From Ischnura elegans (Eukaryota > Arthropoda > Insecta > Odonata > Coenagrionidae), in NCBI RefSeq assembly GCF_921293095.1, contig NC_060251.1, positions 64,869,585 to 64,933,584 on the forward strand: a stretch of 64,000 nt of DNA. The letters run 5' to 3'. Every line of letters starts with the position of its first letter. The first letter of the stretch is position 1. Below the pieces are notes generated by a model that was given only the letters and a program-made list of their open reading frames with translations, was not told the origin of the DNA and did no database searches. Positions 1-64,000 of the stretch are shown here, in pieces. Position numbers and translations under genes: made by a program.

Positions 1-563
1 AAGAACAACAAAGAAAAATGTTCATTTTGTGTTCAACATAGTGAACATAAAATGAACATATAAAAAAATGTTCAATTTGTGTTCACCATGGTGAACATAA
101 AATGAACACAAAGTGAACATAAAATGAACGCATAAAAAAAGGTTCATATTGTGTTCACCATGGTGAACATAAAATGAACTCAAAGGGAACACAAAATGAA
201 CATAAAGAAAAATGTTCATTATGTGTTCAACATAGTGAACATTAAAATGAACATATAAAAAAATGTTCAATTTGTGTTCACCATGGTGAACATAAAATGA
301 ACACAAAGTGAACATAAAATGAACACAAAGTGAACATAAAATGAACGCATAAAAAAATGTTCATATTGTGTTCACCATGGTGAACATAAAATGAACATAA
401 AGAAAAATGTTCATTTTGTGTTCACTGAGATGAACATAAAAAGAACATAAATTGAACATCAAAAGAACACTCCAAGAAATTGGTGAACATAAAAGAACAC
501 CAAAAGAACATCAAAAGAACACTTGAACACTGAATGAACATATAAAGAACACCAAAAGAACAC
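1..563. repeat. Minisatellite of 11-bp units with inverted blocks
   Basis: The stretch is built from an 11-bp unit close to TGAACATAAAA or TGAACACAAAG. Blocks on one strand alternate with blocks on the other. At the switch points lie perfect 16-bp palindromes GTTCACCATGGTGAAC. A longer unit of about 195 bp repeats at least twice, for example the TTCAACATAGTGAACAT segment near 33 and again near 227. The array decays towards 563. It abuts the coding remnant of a pogo-type transposon. The long minus-strand reading frame across it is a by-product of the repeat. Confidence 0.9.
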
Positions 564-1462
564 AATTTTTTCTACTAGGGATACCTTTCAACTGATCATG
601 ATGTTGAAGTGTGTGACGATGACGAAGAAGAGATCGACGATGGAGATGACGCTGTGGCAGGGACTAGCCAAGGAAGCAGCGAGGACGAAAATGACGTGCC
701 TGTTATTCCGCCAAAAACGGAGGACGTTATATTTGCGCTAAACACGCTTAAATCATTCCAAATGTGCAATAATGTTAATATTGATTTCGATTTTCACTTC
801 ACGAAAATCGAAGGTATGGTTAAAGAAGCGACGGAGAAGAACAAAGTTCAGGGCCAAATAACAAGGTATTTTATAACTGCGCCAAAATAGATTTTTTCTA
901 AAAAAATTTGCCTAACTTTTATAATAAATAATTATTTATTCAGATGTTGAATATCTTATTTATATTACATTTATCCCATCTATAATTTCCGATGGTAAAT
1001 TTACCGTTCAATCTCACCAAATACTTTGATCGATCGAGCTGCATATCAGTTTTTCTCGGATGTTTGTATCATTCGCCATTTGATTACCTCGCGTTAACTT
1101 CCATTCTGATGCTATTTACTTACGTGTCCGTCGTTCACCGACACTTCTACTTATGTGCTACACCATATTCATCAATTGGAAATGACAATTACACGTTGGC
1201 ATCATCCGAATTCTTCGGTTGATAAAATCAAACAAATGTGCGTTTTTTTATTCGCGCGTAATTCAACGCGTATATCATATGCAAGACTCAAGAGACTATT
1301 TCGCTGCGCGACTGTTAGGACGGGGGATTGAAGAATACGAGAAATTTTGGCAAGGTTTGTTTTTATTGCGATGATTCCTAAAAGAAACGTTCTTACAAAC
1401 TTCGTTATTACGAACCTCTGATTTTTCAGTCCCGTGAACTTCGTAATAACGAGAGTCTACTA
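564..1462 (+). mobile_element. 3' end of a pogo/Tigger-type DNA transposon
   Basis: The segment carries the C-terminal coding part of a transposase followed by about 570 bp of 3' sequence ending in a terminal repeat (TTCGTAATAACGAGAGT...). The last ~150 bp, read in reverse, match the terminal region at 28725 onwards (CTCTCGTTATTACGAAG, then TTTCTTTTAGGAATCA), so both belong to one family. A TA at 1463-1464 follows the end, as expected for pogo/Tigger target duplication. The 5' half is absent or lies left of the window; the minisatellite stands where it should be. Confidence 0.75.
590..890 (+). pseudogene. C-terminal fragment of pogo/Tigger transposase
   Basis: About 100 codons are open to a TAG. 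The N-terminal part is very acidic (runs of D and E), followed by a segment with the look of the tail of DDE-superfamily Tigger/jerky proteins: PPKTEDVIFALNTLKSFQ, then an amphipathic helix ending QGQITRYF. The catalytic DDE core and the CENP-B-type DNA-binding domain are missing, so it cannot be an active transposase. The assignment rests on this tail pattern and on the terminal repeat downstream. It could be read from about 590; the first ATG is at 609. Confidence 0.6.
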
Positions 1463-2332
1463 TATTAACCCCTCAAGCGCGGCGGGCATTTAATTAAATC
1501 CCATCTCAGCGGCCGGATGAGATTTAAATGACTTTGCCTTTTTGGCATACTATCATTCAATAATTTATATCTTTCATAATATATGATCAGTATCCTTGAA
1601 AATTTTTGTAAACTTGCGTAATATAATGCGCTACTATATAATAATTTTTCGAGCGATTTGGAAAAATATTAACCCTTAAGTAGGCGCACCTCACTTTGTG
1701 ACGTAAGTGGGCGCGTGGGGTCTTTTAATACCCCATGCGGAATTGTTTATAACTTCGCCAAATTTGTTTATTTTACACTGCTATATTTTACGATAGATGC
1801 TGAATGTTGGATAATTCGACTTAAGTACCTTTAATTATTTCCCATTAGTTGAGCTAATTAATATGATCTCTTTTCTTCTATTTGCTTATTTCACTATGTG
1901 CGGGTACATAACTCATGTATTTTATCATTTACAAACGTTTTAAACGGTACATAACATTTTAATGCAACATATTTTTCTCTAAAGACATTATTTTAATAAT
2001 TTTTGCTGAAAGAAATAATTTATATTGTTATTATATAGCAAATGTTTATGTCGAATTATGTTCCCTTTTTTATCTCTGAATATCATACTTTAACATCTAG
2101 GGAGAATTTCTTTATCGACTAAAGATGCATTCAAATCAAAATATCAATTGTTCAGAATTATGTTTTATGTAAACAATTTTTTTCTTATTTATTTAATTAT
2201 TAGAACATATTTTTTCAAATCGCAATTTGAAGGGCTTTATATAATTATATACTGCACATAAAACTTTATACTCTGTACTAATATGGAGGGTTACAGCAAT
2301 AATTTCAAAAACAATGAAAATTTTTAAGTAAG

Positions 2333-4098
2333 TCATTTATTATTTTCATTTAAATGATCAAAACAATGAGGGCATACAGTTTTCATATGTTTTAAACACA
2401 TAGTTTTTGAACAGCGGCTGCAAAATTGGTTTGTTTTTTTTGTCCATATTTCTAGGGCAAATGGTGCACCTAGCTCTTATTTTCACATCAAACTCACTGT
2501 GCCCCGAAGATGTTGACCCTGAAAGTTTCAAAACTTTCTCACGAAGAGATCTAGGTACAGAATTGCATGCTGCTCTTTTCCTAATCTGTGCATGAACAAG
2601 TTCTCGACCAACCTCTCTCAGAAATAACCGCAGAACCAACTTACGATCGGCATTATTGGACATATAAATTACTTGCGCGTTGATGCCTGCGATATTTAGA
2701 ATCCTAAAAAACATAACTAATGGCCAACGTTTGCAACGTCTCGCAGTGCTGTACGTCGCACACATTTCGTCTACAGTGTCCACTCCTGACTTGGTATAAT
2801 TATAGTCAGTAATGATTTCAGGCTTACGCATTTCTCCTGTCTGTCGTCAATTGAAGCATCATGATGCATAGAAGAAATCATTATAACGTTCCGGTTTTTC
2901 TTCGGAATGTAAGATAAGAGTGTCAAGTGTTTCTGAAAGGCAAAAATGCTAGTTCCTACAGCTCTTTGCTTAGCGTTAGATAATTCTGGCGGAATTTCAA
3001 CCTTGTTTTTCCTCATGGTACCTAAGTATGTTATCCTTTTCTCTAACAAGTCTTGTACCAAGGGAATACTGCTGAACCAATTATCAGCTGTAATATTTCG
3101 TCCAGTGCCTGCCATTGTTTTCGCTAAACGCTTCACAACATCGCATGGCCAATTTGACAGGCGGAAAGGTCCTTCTGGTTTTGTTCCAAGATAAACTTCC
3201 ATAGTCTTTGTGTACATCGATCTGGCATCCGTCAAAGTAAAAACTTTAATCCCATATTTTGCCGGCTTGCTTGGGATGAACTGACGAAAGGGACATTTAC
3301 CTCAAAATGGAACCAATTGCTCATCAATTGTAGTTAGCTCTCCTAAATTGTAATATTTTTCACAGTTAGAGGTAAAAGTTTCAAAAACATTACGGAAAGC
3401 AGTGAATTTGTCATGCTCACGTCTTTGTGGTCTGTCTTTTACGTCATCAAAGCGGACGCAACGCAATAGGAACAAAAATCTTTTCATACTCATTGTAGTA
3501 TAAAATATTTCGATTCCAAACCTGTCTCTATCCCATAAATCACGGATAATTTGATGTCCAGAACGAATGGAATCTGACAAAATAAGAAGACCTATGAAAG
3601 CCTTCATCTCCTCTTCGTCAGCCAATTTTGCATCTCGATCTCTACTGAATAGCAAAGCAATCTGGGAGATGTAAATATTTGTGCATATGGTCACTATACT
3701 TACAGTAGCATCATCTAAAAATAGTCTGTAGCATTCAATAGGGGTTTTTGCATTTATTGCCTGCAGTAATGGTCCCGACGAACTAGACACAATGTTCACT
3801 TGTGGGGTCCTAACTCTGCGTGAAGGTGGAAGCTTTTTCCAACGCGTTACCTATCTTTTCCAACAAAATCTAATGAGGATGACCTATTGGGAGAGTCGTT
3901 GGCACTACACACCTCATCATCAGATGCACCACTTTCTTCTGTCCCCGTATCATGTTCCGACTCACTAAGATGATCCTCTTCCTCCGAAGCAGTAGAATCT
4001 CTTTCATCCTCGGAGGGGATATCCCGAAGAAGGTCAAGGATGCGGTTTCTTTCTCCTTCCTCTTGCTCATTCAACATGTCCGCGAAGGGCAAACTCAA
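2333..4098 (-). pseudogene. piggyBac transposase, frameshifted
   Basis: Read on the minus strand, the protein begins with an acidic N-terminus (MSLPFADMLNEQEEGER...) from 4098. The core carries the three piggyBac catalytic aspartates in context: TIDEQLVPF (first D), ITADNWFSS (second D) and TDYNYTKSGVDTVD (third D). After that come RRCKRWPLVMFFRILNIAG and a C-terminal cysteine-rich domain of the form CxxC...CxxC...H, CPHC, readable to 2333. The frame changes about four times (near 3840, 3300, 2830 and in a run of A near 2437), so it is not translated as one chain. Parts resemble a roughly 580-residue transposase. All catalytic residues are still visible, suggesting modest age. Confidence 0.88.
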
Positions 4099-4227
4099 AT
4101 ATTTTTAGGATATGTGTCGAATTCGATGCCGGCATGAAACTGATAACAAATAAACAGCACAAATAAGAAATGAGTCTAATCAAGAGTAAAAAAGAGTCGT
4201 TTCAGGCGTGATGTGGTGAAATAAAAT

Positions 4228-4340
4228 AATTAAATAATACTGGCAATTTGCCACAAATAAATCTTTCCTGATGATGAAGTATCACTTCGAAATCGGTCGT
4301 AGTAAAGATTTCTTTGTGGAAATTGCCAATATTATTTAAT
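4228..4340. repeat. Hairpin with ~38-bp arms inside the piggyBac 5' flank
   Basis: The left arm at 4228-4266 (TTAAATAATACTGGCAATTT...) is complementary with few mismatches to 4303-4340. The loop (CCTGATGATGAAG...CGAAATCGGTCG) resembles the 3' tails of Penelope-like elements. It looks like a small insertion or inverted duplication carried by this piggyBac copy. Confidence 0.7.
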
Positions 4341-5499
4341 CTAATCAAGAGTACCATAAATGAACAAGCGCTTCATATACATACCCTGGATAGAAGAAGA
4401 AAAATCAGCGGGTTCCCGAGTTACTCCGAGGAAGCTTCAACTACAGTCACAGTTTTCTTGTTCACTCAAGAAGTGTTTCCCCTGCAAAGCACCGTTCTCT
4501 TCACGGTAAGAGAGGAAGTAGTTATGGGTACGAGCATAAACTACCTTACTAAATCAGAGGAGGAGGGGGTCATCTAAAAGCCTACGGTTGGTTAGGAGGG
4601 AATGATGGGGTGAGGGGATTCTTTCAAAGTAAAGAACCTATTTTCTACAATGTGTCGGTTTGATTTTATCCCTCCTCGCTTTTGAATCTTCCATGAATAA
4701 ATTGTAATACACGAGAAAGAGCGCGCGGTGTTCCTCTGACTCCGCAAGATTCTACTTGATCTGGATATAACTTAACCATTCCATCTTCAATGTTGCAGGC
4801 CTTCGTAGCGTCACATTGCTTACATTTTAATTAAATTTGAACCCACTATTAGGTTAAGTAAGGATCTCATGACCAGCACTTAAGTTAGAAATGAGAGGAG
4901 GGTAGCGTACAAGGAAGACGAACGCACCACCTGGCGTCCCTGGTACACTACATTTGTAACGTTGGTAGGCGCGTGGGGTCTAAAAAGACCCGAATGCTTA
5001 AAAATATTATTTTACGTGAAATTGATCCATTAAAAAATAGAGGTTTTTTATTTATCAGCTGTATGTAGGTGTCCTAGGAAGGTACTGAAAAGGTCAACTT
5101 CGAAAGCAATTTTTGCTATAAAATATTGCGTTTGCTACACCCATGGGGTCTTTAAAGACCCCACGTGCCTACTTAAGGGTTAATTGTTTTATGTATATCC
5201 TTTTATGAACTAATGAATAAATTTTCAATTTTGAAAGATTTTTATTTGGTTTCGAATAAGCTACGAGATCTCTAACATTCTATGCATTTAAAAAATACAA
5301 CTACATGGTGTAATTTAGTTATTTTGGGTTGAAAATTTCATAACAGACAGGAAACTTTCGATAGGATTACCCGTTCCGCCTACTTGAAAATTTACCACTC
5401 CGCCCACTTCTCTGACTTTGTTCCATTGTTACTGTATCATTTCATAAAGGTAATCACATGATAATGTTTCAAACGTCAATATGCAAATATTCAAATGAT

Positions 5500-6060
5500 T
5501 TACCTTAAAAAATCTGCTTTGTGTGACATGATTTGAAGCAATCCAAACATAATCCCGCTGAACATTTTTCACACCAGTACACGCTGTCTCTTCATTTCCC
5601 ATATTACGCACAAACTGCACACATCCTTTGAGACTTCGATTTCTTCCCAGCTGCAGGAATTGTCTTTAGGAAATGTATTTCTGTGAGTCTTGGTACTAAA
5701 TTGTGTATTGAGTGACGGCCATGTCCAAACATTTCGTATGACGTTGGATATTTCCAAAATATTACCTCGACCAATGGCTCACGAAATGATAAGTCAAAGA
5801 CGTGTTTTCCTATGAACAACATATGAATTTAGGACTTCCGCATTCAATAGTCTCCTAAATAACTTCACACACCACTTGTAATGGCGTTTTCTTTCCATTA
5901 GGTACGAATGCAATAACAAGTCCTTGAAATTCACCCCAGCAATGAATTTACTATAACCTAACACACAATCAGACTTCCGAATCTCTTTTTTGCCTTTCAA
6001 TACTATTTCCATTTTGTAGGATTCCCAATTATAAAAAAATACCACACACAGGAAGTACAC
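5500..6060 (-). pseudogene. C-terminal remnant of PGBD4-like piggyBac transposase
   Basis: Minus-strand frames show the conserved block after the third catalytic Asp of PGBD4-type transposases: VLGYSKFIAGVNFKDLL (normally DYN.xMGGVDxxD), then HYKWCVKLFRRLLNAEVLN, and NSYVVHRK. Further on come RLTEIHFLKTIP, a CAVC motif and a cysteine-rich tail with WCEKC, CLDCF and CHT. This is the order known for the family. The frame breaks several times and the third Asp is replaced by Gly in what can be read. It belongs to the outer element 1465-6743 and is clearly older than the inner transposase. Confidence 0.75.
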
Positions 6061-6730
6061 CCGATGAGAATTTCAACACACTGCCTGAAAGCACACCACG
6101 CAGCATGAATGACTCTAGTGGACTGAAGCTCGTGGTTTAGAAGCTCCCTCAAGAGACGAGGAAATATCTGGAAGGGGCCCTGGTATACGCTGACTGTTTA
6201 GATGGAATCTTATCTTCGTTGATTACTGTCCAGAAAAAAAAATTAATGCAGAGCGAAGCACATGGCCCCTTCGCTTAGGACGCTAAGGACTAACGAGGCG
6301 GACCAAACACACTTGGGGCTCGAGGTGACGACAAACAAGGAGAAGACGGAGAGATGGCATTGAGCTTAGAAGATACCGTATCTCAAGTAGCTGACCCTTG
6401 TTGACGTCTCTCAAGCAGAATAGGCGGAAGTTTTCATGATAGAACAGTTGAAGGAAGGCATTGAGTTTTTGGACCGAAGTCGTCAACACGCTGGTTTGAA
6501 ACGAAATTTTATCGAAGCATTTTAAAAACATCTTGAAGGCATAAAGCCGCTATGAATATTTTATTGGAGAGGAAAAACATTTCTTCAAAAGATAGAGTAA
6601 TTAGTTTTAATTTAGCATACAATATCTGGCGGAGAAAAAATATTATATACAGTAGGTCAGGAAGCGTACTGGGTACGCATGACGGCGGCATACGAAATTT
6701 AAAGGGCGCGTACTGGGTACGCATGACGGC
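6060..6730. other. Remaining right arm of the older piggyBac
   Basis: This should hold the N-terminal and central transposase of the older element plus its end. Short minus-strand frames exist (6283-6531, 6509-6724) but I recognise no catalytic motif in them. Near the end two copies of GCGTACTGGGTACGCATGAC lie about 44 bp apart and are probably subterminal repeats. Confidence 0.4.
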
Positions 6731-6836
6731 GTTGAGGGGTTAATAATCACCTATTAAAATTGCCTATGGTCAGAAAGTTGCCTTTGTTTGATAGGGTATT
6801 AGTAATCCTTATTTAAGCTAAGGGCTACCTGCTAAC

Positions 6837-7088
6837 AGCCTGTATCGTAGCAGCGCTCATAACCTCGCACCAAGGTGGCCTCACACGGAAGCAGCCAGAA
6901 CCAGAGTGACGTCACATGGGCTTTTTCCAGCATTCATTTTTAACCGAAGCATTTTCGCATGCTTGAAATTTTCCCTTTAATAGCAAACAATAGATACCAT
7001 CATTTAAAAATCTAAAAGCATGAAATATGTACTCCAGGAGTAATAATCTTTCGATTTAGGAAGTAAAAAGATGGGAAACCACCCTATT
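6837..7088 (+). repeat. Dispersed repeat, copy A
   Basis: The segment from about TGTATCGTAGCAGCGCTCATA to GGGAAACCACCCTA matches 17370-17616 over its whole length with roughly 80-85% identity by eye. Shared landmarks are GACGTCACATGGGCTTTT, CGCATGCTTGAAA and TTTAAAAATCTAAAAGCATG. No coding capacity or terminal repeats are obvious. It is an unclassified transposon-derived repeat. Confidence 0.75.
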
Positions 7089-8169
7089 ACCTGAAAAGCC
7101 AGAATAACTTCCTGTGCACCTCTTCCTTTCCTGAGCACAAATAATCTCAGCATTGTTTATTTTTTTCTACCCTTACAGTTATCCACTGCGAGGTGGATGC
7201 TGTAGGTACCATGGGCAAAAATTGTTTTGCTGGGTTCTCTCAGTTGATTTGTTGTAAATTACAGTTTTATCTGCATTGAAGCTAATGTCTTTAGAAGTCA
7301 AGTGCTGGTACAGGTTTTTTGTCTGTCCTATGTTGATCAGATTATCAGCTGGTGACATTAATCCTGATTGGTCAGCTTTTTTAATCAATGGTTTCCCCGG
7401 CAGGATGAAAAATTGACCAATCAGGACATAGCACACTGCATCAGCTAATGACCTGACTTGTATGAAAGGGAGAAAAAACCTGCCCCTTTACTTTACAGTT
7501 AAAACTCCAGAAAAATGTTAGTGAAAACAGCTTTATAGAGGGGAAATCCTGAAAAACAAGGTCTGAGCACAGAAGCTCCTGTGGAAGATCTCGACCAACC
7601 TACCATTCACTCAATCTGTTTACTTATTGCAACACCAGTCCTTCAACTATCACGTGTAAATGCTGGTTGATCTTTTTTATCGCATTTCTTATTTGATATC
7701 TGGGAATTTTAATTTACCAAAATACCCACCATCATTAGTTTCCATTCCTTTACATTCTGTCCATTATCTCAATGGTAATGAAGGAGGAATTACTACAATA
7801 ATCATTTAGTTGCATTATACAGAATTAAATGGTGTGAATTGAATAGCATTGCCTAGGTTATCGCCATCACCTTCAGAAACCATATTTTTCTCTCAGTCAT
7901 TTGAATCGTAATTGGGTTCATCATTTTCAGACTTGTGATTCAAAGTGGTAACCATATGTTTTCATACGGCTGCACACTGTATTTTTGCTGATCTGCACAG
8001 ATTGACAGTTTTTGCATAAATATCCAAGGACATAAACGTGATGGATAAGGATACATTGGAGCCATCACTCCAAAGGGAGAATTTTAATCGGAAAAAGTAG
8101 TCGGAGAGGACATATTAGATCATACCAATAGTGCAAGTGTGGAAAAGAAACTCATTCATGTTTACAAAT
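7089..8169. other. 3' flank of PIN4, no gene seen
   Basis: This is AT-rich sequence that should include the PIN4 3' UTR near 8169. A short inverted pair CTGATTGGTCA / TGACCAATCAG lies at about 7367 and 7412. I see no other gene or element. Confidence 0.5.
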
Positions 8170-8328
8170 TCATTTTTTTCCTTCTACCATGATTATATGA
8201 TATCCAAATTTCGTTTTTACAGGAGGATCAGTGTAAACTGGATTTGCAACAGTAGAAATAGGCAGGGCAAAGGCTGCATCTTGGAATGGACCAACCATTG
8301 ATCCACGAGTCATCCAACCCAAATCACC
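8170..8328 (-). CDS. PIN4: PIN4 exon 3 (parvulin domain, second half)
   Basis: Fifty-two codons plus TGA, from GDLGWMTRG to MVEGKK. It includes the family signature [11 protein letters not shown] and the FGYHII strand with the second conserved His. Confidence 0.95.
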
Positions 8329-11300
8329 CTGCGAAAAATGAGTGGTAAGTATTATAATTAAAAAATGGTGTCTTGACTAATTATACTTGGTTCCAAAAAT
8401 CTTTGAGATCGAGGGGACTGGGCTAAAACAACAGGGGGAGAGTACCCTTCCTGAAACCTGTGAAGTTGTCAGAGAGGGCTCTTCTGATAAGGAAGGGGTG
8501 TACCAAAACAAAGACATGGAGCAAAGTTGCGCATGCTGGCATCCACGGCCATAGCAAGTATGGGGGGATAGGGAGGCTACGGCTATTTAAAATCCCACCC
8601 AAAGTGTTAGTGTTTGATAGATACAGTTTTACGTGTTCCCTCCAGCGAACCTCAACCCTTGAAATACTCTGCCAAAACATTTTTCTGGCTACAATCATAT
8701 TAGTATGGAATTGTTTAAGGAAATAAGTGAGCCATAGGTACCATGTACAAGGGTCCTCGCTTGGAAAAGAGTGAAGATAATCCTCATTCAGTGGCCCAGG
8801 AAAAGGATGACCACTAAGCTGTCGCTGATTGTTGAGATGGTGAAACATATATCAGAGCAAAAATTATATTATTAACTAGGTAATAATATGTGTTTAGATA
8901 AGTGCAGAACAGAAGAGAATGGACAGGCGTCTTGAGGGAGGCCAATACCGGGCTGTAGTGCCAAGGAAGAAGAATATGTGTTTAGATAGAAAAAATTAAA
9001 GGTAAGAGCATTGATGGGTTTGACAACACAGCTATTTGACTCTAGATTACGCAATGGACATATAAGAATTACTAAATTTCTGAGGCCCAAGTCATGCCTA
9101 TTATTATTTCATTGGTTTTGTGGGAAGACATGCAGCAAGAAACTTTTCCTCTTGTCATTCCCAATAGTTTTAGCCTCGCTCCTTACTCCACAAAGATATT
9201 TGGAACCTAGTGCAGGTTTTGAGTAATTCCACCGTCACTGAATTTACTTACACCCTGCCTTGCTTTGTCTTCGCTGTACTGCGCAGCGACATCAGGAAAT
9301 TTCATGCCACCTTTTAATTTCTCCATGGCCTCCAAAGATTTGGATTGCTTTTCACAGAGAATATGCCGCACCTACAATAAAAGGAGATAACCTGATTGAA
9401 TGACTGATTCATTCACTCATAAATGCACTAAGCACACACACTGCATTGTGAACGAATGTGAAGGCCAATATGGAAAGTATGTTAGCCAGAACTTTGGGAA
9501 TAATTTAACTCCACTTAGGTATGCATTTACTCCCATATGAAGCATTGGTTAACGTGCAGGCTGCCTTTTTTAGTATCTTCCACAACATGATGACAATCTT
9601 TGACACTTAAATATCCTTGGAAACTTATGCAAAATTCATGCTCTGAATCAGTGCAGTGCAGTAAAAATATAGCATGCAGCCTGGTGAAAACCATTTTGAG
9701 TCACAAGTATGTGTGTGATGAACCCAATTACGACTCAAATGACTGAATGAAAAATATTTTTAATGAAGGTGTTGGCAATAACCAAAGAGAAACTTTTATC
9801 CACACCATACTGTGTAATGCAGTTGAAGGATTGTTTTAATAAATTACATCTCAAACTATCCTCTTTTGCCATACACAGAATACAAGTGAGAGATAATTTA
9901 CCCTAATTACATTGTCTTGGCATTACCCTTCTCCCCTAAAACCATCCGTAAAGGTAAAAGGCATCAGATAATGACTACCATCGCCTGAGACTAATATCCC
10001 ACCTCTTTCTCTTCCCACTTCTTTGAATTCCTTCTACTACAATAATTTCCTTCAACAACCCAAGAGGGAACAAATCACAATGACTGCAATGTTAATAGGC
10101 CCAGCAAAGTGGGTGGTCTTTTTGTCTGAAAGGTTAGTCTAAAAATCTGGTTCAAATATTTTGTCCATTCTCTGCCAAGCAATATTTCAACTGAGGTGTC
10201 GCTACACAACAAATAATGTTCTAGTAAGAACATTAAAAGAATATCTAGGTTTAACCTTTAATAATATATTTTTCTAAAATGTTCGTGGTTCTTAAGTTTC
10301 AAAATATTTCCCTAAATATTGAGTACTTATTACAATTTCTAATGGCAAAATAAAAATATGGTATATATAGGGGTTCATTGTTAAAAAATATACGTACCTC
10401 ATCCTTGTTTTTCACCACTACCTACCATCAACAAACTGGAGTTTGATGAAAATATGAACACAGATGCCTTATAAATACCAGAAATGTCATCTCCTTAAGA
10501 CAAGTACACATTGAGCATCTTGGACCAGAACTATTATTTGCAAGAAATTGCATACATAATGTTTGTTTTTTTAAATATTTTGCATCAATATATTTTAAAA
10601 TAAAACACCAAAAATGCTATTCATCAATTTGAAATAACTATGTATGTATTTATACATGATAAATAGCACTTTTGTTAGATTACTTAATTTATTGCATGTC
10701 TAGTGCATAAGAAATGATATTCAATGATAATATCGCTATCTATGGTTATCCTTTCTAGGTGTTTTGTATGCAGTACCTAGTGATTTTGAAGAGGATGTTG
10801 ACAATGTTGGTGGTGAAACAGAATGGGAACACCGATCAAGCTAAAAGGCAAGGTAAGAACACTTAATATGTTGGCCTAAACAGTACTAGAGTTCAAAATT
10901 TATCACAAAAAAAAATAAAATAAATTACATCACATTCCAAAATAAATATGTACTTTAAGAAGCAGCAAATTGAGCAATTACTTGAATGGTAGCAAGTACA
11001 TGTTTTGCTTTCCATTATAATATATATAAAGTCTAAGTAATATGACAAAAGTGCTATTTGTCATGTATAAATACATACATAGTATTTAACATTGATGAAT
11101 AGTATTTTTAGTGTTTTATTTTAAAATATATTGATGCAACAGTATGCAATTTCTTGCAAATAATAGTTCTGGTCAAGATGCTCAATGTGTAGGTACTTGT
11201 CTTAAGGAGATGACATTTCTGGTATTTATAAGGCATCTGTGTCCATATTTTCATTAATTTCCAGTTTGCTGATGGTAGGTAGTGATGAAAAACAAGAATG

Positions 11301-12284
11301 AGGTATATTTTTTTAACAATGAACCCTTATATATACCATATTTTTATTTTGCCATCAATTTCCACAAGTACTCAATATTTAGGGAAATATATTGAAACTT
11401 GAAAATTATGTACCTTTTAGAAAAATATATTATTAAAGGTTAAACGCAGATATTCTTTTAATGTTCTTACTTGGACATTATTTTTTGTGTAGCATATCAA
11501 TCCAAAGAGCATTCCTAATGCTGCAAAGTGATATCTTACCAGCTCTGTAACACTACAAAGATAGCTCCATAAGTGATTAAAAAACGTTCTGTTTACACAT
11601 TTTCAATCATCTTTTGTACATTTTACCAAGCCATATTTCAGAAACAGATGGCATAAAATTTGGCATTTTTCTTGGTCTTAACATTCAGTATGAGTACACC
11701 AAGGTAAAGGAAAATCTAACCAAAGAGTCAGGTTTGAGTTCTTAAAGAACAGCGCACCAATCTTAACCCATAATATTGCTTTGATTGTACACTGCGAGGC
11801 TCATGAGACAAGAGATAATCCACTTCAAAATAGTAAAGAACAACAGACTAAAAATGGAAGCAGTCTTGGGAAGAAAAAACGCAGCAGATCCCGTGAAACC
11901 TAATAAACTGCACTCTGTAGAGAGTGGAGGAGTCTTGGCCAGGTAGTAAAGTATAGACACAGGGATTTAGTGGAATTGTGATTAGAATAGATTAGGCAAG
12001 CGAGATTTGGTTTTGAAGGAGAATAGGGAAGGTACGGTAGGTTGAGAGGAGAAAGAGCTAGAAAGCACATACCATGGTTGGTAATGACAGAAAAGCGATG
12101 AAGAGTTAGTGAATGGAGCGGTGTAGATGGGCTAGTTATTCCCCAATATCCCTCGATCACCTCAGTAAATACTTACTTTGACGGCGTTCCCTCCCTTTTT
12201 TTCTTTGGACCCACTTCCAGCCTCGTCTTTCTCATTTTTCCCCTTGGCAGAGGGCTTGGACCCTCCACCTTTTTTTGGGGGCAT
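8170..12284 (-). CDS. PIN4: PIN4 peptidyl-prolyl cis-trans isomerase (parvulin Par14)
   Basis: Three exons join in phase 0: 12284-12177, 9371-9252 and 8328-8170, giving 128 residues (human PIN4 has 131). The enzyme isomerises X-Pro peptide bonds; PIN4/Par14 is known from ribosome biogenesis and chromatin. Residues 1-36 form the basic, Gly/Lys-rich N-terminus ([16 protein letters not shown]...). The parvulin domain follows with [52 protein letters not shown] and the C-terminal [12 protein letters not shown]. There is no WW domain, which separates it from PIN1. Splice sites are canonical: AAA|GTAAGT, GTAG|GTG, GGT|GTAAGT, CGCAG|GGT. The start is the ATG of MPPK, as in orthologues. It faces ACOT9 head to head. 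Confidence 0.96.
8329..9251. other. PIN4 intron 2
   Basis: Intronic sequence. A 141-codon minus-strand frame at 8423-8848 has no recognisable motif and low-complexity composition, and is not called as a gene. Confidence 0.6.
9252..9371 (-). CDS. PIN4: PIN4 exon 2 (parvulin domain, first half)
   Basis: Forty codons from VRHILCEK to DKARQG. The His of VRHIL is one of the conserved parvulin active-site histidines. The acceptor is TGTAG and the donor GTAAGT. Confidence 0.95.
10201..11493. mobile_element. Fold-back element with ~450-480-bp inverted arms
   Basis: The left arm, about 10201-10680, is the reverse complement of about 11043-11493, with small differences and indels throughout. The outermost bases are GCTACACA and TGTGTAGC. 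Landmarks in both arms are AACCTTTAATAATATATTTTT, CTCCTTAAGACAAGTAC and ATTTATACATGATAAATAGC. The ~360-bp centre contains TGATTTTGAAGAGGATGTTG..., a short open acidic stretch of unknown origin. It lies in PIN4 intron 1. Long arms with a small centre fit a Foldback-type or non-autonomous DNA transposon; the superfamily is unknown. Confidence 0.85.
12177..12284 (-). CDS. PIN4: PIN4 exon 1 (basic N-terminus)
   Basis: The exon encodes 36 residues from the start Met to NAVK and ends at a GTAAGT donor. It is rich in Lys and Gly and disordered, as in other PIN4 proteins, where this region binds DNA or preribosomes. Confidence 0.94.
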
Positions 12285-12858
12285 TCGTAATACCGGTCGA
12301 TATAATTTCTGAGTAATGCCGCAAGAACAAATTTGAAAGTCTTCGCTGAAAAGAGAAACTATCCCCTGCTGCTATAAACTAGGGATTTGATACAATTTGG
12401 CCACACACTGATCAGCGTTTATCATGTATATAATTCAGGCGTAACTTCCAGAACTCAAAAACACCCAATATCAATATGCCTACTGGGAACCTGGCACTAA
12501 TTCCAAATCGCACGCCGTCGGAACGAGTTGCGTTGTTGTGTTGTTTCTACGTTTTTTGTTTTATTTATTTCTGTCATTTCTGTGATCACGATTGGCTGGA
12601 ATCCATGCCTTTTTTAAAGTTCCGAAGGCCGTTGTTATTTTTATATAGTGCTGGTTTTTTGAAATCTTGTTAATGTTGTTTTACAACTGGCGTATTTTGG
12701 ATACACCTCAATTTAGGAATTGTATGAAATTATAATTCTTTTGGCATTTTTATGGAGAATTCACTGCAATGAATTTGGGATTGACTTTCAGAGTCATTAT
12801 GTCGATGACATAATTCTGATGAAATTCGCAGTCGAGTGTTTGTGAGTTGCCGTGAAAC
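12285..12858. promoter_or_regulatory. Shared upstream region of divergent PIN4 and ACOT9
   Basis: 574 bp separate the two start codons, so both promoters and 5' UTRs must lie here unless an upstream non-coding exon exists. I see no convincing TATA box at the expected distance from either start. The gap fits a bidirectional housekeeping promoter. Its role is inferred from gene arrangement alone. Confidence 0.55.
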
Positions 12859-12920
12859 ATGTCTGCCTGTATCGCGAAATTTTCAGTACGCCTTTGTGGA
12901 CAGAATAATCATTTACTGAG
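12859..12920 (+). CDS. ACOT9: ACOT9 exon 1 (transit peptide start)
   Basis: It encodes MSACIAKFSVRLCGQNNHLL, a plausible mitochondrial presequence. The donor AG|GTTAGT leaves phase 2, but exon 2 needs phase 0. Either the weaker donor TTA|GTATCA at 12923 is used, which restores phase, or a 31-nt exon at about 12971-13001 (between ATTTAG and GTAAGA) is inserted, which also restores it. This junction is not resolved. Confidence 0.7.
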
Positions 12921-15900
12921 GTTAGTATCACATTTTTGTATGCTTTCAAAACACATGGCAAATTATTTAGTGCCTGCTGCTTGGTTTCGCTTGCATGTGG
13001 GGTAAGAAAAGGTCAATCCATGTGTTTCTGTTTTACTCAAGGATTTGTTCGTGAAAAAATTATTTACTGTATTTATGGGCGTAAATCGTTGGACATTCCG
13101 TGGTTCTACTGGCATAGTAAATCTCGCTGACGTTATATTGACTTCAACCGGTTTTACCCATTGATGAAATGATCAGTTGTAGTCATAGACGAAACCCTTA
13201 GTGGGCGAAAAAGTTTTTACTTTGAATAAATACTTACTATCACTTTATATGTAGTCAGTTGTACTTATTCAGTGAGATAGAAAGTGCACTTAACGTCTCA
13301 ATAATACTACCTAATTATCGGTGGGTATTTTAAACACCGGTAAATGTCCAGAAAACAACCCCCACCGATTCCACGGAAAATTTTTATCCCTTTATCGGTA
13401 AATTTTTTAATGGTCTAATCTCAATTGCGCCAGTTTGGAGAGCAGGGAAAAGGTATATAAGTGGTGTAATTGGCATGACAAATAATTCTCATCATGCGAT
13501 AGCTACTTTCTTGATTTTATTCTGATTTAATAATTGATTGTGTCAGTATTTACTGATACTTGCAATACAGACTGTCCCACAGGTAGTGTGTCATTTTTGA
13601 CCTCTAATTTTAGTAACTTCCCATCGAGCAATATACATGAAAATTGGCCTACTTTGTGGAAAGGACCTTTTTGCTAAGTGTTGGCAAAAGTTTACAATTT
13701 TGACCCTTTGACGTCACAATTTGGGTCCAAGCCAAAAATTTGAATTTGCGTAATGGGGTTTCAATGTAAAAAAATTCGAGATGGAAAAAGTCTGAATATC
13801 ATTGACCTAGATGCCCATTCTTAGGTTCTCGGACACGAGAAAACCGAAAATAACACTATTATTTACAAAAATTCAACCGTTGACCCAGTTAGGTGACAGT
13901 CAAGGTCATAAGGGTGGCAAATTGACACCTTTTTTGGTATGCTATGCTTTTTGCCACCCTTATGACCTTGACTGTGACCTAATTGGGTCAACGGTTGAAT
14001 ATTTGTAAATAAAAGTATTATGTTCGGTTTTCTCATGTCCGAAAACCTAAGAATTGACATCTTGGTCAATGAAATTCAGACTTTTTTCTTTAGGACCTTT
14101 CCCCATAAGTATGCCAATTCTAATGAGTATTGCTCGATGGGAAGTTACTAACCTCAGAGGTCAAAAATTACACATGGCCTGTGGGACAGTCTGTACATGT
14201 AGGGTATAATTGTAAGTTGAAAATCGAACTGGTTTTGCACTATTTTTAGCACAGTGAACAAATAATTTTTATTTAGTTTGCATTCTGCATTTTTAGGTGT
14301 TATTTCTATAGTAACTGTATGAGTCGTCATGCTTTTGTTGCTCACCTAACACTGCACATGTGATCATCTTGATCAAATATTGTTCAGTCGTCATTTCTAC
14401 TCTTATAAAGGATTGATTAGGAAATTCAAATTCCTTGTATGCAGAGGTGCACGATATCGAGGTTACTTGTTCCTTTTCATTGAAATAATTGCACCGTCCA
14501 TTTATTGTAGTTTAAGTGATTCGGTGTGAGAGGAAATGACCTCGAAAAACTCACAATGTCATGGTTTTTTATACATGACAGGCTCTATGGATTAATGCTC
14601 TTCCTTTCATCTCTAACTTTACCCGATCATTGGATTCCTCTGCACTATTATTCTCTTCCATTTTTTTCATAGTTGACTGCTTGATTGACTGTATCTCATC
14701 ATCATCACCTATCAGTGCTGTTGCTACTAAAGTTAGAGGTTTTGAAACTTCCTGCAAATTTATTCACTGATGCTTTGGATAGAGATGGCTAAAAATTATA
14801 TTAATCGATTAATCATTAATCATGTGATTAATCATAAAAGTGCTCCAAGTTATTTGATAATCAATTAATGGTTATTTGTAGATGATATAATTAAGTTAGC
14901 ATGTTTTTTAATTTAAAAACAATAAAAAACTTAGATATTGTTACAAGCAATAACAATGTAAGTTACATGAAATTATTTATATTACTGCTAGGTATGAAAA
15001 ATATATGCGTTCTTTATTTTGGCTCATTTGAAACTCCACATTTAAAACTCCACCCCCAACCCAAGAGTTCAGAAACAATATTTTTGACTGCGTTTTTGTG
15101 GTCAGTCTTTTTCTTTTTTCATTGGCCGTCGCTCTAGCCTTTCAGAACAATTGTTCAGCTGGTATGGAAGTGCCTATAAGGAGGCAGTAAGGTCATAAAG
15201 CCTGGAATAAATGAACTTCATTTCTTCCCATGCTTCACCTTTATATTGCTTCAGTCCTATAACTGAGGTATTGCTGTCCAACTATGTATTTCTTTTTGTG
15301 AACGAGATCCTTGTGTGTTCATTCATCCCGATTCTTGATTATTTCGATTAATTGTATCAAATTTGATTAATCATTCAATTAATTGGTTGCATATTATCAT
15401 ATCATTAATTGAAAGAGAAAAATTGATTATTTCCACCAAACGATGAATCATTGCCATCCCTAGCTTTGGCTGTCCTCAAATTGGTTACTTCTCATGATTT
15501 CCTCTGTAGTTAGTGATTTAACCCTCTTCAAAGCAAAGCTCATCAATCCATCGGCCTTGAAATTTTCACGGAAAGGCATTATCTGCCGAATTAGGCCCTA
15601 GTTTACTAATTTACATGGTTTGCTCAGTGCATTATATTGACATTTAGATACATTAGTTTACTGTGTATAAAATATGAAGTAAACATTGTGTCATCACCTT
15701 GTAATAAAAACAGTGGCATAACTATGGGCGTAGATCCCCCCCAAAGCCTCAGAGAAATAAAAAAGATCTATTGTTTAGTTTTGAAATTTAATTGCATTTG
15801 CTTAAAGTTAAATTTTTGGTGCCAAAATGACGTAAAATTTATATCCAGGCATGTCATTTTTCAAAATATTTTTTCGGACCTCCACCATCCCGCAGGTAGC

Positions 15901-18900
15901 GAGTGTTGGTCGCCACTCCAGGCCAATATTTTTTGTTTTCAAACTAATATATTTTGTTTTTCACGGAATCAGTTATTAATTGTTAGGTGTTGGCCTGAAC
16001 TATTTTTCAAGCTATAGTCGTGGCTTTAAGCCTTTGTTGTAACTGTTGCAAGAAAAGAAAAGTGCCTGTTACATAGAGGACAAGCCGGGTCAACCACTTG
16101 TTTGGCTCATGGTGTGAAAAATGGTATTTTAGCTCAGTTAGAATTCTCATAATTCCGTGCTATTTTTTCATATACCTTAAAAAGCATGCTTCAAGTACAC
16201 ATGTTTAACATTACCAACAAAATATTTTTAACTGAGTTACAATTTTTTTACCTTTTGTTACATATAGAACAATGGTGTTAACTACATCAGTGAATGACAC
16301 CGTACACTTCAGGTTAAAAATTATTTAAAATAAGCAGAATTAATATGGTCAAAAAACATAAAATGAACACAAAAGCATTTATCAATAAAGGTTGTTAAGC
16401 TAATTACAGTTGAAGAAAAGAGTGTGCTTATCGCATTATTCTCTCGATCATTTACAACTTAGCTTAGCTTAATTAGTATTCAAAATATAGGTATCAAAAT
16501 ATTATACAATAACTAAGATGTTTTCACCATGCTATTAATAAAAAGAACAATGAGAAATTTTTCAGAGTTCATATTGTAACATCTTTAAGGTTAAATTTAT
16601 ATAGTCTATTGTTGTTCACCATTGTAGGAAGAGAAATAACTTGAATCACCTCTGTCTCTTTATGTTACGCAAAACAATCAGGTGGAATTGTCCATTTTTG
16701 GCCCACGAGGAAATGTGAGTATCATGACTGTAACTTCCAATTGCTTCTCCTAGACAATTTCTGTGATTTCTCCTCAAAACAAATCACCATCATATTGCAC
16801 TAGAAGCCAATGACCTCTAAGTAGGGTAGACAAAGGAAACGAAAGACATTTATTGCGATTGATATCTGGTGATTTTTCCGGGTATTCTTCAGCGTTTATC
16901 CATTTTGTAGGACAATATTTCGCCAACGTTCCAGTTGGCTTCCTCAGGTCCACTGAAGTGTTGATGCAGAAAGTTGTTCATCTTATATACACCCCTTTTG
17001 TTTGCCGCCTTTTTTGTGGAGGTGTGCCCTGATTGGTCAGGATCTTTGAAGACCCTTTTCCACGCGCTGGTGAGATTGTAGCCGTCTTCACGGTTGAAGT
17101 TCTTTGTCGTTTTGGCGATTTCAATTGCCTCCCTGATTATTCTCGGGTAGTAGTGGCCTTCTTTGTTCAGAAGAGAGGCGTTGTCAAAGTCAATATTATG
17201 TGTCGGTCCACTCTATTGGTGTTCCGCCACCGCTGATTGGGTGAAATGTCTATTTTTTACTGCCCTTCTGTGCTCTTGGACTCGGCATTTCAGTGCTCGT
17301 GATGTTTGGCCGATGTAGGACTCACCGCAGCTGCATTTAATCTGTGGAGGAGTATGCTCGGCAGCAAGCAGTCTGCATCGTAGCGGTGTTCATAGCCTCG
17401 CACCCAGGTAGCCTCACACAGCAGCAGCCAGACGTCACATGGGCTTTTCCCAATATTCATACTTAGCCGTCACATTTTCGCATGCTTGAAAATTTTCACT
17501 TTTCATTTAATCGCAAAAAATAGATTTCATTATTTAAAAATCTAAAAGCATGAAATACATACCCCAGGAGTAAAAATCTATCGATTTAGACTATATAAAC
17601 AAATGGAAACCACCCTAATGAGGGGAGTGTTGATTTTAATCAAGGCGATTTTTCTCTATCTGCTCAATTTTTTTCATTTGTAATGATAAAAATGAGTGAA
17701 AAATGTAAGACTGAGAAGGCAGTGTAAATAAGCAAAGGTCACATTAACTTAACACTATCAAGCAAAAGTTGAAAATAATTACACGTACCGAAAGTTGGGA
17801 ATCATTTGCTGCTATCAGATGTTCTTTGCAAGTAAGCCGTTCAACAGTGTGCTCGATTGTGAAGAAGAAAGACAAAATTAGAGACCATGTAAGAAATGCA
17901 GGGTAAATTTTGTCGACCATTGTCAGTAAATGGCGAGGTGTAGTGATGGTGGAAAAATTGCTGACAGTTTGGATTGAAGATCAGCATCAAAAAAATATTC
18001 CTCCTAGTCTTGAAGTTATTCAAGCAAAGGCTCACAGTCTGTCTAGAGATTGGGAGCAACAATTGAGAGAAGAAGATGCCGATACACCCGAATTTCAGGC
18101 TAGCAAAGGCTGGTTCGACCGCTTCAGGAAAAGGGCGTGTTTGCAATATGAAAAACTCATAGGTGAATCTGCTAGTATTAATAAAGTAGCTGCAATAGAA
18201 ATTATCAATTTTTTCCAAAATTATCGAAGAAGAAAATTATTCTGCTCATCAAATATTTAATTATGGAAAAATTTATGTATGGAAATTATTATTTTAGTTC
18301 AGAACTGGAACTTCACTATGAAAAAATATTTGACTTAGCCGGGATTTTTTCATGGAGAACTTCATCCGTTGGTGTATTTAACTTGCACTCTTGCGCGTGA
18401 CTGCGTACAAAGTCACTTGTTCCTGCAGCGCTTTGAAATTCGTCGTCGCAGACCAGCGACAAAATAAGGGTTTTTCACTTCAACAGTGGCTTAGTAAGCA
18501 CGACCCTCACCACATGTGCTACAGCTTGGACTTGTGATATCAACACTTATTTGGTATAACTCAGCCAGAAGTTGGAACTTATTGTGGTTTCATCTTGTAA
18601 GACCCGACATCATCTTGCTGGACAAAATATTTGATTTAAATTACTTTGTTGCTCTGTAGTTTTTAACTCCAGGATTAAATCGAACAAAAACTCCAGCTAA
18701 GAGTCAGAAGGGTATAAATTAAAGTTTATTGGTTGCCAGTTAAGGTCAGCACACAAAAAAAGCACATCATTAATGAGTTGAATGGAAGAAGCTTTGTTTT
18801 TGATACTGTCATCCCCACATAGCTGTGTGTAAAAAATGGAAATTTAACTATTGAATTGAAACATTTTAATGTGTCAGAATATTTTAATGCTCTTTTGAGA

Positions 18901-21112
18901 TAGGTATTGACTCTTACCAGGACCATCTATCTAAACGAAGCATACTTTGCAGGAGAGCATATGGGTGGCAATGGAATCGAGGAAACATATTATCGAGGAG
19001 CCTTGGGGTGCAGAGTCAAGAAAAGTGCTGTACTGTTCAAGAAGGTTAGTTATGGAATCATTTTAGATGCCCCTTTGGGAGTTACAATTCCAGCATGATA
19101 CCCTAAATGATGCTCAGGGATTTCTATGTCCACTGAGCTGGAGCACCCTTCTATCATGGGATTCATAGCTCCTATATCATATTATGTGTATGTATTTCTG
19201 TTCTTTCTTGACCCATTCCTTATCTGGAATGATTGTTATATTATTAAGTGTGGAGTATCCATTTTTTAGTGGCTGAATACATTAAATATAGTTGGAAACT
19301 GTCATTGTATTTCAGTATTGTTTTACGATATTTTTGCTGCACATAGCATCACTTAAAAAGCCTAGTCAGCTGACACACATGATGTGACTCTTTCAATTTT
19401 GAATTTGTGTATTTTTAACATATCTCAACATATTAGCCAATGCCTATTTTATCATCATTGATTGGTAGCAAATTTACTAACTTATCTTTTAACCTATTTA
19501 CTTCTTTTCAGTGCGTTTAAAGCTTCTGAAACACATGGGTCTTGAGCATCAAGGGTATCAGCGGTTTAAGTACTCTAGAGATCATCTTTTGGAACTTTTA
19601 CCGAAGTCAAAGAAAGAATTACCTCCCAGGACAATGCAGGTAAGAGTCTTATTCTCTCTTTTGTATGATGAATAGAAAAAAATGCCTCTTACTTTATGAT
19701 AAAATATGAATAATATAATTATTATTACAACAATAATTGACAAAATATGGGCACCAAAATAATGTAGAATTGTTTTTGAGAGGATGTGAAGTGGCATGTT
19801 GAGGCAGAATGTTACCTAATTTTTCATTTATATTTTAGCACAAAATCGACATGAAAATTAGTCAATCCTTTTTGGTGCATACCTTGTTGACCAAAGTGGT
19901 GTCTTATTTACCATGCGGTGATCAATCAGAATTTTCTTTATGATCTTGCTTTTTAATCACATTCAAGATTTTGCTCTCATTGCGCTGCATGGTATATGTT
20001 AAGGGAAAATTTTAGTTTTCATGGCTTAACAACTATTATTTGAAGAAAAATGGGAGTTGTCATGTTTTGAGGTGTGTTTTTGGCAAAATTTTGGCAAGTT
20101 TAAAATGCACGCAAGCCACAAAAAATTAATTTGGAAAACATACTTGGGGTACTGTGTTTGAGGTGAATATAGACCCATACTGATATTTTTGTTCAAAATC
20201 AGAGGACTTAGGGTCAAAGTTTGTTGAATTAAGATGGAATGATCAATATGGGAATTTCAAGATGAAATAATATTACTTGTCATGAAAATAGATAGCATTC
20301 CTTATCGTTGGTAATTATAGTATAGACAGGAAAACTATGCTTCGACTGTTCATAGCAACTATTATCGATTGGTTGATTTCATAGTGTTCATTTTATTCAT
20401 TTAAATTACTTGGGAATAAAGGTGCCAAAATTTTGGGATTCTATTTAGATATTAAATCTATTACCTTCTTTGCTTTTCAGGATAGCTTTGATTCAGCTAT
20501 CATACCATTGGGCAAGGATTTAGCTCTTCAAGAACGATATGTATCTTTCCTGGGCCATGTTCGCACAGGAAGGCTAATGGAAGACCTTGACATATTTGCA
20601 GTTTGGTTAACTCATAAGCATTTAAAACTTCCAAAAGAGCTTGCCGCAGATCAGCCAACTCCGTATGTCATTGTGACTGTCCTTGTGGATCAAATTGACT
20701 TCACGGATTTGACTCCCACTGTAAGTATCCTTAACTGTGTTTTAAGTTTTATTCTTATGTCATATTTCTAATTTACATTGTAAAATTGATTTACTTATTT
20801 ACTATAGTTGAGTAGCCAAATTTTTTAGTACAGTGGAACCCCGATTTATCGTTCCCGCATTCATCGTTTTCCCGCATTCATCGTTCGCCGCTCCTGGTCC
20901 CAAATTAAGTTCCATAAAGACAATGTAATTTTTTCCCGCATCTATCGTTCCCCGAAGTATCGTTTTCCCGCATTTATCGTTTGAAGATCGCGTGTTATTT
21001 ATGGCTAATCACAACAGACACAGTTTGAATCTTCCCCAGGAGATTGAAATGCGATAGGGAGAAGCCGAGTGCCGTGGGATAGTTACATAAGCGCATTTCC
21101 CAAGATCCGGTA

Positions 21113-21149
<37 letters not shown>

Positions 21150-24100
21150 TGAAGCTTTCTTCTTCTCCGAAAAAAAAAAGGTCCCAGCTCGAGCAGGGAT
21201 CGTATTACGACAACCTTAGCTTCGAAAGAAAATATCAAGTTACTCGAGAACAAAAGAAACCTTTTTCACGCCTCCCCCTCTCTCGACCGCTATTTTTTTT
21301 TTAGCCGACTCGCTTTAAAGGTGGAGGTCAACTGCTGCATGAATCACCTATTAGCCCAAAAGGTATCTAAAAATGAATTTCGGCAATTGGTATTATACTT
21401 TTATTATATTGAGATATTAGTGATGTGCACGTAATTCAGTAAAGATTGATACCAAACACGACGTATTTCTAACGTTATTTAAGCATTTTAAGCAAGGAAA
21501 TAGTTGGAATAATACGATGGTGATTTCTGGCGAATACCGATATCCTCGCAGCTGATAGTGAGCTTCACGGAAGTTGATGCGATTTTTTTCTAAAACAATT
21601 ACGAGTCTGGTTACAATTTACGAGTTATGCTACAAGTTTCACTTGTCTGAGTTGCTAACGAAGCGATGTCTTCTCAGGATATTTTGTTTCTCTCGACTAG
21701 CAATCTGAATTCATCTACTCATCTAGAGCTACGCTACTTATTGTTAGAAATGAGTGGGTAAGTTGCCTTCTCTATAGGATAAAAAATTTCATTGCGCAGT
21801 CATATGGTCATGCTTCACCCTCTGCAGTAAGCTCTGCCTACGCCGTACGCGATAGCATTAGTGCCGAACTTCACCTCGTACGAGTGGTTCCGTACTTTCC
21901 GGGGTGGGTTGACTTAAAACTAGCGAGTGTTTTCCATGTGGGTTCAATGGAGTCCGGTTTCATTTTTATTAGTTTTATTCTTATTCGTCTTCGGACCATG
22001 GCCCTTCCGAAGACACAAGTGAGAACTTTAAAAGATGGACTCAAAATAATTGATGATGAAGAAAAGAATCCGGGCTAGAATGCGTGAATATTGCAGAACG
22101 CCTCGGTATGTCCGGTAGCACATCACGGCAGGGGTGGGGGTAGAGCGAGATCCCAGGTGAAAACAAGAAGTGGGATGAAGCCGAGAATCAGGTGGGCGTG
22201 CCGCTGACGATTAACGCCACATAGCCTCAATCATATTAAAAATTTCATTGCTAGAAAGGAACATTTCCAATAATAAACTATTTTTGGCCTTCTTGATCCA
22301 TCTCATAACCAATCACTGCGACGGCGAAATCAGTTGTTTGAGGCATAACACGCACATTTCTCGCGTAAATACGTGTACTTGAAATGGCATTTGATGGATA
22401 AGAATTTTTACAGTGAAATAGCAGTGAAAATTCCGAGTGGAGTTCAAAAATTTTTTAGCAAGGCGGCTTGTTCCCTTAGGATATTAGAAAGAGAGATAAG
22501 TCGAATCAACAATATGACCTAAGTGTTTCGATAAAGTAATAATATTCCTGTAATCAGCTGAAATCTCGTTTGAATCCATTAATGAATGTCATAATTCGCA
22601 AAAATCCAGCGGATCCTGGGACATAGGCAACCCGGACAACCATTCCCGCATTTATCGGTTTCCCGCATTCATCGTTCTTTTCATCCATCCCCCTGAAAAA
22701 CGACAGATCGAGGTTCCACTGTAGTTGATATTCTAAAAGGAAAGTTTTTTAAAATTAACTAACTCGTTACTAACTTTAAGTTTTCTGGGATATTAGGTAA
22801 CTATTACTTATATGTACCATTTCTTTTTTAAATTGCGCTATTTAAAAAAGATGTGGTATAAGTAATGGCTAATATCCAAGAAAACTTGGAAAGTTTATTG
22901 TTTTTGGGATATTGTTGACTGGCTCTCATTAGCTCATTAGAGTGGTTCTTGCTTGCTTTTGTCATCATCCGCACCATTCAAGTAGGACGAGGGTGGGCCT
23001 CGATGGCAGGAAGGAAAGCTCTGAACAATATGCAGTTAAAATTACAAATTTATTAATTTTTCAATTAGTCATGTTGCTTTTGCATTGCCATCTGATAAGT
23101 CATCTCTCCTCGTTAGTGAAGGCAAACATCACTAGAAGTGGAATTTAAGCTTTTAAATTAGCACTATAACAGTCCCTATCTTACTGTCTATGCAGCAGCA
23201 TTGCTATGTCTGATAAGCGTATTCCCTGTGACCTTAATTTTACTGTAGAGGGTAAATCAAAAGATGCTCTGTTGGAGATGTTTTTTTTTTTGGTGTGCCC
23301 CACATACTCATTCGGTTTGTCACCCACATTTTGGCCATTACTGATCACATTTTCTTGGGGAAAAGTGACTAACCAGCAACAACCATGAAATGTTGAGCAA
23401 CAAACTGAATTAGTACGAGGGGCACAACTGAAAAAACATAACCAACAGCTACAATGACCTGCAACAACTTCAGCCAAGAAATATATAAGATGCTCCTTAA
23501 TGTTACAAGATGATTGATTTGGTAGTGATACAAAAAACATCGCTAATTAAAAAGGTCACACATTTTCAACTTGAGCTGTACAGAGTAAGTTCAGGGCCTT
23601 CACCAAGTTCACCCTTCTTGTACCAGTTCTTTTTTGTAACATTAGATTGAGTTTCATTATGTTGCCCCCCAAACTAAGCTAATTTTTAACGAAAGCCAAT
23701 TGTTTTTACAAATTTTTATATCATTAGCCTTACTTTTGCTGTGTGATAAAGGAGCTGGATTAGGGTTAAACATAAAGCATCCAGCTAGATTTCTCCCAAG
23801 GCATCCCAGGGGATGTTTTTTTTTTTGGTGCTATGATAGCAGTTGTGGCAAGGTTGGTTGGGTAGTTTTTCTTCATAATGCTCTTGTGCAATCCAAAAAA
23901 CTGATTCAGTTTTGTTATTAAAATACAAAATAGGCGATTAAAGCATTATTGCTTCATTTTTTCCATTTCCTCTTATGCTTCATATTTGATTAGAATATGC
24001 TTAATAATTTTTCATGTTTTATTTCAAAATTGCATTCTTTAGGTGTGTCAAGGCCCTTTTACACAGGGCACAGAATTGCGCAGGTTAAAACTGCATTCAT

Positions 24101-27100
24101 TTCTAAAATGATGTGGAACGGCACAAATGCATGAACGAAATTAGAACAGGGGCTATTTTGCCATCTCAGGTCCATACATTCTTGCATATGTTCTAGCAAT
24201 TTACCGCTTTACGCGATGCAATTTTTATCGCCTTCGTACCCACGTCAGATTGTGTAAGTACATTCCCCGTGTAAAACGGCCTTTAAACTGTGTTCCCTAG
24301 TTTATTATATTTACTGTTTTTTCCACAATTCCTGTATCTCTGATTCAGTTTTACAAAATTGCAATATTTTGTAAACCATACCATGTAACACAGAAAGACT
24401 TAAGGGTTTTCAGTATGTAATGAAATGAAGATGATTTGCAAAATTTGGTTAAAAGCACTTTCCTCAAGCCAATTTTACCAATAGTCTGTGTTTGGTTGTG
24501 AATTTCCCAGAAAAAGTCGAGCCTCGCCACCTGTTGGCGATACCACGAATTGTCGGGTTTTCGTTTTGGTTTTGTTTTTGGTTTGTCACTCCGAGAATGG
24601 GAGTGAATAGGCAGTCGTCCAGTGAACTTCGCAAGCGTATGAGCAATGAGCAACCCCAGGAGAAGGAGCCATGTCGCGCCCCCGACGGGAACAACAGCAG
24701 CGGTGAGTGGTATGCCATCGGCCTGGCTCGACTTTGATTTAAACAGTATACAGTCCACATTTATTATCACGATCGGAAGTGATCAGTCTGGTTGAATTAT
24801 GAGGGAGTGACCCAATTATTATTTTAGCTTGTATTTTATGTGTACTCCTTTGCAGGCAGATCAAGATATAAGGCTATCCGGTCATGTTTCATGGGTGGGA
24901 TCTTCTTCTCTGGAAACAATTGTATGGATGGATCAGCATTCTCCATCAACTGACACATGGAATCGCATGACTACTGCCACATTCCTAATGGCTGCCAGAG
25001 ATTCCAACAATGAAGGTCCAGCATTGGTGAACCCATTGGTGGCAGAAACAGATGAGGAAAAGGCAATATTGGAACAGGGGGAAAGTGAGTTAGATTTTTC
25101 TCTCAATCTCATTACATGATACCTTTTTTTTATCAATCCGAGATCTGTTTATGCCATTCATTCATCATTTTATTTTTCCGATATCCCTTTCTCAAATCTA
25201 CAGCTTTGATATTTTCAGGTTGGGATCTTTTCGTTGTTCTAGAGGTAACTTGTTTAACCTGTTGTGACCAAGTTCGGCAATGAATTAATTGATACTTTAA
25301 TATGAATTTTATTTCTTAATAATCATTTCGAATATATTCTCAGAATTTTATGTGAGGTAAAATTTGTGCAGTGAATAATTAAATAGTCCTTTCCTTGGTG
25401 TATGTTTTTAAACGGGAGGAGAAAATTACTTTTGTTTTGGCTGATTACAGGTCATCACTTAACTGAGTCTTGAAAACCATGAAGTCTTTTTGCCCTCCTG
25501 TTATCAAAGGTATGGTTGGAAGGAAATACATATATATACCCTGTATACACAGAGTATATATCCCGGCAAATTCTTATATGTGTCACTAGTCTTGAAAATT
25601 GGTACAGTGTAACCGAAACTAGTCGGCAATAAAGTGTGTGTTTTGTAGAAAAGCAAAATAATTTCCTTCCAACCATATATATACCAACCGTATACTCACA
25701 GTATATATCCCGGCAAATTCTTATGTGTATCTTTAGTCTTGAAAATTGGTACAGTGTAACCGAAACTAGTCGGCAATAAAGTGTGTGCTTTGTAGAAAAG
25801 CAAAGTAATTTCCTTCCAACCATATAATGGAATTCTACAAAGTAAAGGCCTCTACAATTCAGTGCACTATTATCAAAGGTTTAATTATGATGTATGAAGA
25901 GAAAGCTCCTGTTTTTTCTGTCTCCCCATTAAATGAGTTGAAGAGTGGAAAATCAATATGAATCCCTAATTATGCAATAAGGTAATTATAGCTGGATGGG
26001 GATTTCTTGAATATACGTTTGACCCTTAAATGTCTTAGCTTCAATTGATTATGGAATAGAAATTGGCCAGCCATGTACTTTTCTTGCCGACAGAAGATTT
26101 CAGTAAAGTACTAGTCATCGTCTTCTGGTGGCATTCGGTATGATTGAAGCTTGTAAAAAAATGATAAGATTGTTACACTTGTTTTATATTAGCATTAGTT
26201 TTACTGTGAGAATATGCCTACGCTTAATTATTCTGCTGTTAACCAAATTGGGGCGTATGAAAAAGATGACATCCCTTATTGAATTAAGAACTATGAAGTT
26301 AAATGGTACTTCATCCATTAAACCATCATGCCTAAGCCAGGAAATAGTCTTCTTTCTGCATGAATAATCTTGGTTAAGAAGAAAGTCCCTAAAGTTTCGG
26401 AAAAACAGCAAAGGTAACCAAAAGCTTTAATTGCTTAAATTTATGTCGTCTGCTACTGTGTCATATTCTGGGAAATACAACAGACCTCGGTATTCAGATT
26501 AATTTTAAAAAGTGAAAGGGGAGTTAAAGTAGACTGGCAGAATTACTTTAACAATTCGCTTTGTGTCATGGTTGTTTCAAAAGGATTTCTGAAGAATTAC
26601 AGAAACAGAATAATCATTATGATAGCTTTGAGCATACTTGAACATACTTACTGAGTTCTTGCAATAATTCCTTCAAAATTGGTGGATTGCTAACTGAAAG
26701 TTACAGATATACAGTGAAACCTCGACATAACGACACCCCACGGTGCACTAATACACACTCGCTATAGCGAATTGTCGCTTTACCGGAGGTGGAGCAAATA
26801 ATAGCCAATATACCTGTTGCGAACAGATATACAGGAACAGGAGTGGTGCGGCGACAGATAAACATCTATCCGATAAACGTAAGCATAAATCCAGAAGAAA
26901 GGCGATGTTTTTTTGCATCACTAAATTTCCTTACTCAAATAACGACCAACTATTCAAACAATTTATAAGCGCCGCACTGAATAAAAATCATACAAAGCAT
27001 TGTTTTGTCATCATTATATTTATCAAACGACAGTTTACCACATAAATTTGAGACTGAGCACTCCATTAACTTCATTTCTAACAGATCGCTAGCAATTACA

Positions 27101-30100
27101 GAGGTTAAGGAGTCTTCATGAAAGTCTTCCGGCGGTGAAACCCTCGCTATGGCGAGAGCCAACACCGAAAGGGTCTCGTAAAAACGAATTTTTTTAACAC
27201 GCTTATTATAGGGTCAATCGACGGCGCATCGTCTATCTCTCGTAATAGCGGGGGTGTCGCTATAGCCCGTACTCGCTTTAACGAGGTTCCACTGTACTTG
27301 ACTCCGGTTTCCAAGTTTCAACAAAATTACATCTAAGCAATTAACAATGAGTACCTTTTTGAACCATCTAATATCAAATAATTATGTCTGCCATGCTATT
27401 AATTAAACCTAAATGCTGATGTTCAGGTTGCCTAATTAGTCACTTACACTCAGCTATAGTCACCCACTGACTTTTTTCCTGGAGATTTTGGCAAAAAAAT
27501 TTGGGGGTACATATATTCAGAGAAATATGCTTTGTGAGTGGGTGGCCTTTGGGCATTAATCACAACTGTGCAAAAACCTAGGTACATCACTGCCATGAAG
27601 TGAAATGAATTTTTTTATTACCAATTGAGATTCCTACAAATTTCTGAATGTTCATTATTTTTTCATGCAGAAAAGAAACAACGCCGTCTGAAGCTTCAAA
27701 GTACTTCTTTGTACCGTACTTTGCCCAGTGTGTCGGAGCAGCGTGCCATTCATGATATTTTCCTGAAAACTCTTGAAACACCGGGAGGAGGCAGGTCTGG
27801 CATACCTACGTTCAAAAGCTCTTCTGAAATCCCCAACTCTGTGACAATGAGCAGTGCTACAATGTCAAGCATTGTTTTTTGTCACCCAGAGGTAATAATT
27901 CATTTCATCCCTGGACCTATCATGGGTTGGCTTCTTTTTTGTAACTACCTAGAAAATGGGTTAACAATTGTGCCTTGTGCAATATTTTCTAAATATGTTT
28001 TAGAATACAATAGAGAGTCATGTGTTCCCTTTTTTGAAAAGTTCACATTTTGCCATGAAGTTTTTGGAATCAAGTTTATTGACATTTTGGTCATCATTGG
28101 TATTGGCGGGCATTAATTTTCATAATTTTATTATATGATGTTGATGAGAGCATATGATGCAAGGGAAACATAAAGTAAAATTAATTGGCCAGAGCTGTGC
28201 CAAGAGATAATGGAGTCAGGTGGAGTAGTAAGTAAATAGATTGGCTTTTTTTGAGATTTTGTACTTTTCATCTCTCAATGAGTTTTCAGAGGCTTGAAAT
28301 TAAATATATTCGGGTGATTAACAAGAAGGAGTGGATTATTTTTTATTTGCTATTTCTTGAAGCCTCAATTTCATCTTGGAATTATAGGAAATATTTATTT
28401 GACTGAAACACTGATAGTTCGTTTTAATGAACTCATGTTCTTGTTTATTCAAGTTAATTTAGTTGATTGTCATCTCTGACTTTTTAGGATCGTAACATGC
28501 ACAACAAGGTCTTTGGTGGCTTTCTAATGAGGCAAGCTCTTGAACTGGGATGGACTGCAGGTTATATGTATAGGTAAGTATGCACACAGTGGACTTGTAA
28601 TGATATTATGGCTATTATCTTCTGGTATTTATAAAAGTCTTATGAATAATGATGAATTCAGAAAACTAATTCAATTTAGTTCAACAAACTGTATTTGACT
28701 CCACATGACTGCTGGAGAGTGAAACAGTAAACTCTCGTTATTACGAAGTTCACGGGTCCGAAAAACAGGAAGTTCGTCACGACGATCTTCATTAAGAGTT
28801 TCTTTTAGGAATCAAAAAGGAAAGGAAAAAACATACTTTGCCAAAAATATTTGTTTCTTCTACCTCCCGTACTTATAGTCAAGCTGCGGAATAGCTTCAG
28901 ATTCATGTGCATGGTATACAAGATCAAATTATGAACAAATATAGTACAGTGGAACCTCGATTTATCGTTTTTCAGGGGGATGGATGAAAAAAACGATGAA
29001 TGCGGGAAAACGATCAATGCGGGAATGGTTGTCCGGGTTGCCTATGCCCCAGGAAACGCTGGATTTTTGCGAATTATGACATTCATTAATGGATTCAAAA
29101 AAGATTTTAGCTGATTATCGGAATATTATTCCTTTATCGAAACGCTTAGGTCATATTGTTGATTCGGATTATATCTCTTTCAAAAATCCTGAAGGAACAC
29201 GCCGCCTTGCTAAAAAAATGTTTCACTCCACTCGTTTCACTGCTATTATGCATTTCTGTTCGACGTAAAAATTCTTATCCATCAAATGCCATTTCAAGTA
29301 CACGTATTTACGAGAGAAATGTGCGTGTTATGCCTCAAACAACTGATTTTGCCGTCGCAGTGATTGGCTATAGGATGTATCAAGAAGGCCAAAAATAGTT
29401 TATTATTTGAAATGTTCCTTTCTTGCAATTAAATGTTTAATATGATTGAGGCAATGTGGCGTTAATCGTCAGCGGCACGCCCACCTGATCCTCGGCTTCA
29501 TCCCACTTCTTGTTTTCACCAGGGATCTCGCTCTACCCCCACCCCTGCCGTGATGTGCTACCGGACATACCGAGGCGTTCTGCAATATTCACGCATTCTA
29601 GCCCGGATTCTTTTCTTCATCATCAATTATTTTGAGTCCATCTTTTAAAGTTCTCACTTGTGTCTTCGGAAGGGCCATGGTCCGCAGACGAATAAGAATA
29701 AAACTAATAAAAATGAAACCGGACTCTATTGAACCCACACGGAAAATACTCGCCGGTTTTAAGCCAACCCATCCTGGAAAGTACGGAACCACTCGTTCGA
29801 GGTGAAGTTCGGCACTAATGCTATCGCGTACGGCGTAAGCAGAGCTTACTGCAGATGGTGAAGCATGACCGTAAGGCTGCGCAAATTTTTTTATTCTATG
29901 GAGAAGGCAACTTACCCACTCATTTCTAACAATAAGTAGCGTAGCTCTGGATGAGCAAATGAATTCAGATTGCTAGTAGGGAGAAACAAAATATCCTGAG
30001 AAGACATCGCTTCGTTAGCACCTCAGACAAGTGAGACTTGTAGCATAACTCGTTTATTGTAACCAGACGCCCTGTTTTCGAAAAAAATCCGCATCAACTG

Positions 30101-32833
30101 CCATGAAGCTCACTATCAGCTGCGAGGATATCGATATTCGACAGAAATCACCATCTTATTATACCAACTATTTCCTTGCTTAAAATGGTTAAATAACGTT
30201 AGAAATACGTCGTGTTTGGTATCATTCTTTTTTTAATTACGTGCACATCACTAATATCTCAATATAATAGAAGTAAAATACCAATTGCCGAAATTCATTT
30301 TTACACACCTTTTCGCCTAATAGGTGATTCATGCAGCAGTTGACATCCAGAGGTGGGGATCCTTGAAGCGAGTCAGCTAAAAAAAAGTCAGCCGTCGAGA
30401 AAGGGGGAAGCGTGAAAAAGGTTTCTTTTGTTCTCGAGTAACTTGATACTTTCTTTCGAAGCTAAGGTCTTCGTAATACGATCCCTGCTCGAGCTGGGAC
30501 CTTTTTTTTTATTTCGGAGAAGAGGAAAGCTTCAGCCTGGGAGAGGCGAGTGCTGAATGGAGGGGGATACCGGATCTTGGGAAATGCGATAATGTGACTC
30601 AGCTTCCCCACGGCACTCAGCTTCTCCCTATCGTATTTCAATCTCCAGGGGAAGATTCAAACTATGTGTCTGTCGTTATTAGCCATAAATAACACGTTGT
30701 AAACACTTCGTCTCATTTTCGTCAAACGATAAATGCGGGAAAATTATACGACGGGACCGCGATCTTCAAACGATAAATGCGGGAAAACGATACTTCGGGG
30801 AACGATATATGCGGGAAAAAATTACATTGTCTTTATGGAACTTAATTTGGGACCAGGAGCGGCGAACGATGAATGCGGGAAAACGATGAATGCGGGAACG
30901 ATAAATCGGGGTTACACTGTATATAATACCTCAGTATGCGAACAAGATGCATTCCTACACCTTGTTCCAAAGTTGATAAACCTATGCAAGGCATCGATAA
31001 GTGTGGTTATCCTGCAGAATACAAAAACTGCATTACAATTTTGCATTAACTCACGATTGTGATGAACTGATTTAGCTGTACGTGTAACGCAGCTGTAGCT
31101 GGAAAAATGTTGCTGTCTGCGGTAAGAAAGAACAGGCAAAACGCTGGAAAGTTCCTGACTTCACAACGGATTAATTGATACTTTGTTCACTCTGTGTCCA
31201 ATGTGCAACACTGTACGCCACACTGCACATCGCATCTGCCAACTCCATAAGTGCCAAATTAGAAATTTTGGGCACGCTTGAATTTTTCAAATGTTGGTAT
31301 CTCAGAAATTCAAATGTTCGTCAGAAGAGGACTTGTCATATGGCCATATTACAATCAGAAATGAGTGGGTCGCCATGATCCCACAGGAATGAAGCTTATT
31401 GTATGATGTCCCGTGGATACTGAAGTATCTCCTACTGAAGAAAGAACCAAAATTGAGGCTCTTGAGCACAGTGCACGAGGAGAACTTAAACGTAGCGCAA
31501 TGATTATGATGTAGTGCAGTATATATCCCCTTAAATGCCATTGCTAACACGTGGAACATAATAATAAAGTTCATTTTATAACTGGCTGGTCTGGGACTGA
31601 GGTTCGTAGTTTCGTAATAACAGAACTTTTGTTGTGAAGTTTCATTTACTTTAGATTTGATTTTTGTCGGGACCAATAATTTACTTGGTAAAAACGAGAA
31701 CTTCATAATAACGTTGTTCATATTAACGAGTGTCCACTTTTGTACGGGTGTTTATAAAAGTCCATCAGTCCTGTTCAGTTTTGTCTCTGGTGGTCAAATG
31801 ATAAATTCAGAATATTAATTCAGTTTAGGTCTACAAAATTTATTTTGACCCTACATGACTGCTGAAAAGTGGTAACGTTTTATTTTAATAGGGCTAGTTA
31901 GAAGACTAAAATGAATCAAGTGTTAGGTTGTCATTTTGGTTAATATTTCCCAAATACTCAATTTGAACGAGTAGTAATTATTTAAATCGTATGGTATAGT
32001 GATGAAATTTTTGTATGAAATCAATTTTTCTTTTTCTATTCTCTCTTATGCCATGTATTTTATTCTGCAGCAAGTACCGCCCGAAGCTCTGCCACATAAG
32101 CAACATAGGCTTCCACGCACCAGTAGATGTGGGCTCTCTCCTTGGACTCAGTGCTTATGTTTGTTACACTGAGCAAAACTACATGCAAATATCAGTGTAT
32201 GCTGAAGTGTTTGATCCACGTTCAGGAACAAATGTCACTACCAATGATTTTCACTACACATTCTCCATCCCTGAAGAGTTGCCAGCAATAATTCCCAAGT
32301 CTTATCAAGGTAGGTACTTGCAAGCAGCTTAGTTAGCATGACGATAATCTCTTAATCATATTAGCCGTGGATGAGTGTGGTGATATTATGGGTACTTGAT
32401 GTCTTAGCTGCTAATTGAAGAGTAGAGTAAAGGGTAATCTGTGATATCAGCCTTAAAAAACTTTATTGACTTTTATCGATACCACCAATGCATAAATGCT
32501 CAACAATCGCCCACTGAATCAAATCCGCTCATCTAGTACTATAAGGGCTATCTAGATTAGCGGATTTGAATTGGTAGACGATTATTGAGCATTTATGCAG
32601 TGGAGGTGTTGGTATATTTCTGTTGGAAAATTGAATTTGAGAAACAAATTTTGAATTCTATTCCTATCTGAAAACAGCATTGTGCTGAAATGATGTGAAT
32701 TAGTTGTCTATGTCTTCTGCCTATATTTTCATGATCCTTATTGTAAACATTTTATTCTTTTCTTGTAGAGTGCATGATGTACCTGGATGGCAGGAGACGA
32801 TTTCAACATGTCATGGGATTGAAGAAGGATTGA
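12859..32833 (+). CDS. ACOT9: Acyl-CoA thioesterase 9, mitochondrial (double hotdog)
   Basis: The enzyme hydrolyses acyl-CoA to free acid and CoA, in the mitochondrion in animals. Exons read: 12859-12920 (or 12923), 18921-19044, 19512-19639, 20481-20720, 24856-25084, 27671-27891, 28488-28573, 32071-32309 and 32769-32833, about 465 residues. The N-terminus is basic and Ser/Arg-rich, as for a transit peptide. Then come TVQEVRLKLLKHMG and YSRDHLLELLPKS. The first hotdog runs from GRLMEDLDIFAVW through SGHVSWVGSSSLE; the second from CHPEDRNMHNKVFGGFLMRQ through APVDVGSLL, TEQNYMQISVYAEVFD and TTNDFHYTF. All phases match from exon 2 on. The gap between exons 1 and 2 is in the wrong phase if exon 1 ends at 12920, so its 3' end or a micro-exon is open. 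Many transposons fill the introns. Confidence 0.93.
13568..14193. mobile_element. Fold-back MITE with TA duplications (mariner-like)
   Basis: Ends are CAGACTGTCCCACAGG and, inverted, CCTGTGGGACAGTCTG, with TA at 13566-13567 and 14194-14195. The two halves are reverse complements over most of their length, meeting near 13930. The small centre carries GGTATGCTATGCTTTTTG. TA target plus long inverted repeats suggest a Tc1/mariner-type non-autonomous element. It lies in ACOT9 intron 1. The overlapping 65- and 68-codon frames on both strands are mirror images, not genes. Confidence 0.88.
14780..15462. mobile_element. hAT-type MITE
   Basis: Left end TAGAGATGGCTAA, right end (inverted) TAGGGATGGCAA. 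Flanking octamers are GCTTTGGA at 14772-14779 and GCTTTGGC at 15463-15470, an 8-bp target duplication with one change, as expected for hAT. The interior is AT-rich with repeated ATTAATCGATTAATCATTAA-like sequence and no transposase. Confidence 0.82.
15471..16830. other. ACOT9 intron 1 sequence, no gene recognised
   Basis: AT-rich intronic sequence. A minus-strand stretch at about 15473-15575 can be read as about 35 residues and ends at the hAT element; I cannot assign it. The 126-codon frame at 15637-16017 shows no motif. Confidence 0.45.
16840..17352 (-). mobile_element. Penelope-like element, 3' end with GIY-YIG domain
   Basis: Minus-strand translation gives CSCGESYIGQTSRALKCRVQ, EHRRAVKNRHFTQSAVAEH, then NIDFDNASLLNKEGHYYPR, IIREAIEIAKTTKNFNREDG and YNLTSAWKRVF. 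This is the C-terminal GIY-YIG endonuclease of Penelope-like retroelements, followed by a 3' region with an AATAAA. The reverse transcriptase is absent. The 5' side ends where dispersed repeat copy B begins. It is a broken fragment in ACOT9 intron 1. Confidence 0.85.
17370..17616 (+). repeat. Dispersed repeat, copy B
   Basis: Homologous to 6837-7088 over its full length (CTGCATCGTAGCGGTGTTCA through GGAAACCACCCTAAT). It sits directly upstream of a pogo-type transposase remnant, so the family may be the 5' part of that transposon; this is inference. Confidence 0.75.
17752..18260 (+). pseudogene. pogo/Tigger transposase N-terminal remnant
   Basis: An upstream frame reads LKIITRTESWESFAAIRCSL, then QVSRSTVCSIVKKKDKI, the first helix-turn-helix (psq type) of Tigger proteins. 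The open frame 17910-18260 then gives the CENP-B-type second DNA-binding domain: TVWIEDQHQKNIPPSLEVIQ, AKAHSLSRDWEQQ, FQASKGWFDRFRKRACLQ and ESASINKVAA. The frame is broken between the two halves and the DDE catalytic domain is missing. It is in ACOT9 intron 1 and is not an exon. Confidence 0.82.
18921..19044 (+). CDS. ACOT9: ACOT9 exon 2
   Basis: Bounded by CTTACCAG and GAAG|GTTAGT. Read in phase 0 it ends ...CCTVQE plus G, which joins the next exon to give TVQEVRLKLLKHMG. That matches the (T/M)xEVxxxL motif preceding the first hotdog in animal ACOT9. A longer open frame in another phase (18907-19098) is misleading. Upstream residues are Arg/Ser-rich, as in a transit peptide. Confidence 0.8.
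19512..19639 (+). CDS. ACOT9: ACOT9 exon 3
   Basis: Encodes RLKLLKHMGLEHQGYQRF and YSRDHLLELLPKSKKELPPR, then TMQ, ending at CAG|GTAAGA in phase 0. The SRDHLL...LPKS...LPxRxMQDS pattern is diagnostic for ACOT9. Confidence 0.94.
20481..20720 (+). CDS. ACOT9: ACOT9 exon 4 (start of first hotdog)
   Basis: Eighty codons, DSFDSAIIPLGKDLALQ through TDLTPT. It contains RTGRLMEDLDIFAVW and VTVLVDQIDF, the first half of hotdog domain 1. Acceptor TTTTCAG, donor GTAAGT, phase 0 on both sides. Confidence 0.96.
20831..22721 (+). mobile_element. Tigger-type deletion derivative, copy 1
   Basis: Begins CAGTGGAACCCCGATTTATC and ends inverted ...GATCGAGGTTCCACTG, with TA at 20829-20830 and 22722-22723. Many copies of CCCGCATTCATCGTTTTCCC lie inside both ends as subterminal repeats. 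A short frame, MALPKTQVRTLKDGLKIIDD then VNIAERLGMSGST, is the helix-turn-helix start of a Tigger transposase; the rest of the gene is deleted. It lies in ACOT9 intron 4. A run of 33 C at 21114-21146 is unique to this copy. Confidence 0.88.
24050..24284. mobile_element. MITE with AGGCC(C/G)TTTTACAC ends
   Basis: Left end AGGCCCTTTTACACAGGG, right end inverted AAGGCCGTTTTACACGGGG. The element is about 235 bp with no coding capacity. Such ends are common on small insect DNA elements. The target duplication is unclear. Confidence 0.7.
24512..24737. mobile_element. Possible MITE with AAAGTCGAGCC ends
   Basis: AAAAGTCGAGCC at the left and GGCTCGACTTT at the right are inverted copies about 225 bp apart. 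The interior is more GC-rich than the surrounding intron. No target duplication is clear. Confidence 0.5.
24856..25084 (+). CDS. ACOT9: ACOT9 exon 5 (rest of first hotdog)
   Basis: ADQDIRLSGHVSWVGSSSLE, WMDQHSPSTDTWNRMTTATF, LMAARDSNNEGPALVNPL and the EQGE end. Acceptor TTTGCAG, donor GTGAGT, phase 1 at the 3' end. Confidence 0.95.
25511..25826. repeat. Two ~147-bp tandem units bounded by inverted repeats
   Basis: A unit containing TATATCCCGGCAAATTCTTA, GAAAATTGGTACAGTGTAAC and ACTAGTCGGCAATAAAGTGTG occurs twice with a period of about 147 bp. ATGGTTGGAAGGAAAT begins the block and its inverse ATTTCCTTCCAACCAT closes each unit. The GTAACCGAAACTAGTCGGCAATAAA-like segment recalls 3' tails of Penelope-like elements. 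The minus-strand frame across it is repeat-derived. Confidence 0.8.
26712..27294. mobile_element. pogo/Tigger-type MITE
   Basis: Left end CAGTGAAACCTCGACATAAC, right end inverted CAGTGGAACCTCGTTAAAGC, flanked by TA on both sides (26710-26711, 27295-27296). About 583 bp with no transposase. Different family from copies 1 and 2 of the CCCGCATTCATCG type. In ACOT9 intron 5. Confidence 0.82.
27671..27891 (+). CDS. ACOT9: ACOT9 exon 6 (inter-domain linker)
   Basis: After a split Lys codon it encodes KKQRRLKLQSTSLYRTLPS, SEQRAIHDIFLKTLE and SATMSSIVFCHPE. The linker and the HPE entry into hotdog 2 are typical of the family. The donor is GAG|GTAATA. Confidence 0.95.
28488..28573 (+). CDS. ACOT9: ACOT9 exon 7 (second hotdog helix)
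   Basis: DRNMHNKVFGGFLMRQALEL plus GWTAGYMY. The N-x-VFGGxLM motif forms the central helix and active-site region of the second hotdog. Acceptor TTTTTAG, donor AG|GTAAGT, phase 2. Confidence 0.96.
28622..28724. repeat. Left member of a diverged direct repeat
   Basis: The sequence TTTATAAAAGTC...GAATTCAG...CTAATTCAATTTAG...CATGACTGCTG resembles 31749-31870 in the same orientation. The two copies flank the 3-kb nested transposon. Confidence 0.6.
28725..31736 (-). mobile_element. pogo-type element split by a Tigger-type element
   Basis: The left terminus CAGTAAACTCTCGTTATTAC and the following ~130 bp match the inverted 3' end at 1310-1462. The right terminus at about 31715-31736 (ATTAACGAGTGTCCACTTT) is a diverged inverse. 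The interior is interrupted by 28947-30919, flanked by TA. No transposase motif is recognised in the remaining sequence. In ACOT9 intron 7. Confidence 0.65.
28947..30919 (-). mobile_element. Tigger-type deletion derivative, copy 2
   Basis: Begins CAGTGGAACCTCGATTTATC and ends ...ATAAATCGGGGTTACACTG, with TA on both sides. It is the reverse-oriented relative of 20831-22721 and contains the same short frame MALPKTQVRTLKDGLKIIDD (minus strand, ending 29598). Subterminal CGATGAATGCGGGAAAACGA repeats are present at both ends. Inserted in the older pogo-type element. Confidence 0.88.
31744..31875. repeat. Right member of a diverged direct repeat
   Basis: Matches 28622-28724 (TTTATAAAAGTCC, AAATTCAGAATATTAATTCAG, CCTACATGACTGCTGAAAAG). 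It may be an old duplication in ACOT9 intron 7 or the remains of another repeat family. Confidence 0.6.
32071..32309 (+). CDS. ACOT9: ACOT9 exon 8 (second hotdog strands)
   Basis: SKYRPKLCHISNIGFHAPVD, VGSLLGLSAYVCYTEQNYMQ, ISVYAEVFDPRSGTNVTTND and FHYTFSIPEELPAIIPKSYQ. Acceptor CTGCAG, donor G|GTAGGT, phase 1. Confidence 0.96.
32482..32613. repeat. Hairpin with ~55-bp arms in ACOT9 intron 8
   Basis: The left arm (CCACCAATGCATAAATGCTC...AATCAAATCCGCT) is complementary to the right arm (AGCGGATTTGAATT...GAGCATTTATGCAGTGG). The loop is about 20 bp. It may be a tiny MITE or a transcribed hairpin. Confidence 0.75.
32769..32833 (+). CDS. ACOT9: ACOT9 exon 9 (C-terminus)
   Basis: ECMMYLDGRRRFQHVMGLKK then Asp and TGA. 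The YLDGRRxF motif closes the protein in other ACOT9 sequences. The acceptor is CTTGTAG. Confidence 0.94.
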
Positions 32834-34457
32834 ACGAAAATCAACTCATGATCATACTCCTGCTTTGGAAGCATGTCTCGGTTAATCCCCTCTTCCTTTC
32901 CTATTTATCCTTTGGCTGTGGTGCTTCCAATCCTCATTCCATACAACCTCATAAGATAAGTAAATTTGTAAATCATCTGTCCATACACTTTATTGTATGT
33001 CTCCCTTAGAGTGGGCTGAAGTATTTAGTTTTTGACTCCTGGAGTCATGTACTTAACATTAATGTCATGCTACTAAGCAAATGTGTGTTGAAGTGCCTTT
33101 TAATTTATTTGATGAAAGAGTTCTTGAATCAGTATGGCTTCAAAAGCATACATGGTGTGAGAATTGGGTTTTAAACTCACTTTTTTAATGGGTGCTAATC
33201 TAAAATTTACCCAACTACTTACGTCGTGATAGTTAATTTCATCAACCAACCAAGGCTTAAAGCTGATGGCCATGCTATTTATTTTTGTTGGATTTTTAAA
33301 AGATTAATGTGAATAATTAAAATTATAGCTCTTCTTTTGCATATTTATATCATGTTGAAAATATTGAGTGGAACTGTTTTTGCAGTGGTTGTTATACTAT
33401 GTACAAGTTAATGTTTGTAGTTTGAATAATTTTACCAAACATTTTGCTTCAACTCTAAACCATGTGCTTCAGGGTTCTGTTTTATTATTGATGAAATACT
33501 TTACCATTATATTTGCATGATGGTATTTTGTATATTGCTTGCATGGAATGCTAAGTTACTTTTCGAGGTATGTTATTTTTGATTGGTAATGAAAGAGCTT
33601 AACCATAGTATTCTCTCCAGGATATTTTAAAGTGTGTTGGTTATGGTATTTCTGTTTATGGAATCTGTTTGATGATAATGTTAAATGATTCTAGTACCAA
33701 AGGGAGTTGCTCTCTGTCTCTGTATATCACTTAATTCAGGGAGGTCTGGTTAGTGTTGGCGTGTAATATTAATGATGAATTCATTGGCTTTTTTGGATGT
33801 TTGCTGCAATGAAATGCCAATTTTTCAGCTAAATGTTGTAGGTGCTACTTAATATATTGTAATGAATCCAATGCTCTAGTCTTTTAGCTACACAGGTGGT
33901 TAGGTTAAGGACCCTATTCAGGTTACATGTATGCAATGCAAATAACCCATGGTCATTGAATCTTCTTTTCCTTTCTTGAATTTATTTATCTTGGGAATAC
34001 TCAAAAAATAGTCTTCAGTATTAAGTTCCGTACCATCCCTGGTGTTTCTTGCCATTGTTCTGTGATGTGATTCAAACAACTGCATTGATTACCATGCAGT
34101 TATTTAAATAATTATCCTTTTATAAATATTTCTTGTGCAATAAATGTATTATCTCGTTTTATATGTTAAATGAGTAGACTTCATGCAGAGAAATTAATAC
34201 AGGTTTTTGCTACTACAGTGGATTTTTTATTGCTTGAGTTGCGTGGTAGTGGGAAAAATTCAGTGGTGTTCACCATTTTAACCATCAAAATTGCAACAAT
34301 GGGTTGTATTCTTGTAGAATAGCCAGAGATCATACAACAAATAAAATAACAATATTATTCATCTTCATGAAAGCAGTTCACCTAATTTTAAAGGGGGAAA
34401 ACCATGACTCATTGGTATTAAGTTGTCCACAACTCATTGTAGGTGAGCCCTGCTCTA
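32834..34457 (+). other. ACOT9 3' UTR and downstream sequence
   Basis: Begins after the ACOT9 stop. A polyadenylation-type AATAAA occurs at 34139-34144 and others further on (35794-35799, 37665-37670), so the transcript end is not fixed by sequence alone. No coding exon is recognised. Confidence 0.5.
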
Positions 34458-34712
34458 CTCATGGGCGTACCCAGGATCAAAACTAAGGAGGGGGTGGGGG
34501 GCAAGCCTTGGTTGTTCAAGTTATAGGTGAATTTAAGCTTGGAGAAGATGAATGAAACCAACATTTTAAGGAAACTGTCACAGCTCTTTATTAGTTTTAA
34601 AAATTATTTGCTTGAAAAAATATTATTTTCCTTAAAGACATTGCTATTTTTTCTTCTGGGGGAGCAGCTCCCCCTTCCTGCCCCTCGCTGGGTATGCCCA
34701 TGGTCCTACTCA
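34458..34712. mobile_element. Short MITE with TGGGCGTACCCAG ends
   Basis: Left CATGGGCGTACCCAGG, right CTGGGTATGCCCATG (inverted). CTACTCATGGG occurs just outside or at both ends, compatible with a target duplication. The interior is G-rich at one end and C-rich at the other. No coding capacity. Confidence 0.65.
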
Positions 34713-37700
34713 TGGGAAATGCATTGCCTTATCTTAGACGGTATCCATGAGCAAACAGCTTTCTCAGGGTAATCAGTAAAGGAAGGGTGAACCAAAGTAG
34801 TCGTTTTTTTATGATGCAGTCAAGGCCATTTTTACCTATCTGCAGGGAGGATCAAGGGATTAACCTCCCTAAAGTTTAGTGAGATACATTCTTAAGTGTA
34901 TTTCCTCCTTACAAACCTGAAATTGCAAATCCTCTCCAAAATTTTCTGGCCGTGGCCGTGTATGCATGGTGAGCAGCTAAACCTCAAATCTTGCATCTGC
35001 AAGTTGCCACTGGCCTTGCAAATGAAAGGTTATGTATATAGGAAAATATGTTTTGGGAGTTGTACAGTTACAGTATCATAATTTTAGGAAATCATGATTC
35101 CATGCACGTGCATTGTTTTGATAACCATGCTTTACGCTGTGCACCATCCTTGGTGGATTGTATTGCAGGAAATGTGATTTTCTTACAACATATATGAAGT
35201 CATTTACATGTTTTATCTCCTCCAACATTATCATAATTCTTCGGATGCTCTGTTTATTTTTTATACCATTAAATATATTATTTTTTCATTATGCTCTTAT
35301 GTTTTCACACTTTACTTTTTCATGTACAGGTATTATATCCTTATCATATTTATGTATTGTGGAGTAATCCTACCTTGCAAATAACCCATCACCTCTCTAC
35401 TCATAGTCCACTAGAGCTACCACTATGGTTTTGCTGTTCAACATTATATTAATTTCTCCCCCAAATGACTTGGAGTTTTACTGTTAGACTGGAGGGAAAT
35501 ACGTTCATTAACCCTTGAAAGTGGGGTTTGTTATTTTCCAATCCTGTTTTTCTTATTCCTCTGACTCTGCCCGCTTTCTTTTCTGTGGGTGAAGAATGGT
35601 GAGTACTTTTGCCCGTTCTATAATTTTATTTTATTTTCATTATTTATGATATTATCCTTATTTTTAATGTCTGTACCCTTAACTTTTAAGATCCTTCTGT
35701 GTATGTCCTTTGTTAACAGAAATCATTTTGCATGTTTTTTTTATCTCCCAGTTAATATTTAATTCAGTTCTAGCTTTCACCCGTACTTGAATCAATAAAT
35801 TGCATTCTTCATAAGGTTATTATTTGGCACTCGATTATTGTGTGGATAAAAATTGTATTCAGAGTGAATAATAAAGATACAGTTGTCTTACTTCTGAGGT
35901 TTGAAAAATATTATAGCTTTTTCTGATTAAGCATGTTGAATAAATTTTTTTACATCTTTAAATCGATTGTATTTTATTTCCGAGGGAGAGTGTATGTATA
36001 TGCTATAGCTTACAGTATTGTCAACACAGGCTAATCACAAACTGTCGTCTCCATTGGTGGCATAATCTTACCCATTCATTAGTTGAATGATATTTTTTCC
36101 CACATGCTTATGCAGACCAGGTTTGGTCAGGCTGTGATTGATTTAATTGTCTTAATTAGTCCAGATTATGCTGAAAAACACTATTTTAATGGGGTCTTCA
36201 TAGTTTAGTTGGAGTTAAATGGGAACTTAAAGTGATATTTGGAATGTGTTTAACTTCTTCAGTGTAGTTGTCTAGTTTCAATCTCCCAAAATTTTGGGTG
36301 TTCAATTATCTCATACCATACCTCCTCCAAGGTTATAAGGAGCAATTTTCTATGGGCAAATTTGCAGGCCAAGCTCATCTTACTTTGACTTGTGATGCAC
36401 CTTTTATTTTATGATGGTAATAAATTGCAGTGGACAACGGTTTTCATCAAGAAGCATTTACAAGTTTGAATAATGTGTTTCTCCAATTTCATTTTTAATT
36501 TCTATTTAAAAAATTCGTTATTGAAAGGGTGTCCAGCAACTGGGAAAATTGGGGGTTGTGTGTGAATTTTTTGTCCCTATAATTATGCATGAGTTATTCA
36601 TGAATTTTTGCTCTTACCAGGAATTTCAAAATCTTTTATATCAATTTCATTTCACTTTAAATTTGGTCAATTCTACACCCATTTTCTGGCCCATAAATTT
36701 GTTTCTTGTAATTTTAAGTGCAGTAGCTTAATATAATTATTTCAGCTGCATTGAAACATAATGTTCAAATCAACGAAATCGAAATGTCTGGCACTCTTTA
36801 CTCTAGTAAGATCAAATAAAAAACATGAAGCGTAGAATGCCCGGTGAAGTCAACATCTACTTATGAAGTTGAAGCAGCATCTTGGCTTACATTGAAGAAG
36901 TTTTAATTTGAAATAGAATGTGTGCTTACTAACCCATTCTTTGTCCTTTTTAAGTAGGTAAATATAATATTATTTAAAAGTATTGAAGTAATTTAGGGTG
37001 TTTTAAAATTCTTATCTATCACAGTAATCACGTGAGAGTATCCTGGAATTGTGTTAAATTTTCCTGGAAAACCAGGAACTATGAATGAATTTTTCTGCCT
37101 TGATTGGTTGGACATTCTGTATTTAGTACTGCAACTTGTGAGGTATTGATATAAATGATATTACAAAGTTCAAATCAAACCTTAGTTGCTTGAGTTTCTG
37201 GCTGATCAGTTAGGAAATCCAAATCTAAGGAAATGCATGGAATATGGGCCTGTTTTGCTTGTGTAGTGGGAACTTCAATGGTTTTTGCAGTAATCCTATT
37301 TCCATTGGCAACCCTAGGAGCAGTACAACACACATAAATGCTATTCGGCTCCTGAAGGATATATTTATTAAATAATATTTATTAATTCTTTTGATTTTGT
37401 CTCTGAAGTTACCCTTTCACTCTTATTTGGTGACATTCACTATATGAATTGGTAAGTAGACATTCAGTATCCATGATCATGGAAGCAGTATAACCTATTA
37501 ATCCTGTGGTGCTCCTTGGAAATGCTTACATAACACATATCTTGTTAAACATTTTTTGTCTACTGGTGTGTGCTTTTATGACATTTTTTCTTTTTTTAAG
37601 ATGGATTTAAGCCTGCGAGCTTCCATCCTCTGAATTTCCTTTATTTGAATGATTTTTTTATCGCAATAAAATTTGTACGCACACAAATTTTGCATTTATT

Positions 37701-37965
37701 TATCCCCAACTTCCTTGCCCGGTATTGTAGCTGTATCATGTGAAGCATCTGCAGTATATTAAACTGTAATTTATCGATAGAGATCATAATTTTTTTTACT
37801 TGGTTACCCTATTTTTTGGTGTAATTTTGGTCTTTTATTTTTGCATTGAAAGCCAACTCTAATTTATATAAAGTATTGAAAAAGTATTTTGTGACTTGAT
37901 ATTTTGTTTACTTTAAATGGTTCAGTTGTCATCACTGATACATGTCTTATTTCTAATCTCAATTA
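34713..37965. other. Intergenic or extended 3' UTR, no gene seen
   Basis: AT-rich sequence with only short frames on both strands. No splice-bounded exon or transposon motif was recognised. Confidence 0.5.
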
Positions 37966-37969
37966 TTAC

Positions 37970-38350
37970 CCCTGCGGGTAAGGGGATTAAGAATATTCCC
38001 GCAGTATCCCTGCTTGTCGTAAAAGGCGACTGAAAGGGTAGGAACCTGATCACTGATCTAGGATTCTGTTAATGGGAGGATTCAAGCTAAAAAATTTTTC
38101 AATGGGCCAAGGTAGAGGGAAATATGTAGTGCACTGTAGGCGAAGGATGATCTAGAGAAAGGAGACCAGGGAGTGGTGTTTGCCTCTTCGTGTGTCCGCA
38201 CTCATGAGCCACCAAGAGCACAGCTACGGACACTATGCAGTTTTTTGATAGTAAGTTAATCCTCTGTCAGGCGCAACCCAATGACATAAGATCAGGTGCA
38301 CTCGGCCTGGGAGGCCGCTCACATACTTCACCTTTCCCCCGCCCCTATTC
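37970..38350 (+). repeat. Unclassified dispersed-repeat-like segment
   Basis: More GC-rich than its surroundings. It contains TACCCCTGCGGGTAAGGGGA and CTGCTTGTCGTAAAAGGCGA, a core I believe recurs in repetitive elements of several invertebrates, and later GGCGCAACCCAATGACATAA. No second copy is in this window, so the call rests on recollection of the core and on composition. Confidence 0.35.
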
Positions 38351-38789
38351 AATTTAATTTGAAAACACTGGTAAGACCACCTGGGTTAGGGCCTAAGAGA
38401 AAATGTACCAAATTTTTCGAAAAAAACGAGTTAATTGACAAAAATGAAGGTTAAACTGAAATATCCAAAAATGCTAATTTGACACAACATGAAATTTAAA
38501 GTTGAACAAACAAAGTATAGTAGAAGTGAGAAAACTGGGAAAAAGTAACATTCATGTTATCTAGGTGTGGAAGCTTTCCTGTACGCCGTTAGTCGCAGTC
38601 TGGCATTTAGTCTTTCAAAGAAGCAGCTGAATAACAGATCTAACAAAGCAGTGTTACGTGGCTTATGCATTTTGGCTCATGGCAATATTGTGATTCGTAA
38701 TTTATCATTCTCTTAAATCTTGTTTCAGCCATGCACGTCCCACACTTTCTTAATGGAGGTGGGAAGGGACACTTCTAAAGTTCATTTTG

Positions 38790-39030
38790 GGGTAAAAAAA
38801 ACCTTTACACGCGGCACTGCAGCTGAGTCGGCATCCCACTTGTATTCAGACTTCGCCTGGCTAGTTGTCCAATAACAAGTTGATGAGGTACAGTTTTGAG
38901 AAAGATTCTTTTTAGTGGTTCCAGGTCATTCGCAATAGAAATTACTTGGGAATTTATACCGGCAATGTCGAGACAGGAAAAAAAATTACCATTGGCCTTA
39001 TGCGGCTATTTTGTTATCTTCCTTGTTAAA
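38790..39030 (-). pseudogene. piggyBac transposase C-terminal fragment
   Basis: Minus-strand translation gives RPMVIFF then LDIAGINSQVISIAND, LEPLKRIFLKTVPHQLVIGQ and LARRSLNTSGMP. This aligns with RWPLVMFFRILNIAGINAQV of the transposase at 2333-4098. One frame change lies in the T-run (minus strand) near 38975. No element ends were recognised. Confidence 0.75.
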
Positions 39031-39251
39031 GCAACTATTGGTTACTAATTGCCTCATATCACGTATTAAAATCATAATCACGGAACGAATATCGAAAGAA
39101 AGGTTTTGTCGTCCTTCCTGCAGCTTAAAAACAGCGATGTCTTCCGTTATAATTGGTGGCTCATGTGAACACGCTTGGAAATAGAAACTTTCCCTATCCT
39201 TCAACATGTAGCGGATACGGGGAGAAACAGGTTGCCGCGATGACCGACTGC

Positions 39252-39512
39252 TCAACCCTGGATATTTTGATCTCTTCCATTCCTAACCTTTGTGCTGCGT
39301 GTTCGAAGGATAAGGAGGATTGTTCCCTCTGCGTCGGATTTTGATTCACTAGATTCACAGGAAGTCGGACATTCTCTAGAATAGTTGGGGATGTCATCCA
39401 GGCCGGCTCCACCTTTCTCTCCCCTTCTCATCCTATTCCTTTCAGCCATAAACTGGGCCCGGAGAGCATTAATTTTGGCCCTAATGTCTTCTTGGGATGT
39501 CCCGGGTCGCAC
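39252..39512 (-). CDS. MADF gene exon B (to in-frame stop)
   Basis: VRPGTSQEDIRAKINALRAQ and GGAGLDD are the conserved second half of MADF proteins. After DDIPNYSRECP the frame loses resemblance, so a donor or frameshift may lie near 39380. Confidence 0.62.
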   Translation of the reverse strand: MRPGTSQEDIRAKINALRAQFMAERNRMRRGEKGGAGLDDIPNYSRECPTSCESSESKSDAEGTILLILRTRSTKVRNGRDQNIQG

Positions 39513-42500
39513 CTGAGAGTAAAAACAGGCACCCTTAATAATTTGAACAAAACTCAGGCGATATTGAAAAATAAATTGTTTCATGAATAAATTTAAACCA
39601 TTTAAATATAAAGAGACTCAAGAGTTACTACATACTAATAGCTAATAGTCACGGACAGGGACGATTGGCGATGGTCACCCACACCTGATAATAAAAATAA
39701 TAAGGTATCTTTATTTGTGCGAGGTTGAGACTAAGTCCCCTCTTCCACCTAACCCCTCGATAGCGTGAATGCATACGTATTTAGAAACGGTAGATAAGCG
39801 TTTACAATACAAAACATGTACAATATACACTATTTGTGAAATGTCACAAAAGATAGATTAAGTACATGTGAAAAATTTGTATAAGAAAAAGATTTCTGTT
39901 TGTGGGAAAAAACATGAAGACAAGAGTGTAGTATCCTTAGTGCTAATGAAAAGTGAATATATATTTATATAACAATTTTAAATATCACATTCTTACTTCA
40001 AACTTGTTCTCTTAGGCATGGAGTTAATGTCTTTTTAATTCAAACTTAATTGAGCTTTAACGCTCAATTAACACCCGACGGGGGAACGCTTCGGAGAAGG
40101 ATTCTTAAATTAATATCTGATTTTTTCACCTGAATCGAGTGCTAAACTCCTGCTGTGCCAAGAAAATGTAACCGTCAACGCCAAAAACAAAAAGACAAAG
40201 AAAACCGAATTCTGTTATAGTTCCCAGGATCTCGCTATAAGTGTTATGCACATTCACGGAAATACCTAACTTATCACCACAGCTGTGTTTGCATGTTTCA
40301 AGAACCGAGTTTTCTATTTAAAGGAAACCCAGGACACTGTTTTATAACTGCAGTTAGCATTTTGATTTTAGCATTGCAGATGAACTACAACAATTTTAAA
40401 TCCAAATATTTAATTAATGTACTAACATCCATCCGAGCATCAGCTATGATGCTAAATTCGTCTGAAATTGCGAAATGAACCTCAATCTCAAGGAATATTG
40501 ATTCCATTAACATAACAAGGCTTAAAAATACACGTGGTCCGTATGGAAAATCATCACCATCGACCCCAAAAAATTAAGTAATCGTTATCCCTCCATAACG
40601 CTAAACACATCACCACTGCACAATTTACGAATTTTGTCAGAGAGGACGACTAAATTAAAATTTTTATAGTTTACACGTGGCGTAAAATCGCCAACTTCAA
40701 TGAATTGAATGATATAACACTGAAATAATTTACTTACATCTCCCCGCACGGGGGGAGGAGAGTTAATCTCTTCCTTTGGGGAGCCGCGCCCCCACGGACC
40801 CGAGCCCACCGAGGAGAAAAGCTCGTTAAAAAACCCCGTCGCTCGCTTGGATAGTGTCCAGACAGCATGTGACTCTGCTGCTCTGAGTAGCCGTAAGATC
40901 TGGCGTCCAGAATCACCCACGTGTTTGCCGTGCGTGGAGACCCGTACGTGGGGGAGAAGGGGATCCTGGTGGGTGAGCTCTCCGGCACCCAGCTGGGCGT
41001 CAGATACCCGGTATGGGCCGGAGTTCAACACCCCACTTCGGCCCTGGATTCCCCGCAAAACGGGCGGCCGAGAAGAGCCCAGCTCGGTCAATCGGCTCCT
41101 GGCGGCTGGGGAGCTTGGCGGCTCCTTCCGAGCGTACGCCAGGACGGGTTAGTGCTGGAGATATGGGGGTCTCCGTAGGGCGGCTGAAGGCGTGTGGGTT
41201 CGGAGGGCCCCCGCGCTGGAGGTTCTAACCCGAAAGAGACCCCCTTTCGAAGGTTCCTATGTCCCTTGGGTAGCCCTGGCGACCACACCGAATCTCGGTG
41301 TGGCGTCCCGAATGTGTGGCTCCGTGGTGGGTGGGGAGCCCAGGGGATGAAATATAACGTAGCATGGAGTCTGAAATTCTTCCTCCACCAAAGAGATCCC
41401 GCCCGGACACGGGCGGAGGAGAACAGTTATTCGAAAGAGCAAAACGGTTTCTGTCATTGAAATGCTCCAAGGACGGCGAAAATTTGAAAAAGGTTTCTCC
41501 CTTCTTCATTAAAAAAGCACTTCAAGCCATCATTCCAGGAGAGCCAAACTCAGTAAAGAAACTTAGAGATGGTTCCCTATTAATCGAAACAGCCAATAAC
41601 GTACAAGCCGAAAAATTGTTAAAAGTAGAAAAGTTGCACGATATACCAATCAATGTCGAGATCCACCGTACTCTAAATACATCTAGGGGTGTGATAAGCC
41701 ACTACGACCTACTATATGTCGAACCAGACGAAATTAAGAAGGAGATGGCTTCCCAGGGTGTCATTGATTGTCGACGACTTACAACGAAGCGTAACGGTGA
41801 AGTGATTAATACTACCTAGGTAATCCTCACGTTCGGTTTGGATAAAATCCCGAGCAAAGTCTACCTAGGCTATGAATCGGTACCTGTGAGACCTTTCTTT
41901 CCCAACCCGATGCGTTGCTTTCAATGCCAAAAATTCGGCCACATCGCACCGCGATGTGAGGGCAAGAACACCTGCCCGCGCTGTGGCAAGGACAAGCATG
42001 ACGGTGAGAAATGTTCATCGGAGCCTTACTGCGTCAACTGCGAGGGCACGCATCCATCGTACTCCCGAGATTGTCCCGTCATGAAAGATGAAAGGAGGAT
42101 AATGGAAATAAAGACCCTGGAAAGAATCCCCTACTCCGAGGCACGAATGAAATACCGGTCACAGATGGCCCCAACATTTTCAAAATCGTATTCGCAAATA
42201 GTCGCAACCACCACTAAAAAAACTACATGTACCATCTCTACTCAGACTTATAATGATTTTCGCATTGAGAGCACGAAGATGCCCACACGAGAACAAAAAA
42301 AAAACAGAAAAGCAAATTAATAAAGTCACAGACAGGAAAAGTCATTCTAAGGCGGTTTCCCCTAAGAAAAACCCAAAATCTACTTCTGAGGATGCTGGGA
42401 ATAAGCGGGATAAAACACCCACATCCTCTAAAGATGCACAATATGATGCCATGGAAGAAGACCTCTGTGTCTCGGACACAGAAGTGTTCCAGGCCAGGAT

Positions 42501-45500
42501 AAAGCAGAGGAAACAGCGGTTAAAACGTTGATCCTCCGCTCACTGTGTACATACGTACATTTCCAGATTTTAACCTATTTATTTATTTATTTTAACAATT
42601 TAAACCATGAATTTTATTCTACAATGGAATATGAATGGTTTTTATAGGCACAAGGAGGAGCTGGTTGTTTTAATTAGAGACTATAACCCCGTCTGCATAT
42701 GCCTGCAAGAGACGCATTTTAAGCTGACAGACAAGACCGTTTTAAAAGGTTTTAAATTTTTTAGACTTGACGACACCAGTGGTCAGAGAGCCCAGGGTGG
42801 AGTGGCAATTGCTATTCGGGAGGCCCTATACACCTCACGAGTGCAATTGGACACTCCGCTGCAGGCAATTGCAGTGACAGTACACGCACCCGAGGCAATT
42901 ACTCTCTGCAACGTATATCTGCCGGAAGGTGCACCTGTGAGTCGAGTTAATTTAGAATCCCTCGTTCGTCAGTTACCTCGGCCCTATGTTTTAATGGGTG
43001 ACTTCAACGCACACGACACCCTATGGGGTAGCTCAAGAACTCAGTGCAATCAAAGGGGACACATAGTCACAAATTTTATCAATGACCTTAACTTGTTTTT
43101 ACTAAACACCGGTGAAAAAACTCGATTCAACAGCTTCAACGGTACCTTCTCGTGTATCGACTTAAGTATTTCGACAGGTGGCCTAATGCCTAGGCTTGAG
43201 TGGTCCGTACATAAAGATTTATGCGGTAGCGACCACTACCCTATTTTAATAACTAAAGGTGGCGGTTTTATCCACCGTCCGACTCAACCAAGCAATTGGG
43301 TTGTCCGCAAGGCCAATTGGTCTCTTTTTAAAAGAAATTTTTATTTTAACCACGACGACAATGTGAATGGTGTGGGGAACATAAAAGTACTCACAGATAA
43401 CATTCTAGAAGCCGCAAATTCCACCGTACCCCGTTCTAAATGCAAATCTCACAGGCCCACAGTTCCTTGGTGGAACGAGGAGTGCGCAAAAGCTATACAG
43501 GTGCGAAAGAGGGCACTCCGAATCTTTAGCAAATATCCTACGGCGACAAATCTCACCGCCTTCCGGCGCCTCAGAGCGAAAGCTCGGCAAGTGGTTAAGG
43601 AGGCCAAGAAAGCTTCGTGGGAGGAGTTTGTGTGTTCTATAAACCACAGGACTCCCATATCCAACATCTGGAGGAAGATTAAAAGCATCTCTGGCTCTAA
43701 CCACAACCCTGCAATTTCATCCCTGAAGGAGACTGACCGAGTTCTGACGACACCTCCCGAAATAAGCGAGTGCTTTGGACGTCGACTTGCGGAGACGAGT
43801 CGTAACGGCAGCTACGACGAACCATTTAGAACACTGAAAGAGCAGAATGAGACGATACCTCTTACCTTTAACCCGAGAGACTCTGGCGAGGTTTACAACG
43901 ACCCCTTTTCTCTGTGGGAGTTGACCTCCGCCATCCTCGAATCCCGTGACGGCTCACCAGGAATAGATAAGGTGCATAACGCTTTTCTAAGAAATCTTCC
44001 CAAAGAAGCACTCCCCCATATGCTGCGATCCCTTAACCAAATTTGGTCAGAGGGTAGTTTTCCAGACCCTTGGAGGGAGTCCATAGTCGTACCCATCCTT
44101 AAACAAGGAAAAGATGGATCGGACCCAAACAACTATAGACCGATATCTCTCACCAGCTGCGTATGCAAGGTGATGGAAAGAATGGTCAACCGTCGTCTCG
44201 TTTGGTGGTTGGAGCGGCGGAACCTTCTTTCGGATATCCAGTGCGGCTTTCGACGGGATAGGTCAACCTCCGACCATCTCGTCAGGACTGACAGTTTCAT
44301 TCAGGAAGCATTTCTCTTGCGGCAAAATGTAATTGGCGTGTTCTTCGACTTAGAGAAAGCGTATGACCGTGTTTGGCGGTACAAAATTCTGAAGACACTT
44401 GATAAATGGGGGTTTAAAGGAAATCTACCTATTTTCATTAAAAATTTTCTGTATGCCCGAGTTTTTAAAGTTAGAATAGGTGAATATCTATCTACCTTAT
44501 ATCCACAAGAAAATGGAGTACCCCAGGGGTCCGTACTGAGCGTGACCCTATTTGTCATTGCGATAAACGATGTGACCGAGTGTATCCGCTCCCCAGTTAT
44601 GGGCTCCTTGTTTGTTGATGACCTCGCAATTTTCTGCAGGTCATCAAAATTAACGAATGCCTCTAGGCTGATCCAGCTGACTCTGAATAAGCTCTCCGTT
44701 TGGTCTCAGAGGAATGGATTCCGTTTCTCTACTGAGAAAACGAAATGCATTTACTTTTACCGAGGACGGGGTGCACAAGCCCCACCGTCCCTATATCTCA
44801 ATGGTAATGAGCTTCCTTTCGTTGAAAACGCCCGATTTCTGGGTATGACATTGGACCGGCGCCTGAATTGGCGCGAACATTTCCGAGCTCTAAGAGACAA
44901 ATGCTTCAAAGTTCTGAACATATTACGGTTTCTGTCACATTCGACATGGGGCGCGGATCGTACCTCAATGCTTATGCTGTATCGAGCATTAGTACGTTCA
45001 AGGCTAGACTACGGATCGATTGTGTACTCATCCGCCCGTGAGACCTACATGAAACCGCTCTCGACGGTTCATAATACGGGACTGCGTTTAGCAACCGGTG
45101 CCTTCAGGACCTCCCCTGTCTTGAGCATTTACGCCGATACAGGAGAGCCTCCCCTAGTCAATCGCAGAGAGACGTTGATGTGCAATTATGCCACAAAAAT
45201 TTTATCCGCGCCGAACCACCCCTGTTTTAACATTATTTCTCACCCACTGCTTTTAGACCTTTTTAACCGAAAGACAAGATCCACTAAACCTCTAAGTGTT
45301 CGCTTCAGAAACCTAATCGCAGAACGCAATTTTACCTTGCCCGCCACGTACCCCACTGGGTACAGCAACGTGCCGCCGTGGTTAATTCCCCGGCCAGCTT
45401 TGAGACTTGATCTTACTCGCTGCTCTAAATCTACTACTATGCCGGGAGAATACCAACAACTTTTCAAGAAATTCCGCGCCGAAAACTCCGAATCTACGTT

Positions 45501-46597
45501 CGTATACACTGACGGTTCGAAATCGGATACCGCCTGTGGGTGCGCTGTGGTATCCCCATATCATGGAGTCCTCAAGGCAAAATTGCATCCGTACTGTTCC
45601 ATTTTTACGGCTGAGCTCACTGCCATTAGGATTGCTCTCCGATCCATTAAAAACAGTGTTGCGTCATTTATGATCTGCACAGATTCATACAGTGCTCTCC
45701 AATCCATATCTCTTTATTCTCCTTATCACCCCATTGTTCAGGACATACAAAGCGCTCTGTTATCCCTGAGTAAAAAAGGGACCACTATAAGCTTCGCTTG
45801 GGTCCCTGGACATGTGGGCATACCAGGGAATGAGAAAGCAGATTCTGCAGCCAAAGATGCGCTCAGGTCTCCGGATACAGATTTTCAGTTAATGCCAGCG
45901 GAAGATTTAGGGAATGCCATGAGGGGTATGATTAGACAAATTTGGAAGACGCAATGGCTCGAAATCCAAAATAACAAACTTCGGGAAATTAAGCCCGTAA
46001 TAACTGCGTGGCAGACCTCTATAAGAAATGTCCGCAGGGAGGAAGTGGTTTTAACACGCTTAAGAATTGGTCACTGCTTATTAACCCATTCATACCTCTT
46101 CACCGAAGAGAGAATACAGCCCCAATGCTTAAATTGCGATTGTCCACTAACAGTGCGACATATCCTGACGGACTGTGCAAGATATCGTACTGCACGGGTG
46201 AATCACAACCTCGGAGTCAACCTAGCTGAGGTACTAGGAGACACTCCCGAAAACATTTCCCGACTGATAGCATTCCTACACTCAACTCGACTTTTCAATA
46301 AAATATAAATGATACCTCTTGTAAATTATTGACACGTTAATTTCAGAACGGGCCTAATCCCCTTTATCAATACCAGTCAGTGAGTGGTGCAAAATGGCCT
46401 TAGCCGCCGACGCACCCTATAAAATAAACACTACTACTACTACTACTTACATCTGCTAAAGAAGCAGCCATTTCCTTCAGGGCAGCATTCCTCTTCTCCT
46501 TATTTTGGTATTCTGGGGATAAGATTTCGTAGAGGCACCTATTTTCTTCATATGCATTAATTAAGAGTTCCACTGCTTGTCTACTCCAGGAGGCCAT
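39252..46597 (-). CDS. MADF-domain (Myb/SANT-like) gene, two exons
   Basis: Exon A, 46597-46451, starts MASWSRQAVELLINAYEENR and continues CLYEILSPEYQNKEKR to AASLAD. This is the first part of a MADF DNA-binding domain (LIxxYxxxxxLWxxxxxxYxNKxxR). Its donor GAT|GTAAGT is in phase 0. Exon B, 39512-39252, follows a TTTTTACTCTCAG acceptor and gives VRPGTSQEDIRAKINALRAQ, FMAERNRMRRGEKGGAGLDD, the usual second part, then diverges to a stop. Joined, they form one MADF domain. LINE copy 1 fills the intron. Such proteins are transcription-factor-like or transposon-associated; which one is not clear. Exon B may have another 3' end. Confidence 0.72.
39600..40731. other. Intron of the MADF gene left of LINE copy 1
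   Basis: AT-rich sequence. I see no exon or element. A short inverted stem around TTGAGCTTTAACGCTCAA lies near 40050. Confidence 0.45.
40732..40741. repeat. Target-site duplication of LINE copy 1, left
   Basis: ACTTACATCT, repeated at 46445-46454 on the far side of the element. The last two bases may belong to the element, so the duplication is 8-10 bp. Confidence 0.85.
40740..41363 (+). promoter_or_regulatory. 5' UTR of LINE copy 1
   Basis: GC-rich leader almost identical to 60714-61334. LINEs of this group start from an internal promoter, expected here, but I see no motif that fixes it. Overlapping short frames on both strands are composition artefacts. Confidence 0.6.
41364..42531 (+). 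pseudogene. LINE copy 1 ORF1 (nucleic-acid-binding protein)
   Basis: The protein starts MESEILPPPKRSRPD. Residues ~158-240 carry three zinc knuckles: CFQCQKFGHIAPRC, CPRCGKDKHDGEKC and CVNCEGTHPSYSRDC, which bind the element RNA. Compared with copy 2, a single TCG to TAG change makes a stop at 41817-41819, so only the first 151 residues are made from the start codon. The frame then stays open to 42320. A run of ten A at 42295-42304 separates it from a basic 3' frame that ends at 42531. Confidence 0.9.
42607..46308 (+). CDS. LINE copy 1 ORF2 (endonuclease, RT, RNase H), intact
   Basis: 1233 codons without a stop. Residues 1-230 are the APE-type endonuclease (LQWNMNGFYRHKEEL, CLQETHFK, GDFNAHDTLWGS, GSDHYPI). 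Reverse transcriptase is at about 440-740, with YRPISLTSCVCKVMERM, FFDLEKAYDRVW, NGVPQGSVLS and the catalytic FVDDLAIF near 668. RNase H is at about 962-1095: FVYTDGSKSD, FTAELTAIRIAL, CTDSYSAL and WVPGHVGIPGNEKAD. A CxxC...H...C motif follows near 1174 (CLNCDCPLTVRHILTDC). Catalytic residues of all three enzymes are present. The protein nicks target DNA and copies the element RNA by target-primed reverse transcription. Confidence 0.95.
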   Translation: MNFILQWNMNGFYRHKEELVVLIRDYNPVCICLQETHFKLTDKTVLKGFKFFRLDDTSGQRAQGGVAIAIREALYTSRVQLDTPLQAIAVTVHAPEAITLCNVYLPEGAPVSRVNLESLVRQLPRPYVLMGDFNAHDTLWGSSRTQCNQRGHIVTNFINDLNLFLLNTGEKTRFNSFNGTFSCIDLSISTGGLMPRLEWSVHKDLCGSDHYPILITKGGGFIHRPTQPSNWVVRKANWSLFKRNFYFNHDDNVNGVGNIKVLTDNILEAANSTVPRSKCKSHRPTVPWWNEECAKAIQVRKRALRIFSKYPTATNLTAFRRLRAKARQVVKEAKKASWEEFVCSINHRTPISNIWRKIKSISGSNHNPAISSLKETDRVLTTPPEISECFGRRLAETSRNGSYDEPFRTLKEQNETIPLTFNPRDSGEVYNDPFSLWELTSAILESRDGSPGIDKVHNAFLRNLPKEALPHMLRSLNQIWSEGSFPDPWRESIVVPILKQGKDGSDPNNYRPISLTSCVCKVMERMVNRRLVWWLERRNLLSDIQCGFRRDRSTSDHLVRTDSFIQEAFLLRQNVIGVFFDLEKAYDRVWRYKILKTLDKWGFKGNLPIFIKNFLYARVFKVRIGEYLSTLYPQENGVPQGSVLSVTLFVIAINDVTECIRSPVMGSLFVDDLAIFCRSSKLTNASRLIQLTLNKLSVWSQRNGFRFSTEKTKCIYFYRGRGAQAPPSLYLNGNELPFVENARFLGMTLDRRLNWREHFRALRDKCFKVLNILRFLSHSTWGADRTSMLMLYRALVRSRLDYGSIVYSSARETYMKPLSTVHNTGLRLATGAFRTSPVLSIYADTGEPPLVNRRETLMCNYATKILSAPNHPCFNIISHPLLLDLFNRKTRSTKPLSVRFRNLIAERNFTLPATYPTGYSNVPPWLIPRPALRLDLTRCSKSTTMPGEYQQLFKKFRAENSESTFVYTDGSKSDTACGCAVVSPYHGVLKAKLHPYCSIFTAELTAIRIALRSIKNSVASFMICTDSYSALQSISLYSPYHPIVQDIQSALLSLSKKGTTISFAWVPGHVGIPGNEKADSAAKDALRSPDTDFQLMPAEDLGNAMRGMIRQIWKTQWLEIQNNKLREIKPVITAWQTSIRNVRREEVVLTRLRIGHCLLTHSYLFTEERIQPQCLNCDCPLTVRHILTDCARYRTARVNHNLGVNLAEVLGDTPENISRLIAFLHSTRLFNKI
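46445..46454. repeat. Target-site duplication of LINE copy 1, right
   Basis: ACTTACATCT. Read on the minus strand this is the last four exon bases plus the GTAAGT donor of the MADF exon A. Confidence 0.85.
46451..46597 (-). CDS. MADF gene exon A
   Basis: Forty-nine codons, MASWSRQAVELLINAYEENR through MAASLAD. The last 4 bases of the exon and the GTAAGT donor lie within the LINE target duplication. Confidence 0.72.
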
Positions 46598-46937
46598 GTT
46601 GCTCGTTCTATCTGGTTGTATTCCTTGCGGAAGCAGGAGAAGCAAGTGGCATTCTGGAAGGGCCAAAGGTCGCTCGCTATTAGCCGAGAGGCTTCAAACT
46701 GATTCAATATTCGATAATTTTTAGAACCGTTCAAGACGAGAGGTATTTGATGGCGAAGAAGCCATCAAAGAGGTTTCAAGATAGCATGGCCGCTATCATG
46801 GCGTTTCAATGACGTCATGTCCATTTGAGAAACGTTGATCAATGAATACTGAATAGAATTTTAAACAAAATTTGACCGTGTGAAACCGGCTTAACGCCAA
46901 GGGAAACTAGCGGCCATCCTTCGATGAATGGGAATCG
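46598..46937. other. Upstream of the MADF exon; possible end of the Helitron
   Basis: No gene is recognised on the plus strand. On the minus strand near 46850-46937 a frame reads SFRFPFIEGWPLVSLGVKP then VSHGQILF. This could be the PxSHGQLYV block of a Helitron helicase, displaced by a LINE piece. The assignment is weak. Confidence 0.35.
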
Positions 46938-46946
46938 GAAACTGAT

Positions 46947-47113
46947 CCGGGAAATCGGTCTGTTTTGCAAAATATAATAGTTCCTACTTATTTCATGTAA
47001 ATAAATTACGAATATACGACCCTTTGAATGAACGATATGAATCAAATGACTGAGCAGTGATGCAGAATGACCTAGCCGTTGACGCACCCAAACACTCAAT
47101 TCTACTACTACTG
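46947..47113 (+). mobile_element. 5'-truncated LINE tail
   Basis: Only the last bases of a LINE 3' UTR: GCAGAATGACCTAGCCGTTG, ACGCACCC, then a short CTACTACTACT tail. CTGATCCGG before 46947 and again after the tail at about 47114-47122 fits a 9-bp target duplication. It is a relative of copy 1, not a recent copy. Confidence 0.7.
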
Positions 47114-47149
47114 CTGATCCGGAGAATGCCGGGGTGCGTGTTCCCGGGA

Positions 47150-47306
47150 ATTCTTACTATTACCAGGCGGTGCTGCGTGTTATAGCGGTCACGATGACTT
47201 TGGTTCCATTAACCCGGCCGTCTGCAATGTTCAAGTTCCTAATTATAAGGCATACCGATCCGACCTCGAGACGCAGAACGTCGTCCGGGATGCGTTTTCC
47301 GGAAGC
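47150..47306 (-). pseudogene. Helitron helicase fragment, C-terminal side
   Basis: Minus-strand frame SLHKASGKRIPDDVLRLEVG, then SVCLIIRNLNIADGRVNGTK and VIV. This is the LxLKVGxPxMLLRNLNxxxGLxNGTR block of Pif1-like Helitron helicases. It continues the helicase on the other side of the LINE piece. Confidence 0.8.
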
Positions 47307-47316
47307 CTTGTGTAAC

Positions 47317-47861
47317 GAAGCCGACGATCTAAGAGCCGCACTGAAGAGAATGTGCATGGAGCAATGGCAAGAGGTGTGGAATAATATCGCTGGCAATAAA
47401 CTAAGAAACATCAAAGTGGAGACGACCGCTTGGTCCACCTCAGCCAGGAATAGTCGTAGGGAAGAGGTCGCCCTCACTAGGCTTAGAATTGGTCATCCCG
47501 CGCTCACACATGCATACCTCTTCACCGAAGAGAAATAACCTCCCAGCTGTGATTGCCTCCTTACTGTGAGACACGTTTTGGAGGAATGTACAAAATACTC
47601 TCATGAACGTAGGGAACTAGTTGGAAACCAAGATATACGAACCGTTCTGGGTAATAATCTGGATAATATTAATAACGTAATGCAATATATCATCAACACA
47701 GGCATAATTAAACTCTTGTGACTTCATACAATGTGATACCCCGTTTTATTGAAAGAGCTTGATAGAACTCAATTAGCTTCCTTAAGGTAAAGGAACTATG
47801 AGCGGTGCAAATGACTTTGCTGTCGACGCACCCCTAAAAACGCATCTCTACTACTACTACT
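47317..47861 (+). mobile_element. 5'-truncated LINE of a related subfamily
   Basis: Encodes the end of an ORF2 similar to copy 1: WNNIAGNKLRNIKVETTAWS, RREEVALTRLRIGHPALTHA and a degraded cysteine motif. It ends GACGCACCCCTAAAAACGCA plus CTACTACTACTACT. CCTTGTGTAAC at 47306-47316 and 47862-47872 is a perfect 11-bp target duplication. The piece interrupts the Helitron helicase. Confidence 0.92.
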
Positions 47862-48335
47862 CCTTGTGTAACAGTGGGATGTCCGTCGTCGACTACTTCT
47901 TTGTAGACGTTGTCGGCGCTCATCAGCTCGTGCAGGCATCCTTTGCACGAGTAGAGCACTGTTTATTTGCTTGATGTTAACATTTAAAGTGGAGAGAATC
48001 GCTCCCTTTGCGCAGAGCTCGTGTTGGCTCGATGGAAAGACGTCGTCGATAAGTTGCCGCGGAGATGTCTCAGCCCTAAGTCCTCGAAGGGGTATCAGCA
48101 TCTCCTATAACCGTCCCTCGCCGTAGGAAATGGAGTCAATGGTGCCGTTGCCTACCTGGAGGAGGAAGTCCAAGTATTCCTTGCAAGTACTCGTTCGCTG
48201 CGGCGTTGTCGAGGAAAATACCTTGAATGCCACATCGATGACGACAGCAGGGAAACACGATACATCTATGGAGATACGCGCTTTTTCCATGACGGGCGCG
48301 ATTTGCCTGAAGTCACCGAAACAGACGAATATCTT
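47862..48335 (-). pseudogene. Helitron helicase fragment, middle
   Basis: Minus-strand frames read KIFVCFGDFRQIAPVMEKAR, CFPAVVIDVAFKVF, EYLDFLLQVGNGTIDSI and SPRQLIDDVFPSS, then GAILSTLNVNIKQINSALL. These are helicase motif III (GDFRQ) and the following conserved blocks. The Walker A region that should precede them is missing. Confidence 0.8.
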
Positions 48336-48746
48336 CGTGCACTGTGATTTCTATGCGTCTCATGGTGATAATCCCCCGATTCAAATAATTCCGCCTATAC
48401 TGAACGAAACCTCTTCCGTCCACGTGAGTTGTTTCGCAAGACAGCTTCGGATAGAATTTACCGTAACAACCTATCGCCTCATCCCAAAATGGAAAGTCGG
48501 TGCGGTAGTCTCTACTACACGGGCCGTGGATCATGTGTTGCAACACTAGCTTCCTAAGTTGTCCACCCGCCTCGTCTTCAGAGGGTATGTCTGCGCGAAT
48601 CCCCTAGTCGATTTATTCCGCTTGTACCAGTCCTCCATCTTGAAAACTAAGTGCGCGTGAGGCAAACCCCGCATTTGCAATTCGATGACGTAAACGAAGT
48701 ACGAGGGGCGCCCGAAAAATGCTTCGCTACGCAAATCCCTGATCAA
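48313..48746 (-). pseudogene. Helitron Rep nuclease fragment with HUH motif
   Basis: FFGRPSYFVYVIELQMRGLP followed by HAHLVF is the HUH rolling-circle nuclease motif of Helitron Rep. Downstream comes LQHMIHGPCSRDYRT with GKFYPKL and GRGFVQYRR, all typical of the family. The catalytic tyrosine region that should follow is deleted. Two frame changes are seen. Confidence 0.85.
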
Positions 48747-48885
48747 TTCCCCGAGCTTTATGCTGAATATCGTGCAGGTGGTGGAAGGGTCTTCGCGCTT
48801 GCTTCTGTGGGTTTCTTTCTATTTTCCTTCCAGTGAGCGTTTTACGTAACCCTGAGGAAGTACGTTGGTGATCCACACCGCGAAA

Positions 48886-49755
48886 CTAGAGACATGGCGT
48901 TCTCGTAGTGGGCCTTAATGCATCGCGGACATCCGGAGAACGTGCTCGGAAAGTGAATCTTTCCCGGACGCACGCCGCCTCCTCCTTGAACTGCCGTCGA
49001 ACGTGTCCTTGTTGCAGCCTTCCTACGTCAATGAGGTCGTCCATAGGTGCGATCCGCATGGTAGTTGCGGAAGAAGAGTGCATCTGGGAATAGCAGATGA
49101 AACGGAGCCGCTCTTCTTCGTACCGGGCGAACATTTCCACTTGCCACGCCTGCGACAAACGTCCCAAGTGGGAAAATCCGGTATCGGGCAGCAGCAGGCA
49201 TCTTGCGTAGTTGAACTGGGTGAATTTTCTTCCTCGATTGTCCTTCAATCCCGCGTGCCATCCCAAATTCCCGTGGTGGTAGAGCAAGGGATATTGGAAA
49301 TGCTCCATTAGTGTACTCGGGAGGTCTATGGACGACGGTCTTTGGTCACCCCTCTTCCAAACTCAATTTTCTGGCATCGTGTGCTATATTCTCCTTCCTC
49401 ATGGCGGCGTGCTCCTCGATACCACTTTGCTTATTCCCAAGTGTCGGACCGTGAGTAGATCTACTGTTCACTTTGATAGTCAGGTGAGCGTCGATTGAAG
49501 GCTCCGCACTTAGGCGACGTAATTCCTCTATTAACGGATTCACATTTCTGATATACTTATCAATTTATTCAATGGCGTACATGTTAAGCGTTCTTCCAAG
49601 CGCTGTTTCTTCTTTCTTCGCCGTCGTCGATGTAAAGGAGGCAACGGTTCACAACTGAGTAATACCTCCTCTCGTGGTGAACATTTGTCCACGAGCTACG
49701 GCGTGCACATGGTGAAACATTCTACCTTCTAACTTAAAACATGACAGTCCACTTG
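48886..49755 (-). pseudogene. Helitron N-domain, part after the P insertion
   Basis: Fragments EGRMFHHVHAVARGQ, NVNPLIEELRRLSAEPSIDA, HLTIKVNSRSTHG, then HFQYPLLYHHGNLGWHAGLK, FNYARCLLLPDTGFSHLGRL and WQVEMFARYEEERLRFICYS. This is the Helitron_like_N domain, in three frames. Confidence 0.82.
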
Positions 49756-49763
49756 GGTGCCTG
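49756..49763. repeat. 8-bp target duplication of the P element, left
   Basis: GGTGCCTG, identical to 54554-54561. P elements duplicate 8 bp. Confidence 0.95.
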
Positions 49764-50651
49764 CAAGGCCATAGATAGAAAGGTTCAGACAACTCGCGAT
49801 GGCGGCCATTTTGTGGCCTAGAGCAGACAGCTTCTACTGTAATAAAGCTACACCTGCTACATGAGAAACACCTACGTTACGTCCTTATACAAAGGATTCC
49901 CTAAAAAAATGCGACGTTAGCTTTAGAAAACGTACGTTTAAACATTTAGGAAAATAAATATATAAGAATGAAGACATAACTAGCTGGCTGCAAATAAAAC
50001 TGTGAGGAACGAAGTTCTGATATCCAGCGAATAATATGATCATAAAAAAGGTAATTACCGATGTCACGGGAGTCAAATCATGAAAAATTGATCCCATGTA
50101 CTCAAAAATAAAGCTCTCACAAGTTGTATCACTGGTGAATTGAAGTGATTGACTTCAGACTGACTGATATATACTACACAATGTGATGAAAATTTCCATA
50201 CCCTCATGAACAATAACGAAAATTATTACATTTTTTTCTAAAAAATAAATGGGAAGCTCTATAAATTGATCGTATTTCATATAACTGTATATACTGTAAT
50301 AAATATTACCTAATGACCCGACCAATAACGTAATCCACCAAAGTTCAATTTAGAATATAGTAAGCTTATATAGATGATGATTTTCAGATTGTTATGGGAA
50401 CTCATAGCAATGTTAATCTAGCAATAAGTAGCTAGCAACTTCATCAAAACGTTGAGAGACAGCAGCCTGGTCCTAAAGAATATATTAAAGATAACATTCT
50501 TACGATAATTTCCATTTGAAAGTAAAAAATTACCCACTAACCTTGTGGATGCACTGATTATGAAAATGTCATCAAGAAGAGCCATCTGGAAAGGAATGTC
50601 AAACAATACCCATAAAAAATGAAATAACAATGTCAAATGAAATAATTTTAT

Positions 50652-53600
50652 TTAAACGATTTTCCTCATATGTACACTCCTACTGCCATGGCCCATTGAC
50701 CGGTCAGATTTGGTCAATTTCTCCGTTACTGACTTAGAATGAAAAAGAATTCTTAGGATAAAAAATTTCCTAAGAAATAGCAACTTCAAGTCATGACAAT
50801 ATGTAACTCTGTGCACGTCACTTACCACAGAATTACACATGTCTTCCACCACATTTACCCCCTGTTGCAAAAGAATACTCTTCTTCCCTTGGAAGACCTT
50901 TTCAGCCTCATTTGCCAAGTCCCAACACCACTTACTACTCAGCACCAAAGACCCCTCGTGCTGTTCTTTTGCAATGAGTAAGTCTTTTACTGACTCGGGA
51001 ATATCACTCCCATCCCCACACAGAACTCCCTTGCGAATATCGCAGCTTATTTTTTTCAATATCTGCCTCACAATAAACCCACAAAGGTAATAAAGGGAAT
51101 TGATCTCCACGTCACTCAGCTCCAATTCAGGGATTTCAACTTGTGTGTGGTCATCTTCACCTCCCACCCCATGACCCACCACATCAAAAAAATCAGCGAG
51201 CATATTGCCCTCATCTGCTTCGCAATTACTCCTTGGGGGAATGATCGTGGACTGCCCTATGCTTATGTTTTTCATTGCCACCTTGAATGCAACAGTGGAT
51301 GGGATGGGGTTCTTCACTCTCACAGTGGAGAAAAGATTTTCCAGAGAATCCTGGCAGAATCTGGAAGTGAGAACGTAACCGAAACACTTTTTGCTCAGAA
51401 GATCATTTTGAAGGTTCAAAATTGAAGCTGTCGTCAATTTAACACCTGTTTGAACAGGCTTCCACTTCCCATCTCCTATTTTAACTTTTTCAAAAAAAGT
51501 ATCAAAGTCTTTGAGAGTTTGAATCAAACTCTCATAGACATCAATTCTATTCTTGCTCAGAGCCATAACAGGATTCCTGGAGCACATTAGTGAGAACCAC
51601 TTGTCGATGCACTCAAAAAACCAATCAGTAGTCAAATAGCTGTCATTCCAATTATAGTTTTTGACACAAAACCTAATTCCAGCTGCTACATCCCTGCTCA
51701 TTAGCTCACACACAGTTCTTACCCTAATCTTCTGGAAGTGTTTCACAAAAATGTGCTTCTCAGTCAGCTTGGGAACTAATTTAAGATCCTTGTCCCCTTG
51801 CAACTGGGCAAGTTTCTTCACTGGTTCCAAAAACACCCTCCCGTCACTTAAGCCATTTTCTTGCACAACATCATCTGACAAAACTATGCACCCACCATCC
51901 GGAAGATGGTTTCGAATGTTTTTTAGGAGATGGCAAATATCAGCCATGAAATAAATGTTGTCACTGGGGTTGCATGGATGGGGGATGGAATTAATAGTTT
52001 GAGAGTATTTCCCGCATGTAATTCCGAATTCCCTCCAAACGGCCATATTGCTGCTCCCCATATCCGAGGTCACACACACAACAGTAAGCCCTATTTCAAA
52101 TGACATTTTAATCAATTTTAAAATCACTTCTTTGGCTTCCACACTAGGGAAGGAATTACCTGTAAAATGATATGCAACAGTCTGTTTCCACCTGGTGGAA
52201 ACCCCTGCCAACATGAAAACAAGAGCATGAGAAGCAATAAATCCATTGGCAGTAATGTGCAGTACCCATACATTGTCTTTGAACTCATGTCTAATTCTAT
52301 CTTTGGCTCAATGGCCATCTCATCAAATAAAATAACGCATAACTTCTCTGTATCGCTCAAAAGAGCCACCTTCAACTTGAGGAATTCTAATACCTCCTTT
52401 TGTTTTCTAGGATGAAACTTAACATTTTCCAAGCGCCTTGTAAGGGTTCGATCACTTGGAAGCGGGTACTGCAATTTTAAAAGGTTGTTGTAACCTTTAA
52501 CACCACATGCAAATCGAATTTGAAGAGCTGTTTTACAAGTGGAATTACACCACTTCTGGCCCCTGGTTGACTTTTTCCCCAATGCCTGGATTTAGTCATG
52601 ATTGAGGAAGACATTTAGGTTTCGTGTGGTTTCCTCCAAGGAAGACTCCAATTTCTTCACCTTCCTCTGCAATAGAGATATCTTCAATTTCAGTCTTCTA
52701 ATGATCTCATCTTTATCAGCCTCATCATTCTCATTGCTAACATCTCCCAACAGATCCTCGGGAACATTCTCCTCTCCCTCAAGCACCATGGTGATATCTT
52801 CATGACAGCTAAGAACTGCTAGAACCATAACGAAAAAAAAATATATAATATCAGACAGAGAAACATTAGTTTGTATAAATAAAAGGAAAATGAGTACCTA
52901 TCACACTAATTGCCCTTTATTGTTTCCATAGAACACCAAATTTGCCTAATCAATGCAACAAATACTGCTGAAAAGAATAATTAAAATACCACAACTAATA
53001 GTAAACTTCATATTTCACTCATTTTTCCTAGGACAAGTAAGAAGTATAATAATGGCTATAAAATATGATCATTATGATGAAGTAAAACAAAAAATATTTT
53101 CCCACCCACCCACCCATTATTAAAATTAAAATTATTTTTGATGCTACGAGACATGCTACGCAAACTTCATGTTAGTTAAAAGCTAAACACAATACCCTTT
53201 GAATTTTTCTTAGGAACATGGAACATACACTAACCACTAACAAGAATATTATTTTTGATGCAAAAACCCTACCTACCATACATGCTATGCAAACTTCATA
53301 TTAGTTCAAAGCTAAACACAATGCCCTTTGAATTTTCCTTATAGTCATTGAACATACACTTACAACTAACATGAAAATTATTTTTGATACTACCAGACAT
53401 GCTATTCAAAGTTCATATTAGTTCAAAGCTAAACACAATGCCCTTTGAATTTTTCTTATAGTCATTGAACATAAACCTACAACTAACATGAATATTATTT
53501 TTGATGTAAGAACACCACCTACCAATAATGCAATTCAAACTTCATATTAGTTCAAAGCAATTGCTTTTGTTTGTAAATGTTTTTAAACATAATACCCTGT

Positions 53601-54342
53601 AAATTTTCCTCTCTACAAACTCCTAAATCATACCTTACAAAAGACATGAAAATTCTACCTAAAAAAATACACTGGCAATACAACAAATTTAGTTATGTCT
53701 TCCATTAAGTGATAATCTAATACCCGGATTTTTTTTTAAATTTTGTGATATGTTTACTTACCCTCGTTCGTGTTTAATTCTGTCCTTTGACTTAAAGTTT
53801 CACGCTTGGTGGGTGGTTTTCTCGGTGTCTTCATTGGACGATGTGGAAATATCTCAGGAACTGCAAAAGGTTTCAGAAATCTTCGGCCGTCCATTCTGTT
53901 ATTCTCGAATTGTGACGAATCAAAATGGACCTGAAATAAGAACACTCATTATTTTGTGGAAGTATAAGCCTCACTTTTAAGTTCACAGAATCTATCTGCG
54001 GTATTGATGCCGAGTTACAAATGTAATTCCTACTAATTTGTGTTTACGAAGTGAACTTGAATCATGTTATGTGCATATCTAACTCTCGCATTAATGACGT
54101 ATATGAAATATAGAATGAACAACAACTGTAAATTATAACCATCTTCATAAAAACTAGAGCTTTAGCCTACTAAATTTACTGATACTCACCTCACATAGCC
54201 TGCTGGACGTTGTCGGTTCCCAATGGTCTCGCCGAAGCTTAGCCGGCCAAATTTTCCTTCTTGAGGCATCAGCAGGGAATCGGAAGAGCCTGAAGCCTTT
54301 ATCGGCTCGATTATTGCAACCTACCGCACAACAACAAGGCAT
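50652..54342 (-). pseudogene. P-element transposase (THAP9-like), nearly intact
   Basis: Exon 1, 54342-54190, MPCCCAVGCNNRADKGFRLF to SSRLCE, and exon 2, 53930-53762, VHFDSSQFENNRMDGRRFLK and PFAVPEIF, together make a complete C2CH THAP zinc domain with the AVPxIF end. Exon 3 starts at 52818 with a leucine-zipper stretch (IIRRLKLKISLLQRKVKKLE). The catalytic part follows: LCVILFDEMAIEP, HALVFMLAGVSTRWKQTVAY, CVTSDMGSSNMAVWREF, LLKNIRNHLPDGG and RFCQDSLENLFSTVR. Splice sites are canonical. I see one in-frame TAA (after FLNHD, near 52590) and one frameshift near 52280. The TAA could alternatively lie in an unrecognised intron. Confidence 0.92.
53131..53600. repeat. ~117-129-bp tandem repeat, about four units, in a P-element intron
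   Basis: ATTATTTTTGATGC-like starts occur at 53131, 53248, 53377 and 53494. Each unit contains CATATTAGTTCAAAGCTAAA and AATGCCCTTTGAATTTT. Lies between exons 2 and 3 of the transposase gene. Confidence 0.85.
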
Positions 54343-54553
54343 GATTGCCTTACGTCTTCCAAAAGAGAAAGCAAAATAGCGTGGCCTGTTGGCGTAGAGC
54401 CTCAACACGTAGACATCGGACTCTAAGAAGAGTTAAAATGAAAAATGAGAGCTCTGAAAAGAGCTGTGATGAGTGATCGATGGAAGTCCTTAAAAGAACT
54501 TTTTGATGAATAGATGAAACGATGATGTCTGAACCTTTCTATCTATGGCCTTG

Positions 54554-54561
54554 GGTGCCTG
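54554..54561. repeat. 8-bp target duplication of the P element, right
   Basis: GGTGCCTG, copy of 49756-49763. Confidence 0.95.
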
Positions 54562-54860
54562 TACCCACCACTGACCTCTAGCGCATAGATGGCGAACAGA
54601 TCGTTGTGCGCTCGCTATCTATCCAAGAATGCTCTATTCGAATAAAACGGTGCGTCTAGAGAAGGCAGCCGCTGCACATTGAACGGTCCCTCCCCGCAGC
54701 ACCACTTTCTACGTTCCATCTCGTCGAAAAGCCTCGCGCCACAGTCGGTACATCGGTGCACGCCTTCTTCCCAAAGTGATATCCTCTTCAGCTTGAAGGG
54801 CGCGACGTCGTCCAGTGCCGTTCCTTCCCAATAGGGCCATAGCTAACTCTTCTTTCCTAG
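54562..54860 (-). pseudogene. Helitron N-domain, part before the P insertion
   Basis: Minus-strand frame KRISLWEEGVHRCTDCGARL, FDEMERRKWCCGEGPFNV and LPSLDAPFYSNRAFLD. The CxxCGA...CCG pattern is the zinc motif that opens the Helitron_like_N domain, and the text continues across the P element at 49755. Confidence 0.75.
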
Positions 54861-54949
54861 AACAGCGGGAATGTGCCTCATGGTCTGTAACGGTCTGGTC
54901 CGGATTACGCAACCTATACCTCAGCGGCGTCTGCCGCAATGCCTCCGGA

Positions 54950-55200
54950 TTGCTCACGTGCTGACGACGAACAGCACTCTTGTTAACCTCTGGGTGCTCA
55001 GTGGCGTACTTTTACACGGCTTCCCTATTAACCTCCGGGTGCTCAGTGGCGTACCTCTTAACGGATTCCCTACTCACCTCCGGGTGCTCTGTCGCGTACC
55101 CCTTTAAAGCTTCTCAATGCATTCCTGGATGCTCTTGGCTGTAGCGACGAACTGCCCCCAGGTTCACGTCTGGTTTCTTCGTTGCATATTTCTTTTTGGC
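54950..55200 (-). repeat. 14-residue coding repeat (42 bp) in the Helitron
   Basis: Minus-strand frame contains RYSQEHPGMH, GYATEHPEVSRESVK, RYATEHPEVNREAV and KYATEHPEVNKSAVR in succession, about five units of consensus YATEHPEVNREAVK. The third and fourth units are nearly identical at DNA level, so the array expanded late. Function unknown. Confidence 0.8.
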
Positions 55201-55506
55201 AGCTGCTTACTGATCACCTCTCGTCGTATCGAGTACCTTCGGTCTTCCATGTTTGGCCTCCTTGGGACGACCCTTTTATTTTCCAGTCACAGGAGGAGCA
55301 GCGTGTGGTTTATATTACGGAGTTACCTAATATGTCAACCGGTTTCATGTGTAGCAGATTGTGATCGTGAGTGATGGTGGTCCGTGAATACCTGTAATTT
55401 CTGTAACGCTGATCGTCCTTTGGCTACACGCTGCAATTGTTAAATGTAAGAAGCATAGAGGCCAGTGATGCCTACGTGTGACATACAAACTGGCCCTACC
55501 CTCGAC

Positions 55507-56040
55507 TCAGGTTCGGTAGTCGTGGTCCACCGCGTGAGAGTCGAATAAGTAAATTTCACATCGGCGCCGAAAGGTAACTGAACGGCAACGACCGTTGAAA
55601 ATGAAAAGAATGTCATTTTCAAAATGTGATAGTAGTTTCTCAAGGACAACCGATAGTGACCTGACATATCCCTCGACATCAGAGACAGTAAGCGGATATA
55701 TGCCGTAGTGCACGTCCGATACGTCGATATTGACTACGTTTCCCATTACTTTTAATATCCCGGGTAATTCTTCCGGATAAAGGTAACGTTCTACGCCTCC
55801 GAAGGAATCGCCTCGCAAATTTCTATAGATCCTGTTTCTGCAGAAAAGGAGTGAATTTATTACATCCGTGTTGAAATTTCCACCGATTAAGCCCCACCCT
55901 GCCGCGTAGGAAGAGTTCACAACGCATTGTCCACCTGCACTCCAACCGAAATGTTCGTAGTTGCCCTGATGAAAAGACGCCACAGCAACGCAGGAGAACC
56001 GCCTAGAACGGGTATGCTTCGCGGAAGACAAAAAAGGATA
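55507..56040 (-). pseudogene. Cysteine-peptidase-like ORF of the Helitron
   Basis: The frame 56082-55507 has CVAVASFHQGNYEHFGWSAG then GQCVVNSSYAAGW, ERYLYPEELPGIL, and near the end EIYLFDSHAVDHDYRT; a second frame continues VGPVCMSHVGITGLYASYI. The Gln-Cys of GGQC and the Asp-x-His of FDSHA are spaced as the active site of papain-fold or deubiquitinase-like peptidases I recall next to Helitron replicases. The exact family is uncertain. It is upstream of, and collinear with, the Helitron Rep. Only one frame change is seen, so it is better kept than the Rep-helicase part. Confidence 0.6.
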
Positions 56041-56082
56041 GAGGAGGGGAAATGGTGAGGTGAATATTTTTATACTTAGCAT

Positions 56083-57500
56083 GAATGCTTCGTCGTAAAC
56101 ATGTATTTCGTGGAATCGCCGTCTGATTCTGTGGAGAAAATGAAATATGTTAATGGATGTTGCTCGTAAATGCTGTAAAGTTCACACGAAGTAAGCGCCC
56201 ATTCGTATATGCAAATGTGAAATGAATTAGGCGGTAAGGTTGACCTTCTTTCGTAATAATATATCGACGCAGACTTAGAAAAATGTGCATGACTCAAGTA
56301 ATTACAATTGTAATAACGTAGATACATGTAAATCATATATGAATGAGTAGGTGACGGAGACCTCAGAAGGCAACTATGACGGAATTGCCCGAGATATTGT
56401 ATGAGATGATATTTGAGCACGGTGGATATGGTGGCATTGATAACAATGACCATTATGAGATATCACCACCAGTTCACCTGAGGTTCAGTGTGGTGAATTG
56501 TACACCCGAGAATTGCCCCTTCTCACACGGACAATGCTGCTGCATTTCCCTTGATCAGTGAACTGGATATGTCTCGTCATAAGTAAGCTCACTTTTATCA
56601 AGGGAATCATAGGAGAGTGACAGTGAATGCGTTACACTCGATTACTGATATGTAAACGACGTTTCGAGCTTACTTGGCCCACACTTACACTTCCCCCACT
56701 CCACATGTTTAAAACATCCCCCTACGCCGCAGGACACAACAATCGACTACACCTCCCCCGTCCGCCGTCAGAAGTGACCTTGATTGGTCCTCCTAATTTA
56801 GACATCTAGGTCAGGAGACTAATAGAATGTTTTAAAGAAAGTTCAACCGTAAATATCAAGGGATGCAATGGCAATCTTCAATGGTTAATTTGGATGAATA
56901 TCTCATTCAATGTAAATAATTGTGATGAGGATGCAGTAATTGAAAATATTATTATGAATTAACTCTCTCGCAGTTTAGTTACATAAATATGAATAAACTC
57001 TCGCGAGAGTTTAGGTACGAAATGAGAATGAGTATATGGATTGCGGATGTAATCCCCTTCCGTAATAACTTTTTAACTGAACTTACCTGCGTTTAACTTT
57101 TATAAACAATCCCCCCAAAATGGTGCTGGATCAGAATTGCACACTATTTACCAAGATCAGAATCATAATAGCATTTCATAATATTCAAACCAAGCATTCC
57201 TATTAGAAATCTACAATTTCTTTTCATAATTTAGAACTAACGACAACCGTTTATTAACAATACATGCAAGCTAAGATCAGAATATAAGTACAAGTGAAAT
57301 AGGTGACAAGAAAATCAGATGAGACTTAAAGTAATGCAGGAAAGGGGGACAAATTTCTGGGACCACGGAAACTACTATGAAGGAATGAATGATACAATTC
57401 TTTCAAGCTGCAGATTACCGATTTAAAGCATAATAAATTAAATATCTTAATAATTAAACTTTATAATTTCCCTTGTGAAACAACACAGTTTTAAAATGAA
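56083..57500. other. No gene recognised
   Basis: AT-rich. Frames at 56076-56453 (-) and 56376-56561 (+) overlap and show no motif. CTCTCGCGAGAG near 56998-57009 is a short palindrome. The upstream border of the Helitron should be near the left edge of this stretch. Confidence 0.45.
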
Positions 57501-57510
57501 TTCAAAAGAA

Positions 57511-59130
57511 TCAGGGTTTCATAATTAATTTTAGGAAACAATGAATAGCTAATGAATGCATGTTATTTGCCGGAGCTAAATCTAATGGTAGGATTACCAA
57601 ATTTTTCCTCAAGTTTTCATTCTCCAAGCCCTTGCACAATGCTATCATCTGCGCATCATTAAACACCGGCAGGATTGTAGATAGGCACTTTAAATCCTCA
57701 TCATTTCCATTACTGCCATTCCCTCGTGGCTGCGCCAGGAGTTGCCCCTTCAGGCTTTTTACTTCATATTTGAGGGCTTGCACTTCCTTCAATACCTCTT
57801 TGAACATCACTGCAAAAAAAGATTGAATCAAGTTTTACCTCTTGGACAAGCCTTCCCAAGTACAAGATATCCCGGTGGCAATAAATGTTTTGGCTAAATG
57901 CCGCAGCCAGCGTGCAAGACGTAGAAAAAAATTCCCGCACTTTAACTGTTACTGACAACGTAATGCTCTTTATGAAGCAATTTCTTTGAACATTACTGCA
58001 AAAAAATTGAATCAAGTTTTACCTCTTGGGCAAGCCTTCCCAAGTACAAGATATCCCGGTGGCAATAAATGTTTTGGCTCGATGCCGCAGCCAGCGTGCA
58101 AGACGTAGAAAAAAATTCCCGCACTTTAACTGTTACTGACAACGTAATGCTCTTTATGAAGTCATTTGAAACAGGCAGATTAAATGCTCTTCGTTGTCAT
58201 TACTACTATTCCTCCATGACTGTGCCAGGAGTTGCCCCTTCAGGTTCCTTACCTCATATTTGAAGTACTGCACCTCCTTCAGTACCGCTTTTAACATTAC
58301 TGCAAAAAAACTGAATCTAGTTTCAACCCTTCGGCAAGCCTGTACAGGAGGCACCCCCCTGCCACGAGGGCTGGTTTGGTAGAATTAAGGCTTTTAGCAA
58401 TCCTAATGATGAGGGATTGTGCCCAAATGCAAGATATCCAGGTAGCAATAAATTTTCGAATAAATGCCGCAGCCAGCGTGCAAAACGTATAAAAAAATTC
58501 CCGCACTCTTAGTGACAACGTAAAGTAATGCTCTTTATGAAGCCATTTGAAACCACACAAAAAACATATTTACCATGTAAATATTCCAGTAAAGTCTCAC
58601 CCTTGGAGGCATTAACTAGTTTTCCCTTTCCTTCCTCTCCAGTTGGAAGTACACCCGAAGGGAAGCTAGGAACCGCAACTCTTGAGACAGGCTGGATGCC
58701 CCTCACTTTTTTGTCACTACCCCATCTTAAAATCGCTCGGGTCGCGCTATTTTTCTTATATTTCCCTCCAACTCTTGTTCCGTTTCAGATGTTGGACAGA
58801 TATTCGGCTTGAGAAGCTTTCTTCAATGCACCCCTGAAGAAACTTTAAAGAAGGCATAGAAATTCTTCATTACTTTCTTTTTTATGATTTTAAATGGGTT
58901 CTTTGATGTATGTAGGGGTACTTGCCAGACTGTGCCAATACTCCTCGGAGCTGCTGTACTTCCTAATCTTCCTTGGGCTTATCCACATTGATTATCGCGT
59001 ACTTTACTGCCTTTTTACTAAGACGTGTAGGCCACAGCAGCCAATTACCCACGGAGCCACATACGGGGAAAACACTCCAGTGTCATCAATAAATTCCCCC
59101 ACAACGTATTTTTTCTGTTCCATTTTCCTG
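57511..59130 (-). pseudogene. N-terminal and middle part of a BEN/DUF4806-like gene, with internal duplications
   Basis: The minus strand starts MEQKKYVVGEFIDDTGVF near 59122, then WPTRLSKKAVKYAIINVDKP with a frame change. An exon at about 58800-58560 reads RWGSDKKVRGIQPVSR to ETLLEYLHG and ends at GTAAAT. A coiled-coil exon VLKEVQALKYEVKSLKGQLL occurs at 57700-57830 and again, diverged, at 58185-58315. After the first comes ILPVFNDAQMIALCKGLENE. The KYVVxEF...WP start and the L(K/R)xQLL coil are known from insect BEN/DUF4806-type proteins. Tandem partial duplications and frame breaks suggest a decayed gene, but a multi-exon functional gene is possible. Confidence 0.5.
57827..58169. repeat. 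Recent ~160-bp tandem duplication in the BEN-like gene
   Basis: 57827-57992 and 58008-58169 differ at only a few bases (for example CTTGGACAAG versus CTTGGGCAAG). A third diverged copy is at 58425-58548. Each unit is intron plus the edge of the coiled-coil exon. Confidence 0.9.
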
Positions 59131-59453
59131 GAAATTTAAAAATGTCTGACCCATGCACATTTAAATTGAAATAAATGACTAAGTAACTTCAAAGCATACG
59201 CTCAAAAACAAAACAATTCATTAGGGCAAACACTTTATGATATTGCTTTTAAGCAGGCATAACACATTTAACTACCCAGCAAAGAAAAACTGATTTCCAT
59301 CAGATTTGAAGCTGATTTCCAACAGGTTTGACGCACTGATTTCCATCTGGTTTGAATCTGTTTTGAAAATTGAAACAGCTGGAAAGCAGTTGGAAGACAG
59401 TTGGAAAGGTCCAATATGGCGGCTGTTTTCCCACTCATTTCCTCCACGGGTGG

Positions 59454-59660
59454 TTTGAATCTGATTTCCACCATTCGACAGATTTGAATCTGGTTTCCAC
59501 CGTTCAACAGATTTGAATCTCGTTTCCCTATGTTAACTACTTTGAATCTGATTTTCACCATCCTACAGGTTTGAATCTGGTTTTCCCATTTTTGCTACTG
59601 TGAATCTGATGTCCACCTTCTTACCGAGTTGAATCCAGTTTACAACTAGATTCTCACCAC
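59454..59660. repeat. 29-bp minisatellite, about seven units
   Basis: TTTGAATCTGGTTTCCACC recurs with starts at 59454, 59483, 59512 and 59541 and more diverged copies to about 59660. Degenerate relatives extend left to about 59285. Confidence 0.85.
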
Positions 59661-59939
59661 CTACGAGTTACTTCCACTTATAAAATCCACAGATGAACTA
59701 AGCAGTACTCACCCAACTTTCATATAGAATCCCCGCCTTCAATCTATTATTACACTCGGCAAAACAATCACGCCTTAACGATAAGGGAGTAACTTGACTG
59801 CATTAACTTAACGCAAGTATTGCATTACAATAAAATAACATATTCTCGTTACACATTTATTCGGAAATGCCTAAGTAAACAATGTAAACATAATAAAAGC
59901 AGTCACAATTTATACATTGTATGCAATTTAATAAGAATT

Positions 59940-60640
59940 TTCGCAGTTATCCTCCAACCCTTCAAATAACCTCCGCACGTCCGCGGGGATGTCGCCAGTC
60001 TTCATGGTGGCTGCAGCGGACCTTAAATAACAAAACACCCAATCAATTTCAAATTTGGATGAAACGGACTTAGGCTTGCGGCGAGCAAGACCTTATATTA
60101 CCAATCATTTTGAATGAACTGTACTTCTTTCATTGTATAAAGTAATGAGTAATAATTCTTCTTGAAATATAACTTACTCAGTCCATTTTCGGGGGTAGCT
60201 ATATTTCTTTCCCTCCCCCCGCTGAGCATATATTCTAAGATTCCCAACCAATTTATTAAAAGTGGAAGCCACCGCTGGAGTGGGCATCCCCGGACATTTG
60301 AACTTCACGATCACTCTGAAATAAAGTAGAGTTACGTAAACACCACAAACAAAATCGCACGCATCTTTATGATTGAGAAATAATAATGAATAAGTGGCAA
60401 CCTTATATGGCAGAAAAATAGAAAGTACTCAAGTTCCACGGCACTCAAGGTGTCCTTGTCTGCGGCCGGGAGTCCACCTTTCTCTGCGCCAAGCCGGTGG
60501 CCGAGTGGCTCATCCCTTTTAATTCCAGCAGCAACTGCCGCTGCATTTTGGCCGGATTCCCCGCTGCGGAATGTACGACTCTAACCTTCGAATTCCTTCC
60601 TATGTTCACTTTGTACCCTGGGTACAGAACAACCTGAAAG
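59940..60640 (-). pseudogene. C-terminal BEN-domain exons of a second gene copy
   Basis: The exon at about 60635-60430 (after TTTCAG) reads VVLYPGYKVNIGRNSKVRVV, HSAAGNPAKMQRQLLLELKG and SATGLAQRK. With one frame change it then reads LPAADKDTLSAVELE. The exon at about 60318-60185 (after TTTCAG, before GTAAG) reads VIVKFKCPGMPTPAVASTFN then KLVGNLRIYAQRGEGKKYSY. Together these look like a BEN domain split over two exons. A last exon near 60025 gives MKTGDIPADVRRLFEGLEDN and a stop. BEN domains bind DNA in chromatin proteins. The piece lies upstream of the N-terminal part at 57.5-59.1 kb, so two gene copies in tandem are implied. Confidence 0.5.
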
Positions 60641-61334
60641 ATAGGCATGAGTAATTGAGTAAATTCATTTTAAGGCACTATATACGGCAATATGCCTTCA
60701 AGACAATGGCTTGCTCCCCGCACGGGGGGAGGAGAGTTATCTCTTCCTTTGGGGAGTCGCGCCCCCACAGACCCGAGCACACCGAGGAGACAAGCTCGTA
60801 AAAAAACCCCGTCGCTCGCTCGGATAGTGTCCAGACAGCATGTGACTGCTGCTCTGAGTAGCCGTAACATCTGGCGTCCAGAATCACCCACGTGTTTGCC
60901 GTGCGTGGAGACCCGTACGTGGGGGAGAAGGGGATCCTGGTGGGTGAGCTCTCCGGAACCCAGCTGGGCGTCGGATACCCGGTATGGGCCGGAGTTATAC
61001 ACCCCACTTCGGCCCTGGATTCCCCGCAAAACGGGCGGCCGAGAAGAGCCCAGCTCGGTCAATCGGCTCCTGGCGGCTGGGGAGCTTGGCGGCTCCTTCC
61101 GAGCGTACGTCAGGACGGGTTAGTGCTGGAGATATGGGGGTCTCCGTAGGGCGGCTGAAGGCGTGTGGGTTCGGAAGGCCCCCGCGCTGGAGGTTCTAAC
61201 CCGAAAGAGACCCCCTTTCGAAGGTTCCTATGTCCCTTGGGTAGCCCTGGCGACCACACCGAATCTCGGTGTGGCGTCCCGAATGTGTGGCTCCGTGGTG
61301 GGTGGGGAGCCCAGGGGATGAAATATAACGTAGT

Positions 61335-62291
61335 ATGGAGTCTGAAATCCTTCCTCCACCAAAGAGATCCCGCCCGGACACGGGCGGAGGAGAACAGTTA
61401 TTCGAAAGAGCAAAACGGTTTCTGTCATTGAAATGCTCCAAGGACGGCGAAAATTTGAAAAAGCTTTCTCCCTTCTTCATTAAAAAAGCACTTCAAGCCA
61501 TCATTCCAGGAGAGCCAAACTCAGTAAAGAAACTTAGAGATGGTTCCCTATTAATCGAAACAGCCAATAACGTACAAGCCGAAAAATTGTTAAAAGTAGA
61601 AAAGTTGCACGATATACCAATCGATGTCGAGATCCATCGTACTTTAAATACATCTAGGGGTGTGATCAGCCACTACGACCTACTATATGTCGAACCAGAC
61701 GAAATTAAGAAGGAGATGGCTTCCCAGGGTGTCATTGATTGTCGACGACTTACAACAAAGCGTAACGGTGAAGTGATTAATACTACCTCGGTAATCCTCC
61801 CGTTCGGTTTGGATAAAATCCCGAGCAAAGTCTACCTAGGCTATGAATCGGTACCTGTGAGACCTTTCTTTCCCAACCCGATGCGTTGCTTTCAATGCCA
61901 AAAATTCGGCCACATCGCACCGCGATGTGAGGGCAAGAACACCTGCCCGCGCTGTGGCAAGGACAAGCATGACGGTGAGAAATGTTCATCGGAGCCTTAC
62001 TGCGTCAACTGCGAGGGCACGCATCCATCGTACTCCCGAGATTGTCCCGTCATGAAAGATGAAAGGAGGATAATGGAAATAAAGACCCTGGAAAGAATCC
62101 CCTACTCCGAGGCACGAATGAAATACCGGTCACAGATGGCCCCAACATTTTCAAAATCGTATTCGCAAATAGTCGCAACCACCACTAAAAAAACTACATG
62201 TACCATCTCTACTCAGACTTATAATGATTTTCGCATTGAGAGCACGAAGATGCCCACACGAGAACAAAAAAAAAACAGAAAAGCAAATTAA
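61335..62291 (+). CDS. LINE copy 2 ORF1, intact
   Basis: 318 residues, MESEILPPPKRSRPD... through three CCHC knuckles (CFQCQKFGHIAPRC, CPRCGKDKHDGEKC, CVNCEGTHPSYSRDC) to NRKAN. The stop seen in copy 1 is TCG here. The same run of ten A (62266-62275) precedes the end, and a basic frame continues one phase over. It is the RNA-binding chaperone of the LINE particle. The start was chosen by identity with copy 1 and the position after the 5' UTR. Confidence 0.92.
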   Translation: MESEILPPPKRSRPDTGGGEQLFERAKRFLSLKCSKDGENLKKLSPFFIKKALQAIIPGEPNSVKKLRDGSLLIETANNVQAEKLLKVEKLHDIPIDVEIHRTLNTSRGVISHYDLLYVEPDEIKKEMASQGVIDCRRLTTKRNGEVINTTSVILPFGLDKIPSKVYLGYESVPVRPFFPNPMRCFQCQKFGHIAPRCEGKNTCPRCGKDKHDGEKCSSEPYCVNCEGTHPSYSRDCPVMKDERRIMEIKTLERIPYSEARMKYRSQMAPTFSKSYSQIVATTTKKTTCTISTQTYNDFRIESTKMPTREQKKNRKAN

Positions 62292-62582
62292 TAAAGTCAC
62301 AGACAGGAAAAGTCATTCTAAGGCGGTTTCCCCTAAGAAAAACCCAAAATCTACTTCTGAGGATGGTGGGAATAAGCGGGATAAAACACCCCACCCACAT
62401 CCTCTAAAGATGCACAATATGATGCCATGGAAGAAGACCTCTGTGTCTCGGACACAGAAGTGTTCCAGGCCAGGATAAAGCAGAGGAAACAGCGGTTAAA
62501 ACGTTGATCCTCCGCTCACTGTGTACATACGTACATTTCCAGATTTTAACCTATTTATTTATTTATTTTAACAATTTAAACC

Positions 62583-64000
62583 ATGTATTTTATTCTACAA
62601 TGGAATATGAATGGTTTTTATAGGCACAAGGAGGAGCTGGTTGTTTTAATTAGAGACTATAACTCCGTCTGCATCTGCCTGCTAGAGACGCATTTTAAGC
62701 TGACAGACAAGACCGTTTTAAAAGGTTTTAATTTTTTTAGACTTGACGACACCAGTGGTCAGCGAGCCCAGGGTGGAGTGGCAATTGCTATTCGGGAGGC
62801 CCTATACACCTCACGAGTGCAATTGAACACTCCGCTGCAGGCAATTGCAGTGACAGTACACGCACCCGAGGCAATTACTCTCTGCAACGTATATCTGCCG
62901 GAAGGTGCACCTGTGAGTCGAGTTAACTTAGAATCCCTCGTCCGCCAGCTACCTCGACCCTATATTTTAATGGGTGACTTCAACGCACACGACACCCTAT
63001 GGGGTAGCACAAGAACTCAGTGCAATCAAAGGGGACACATAGTTACAAATTTTATCAATGACCTTAACTTGTTTTTACTAAACACCGGTGAAAAAACTCG
63101 ATTCAACAGCTTCAAAGGTACCTTCTCGTATATCGACTTAAGTATTTCGACGGGTGGCCTAATGCGTAGGCTTGAGTGGTCCCTACATAAAGATTTATGC
63201 GGTAGCGATCACTACCCTATTTTAATTACTAAAGGTGGCGATTTTATCCACCGTTCAACTCAACCAAGCAGTTGGGTTATCCGCAAGGCCAATTGGTCTC
63301 TTTTTTAAAGAAAATTTTATTTTAACCACGACGACAATGTGCATGGTGTGAGGAACATAAAAGTACTCACAGATAACATTCTAGAAGCCGCAAATTCCAC
63401 CGTACCCCGTTCTAAATGCAAATCTCACAGGCCCACAGTCCCTTGGTGGAACGAGGAGTGCGCAAAAGCTATACAGGTGCGAAAGAGGGCACTCCGAATA
63501 TTTAGCAAATATCCTACGGCGACAAATCTCACCGCCTTCCGGCGCCTCAGAGCGAAAGCTCGGCAAGTGGTTAGGGAGGCCAAGAAAGCTTCATGGGAGG
63601 AGTTTGTGTGTTTTTTATAAACCACAGGACTCCCATATCCGACATATGGAGAAAGGTTAAAAGCATCTCTGGCTCTAACCACAACCTTGCAGTTTCATCC
63701 CTGAAGGAGACTGACCGAGTCTTGACGACACCTCCCGAAATAAGCGAGTGCTTCGGACGTCGACTTGCGTAGACGAGTTGTAACGGCAGCTACGACGAAC
63801 CATTTAGGACACTGAAAGAACAGAATGAGACGATACCTCTTACCTTTAACCCGAGAGACTCTGGCGAGGTTTACAACGACCCCTTTTCTCTGTGGGAGTT
63901 GACCTCCGCCATCCTCGAATCCCGTGACGGCTCACCAGGAATAGATACGGTGCATAACGCTTTTCTAAGAAATCTTCCCAAAGAAGCACTCCCCCATATG
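62583..64000 (+). pseudogene. LINE copy 2 ORF2, broken and partial
   Basis: MYFILQWNMNGFYRHKEELV opens the endonuclease domain, complete to GSDHYPI. The frame breaks near 63306, where copy 1 TTTTTAAAAG is TTTTTTAAAG, again near 63615 in a T-run, and a GAG to TAG change is seen near 63770. Reverse transcriptase and RNase H lie beyond the window. Unlike copy 1, this ORF2 cannot make the full protein. Confidence 0.9.

Follow-up and report, generated by a model that had tools for sequence, protein, structure and literature searches.

P elements owe their fame to flies, where they serve as the standard example of horizontal invasion and hybrid dysgenesis. The window studied here, a stretch of 64,000 bp from chromosome 6 of the damselfly Ischnura elegans, contains a P-type locus, and the question is what this locus is: a working transposon, a relic of one, a recent arrival from another animal or a host gene. 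A preliminary description called it a structurally complete P element nested in a Helitron, and took near-intactness outside flies as a sign of recent horizontal arrival or recent activity. Our reading, to which we assign a probability of roughly 0.9, is that the locus is a copy of a P-superfamily cut-and-paste transposon (family A) that inserted into a Helitron Rep gene and has since been inactivated, that the family was recently mobile, and that it is one of many P lineages. The coordinates of the features are collected in Table 1.

Table 1. Features of the P element copy and its insertion site (window coordinates; a dot marks features given without strand).
Feature	Position	Strand	Evidence
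P element copy, 4790 bp, transposase on minus strand	49764..54553	-	terminal repeats, target-site duplication, eight other genomic places
Left (3') terminal inverted repeat, 28 bp	49764..49791	+	repeat comparison
Right (5') terminal inverted repeat, 28 bp	54526..54553	-	repeat comparison
Target-site duplication GGTGCCTG, left copy	49756..49763	.	flank identity; 8-bp overlap at empty paralogous sites
Target-site duplication GGTGCCTG, right copy	54554..54561	.	flank identity; empty paralogous sites
Subterminal motif GCCATTTTGTGGCCT, the 3' copy of an inverted pair; candidate binding site for transposase	49805..49819	+	copy comparison, shuffles
Junction of missing 172 bp (including 5' subterminal motif)	54525..54526	.	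comparison with other copies
Exon 1, 51 codons: start codon and THAP N-terminal part (CxxxC)	54190..54342	-	Pfam, copy comparison
Exon 2: THAP C-terminal part (CxxH completed across splice, AVPEIF)	53762..53930	-	Pfam, copy comparison
Minisatellite in intron 2, units of about 117-129 bp	53121..53610	.	self-comparison
Exon 3: coiled-coil-like stretch, RNase H with GTP-binding insertion, C-terminus	50652..52815	-	Pfam, copy comparison
Premature stop codon	52592..52594	-	copy comparison
First catalytic Asp codon	52322..52324	-	alignment of uninterrupted copy, motif in window
Second catalytic Asp codon	52062..52064	-	alignment with Drosophila P transposase
Catalytic Glu codon	51339..51341	-	alignment with Drosophila P transposase
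Helitron Rep ORF remnant, N-terminal side	54554..55977	-	tblastn of paralogue ORF
Helitron Rep ORF remnant, C-terminal side, broken by P element	48334..49763	-	empty-site paralogues and tblastn

The outer structure of the element is as first described. The two terminal inverted repeats, of a length within the range of about 13-31 bp of the P superfamily, match at 28/28 bp and lie 4734 bp apart, and the flanks carry the same 8/8 bp on both sides, a perfect target-site duplication (TSD) of the length typical of the superfamily. When the genome was searched for the 28-mer with up to two mismatches, 10 matches were found (two of them the window's own ends), as compared to none for the reversed control. 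In total, family A was detected at nine places, the window copy and eight others, and the proposed search for other copies with these ends has thus come out in favour of a transposon. Perfect 8-bp TSDs are present at three of the places, and at a fourth 6/8 bp agree.

All 29 of the paralogous stretches that we fetched contain an empty site where the two flanks overlap by exactly 8 bp; several are near-identical to one another and the set therefore does not amount to 29 independent cases. The ORF of one paralogue (L048) maps by tblastn to either side of the P insertion and contains the Helitron-type Rep domain Helitron_like_N (PF14214, E 8.8e-32); the 158-aa flank ORF of the window itself has no Pfam match at E 0.1. 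The P element landed in the Rep gene of a previously resident Helitron, duplicating 8 bp. Nesting in a Helitron is thereby borne out, the Helitron identity coming here from the Rep domain of the paralogue.

The transposase is encoded by three exons. The THAP domain (PF05485) scores 35.7 bits in exon 1 against a cut-off of 23.9, and its remainder in exon 2 alone scores 16.0 bits, below that cut-off; exon 2 is also conserved in a second P family of the genome (family B). The RNase H N and GTP-binding domains (PF21787, PF21788) score above the Pfam cut-offs and the RNase H C domain (PF21789) below (16.2 bits, cut-off 24). The previously noted combination of THAP and catalytic domains stands. Exon 3 also includes a putative coiled-coil-like stretch. 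The window transposase matches the Drosophila P transposase structure PDB 6p5a with E 3.5e-23. With the window frame, alignment to the Drosophila protein places the second Asp and the Glu; with an uninterrupted family A copy, all three acids (D, D, E) align to 6p5a. In the window the three catalytic motifs are present, spread over two frames. A fourth exon was considered, as a GTAAGT-like site near 50826 resembles a splice donor, and was rejected: the frame past this site is conserved in family B to the same stop, and we therefore regard the coding sequence as ending in exon 3. The minisatellite array of intron 2 is longer in the copy at C1:15.18 Mb.

How intact is the window copy? The reading frame of exon 3 is broken twice, by an in-frame stop and by a frameshift (near 52252), in agreement with the earlier count of apparently only two coding lesions. 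A 30-bp unit of exon 2 that is present in two other copies is missing, in frame. The verdict of structural completeness does not hold, because the window copy lacks 172 bp directly inside the right repeat, on the 5' side of the transposase, a stretch kept by all four other copies that have that end. With a stop, a frameshift and this gap, it has neither the uninterrupted frame nor the complete ends of an autonomous element. Within the lost stretch lies the 5' copy of a subterminal inverted repeat, which is unchanged in the same four copies. The candidate motif is therefore found at both ends in other family A copies and at one end only in the window copy; its match was reached by none of 1000 dinucleotide shuffles. 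In the copy at C1:157.7 Mb, which keeps its 3' end, the motif was not found within two mismatches. From position, symmetry and conservation only, we infer that the motif is a binding site, and GCCATYTTGTGGCCT is a candidate sequence for binding by the THAP domain.

Taken with the ends and TSDs, these domains suggest how an intact family A element would work: the THAP domain would read the subterminal sites, and the GTP-dependent RNase H (DDE) transposase would pair the 28-bp ends, cut them and reinsert the element with 8-bp duplications. The stop and the frameshift would have ended transposase production by the window copy. Could it nevertheless be mobilised in trans, perfect ends and TSD being what counts and the lost 172 bp irrelevant? 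Both of its repeats are perfect, and two other family A copies have uninterrupted three-exon frames. However, the deletion removed a conserved subterminal repeat member, and Drosophila P transposase is described as binding internal sites adjoining its repeats (PMC7776569), which makes continued mobility in trans quite improbable. With the subterminal motif of one end lost, the window copy would probably be poorly mobilised even by an outside transposase. It is a decayed relic of family A that has lost its function.

The history of the family as a whole is another matter. Divergences between family A copies range from 0.26 to 11.9%. In one pair of copies, which have no common flank, 4 of 1519 bases differ, from which it follows that family A moved recently; the window copy is 2.9-3.5% away from these relatives and 4.3% from a fourth copy. 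Recent activity, as originally suggested, thus applies to the family and not to the copy in the window. The dN/dS ratio is 0.16-0.41 in nine of ten copy pairs and 0.77 in the tenth (C1:15.19-C5, 4 differences). Changes private to the window copy, at sites polarised by a third copy, number 3 synonymous and 7 nonsynonymous, a neutral-looking ratio from a small sample (n=10). Without polarisation, the whole exon of the window differs from two agreeing copies by 27 synonymous, 25 nonsynonymous and 3 stop-type sites, a single one of the latter being a real stop.

A recent horizontal arrival, in which family A lately came from another animal and the window copy marks the invasion, would fit the low copy number of nine detected places and the near-identical pair, and recurrent P transfer is favoured for Drosophila and Anopheles in PMC1562414. 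Against it, the genome also holds the related family B, at 14 loci, and divergence has already reached 10.6-11.9% for one copy of family A, so the lineage as a whole is not newly arrived; viral contigs, scanned once for a possible carrier, gave two pattern matches and no relative. We consider such an arrival unlikely. Separate P-type lineages are plentiful in this genome, and a near-intact P element outside flies therefore requires no special arrival; PMC6327564 counts the superfamily as one of the widespread ones of arthropods, and zebrafish have it as well (PMC10983969). It is far less probable still, to the point of being negligible, that domestication has turned the locus into a host gene of the THAP9 type. 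The architecture of THAP and catalytic domains is common to THAP9 (PMC7776569), but terminal repeats, TSD, empty sites and broken frames argue against domestication, and the window's exon 3 frame (551 aa) does not match the THAP9_C model at E 0.1, though family D of the same genome does. A single-copy gene or THAP9 orthologue is ruled out on the same grounds. The evidence supports a mobile P element rather than a host gene.

Family A shares with the Drosophila melanogaster P element (6p5a) the THAP domain, RNase H with GTP-binding insertion, D-D-E residues, 8-bp TSD and perfect repeats. It differs in repeat length (28 vs 31 bp), in the length of the window copy (4.8 vs 2.9 kb) and in having three coding exons as compared to four ORFs (Drosophila values as given in PMC7776569); the two transposases are 27.2% identical over 437 columns, family C being much closer. 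The Anopheles gambiae subfamilies AgaP2, P3, P4, P8, P12, P13 and P15 are described (PMC1562414) with terminal repeats of 27-31 bp, 8-bp TSDs and THAP domains, as in family A, and all but AgaP3 with three putative exons; several subfamilies coexist in that genome, as several families do in I. elegans. Anopheles belongs to another insect order, and the likeness is one of described features. Zebrafish Pdre2 / THAP9 shares the 8-bp TSD, subterminal inverted repeats and a full-length P-type transposase outside flies (PMC10983969, PMC7776569); the terminal repeats of Pdre2 are given as 13 bp, unlike the 28 bp of family A.

By itself the window copy is ordinary, one more damselfly P element in decay; the P-rich genome around it is the more interesting lead. 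The P-type GTP-binding domain has 150 scored matches in the I. elegans genome, 42 of them in open frames of 610-926 aa. Family B, with two of its loci adjacent, is identical to family A at 420 of 721 aligned residues. Family C is 37.1% identical to Drosophila P transposase (E 1.8e-93), and a Drosophila-P-like family is present as full-length, TSD-flanked copies that are 99.87% identical. The species may be a present-day P-element hotspot with dozens of potentially functional transposases and at least three deep lineages (Drosophila-P-like, THAP9-like and A/B, a count drawn from families A, B, C and D and the Pfam score list of the GTP-binding domain), several of them active now or very recently; we see the chances of this as evenly balanced. 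A literature search for P elements in Odonata or Ischnura, with subscription journals and bioRxiv outside its scope, turned up a single paper, a review of cricket genomes. It is the context that gives the locus its importance: many P-type transposases in one non-dipteran insect, one family with near-identical copies. This is natural material for asking how P lineages coexist, whether odonates exchange them with other insects and how P elements are silenced outside flies. Odonata split early from the remaining winged insects and, if the hotspot is real, would be a long-term reservoir for tracing horizontal P-element transfers.

The element in the window, on chromosome 6 at 64.87-64.93 Mb, is a genuine, ordinary and decayed member of a P family (family A) that has moved recently elsewhere in this genome. 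Its 28-bp terminal repeats (49764-49791 and 54526-54553) show perfect complementarity along their full length, and the target-site duplication (TSD) GGTGCCTG borders the element on both sides; the preliminary description was right on both points. Other copies in the genome share these ends: a search with the 28-mer, allowing at most two mismatches, returned ten matches, two of them the window's own, and the reversed control returned none. The genome also has four matches to insect odorant-receptor domains.

As far as the Rep gene is concerned, the analysis confirms the proposed insertion into a Helitron, because paralogues provide empty sites and a Helitron_like_N frame spans the insertion. 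The 364-bp left flank of the element has 31 matching places, of which the window itself is one; in all 29 that were fetched of the 30 others, several of them near-identical among themselves and hence not independent cases, the right flank directly adjoins the left flank. The two overlap by exactly 8 bp, which is the pre-insertion site with a single copy of the duplicated stretch. Paralogues have an open frame, running for at least 1123 aa in the fetched stretch, in which Helitron_like_N is recognised (E 8.8e-32); this frame maps to window positions 55977-54552 and 49762-48334, with the P element inserted near residue 501-503 of the frame.

That the element carries a THAP domain and a catalytic transposase is supported by Pfam, where THAP (exon 1, 35.7 bits), the RNase H N domain and the GTP-binding insertion score above cut-off and RNase H C falls under it (16.2 vs 24 bits), and by a match of the 551-aa exon 3 frame to the Drosophila P transposase (PDB entry 6p5a; E 3.5e-23). 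With an uninterrupted copy, all three catalytic residues (D, D, E) align to 6p5a; in the window copy the motifs occur spread over two frames. In the predicted gene model the THAP CxxH motif is assembled across the first splice. A further intron was considered and is unlikely, because a second family (family B) conserves the C-terminal frame as far as the stop at 50652. Intron 2 holds a minisatellite with units of about 117-129 bp, the number of which varies among copies.

Measured against the two copies with uninterrupted exons (contig C16 at 3.76 Mb and C1 at 15.19 Mb), the window copy has the expected two coding lesions, one stop and one frameshift, and no further stop was found in its exon 3; exon 2 lacks one 30-bp unit, in frame. 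The element had also been called structurally complete, which it is not: 172 bp are missing directly inside the right repeat, at the transposase 5' end. This stretch is kept in all four other copies that have a right end, three of them 97% identical to the C16 query. Within it, 70 bp inside the right repeat, these copies carry GCCATCTTGTGGCCT; at the other end, 13 bp inside the left repeat, lies GCCATTTTGTGGCCT, and the match between the two was reached by 0 of 1000 shuffles. The 5' motif is identical in 4/4 copies with a right end. The 3' motif is unchanged in the window, C16, C5, C11, C9 and C6 (80.20 Mb) copies and was not found in C1:157.73 Mb with up to two mismatches allowed. We read the pair as putative subterminal inverted repeats, which are described as typical of P elements (PMC7776569). 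The window copy would then have lost one of the two. In family A copies, the subterminal stretch at the right end also contains the motif GGCCACAAGATGGCGGG, which may be similar to the YY1 motif and the core motif of CTCF.

Family A occupies at least nine places, the window and eight others. The TSDs of the window, C16 and C1:15.19 Mb copies are perfect, that of the C9 copy matches at 6 of 8 positions, and the remaining five copies show one end or none within the fetched stretch. One further copy, C16, unites both perfect repeats, a TSD and uninterrupted exons; its 3' part bears a 584-bp insertion with ends that we take to be Tigger-like. An internal deletion has reduced the left repeat of C1:15.19 Mb to 18 bp, and in the most alike pair, this copy and C5:8.51 Mb, both deletions begin inside the left repeat (about 23 bp is left in C5).

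In exon 3, the window copy differs from C16 at 68 of 2346 positions (2.90%), from C1:15.19 Mb at 78 of 2208 (3.53%), from C5 at 55 of 1558 (3.53%) and from C9 at 48 of 1125 (4.27%). C16 and C1:15.19 Mb differ at 28 of 2209 (1.27%), C1:15.19 Mb and C5 at 4 of 1519 (0.26%), and C11 stands 10.6-11.9% from the others. Since the C1:15.19 Mb and C5 stretches match solely across a 1519-bp piece, they are separate copies and not a segmental duplication. The suggestion of recent activity thus holds for the family, elsewhere in the genome, but not for the window copy, which is decayed. dN/dS is 0.16-0.41 in nine of ten copy pairs and 0.77 for C1:15.19 Mb and C5, on only four differences. Where C9 provides sequence, the window copy has 3 synonymous and 7 nonsynonymous changes of its own and shares 11 and 7, respectively, with C9; unpolarised, the whole of exon 3 has 27 synonymous and 25 nonsynonymous differences plus 3 stop-type sites (one a real stop). 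We read these small counts as pointing to selection on the lineage during its active period and to decay of the window copy once selection was absent.

Features of the window (window coordinates) and places of the P families in the genome
Feature	Position	Remarks
P element proper	49764-54553	4790 bp
Coding exon 1 (predicted)	54342-54190	splice sites read from sequence
Coding exon 2 (predicted)	53930-53762	splice sites read from sequence
Coding exon 3 (predicted)	52815-50652	splice sites read from sequence
Premature stop, exon 3	52592-52594	vs uninterrupted copies
Single-base frameshift, exon 3	near 52252	vs uninterrupted copies
DDE_Tnp_1_7 transposase, broken, three overlapping or adjacent frames	2358-3850	minus
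ORF with internal near-duplicate, ~45 residues	25455-25880	minus
Family A	window, C16:3.76, C1:15.19, C5:8.51, C9:69.73, C6:80.20, C7:58.74, C1:157.73, C11:48.29 Mb	
Family C	L075, L076, L077	Drosophila-P-like element
Family D	L078, L079, L080	P element, imperfect terminal repeats

Three further P families were found in the same genome. Family B has 14 loci, at ~65% DNA identity to family A; two loci are adjacent and probably one element. Exon 3 of A and B is identical at 420 of 721 aligned residues (66.6% in a 437-column core), and the best family B members are 97-99% alike. The Asp motif is present in 11 of the 14 loci (in L015 a stop follows immediately); a search of all 14 gave no match in L021 and L027. 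The longest uninterrupted frame observed in this family, 741 aa at L016:826-3048, lacks the first catalytic Asp and two more residues, and although open it is probably catalytically dead.

Family C, 6.8-7.0 kb long, starts with CATGATACTAATATAT and ends with its inverse (a single mismatch among the first 16 bases), with perfect 8-bp duplications at two places (CATAAAAC, ATCTTGGA). The two TSD-flanked copies are 99.87% identical across 4662 bp and share an identical 739-aa open frame, whereas the third has 4 residue differences out of 739; the frame matches 6p5a with E 1.8e-93. A tandem array of ~247-bp units lies in the 3' part of the element. Family D (6.6 kb; 99.71% identity between two copies, 98.4% to the third) has 8-bp duplications at two places (ATCCGTAC, GCTTACAC) and an 810-aa open frame matching THAP9_C (27.2 bits, cut-off 24). 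A five-sequence tree over 437 columns groups C with Drosophila P (support 99), A and B standing apart. The number of P lineages, resting on these four families, is a lower bound.

A genome-wide search for the P-specific GTP-binding domain yielded 376 candidates at first look. All 150 that were scored lie above the Pfam cut-off, a list that includes two halves of one domain in some cases and omits the window copy and family B, and is therefore incomplete and not an element count. By hand count, 42 of the 150 lie in open frames that run for 610-926 aa without a stop. The domain had no match in any of 14 control genomes. Several groups of matches share identical scores at different places, which suggests recent bursts.

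Elsewhere in the window, one non-LTR retrotransposon is present twice, at 41358-46308 and 61329-63308, with both copies oriented alike; the former is probably young, because its 1234-aa endonuclease-RT-RNase H frame is intact. The broken DDE_Tnp_1_7 transposase is presumably of piggyBac type, and the near-duplicate in the 25455-25880 ORF is an apparent short tandem duplication.

With regard to horizontal arrival, one scan of viral contigs found no carrier. Among the papers covered by the literature search, none reported P elements in Ischnura or Odonata. Several P subfamilies coexist in Anopheles, with recurrent transfer favoured (PMC1562414); P elements are among the superfamilies listed as widespread in arthropods (PMC6327564), and zebrafish also has them (PMC10983969). 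Long residence and repeated arrivals may each account for the number and depth of the P lineages in this damselfly.
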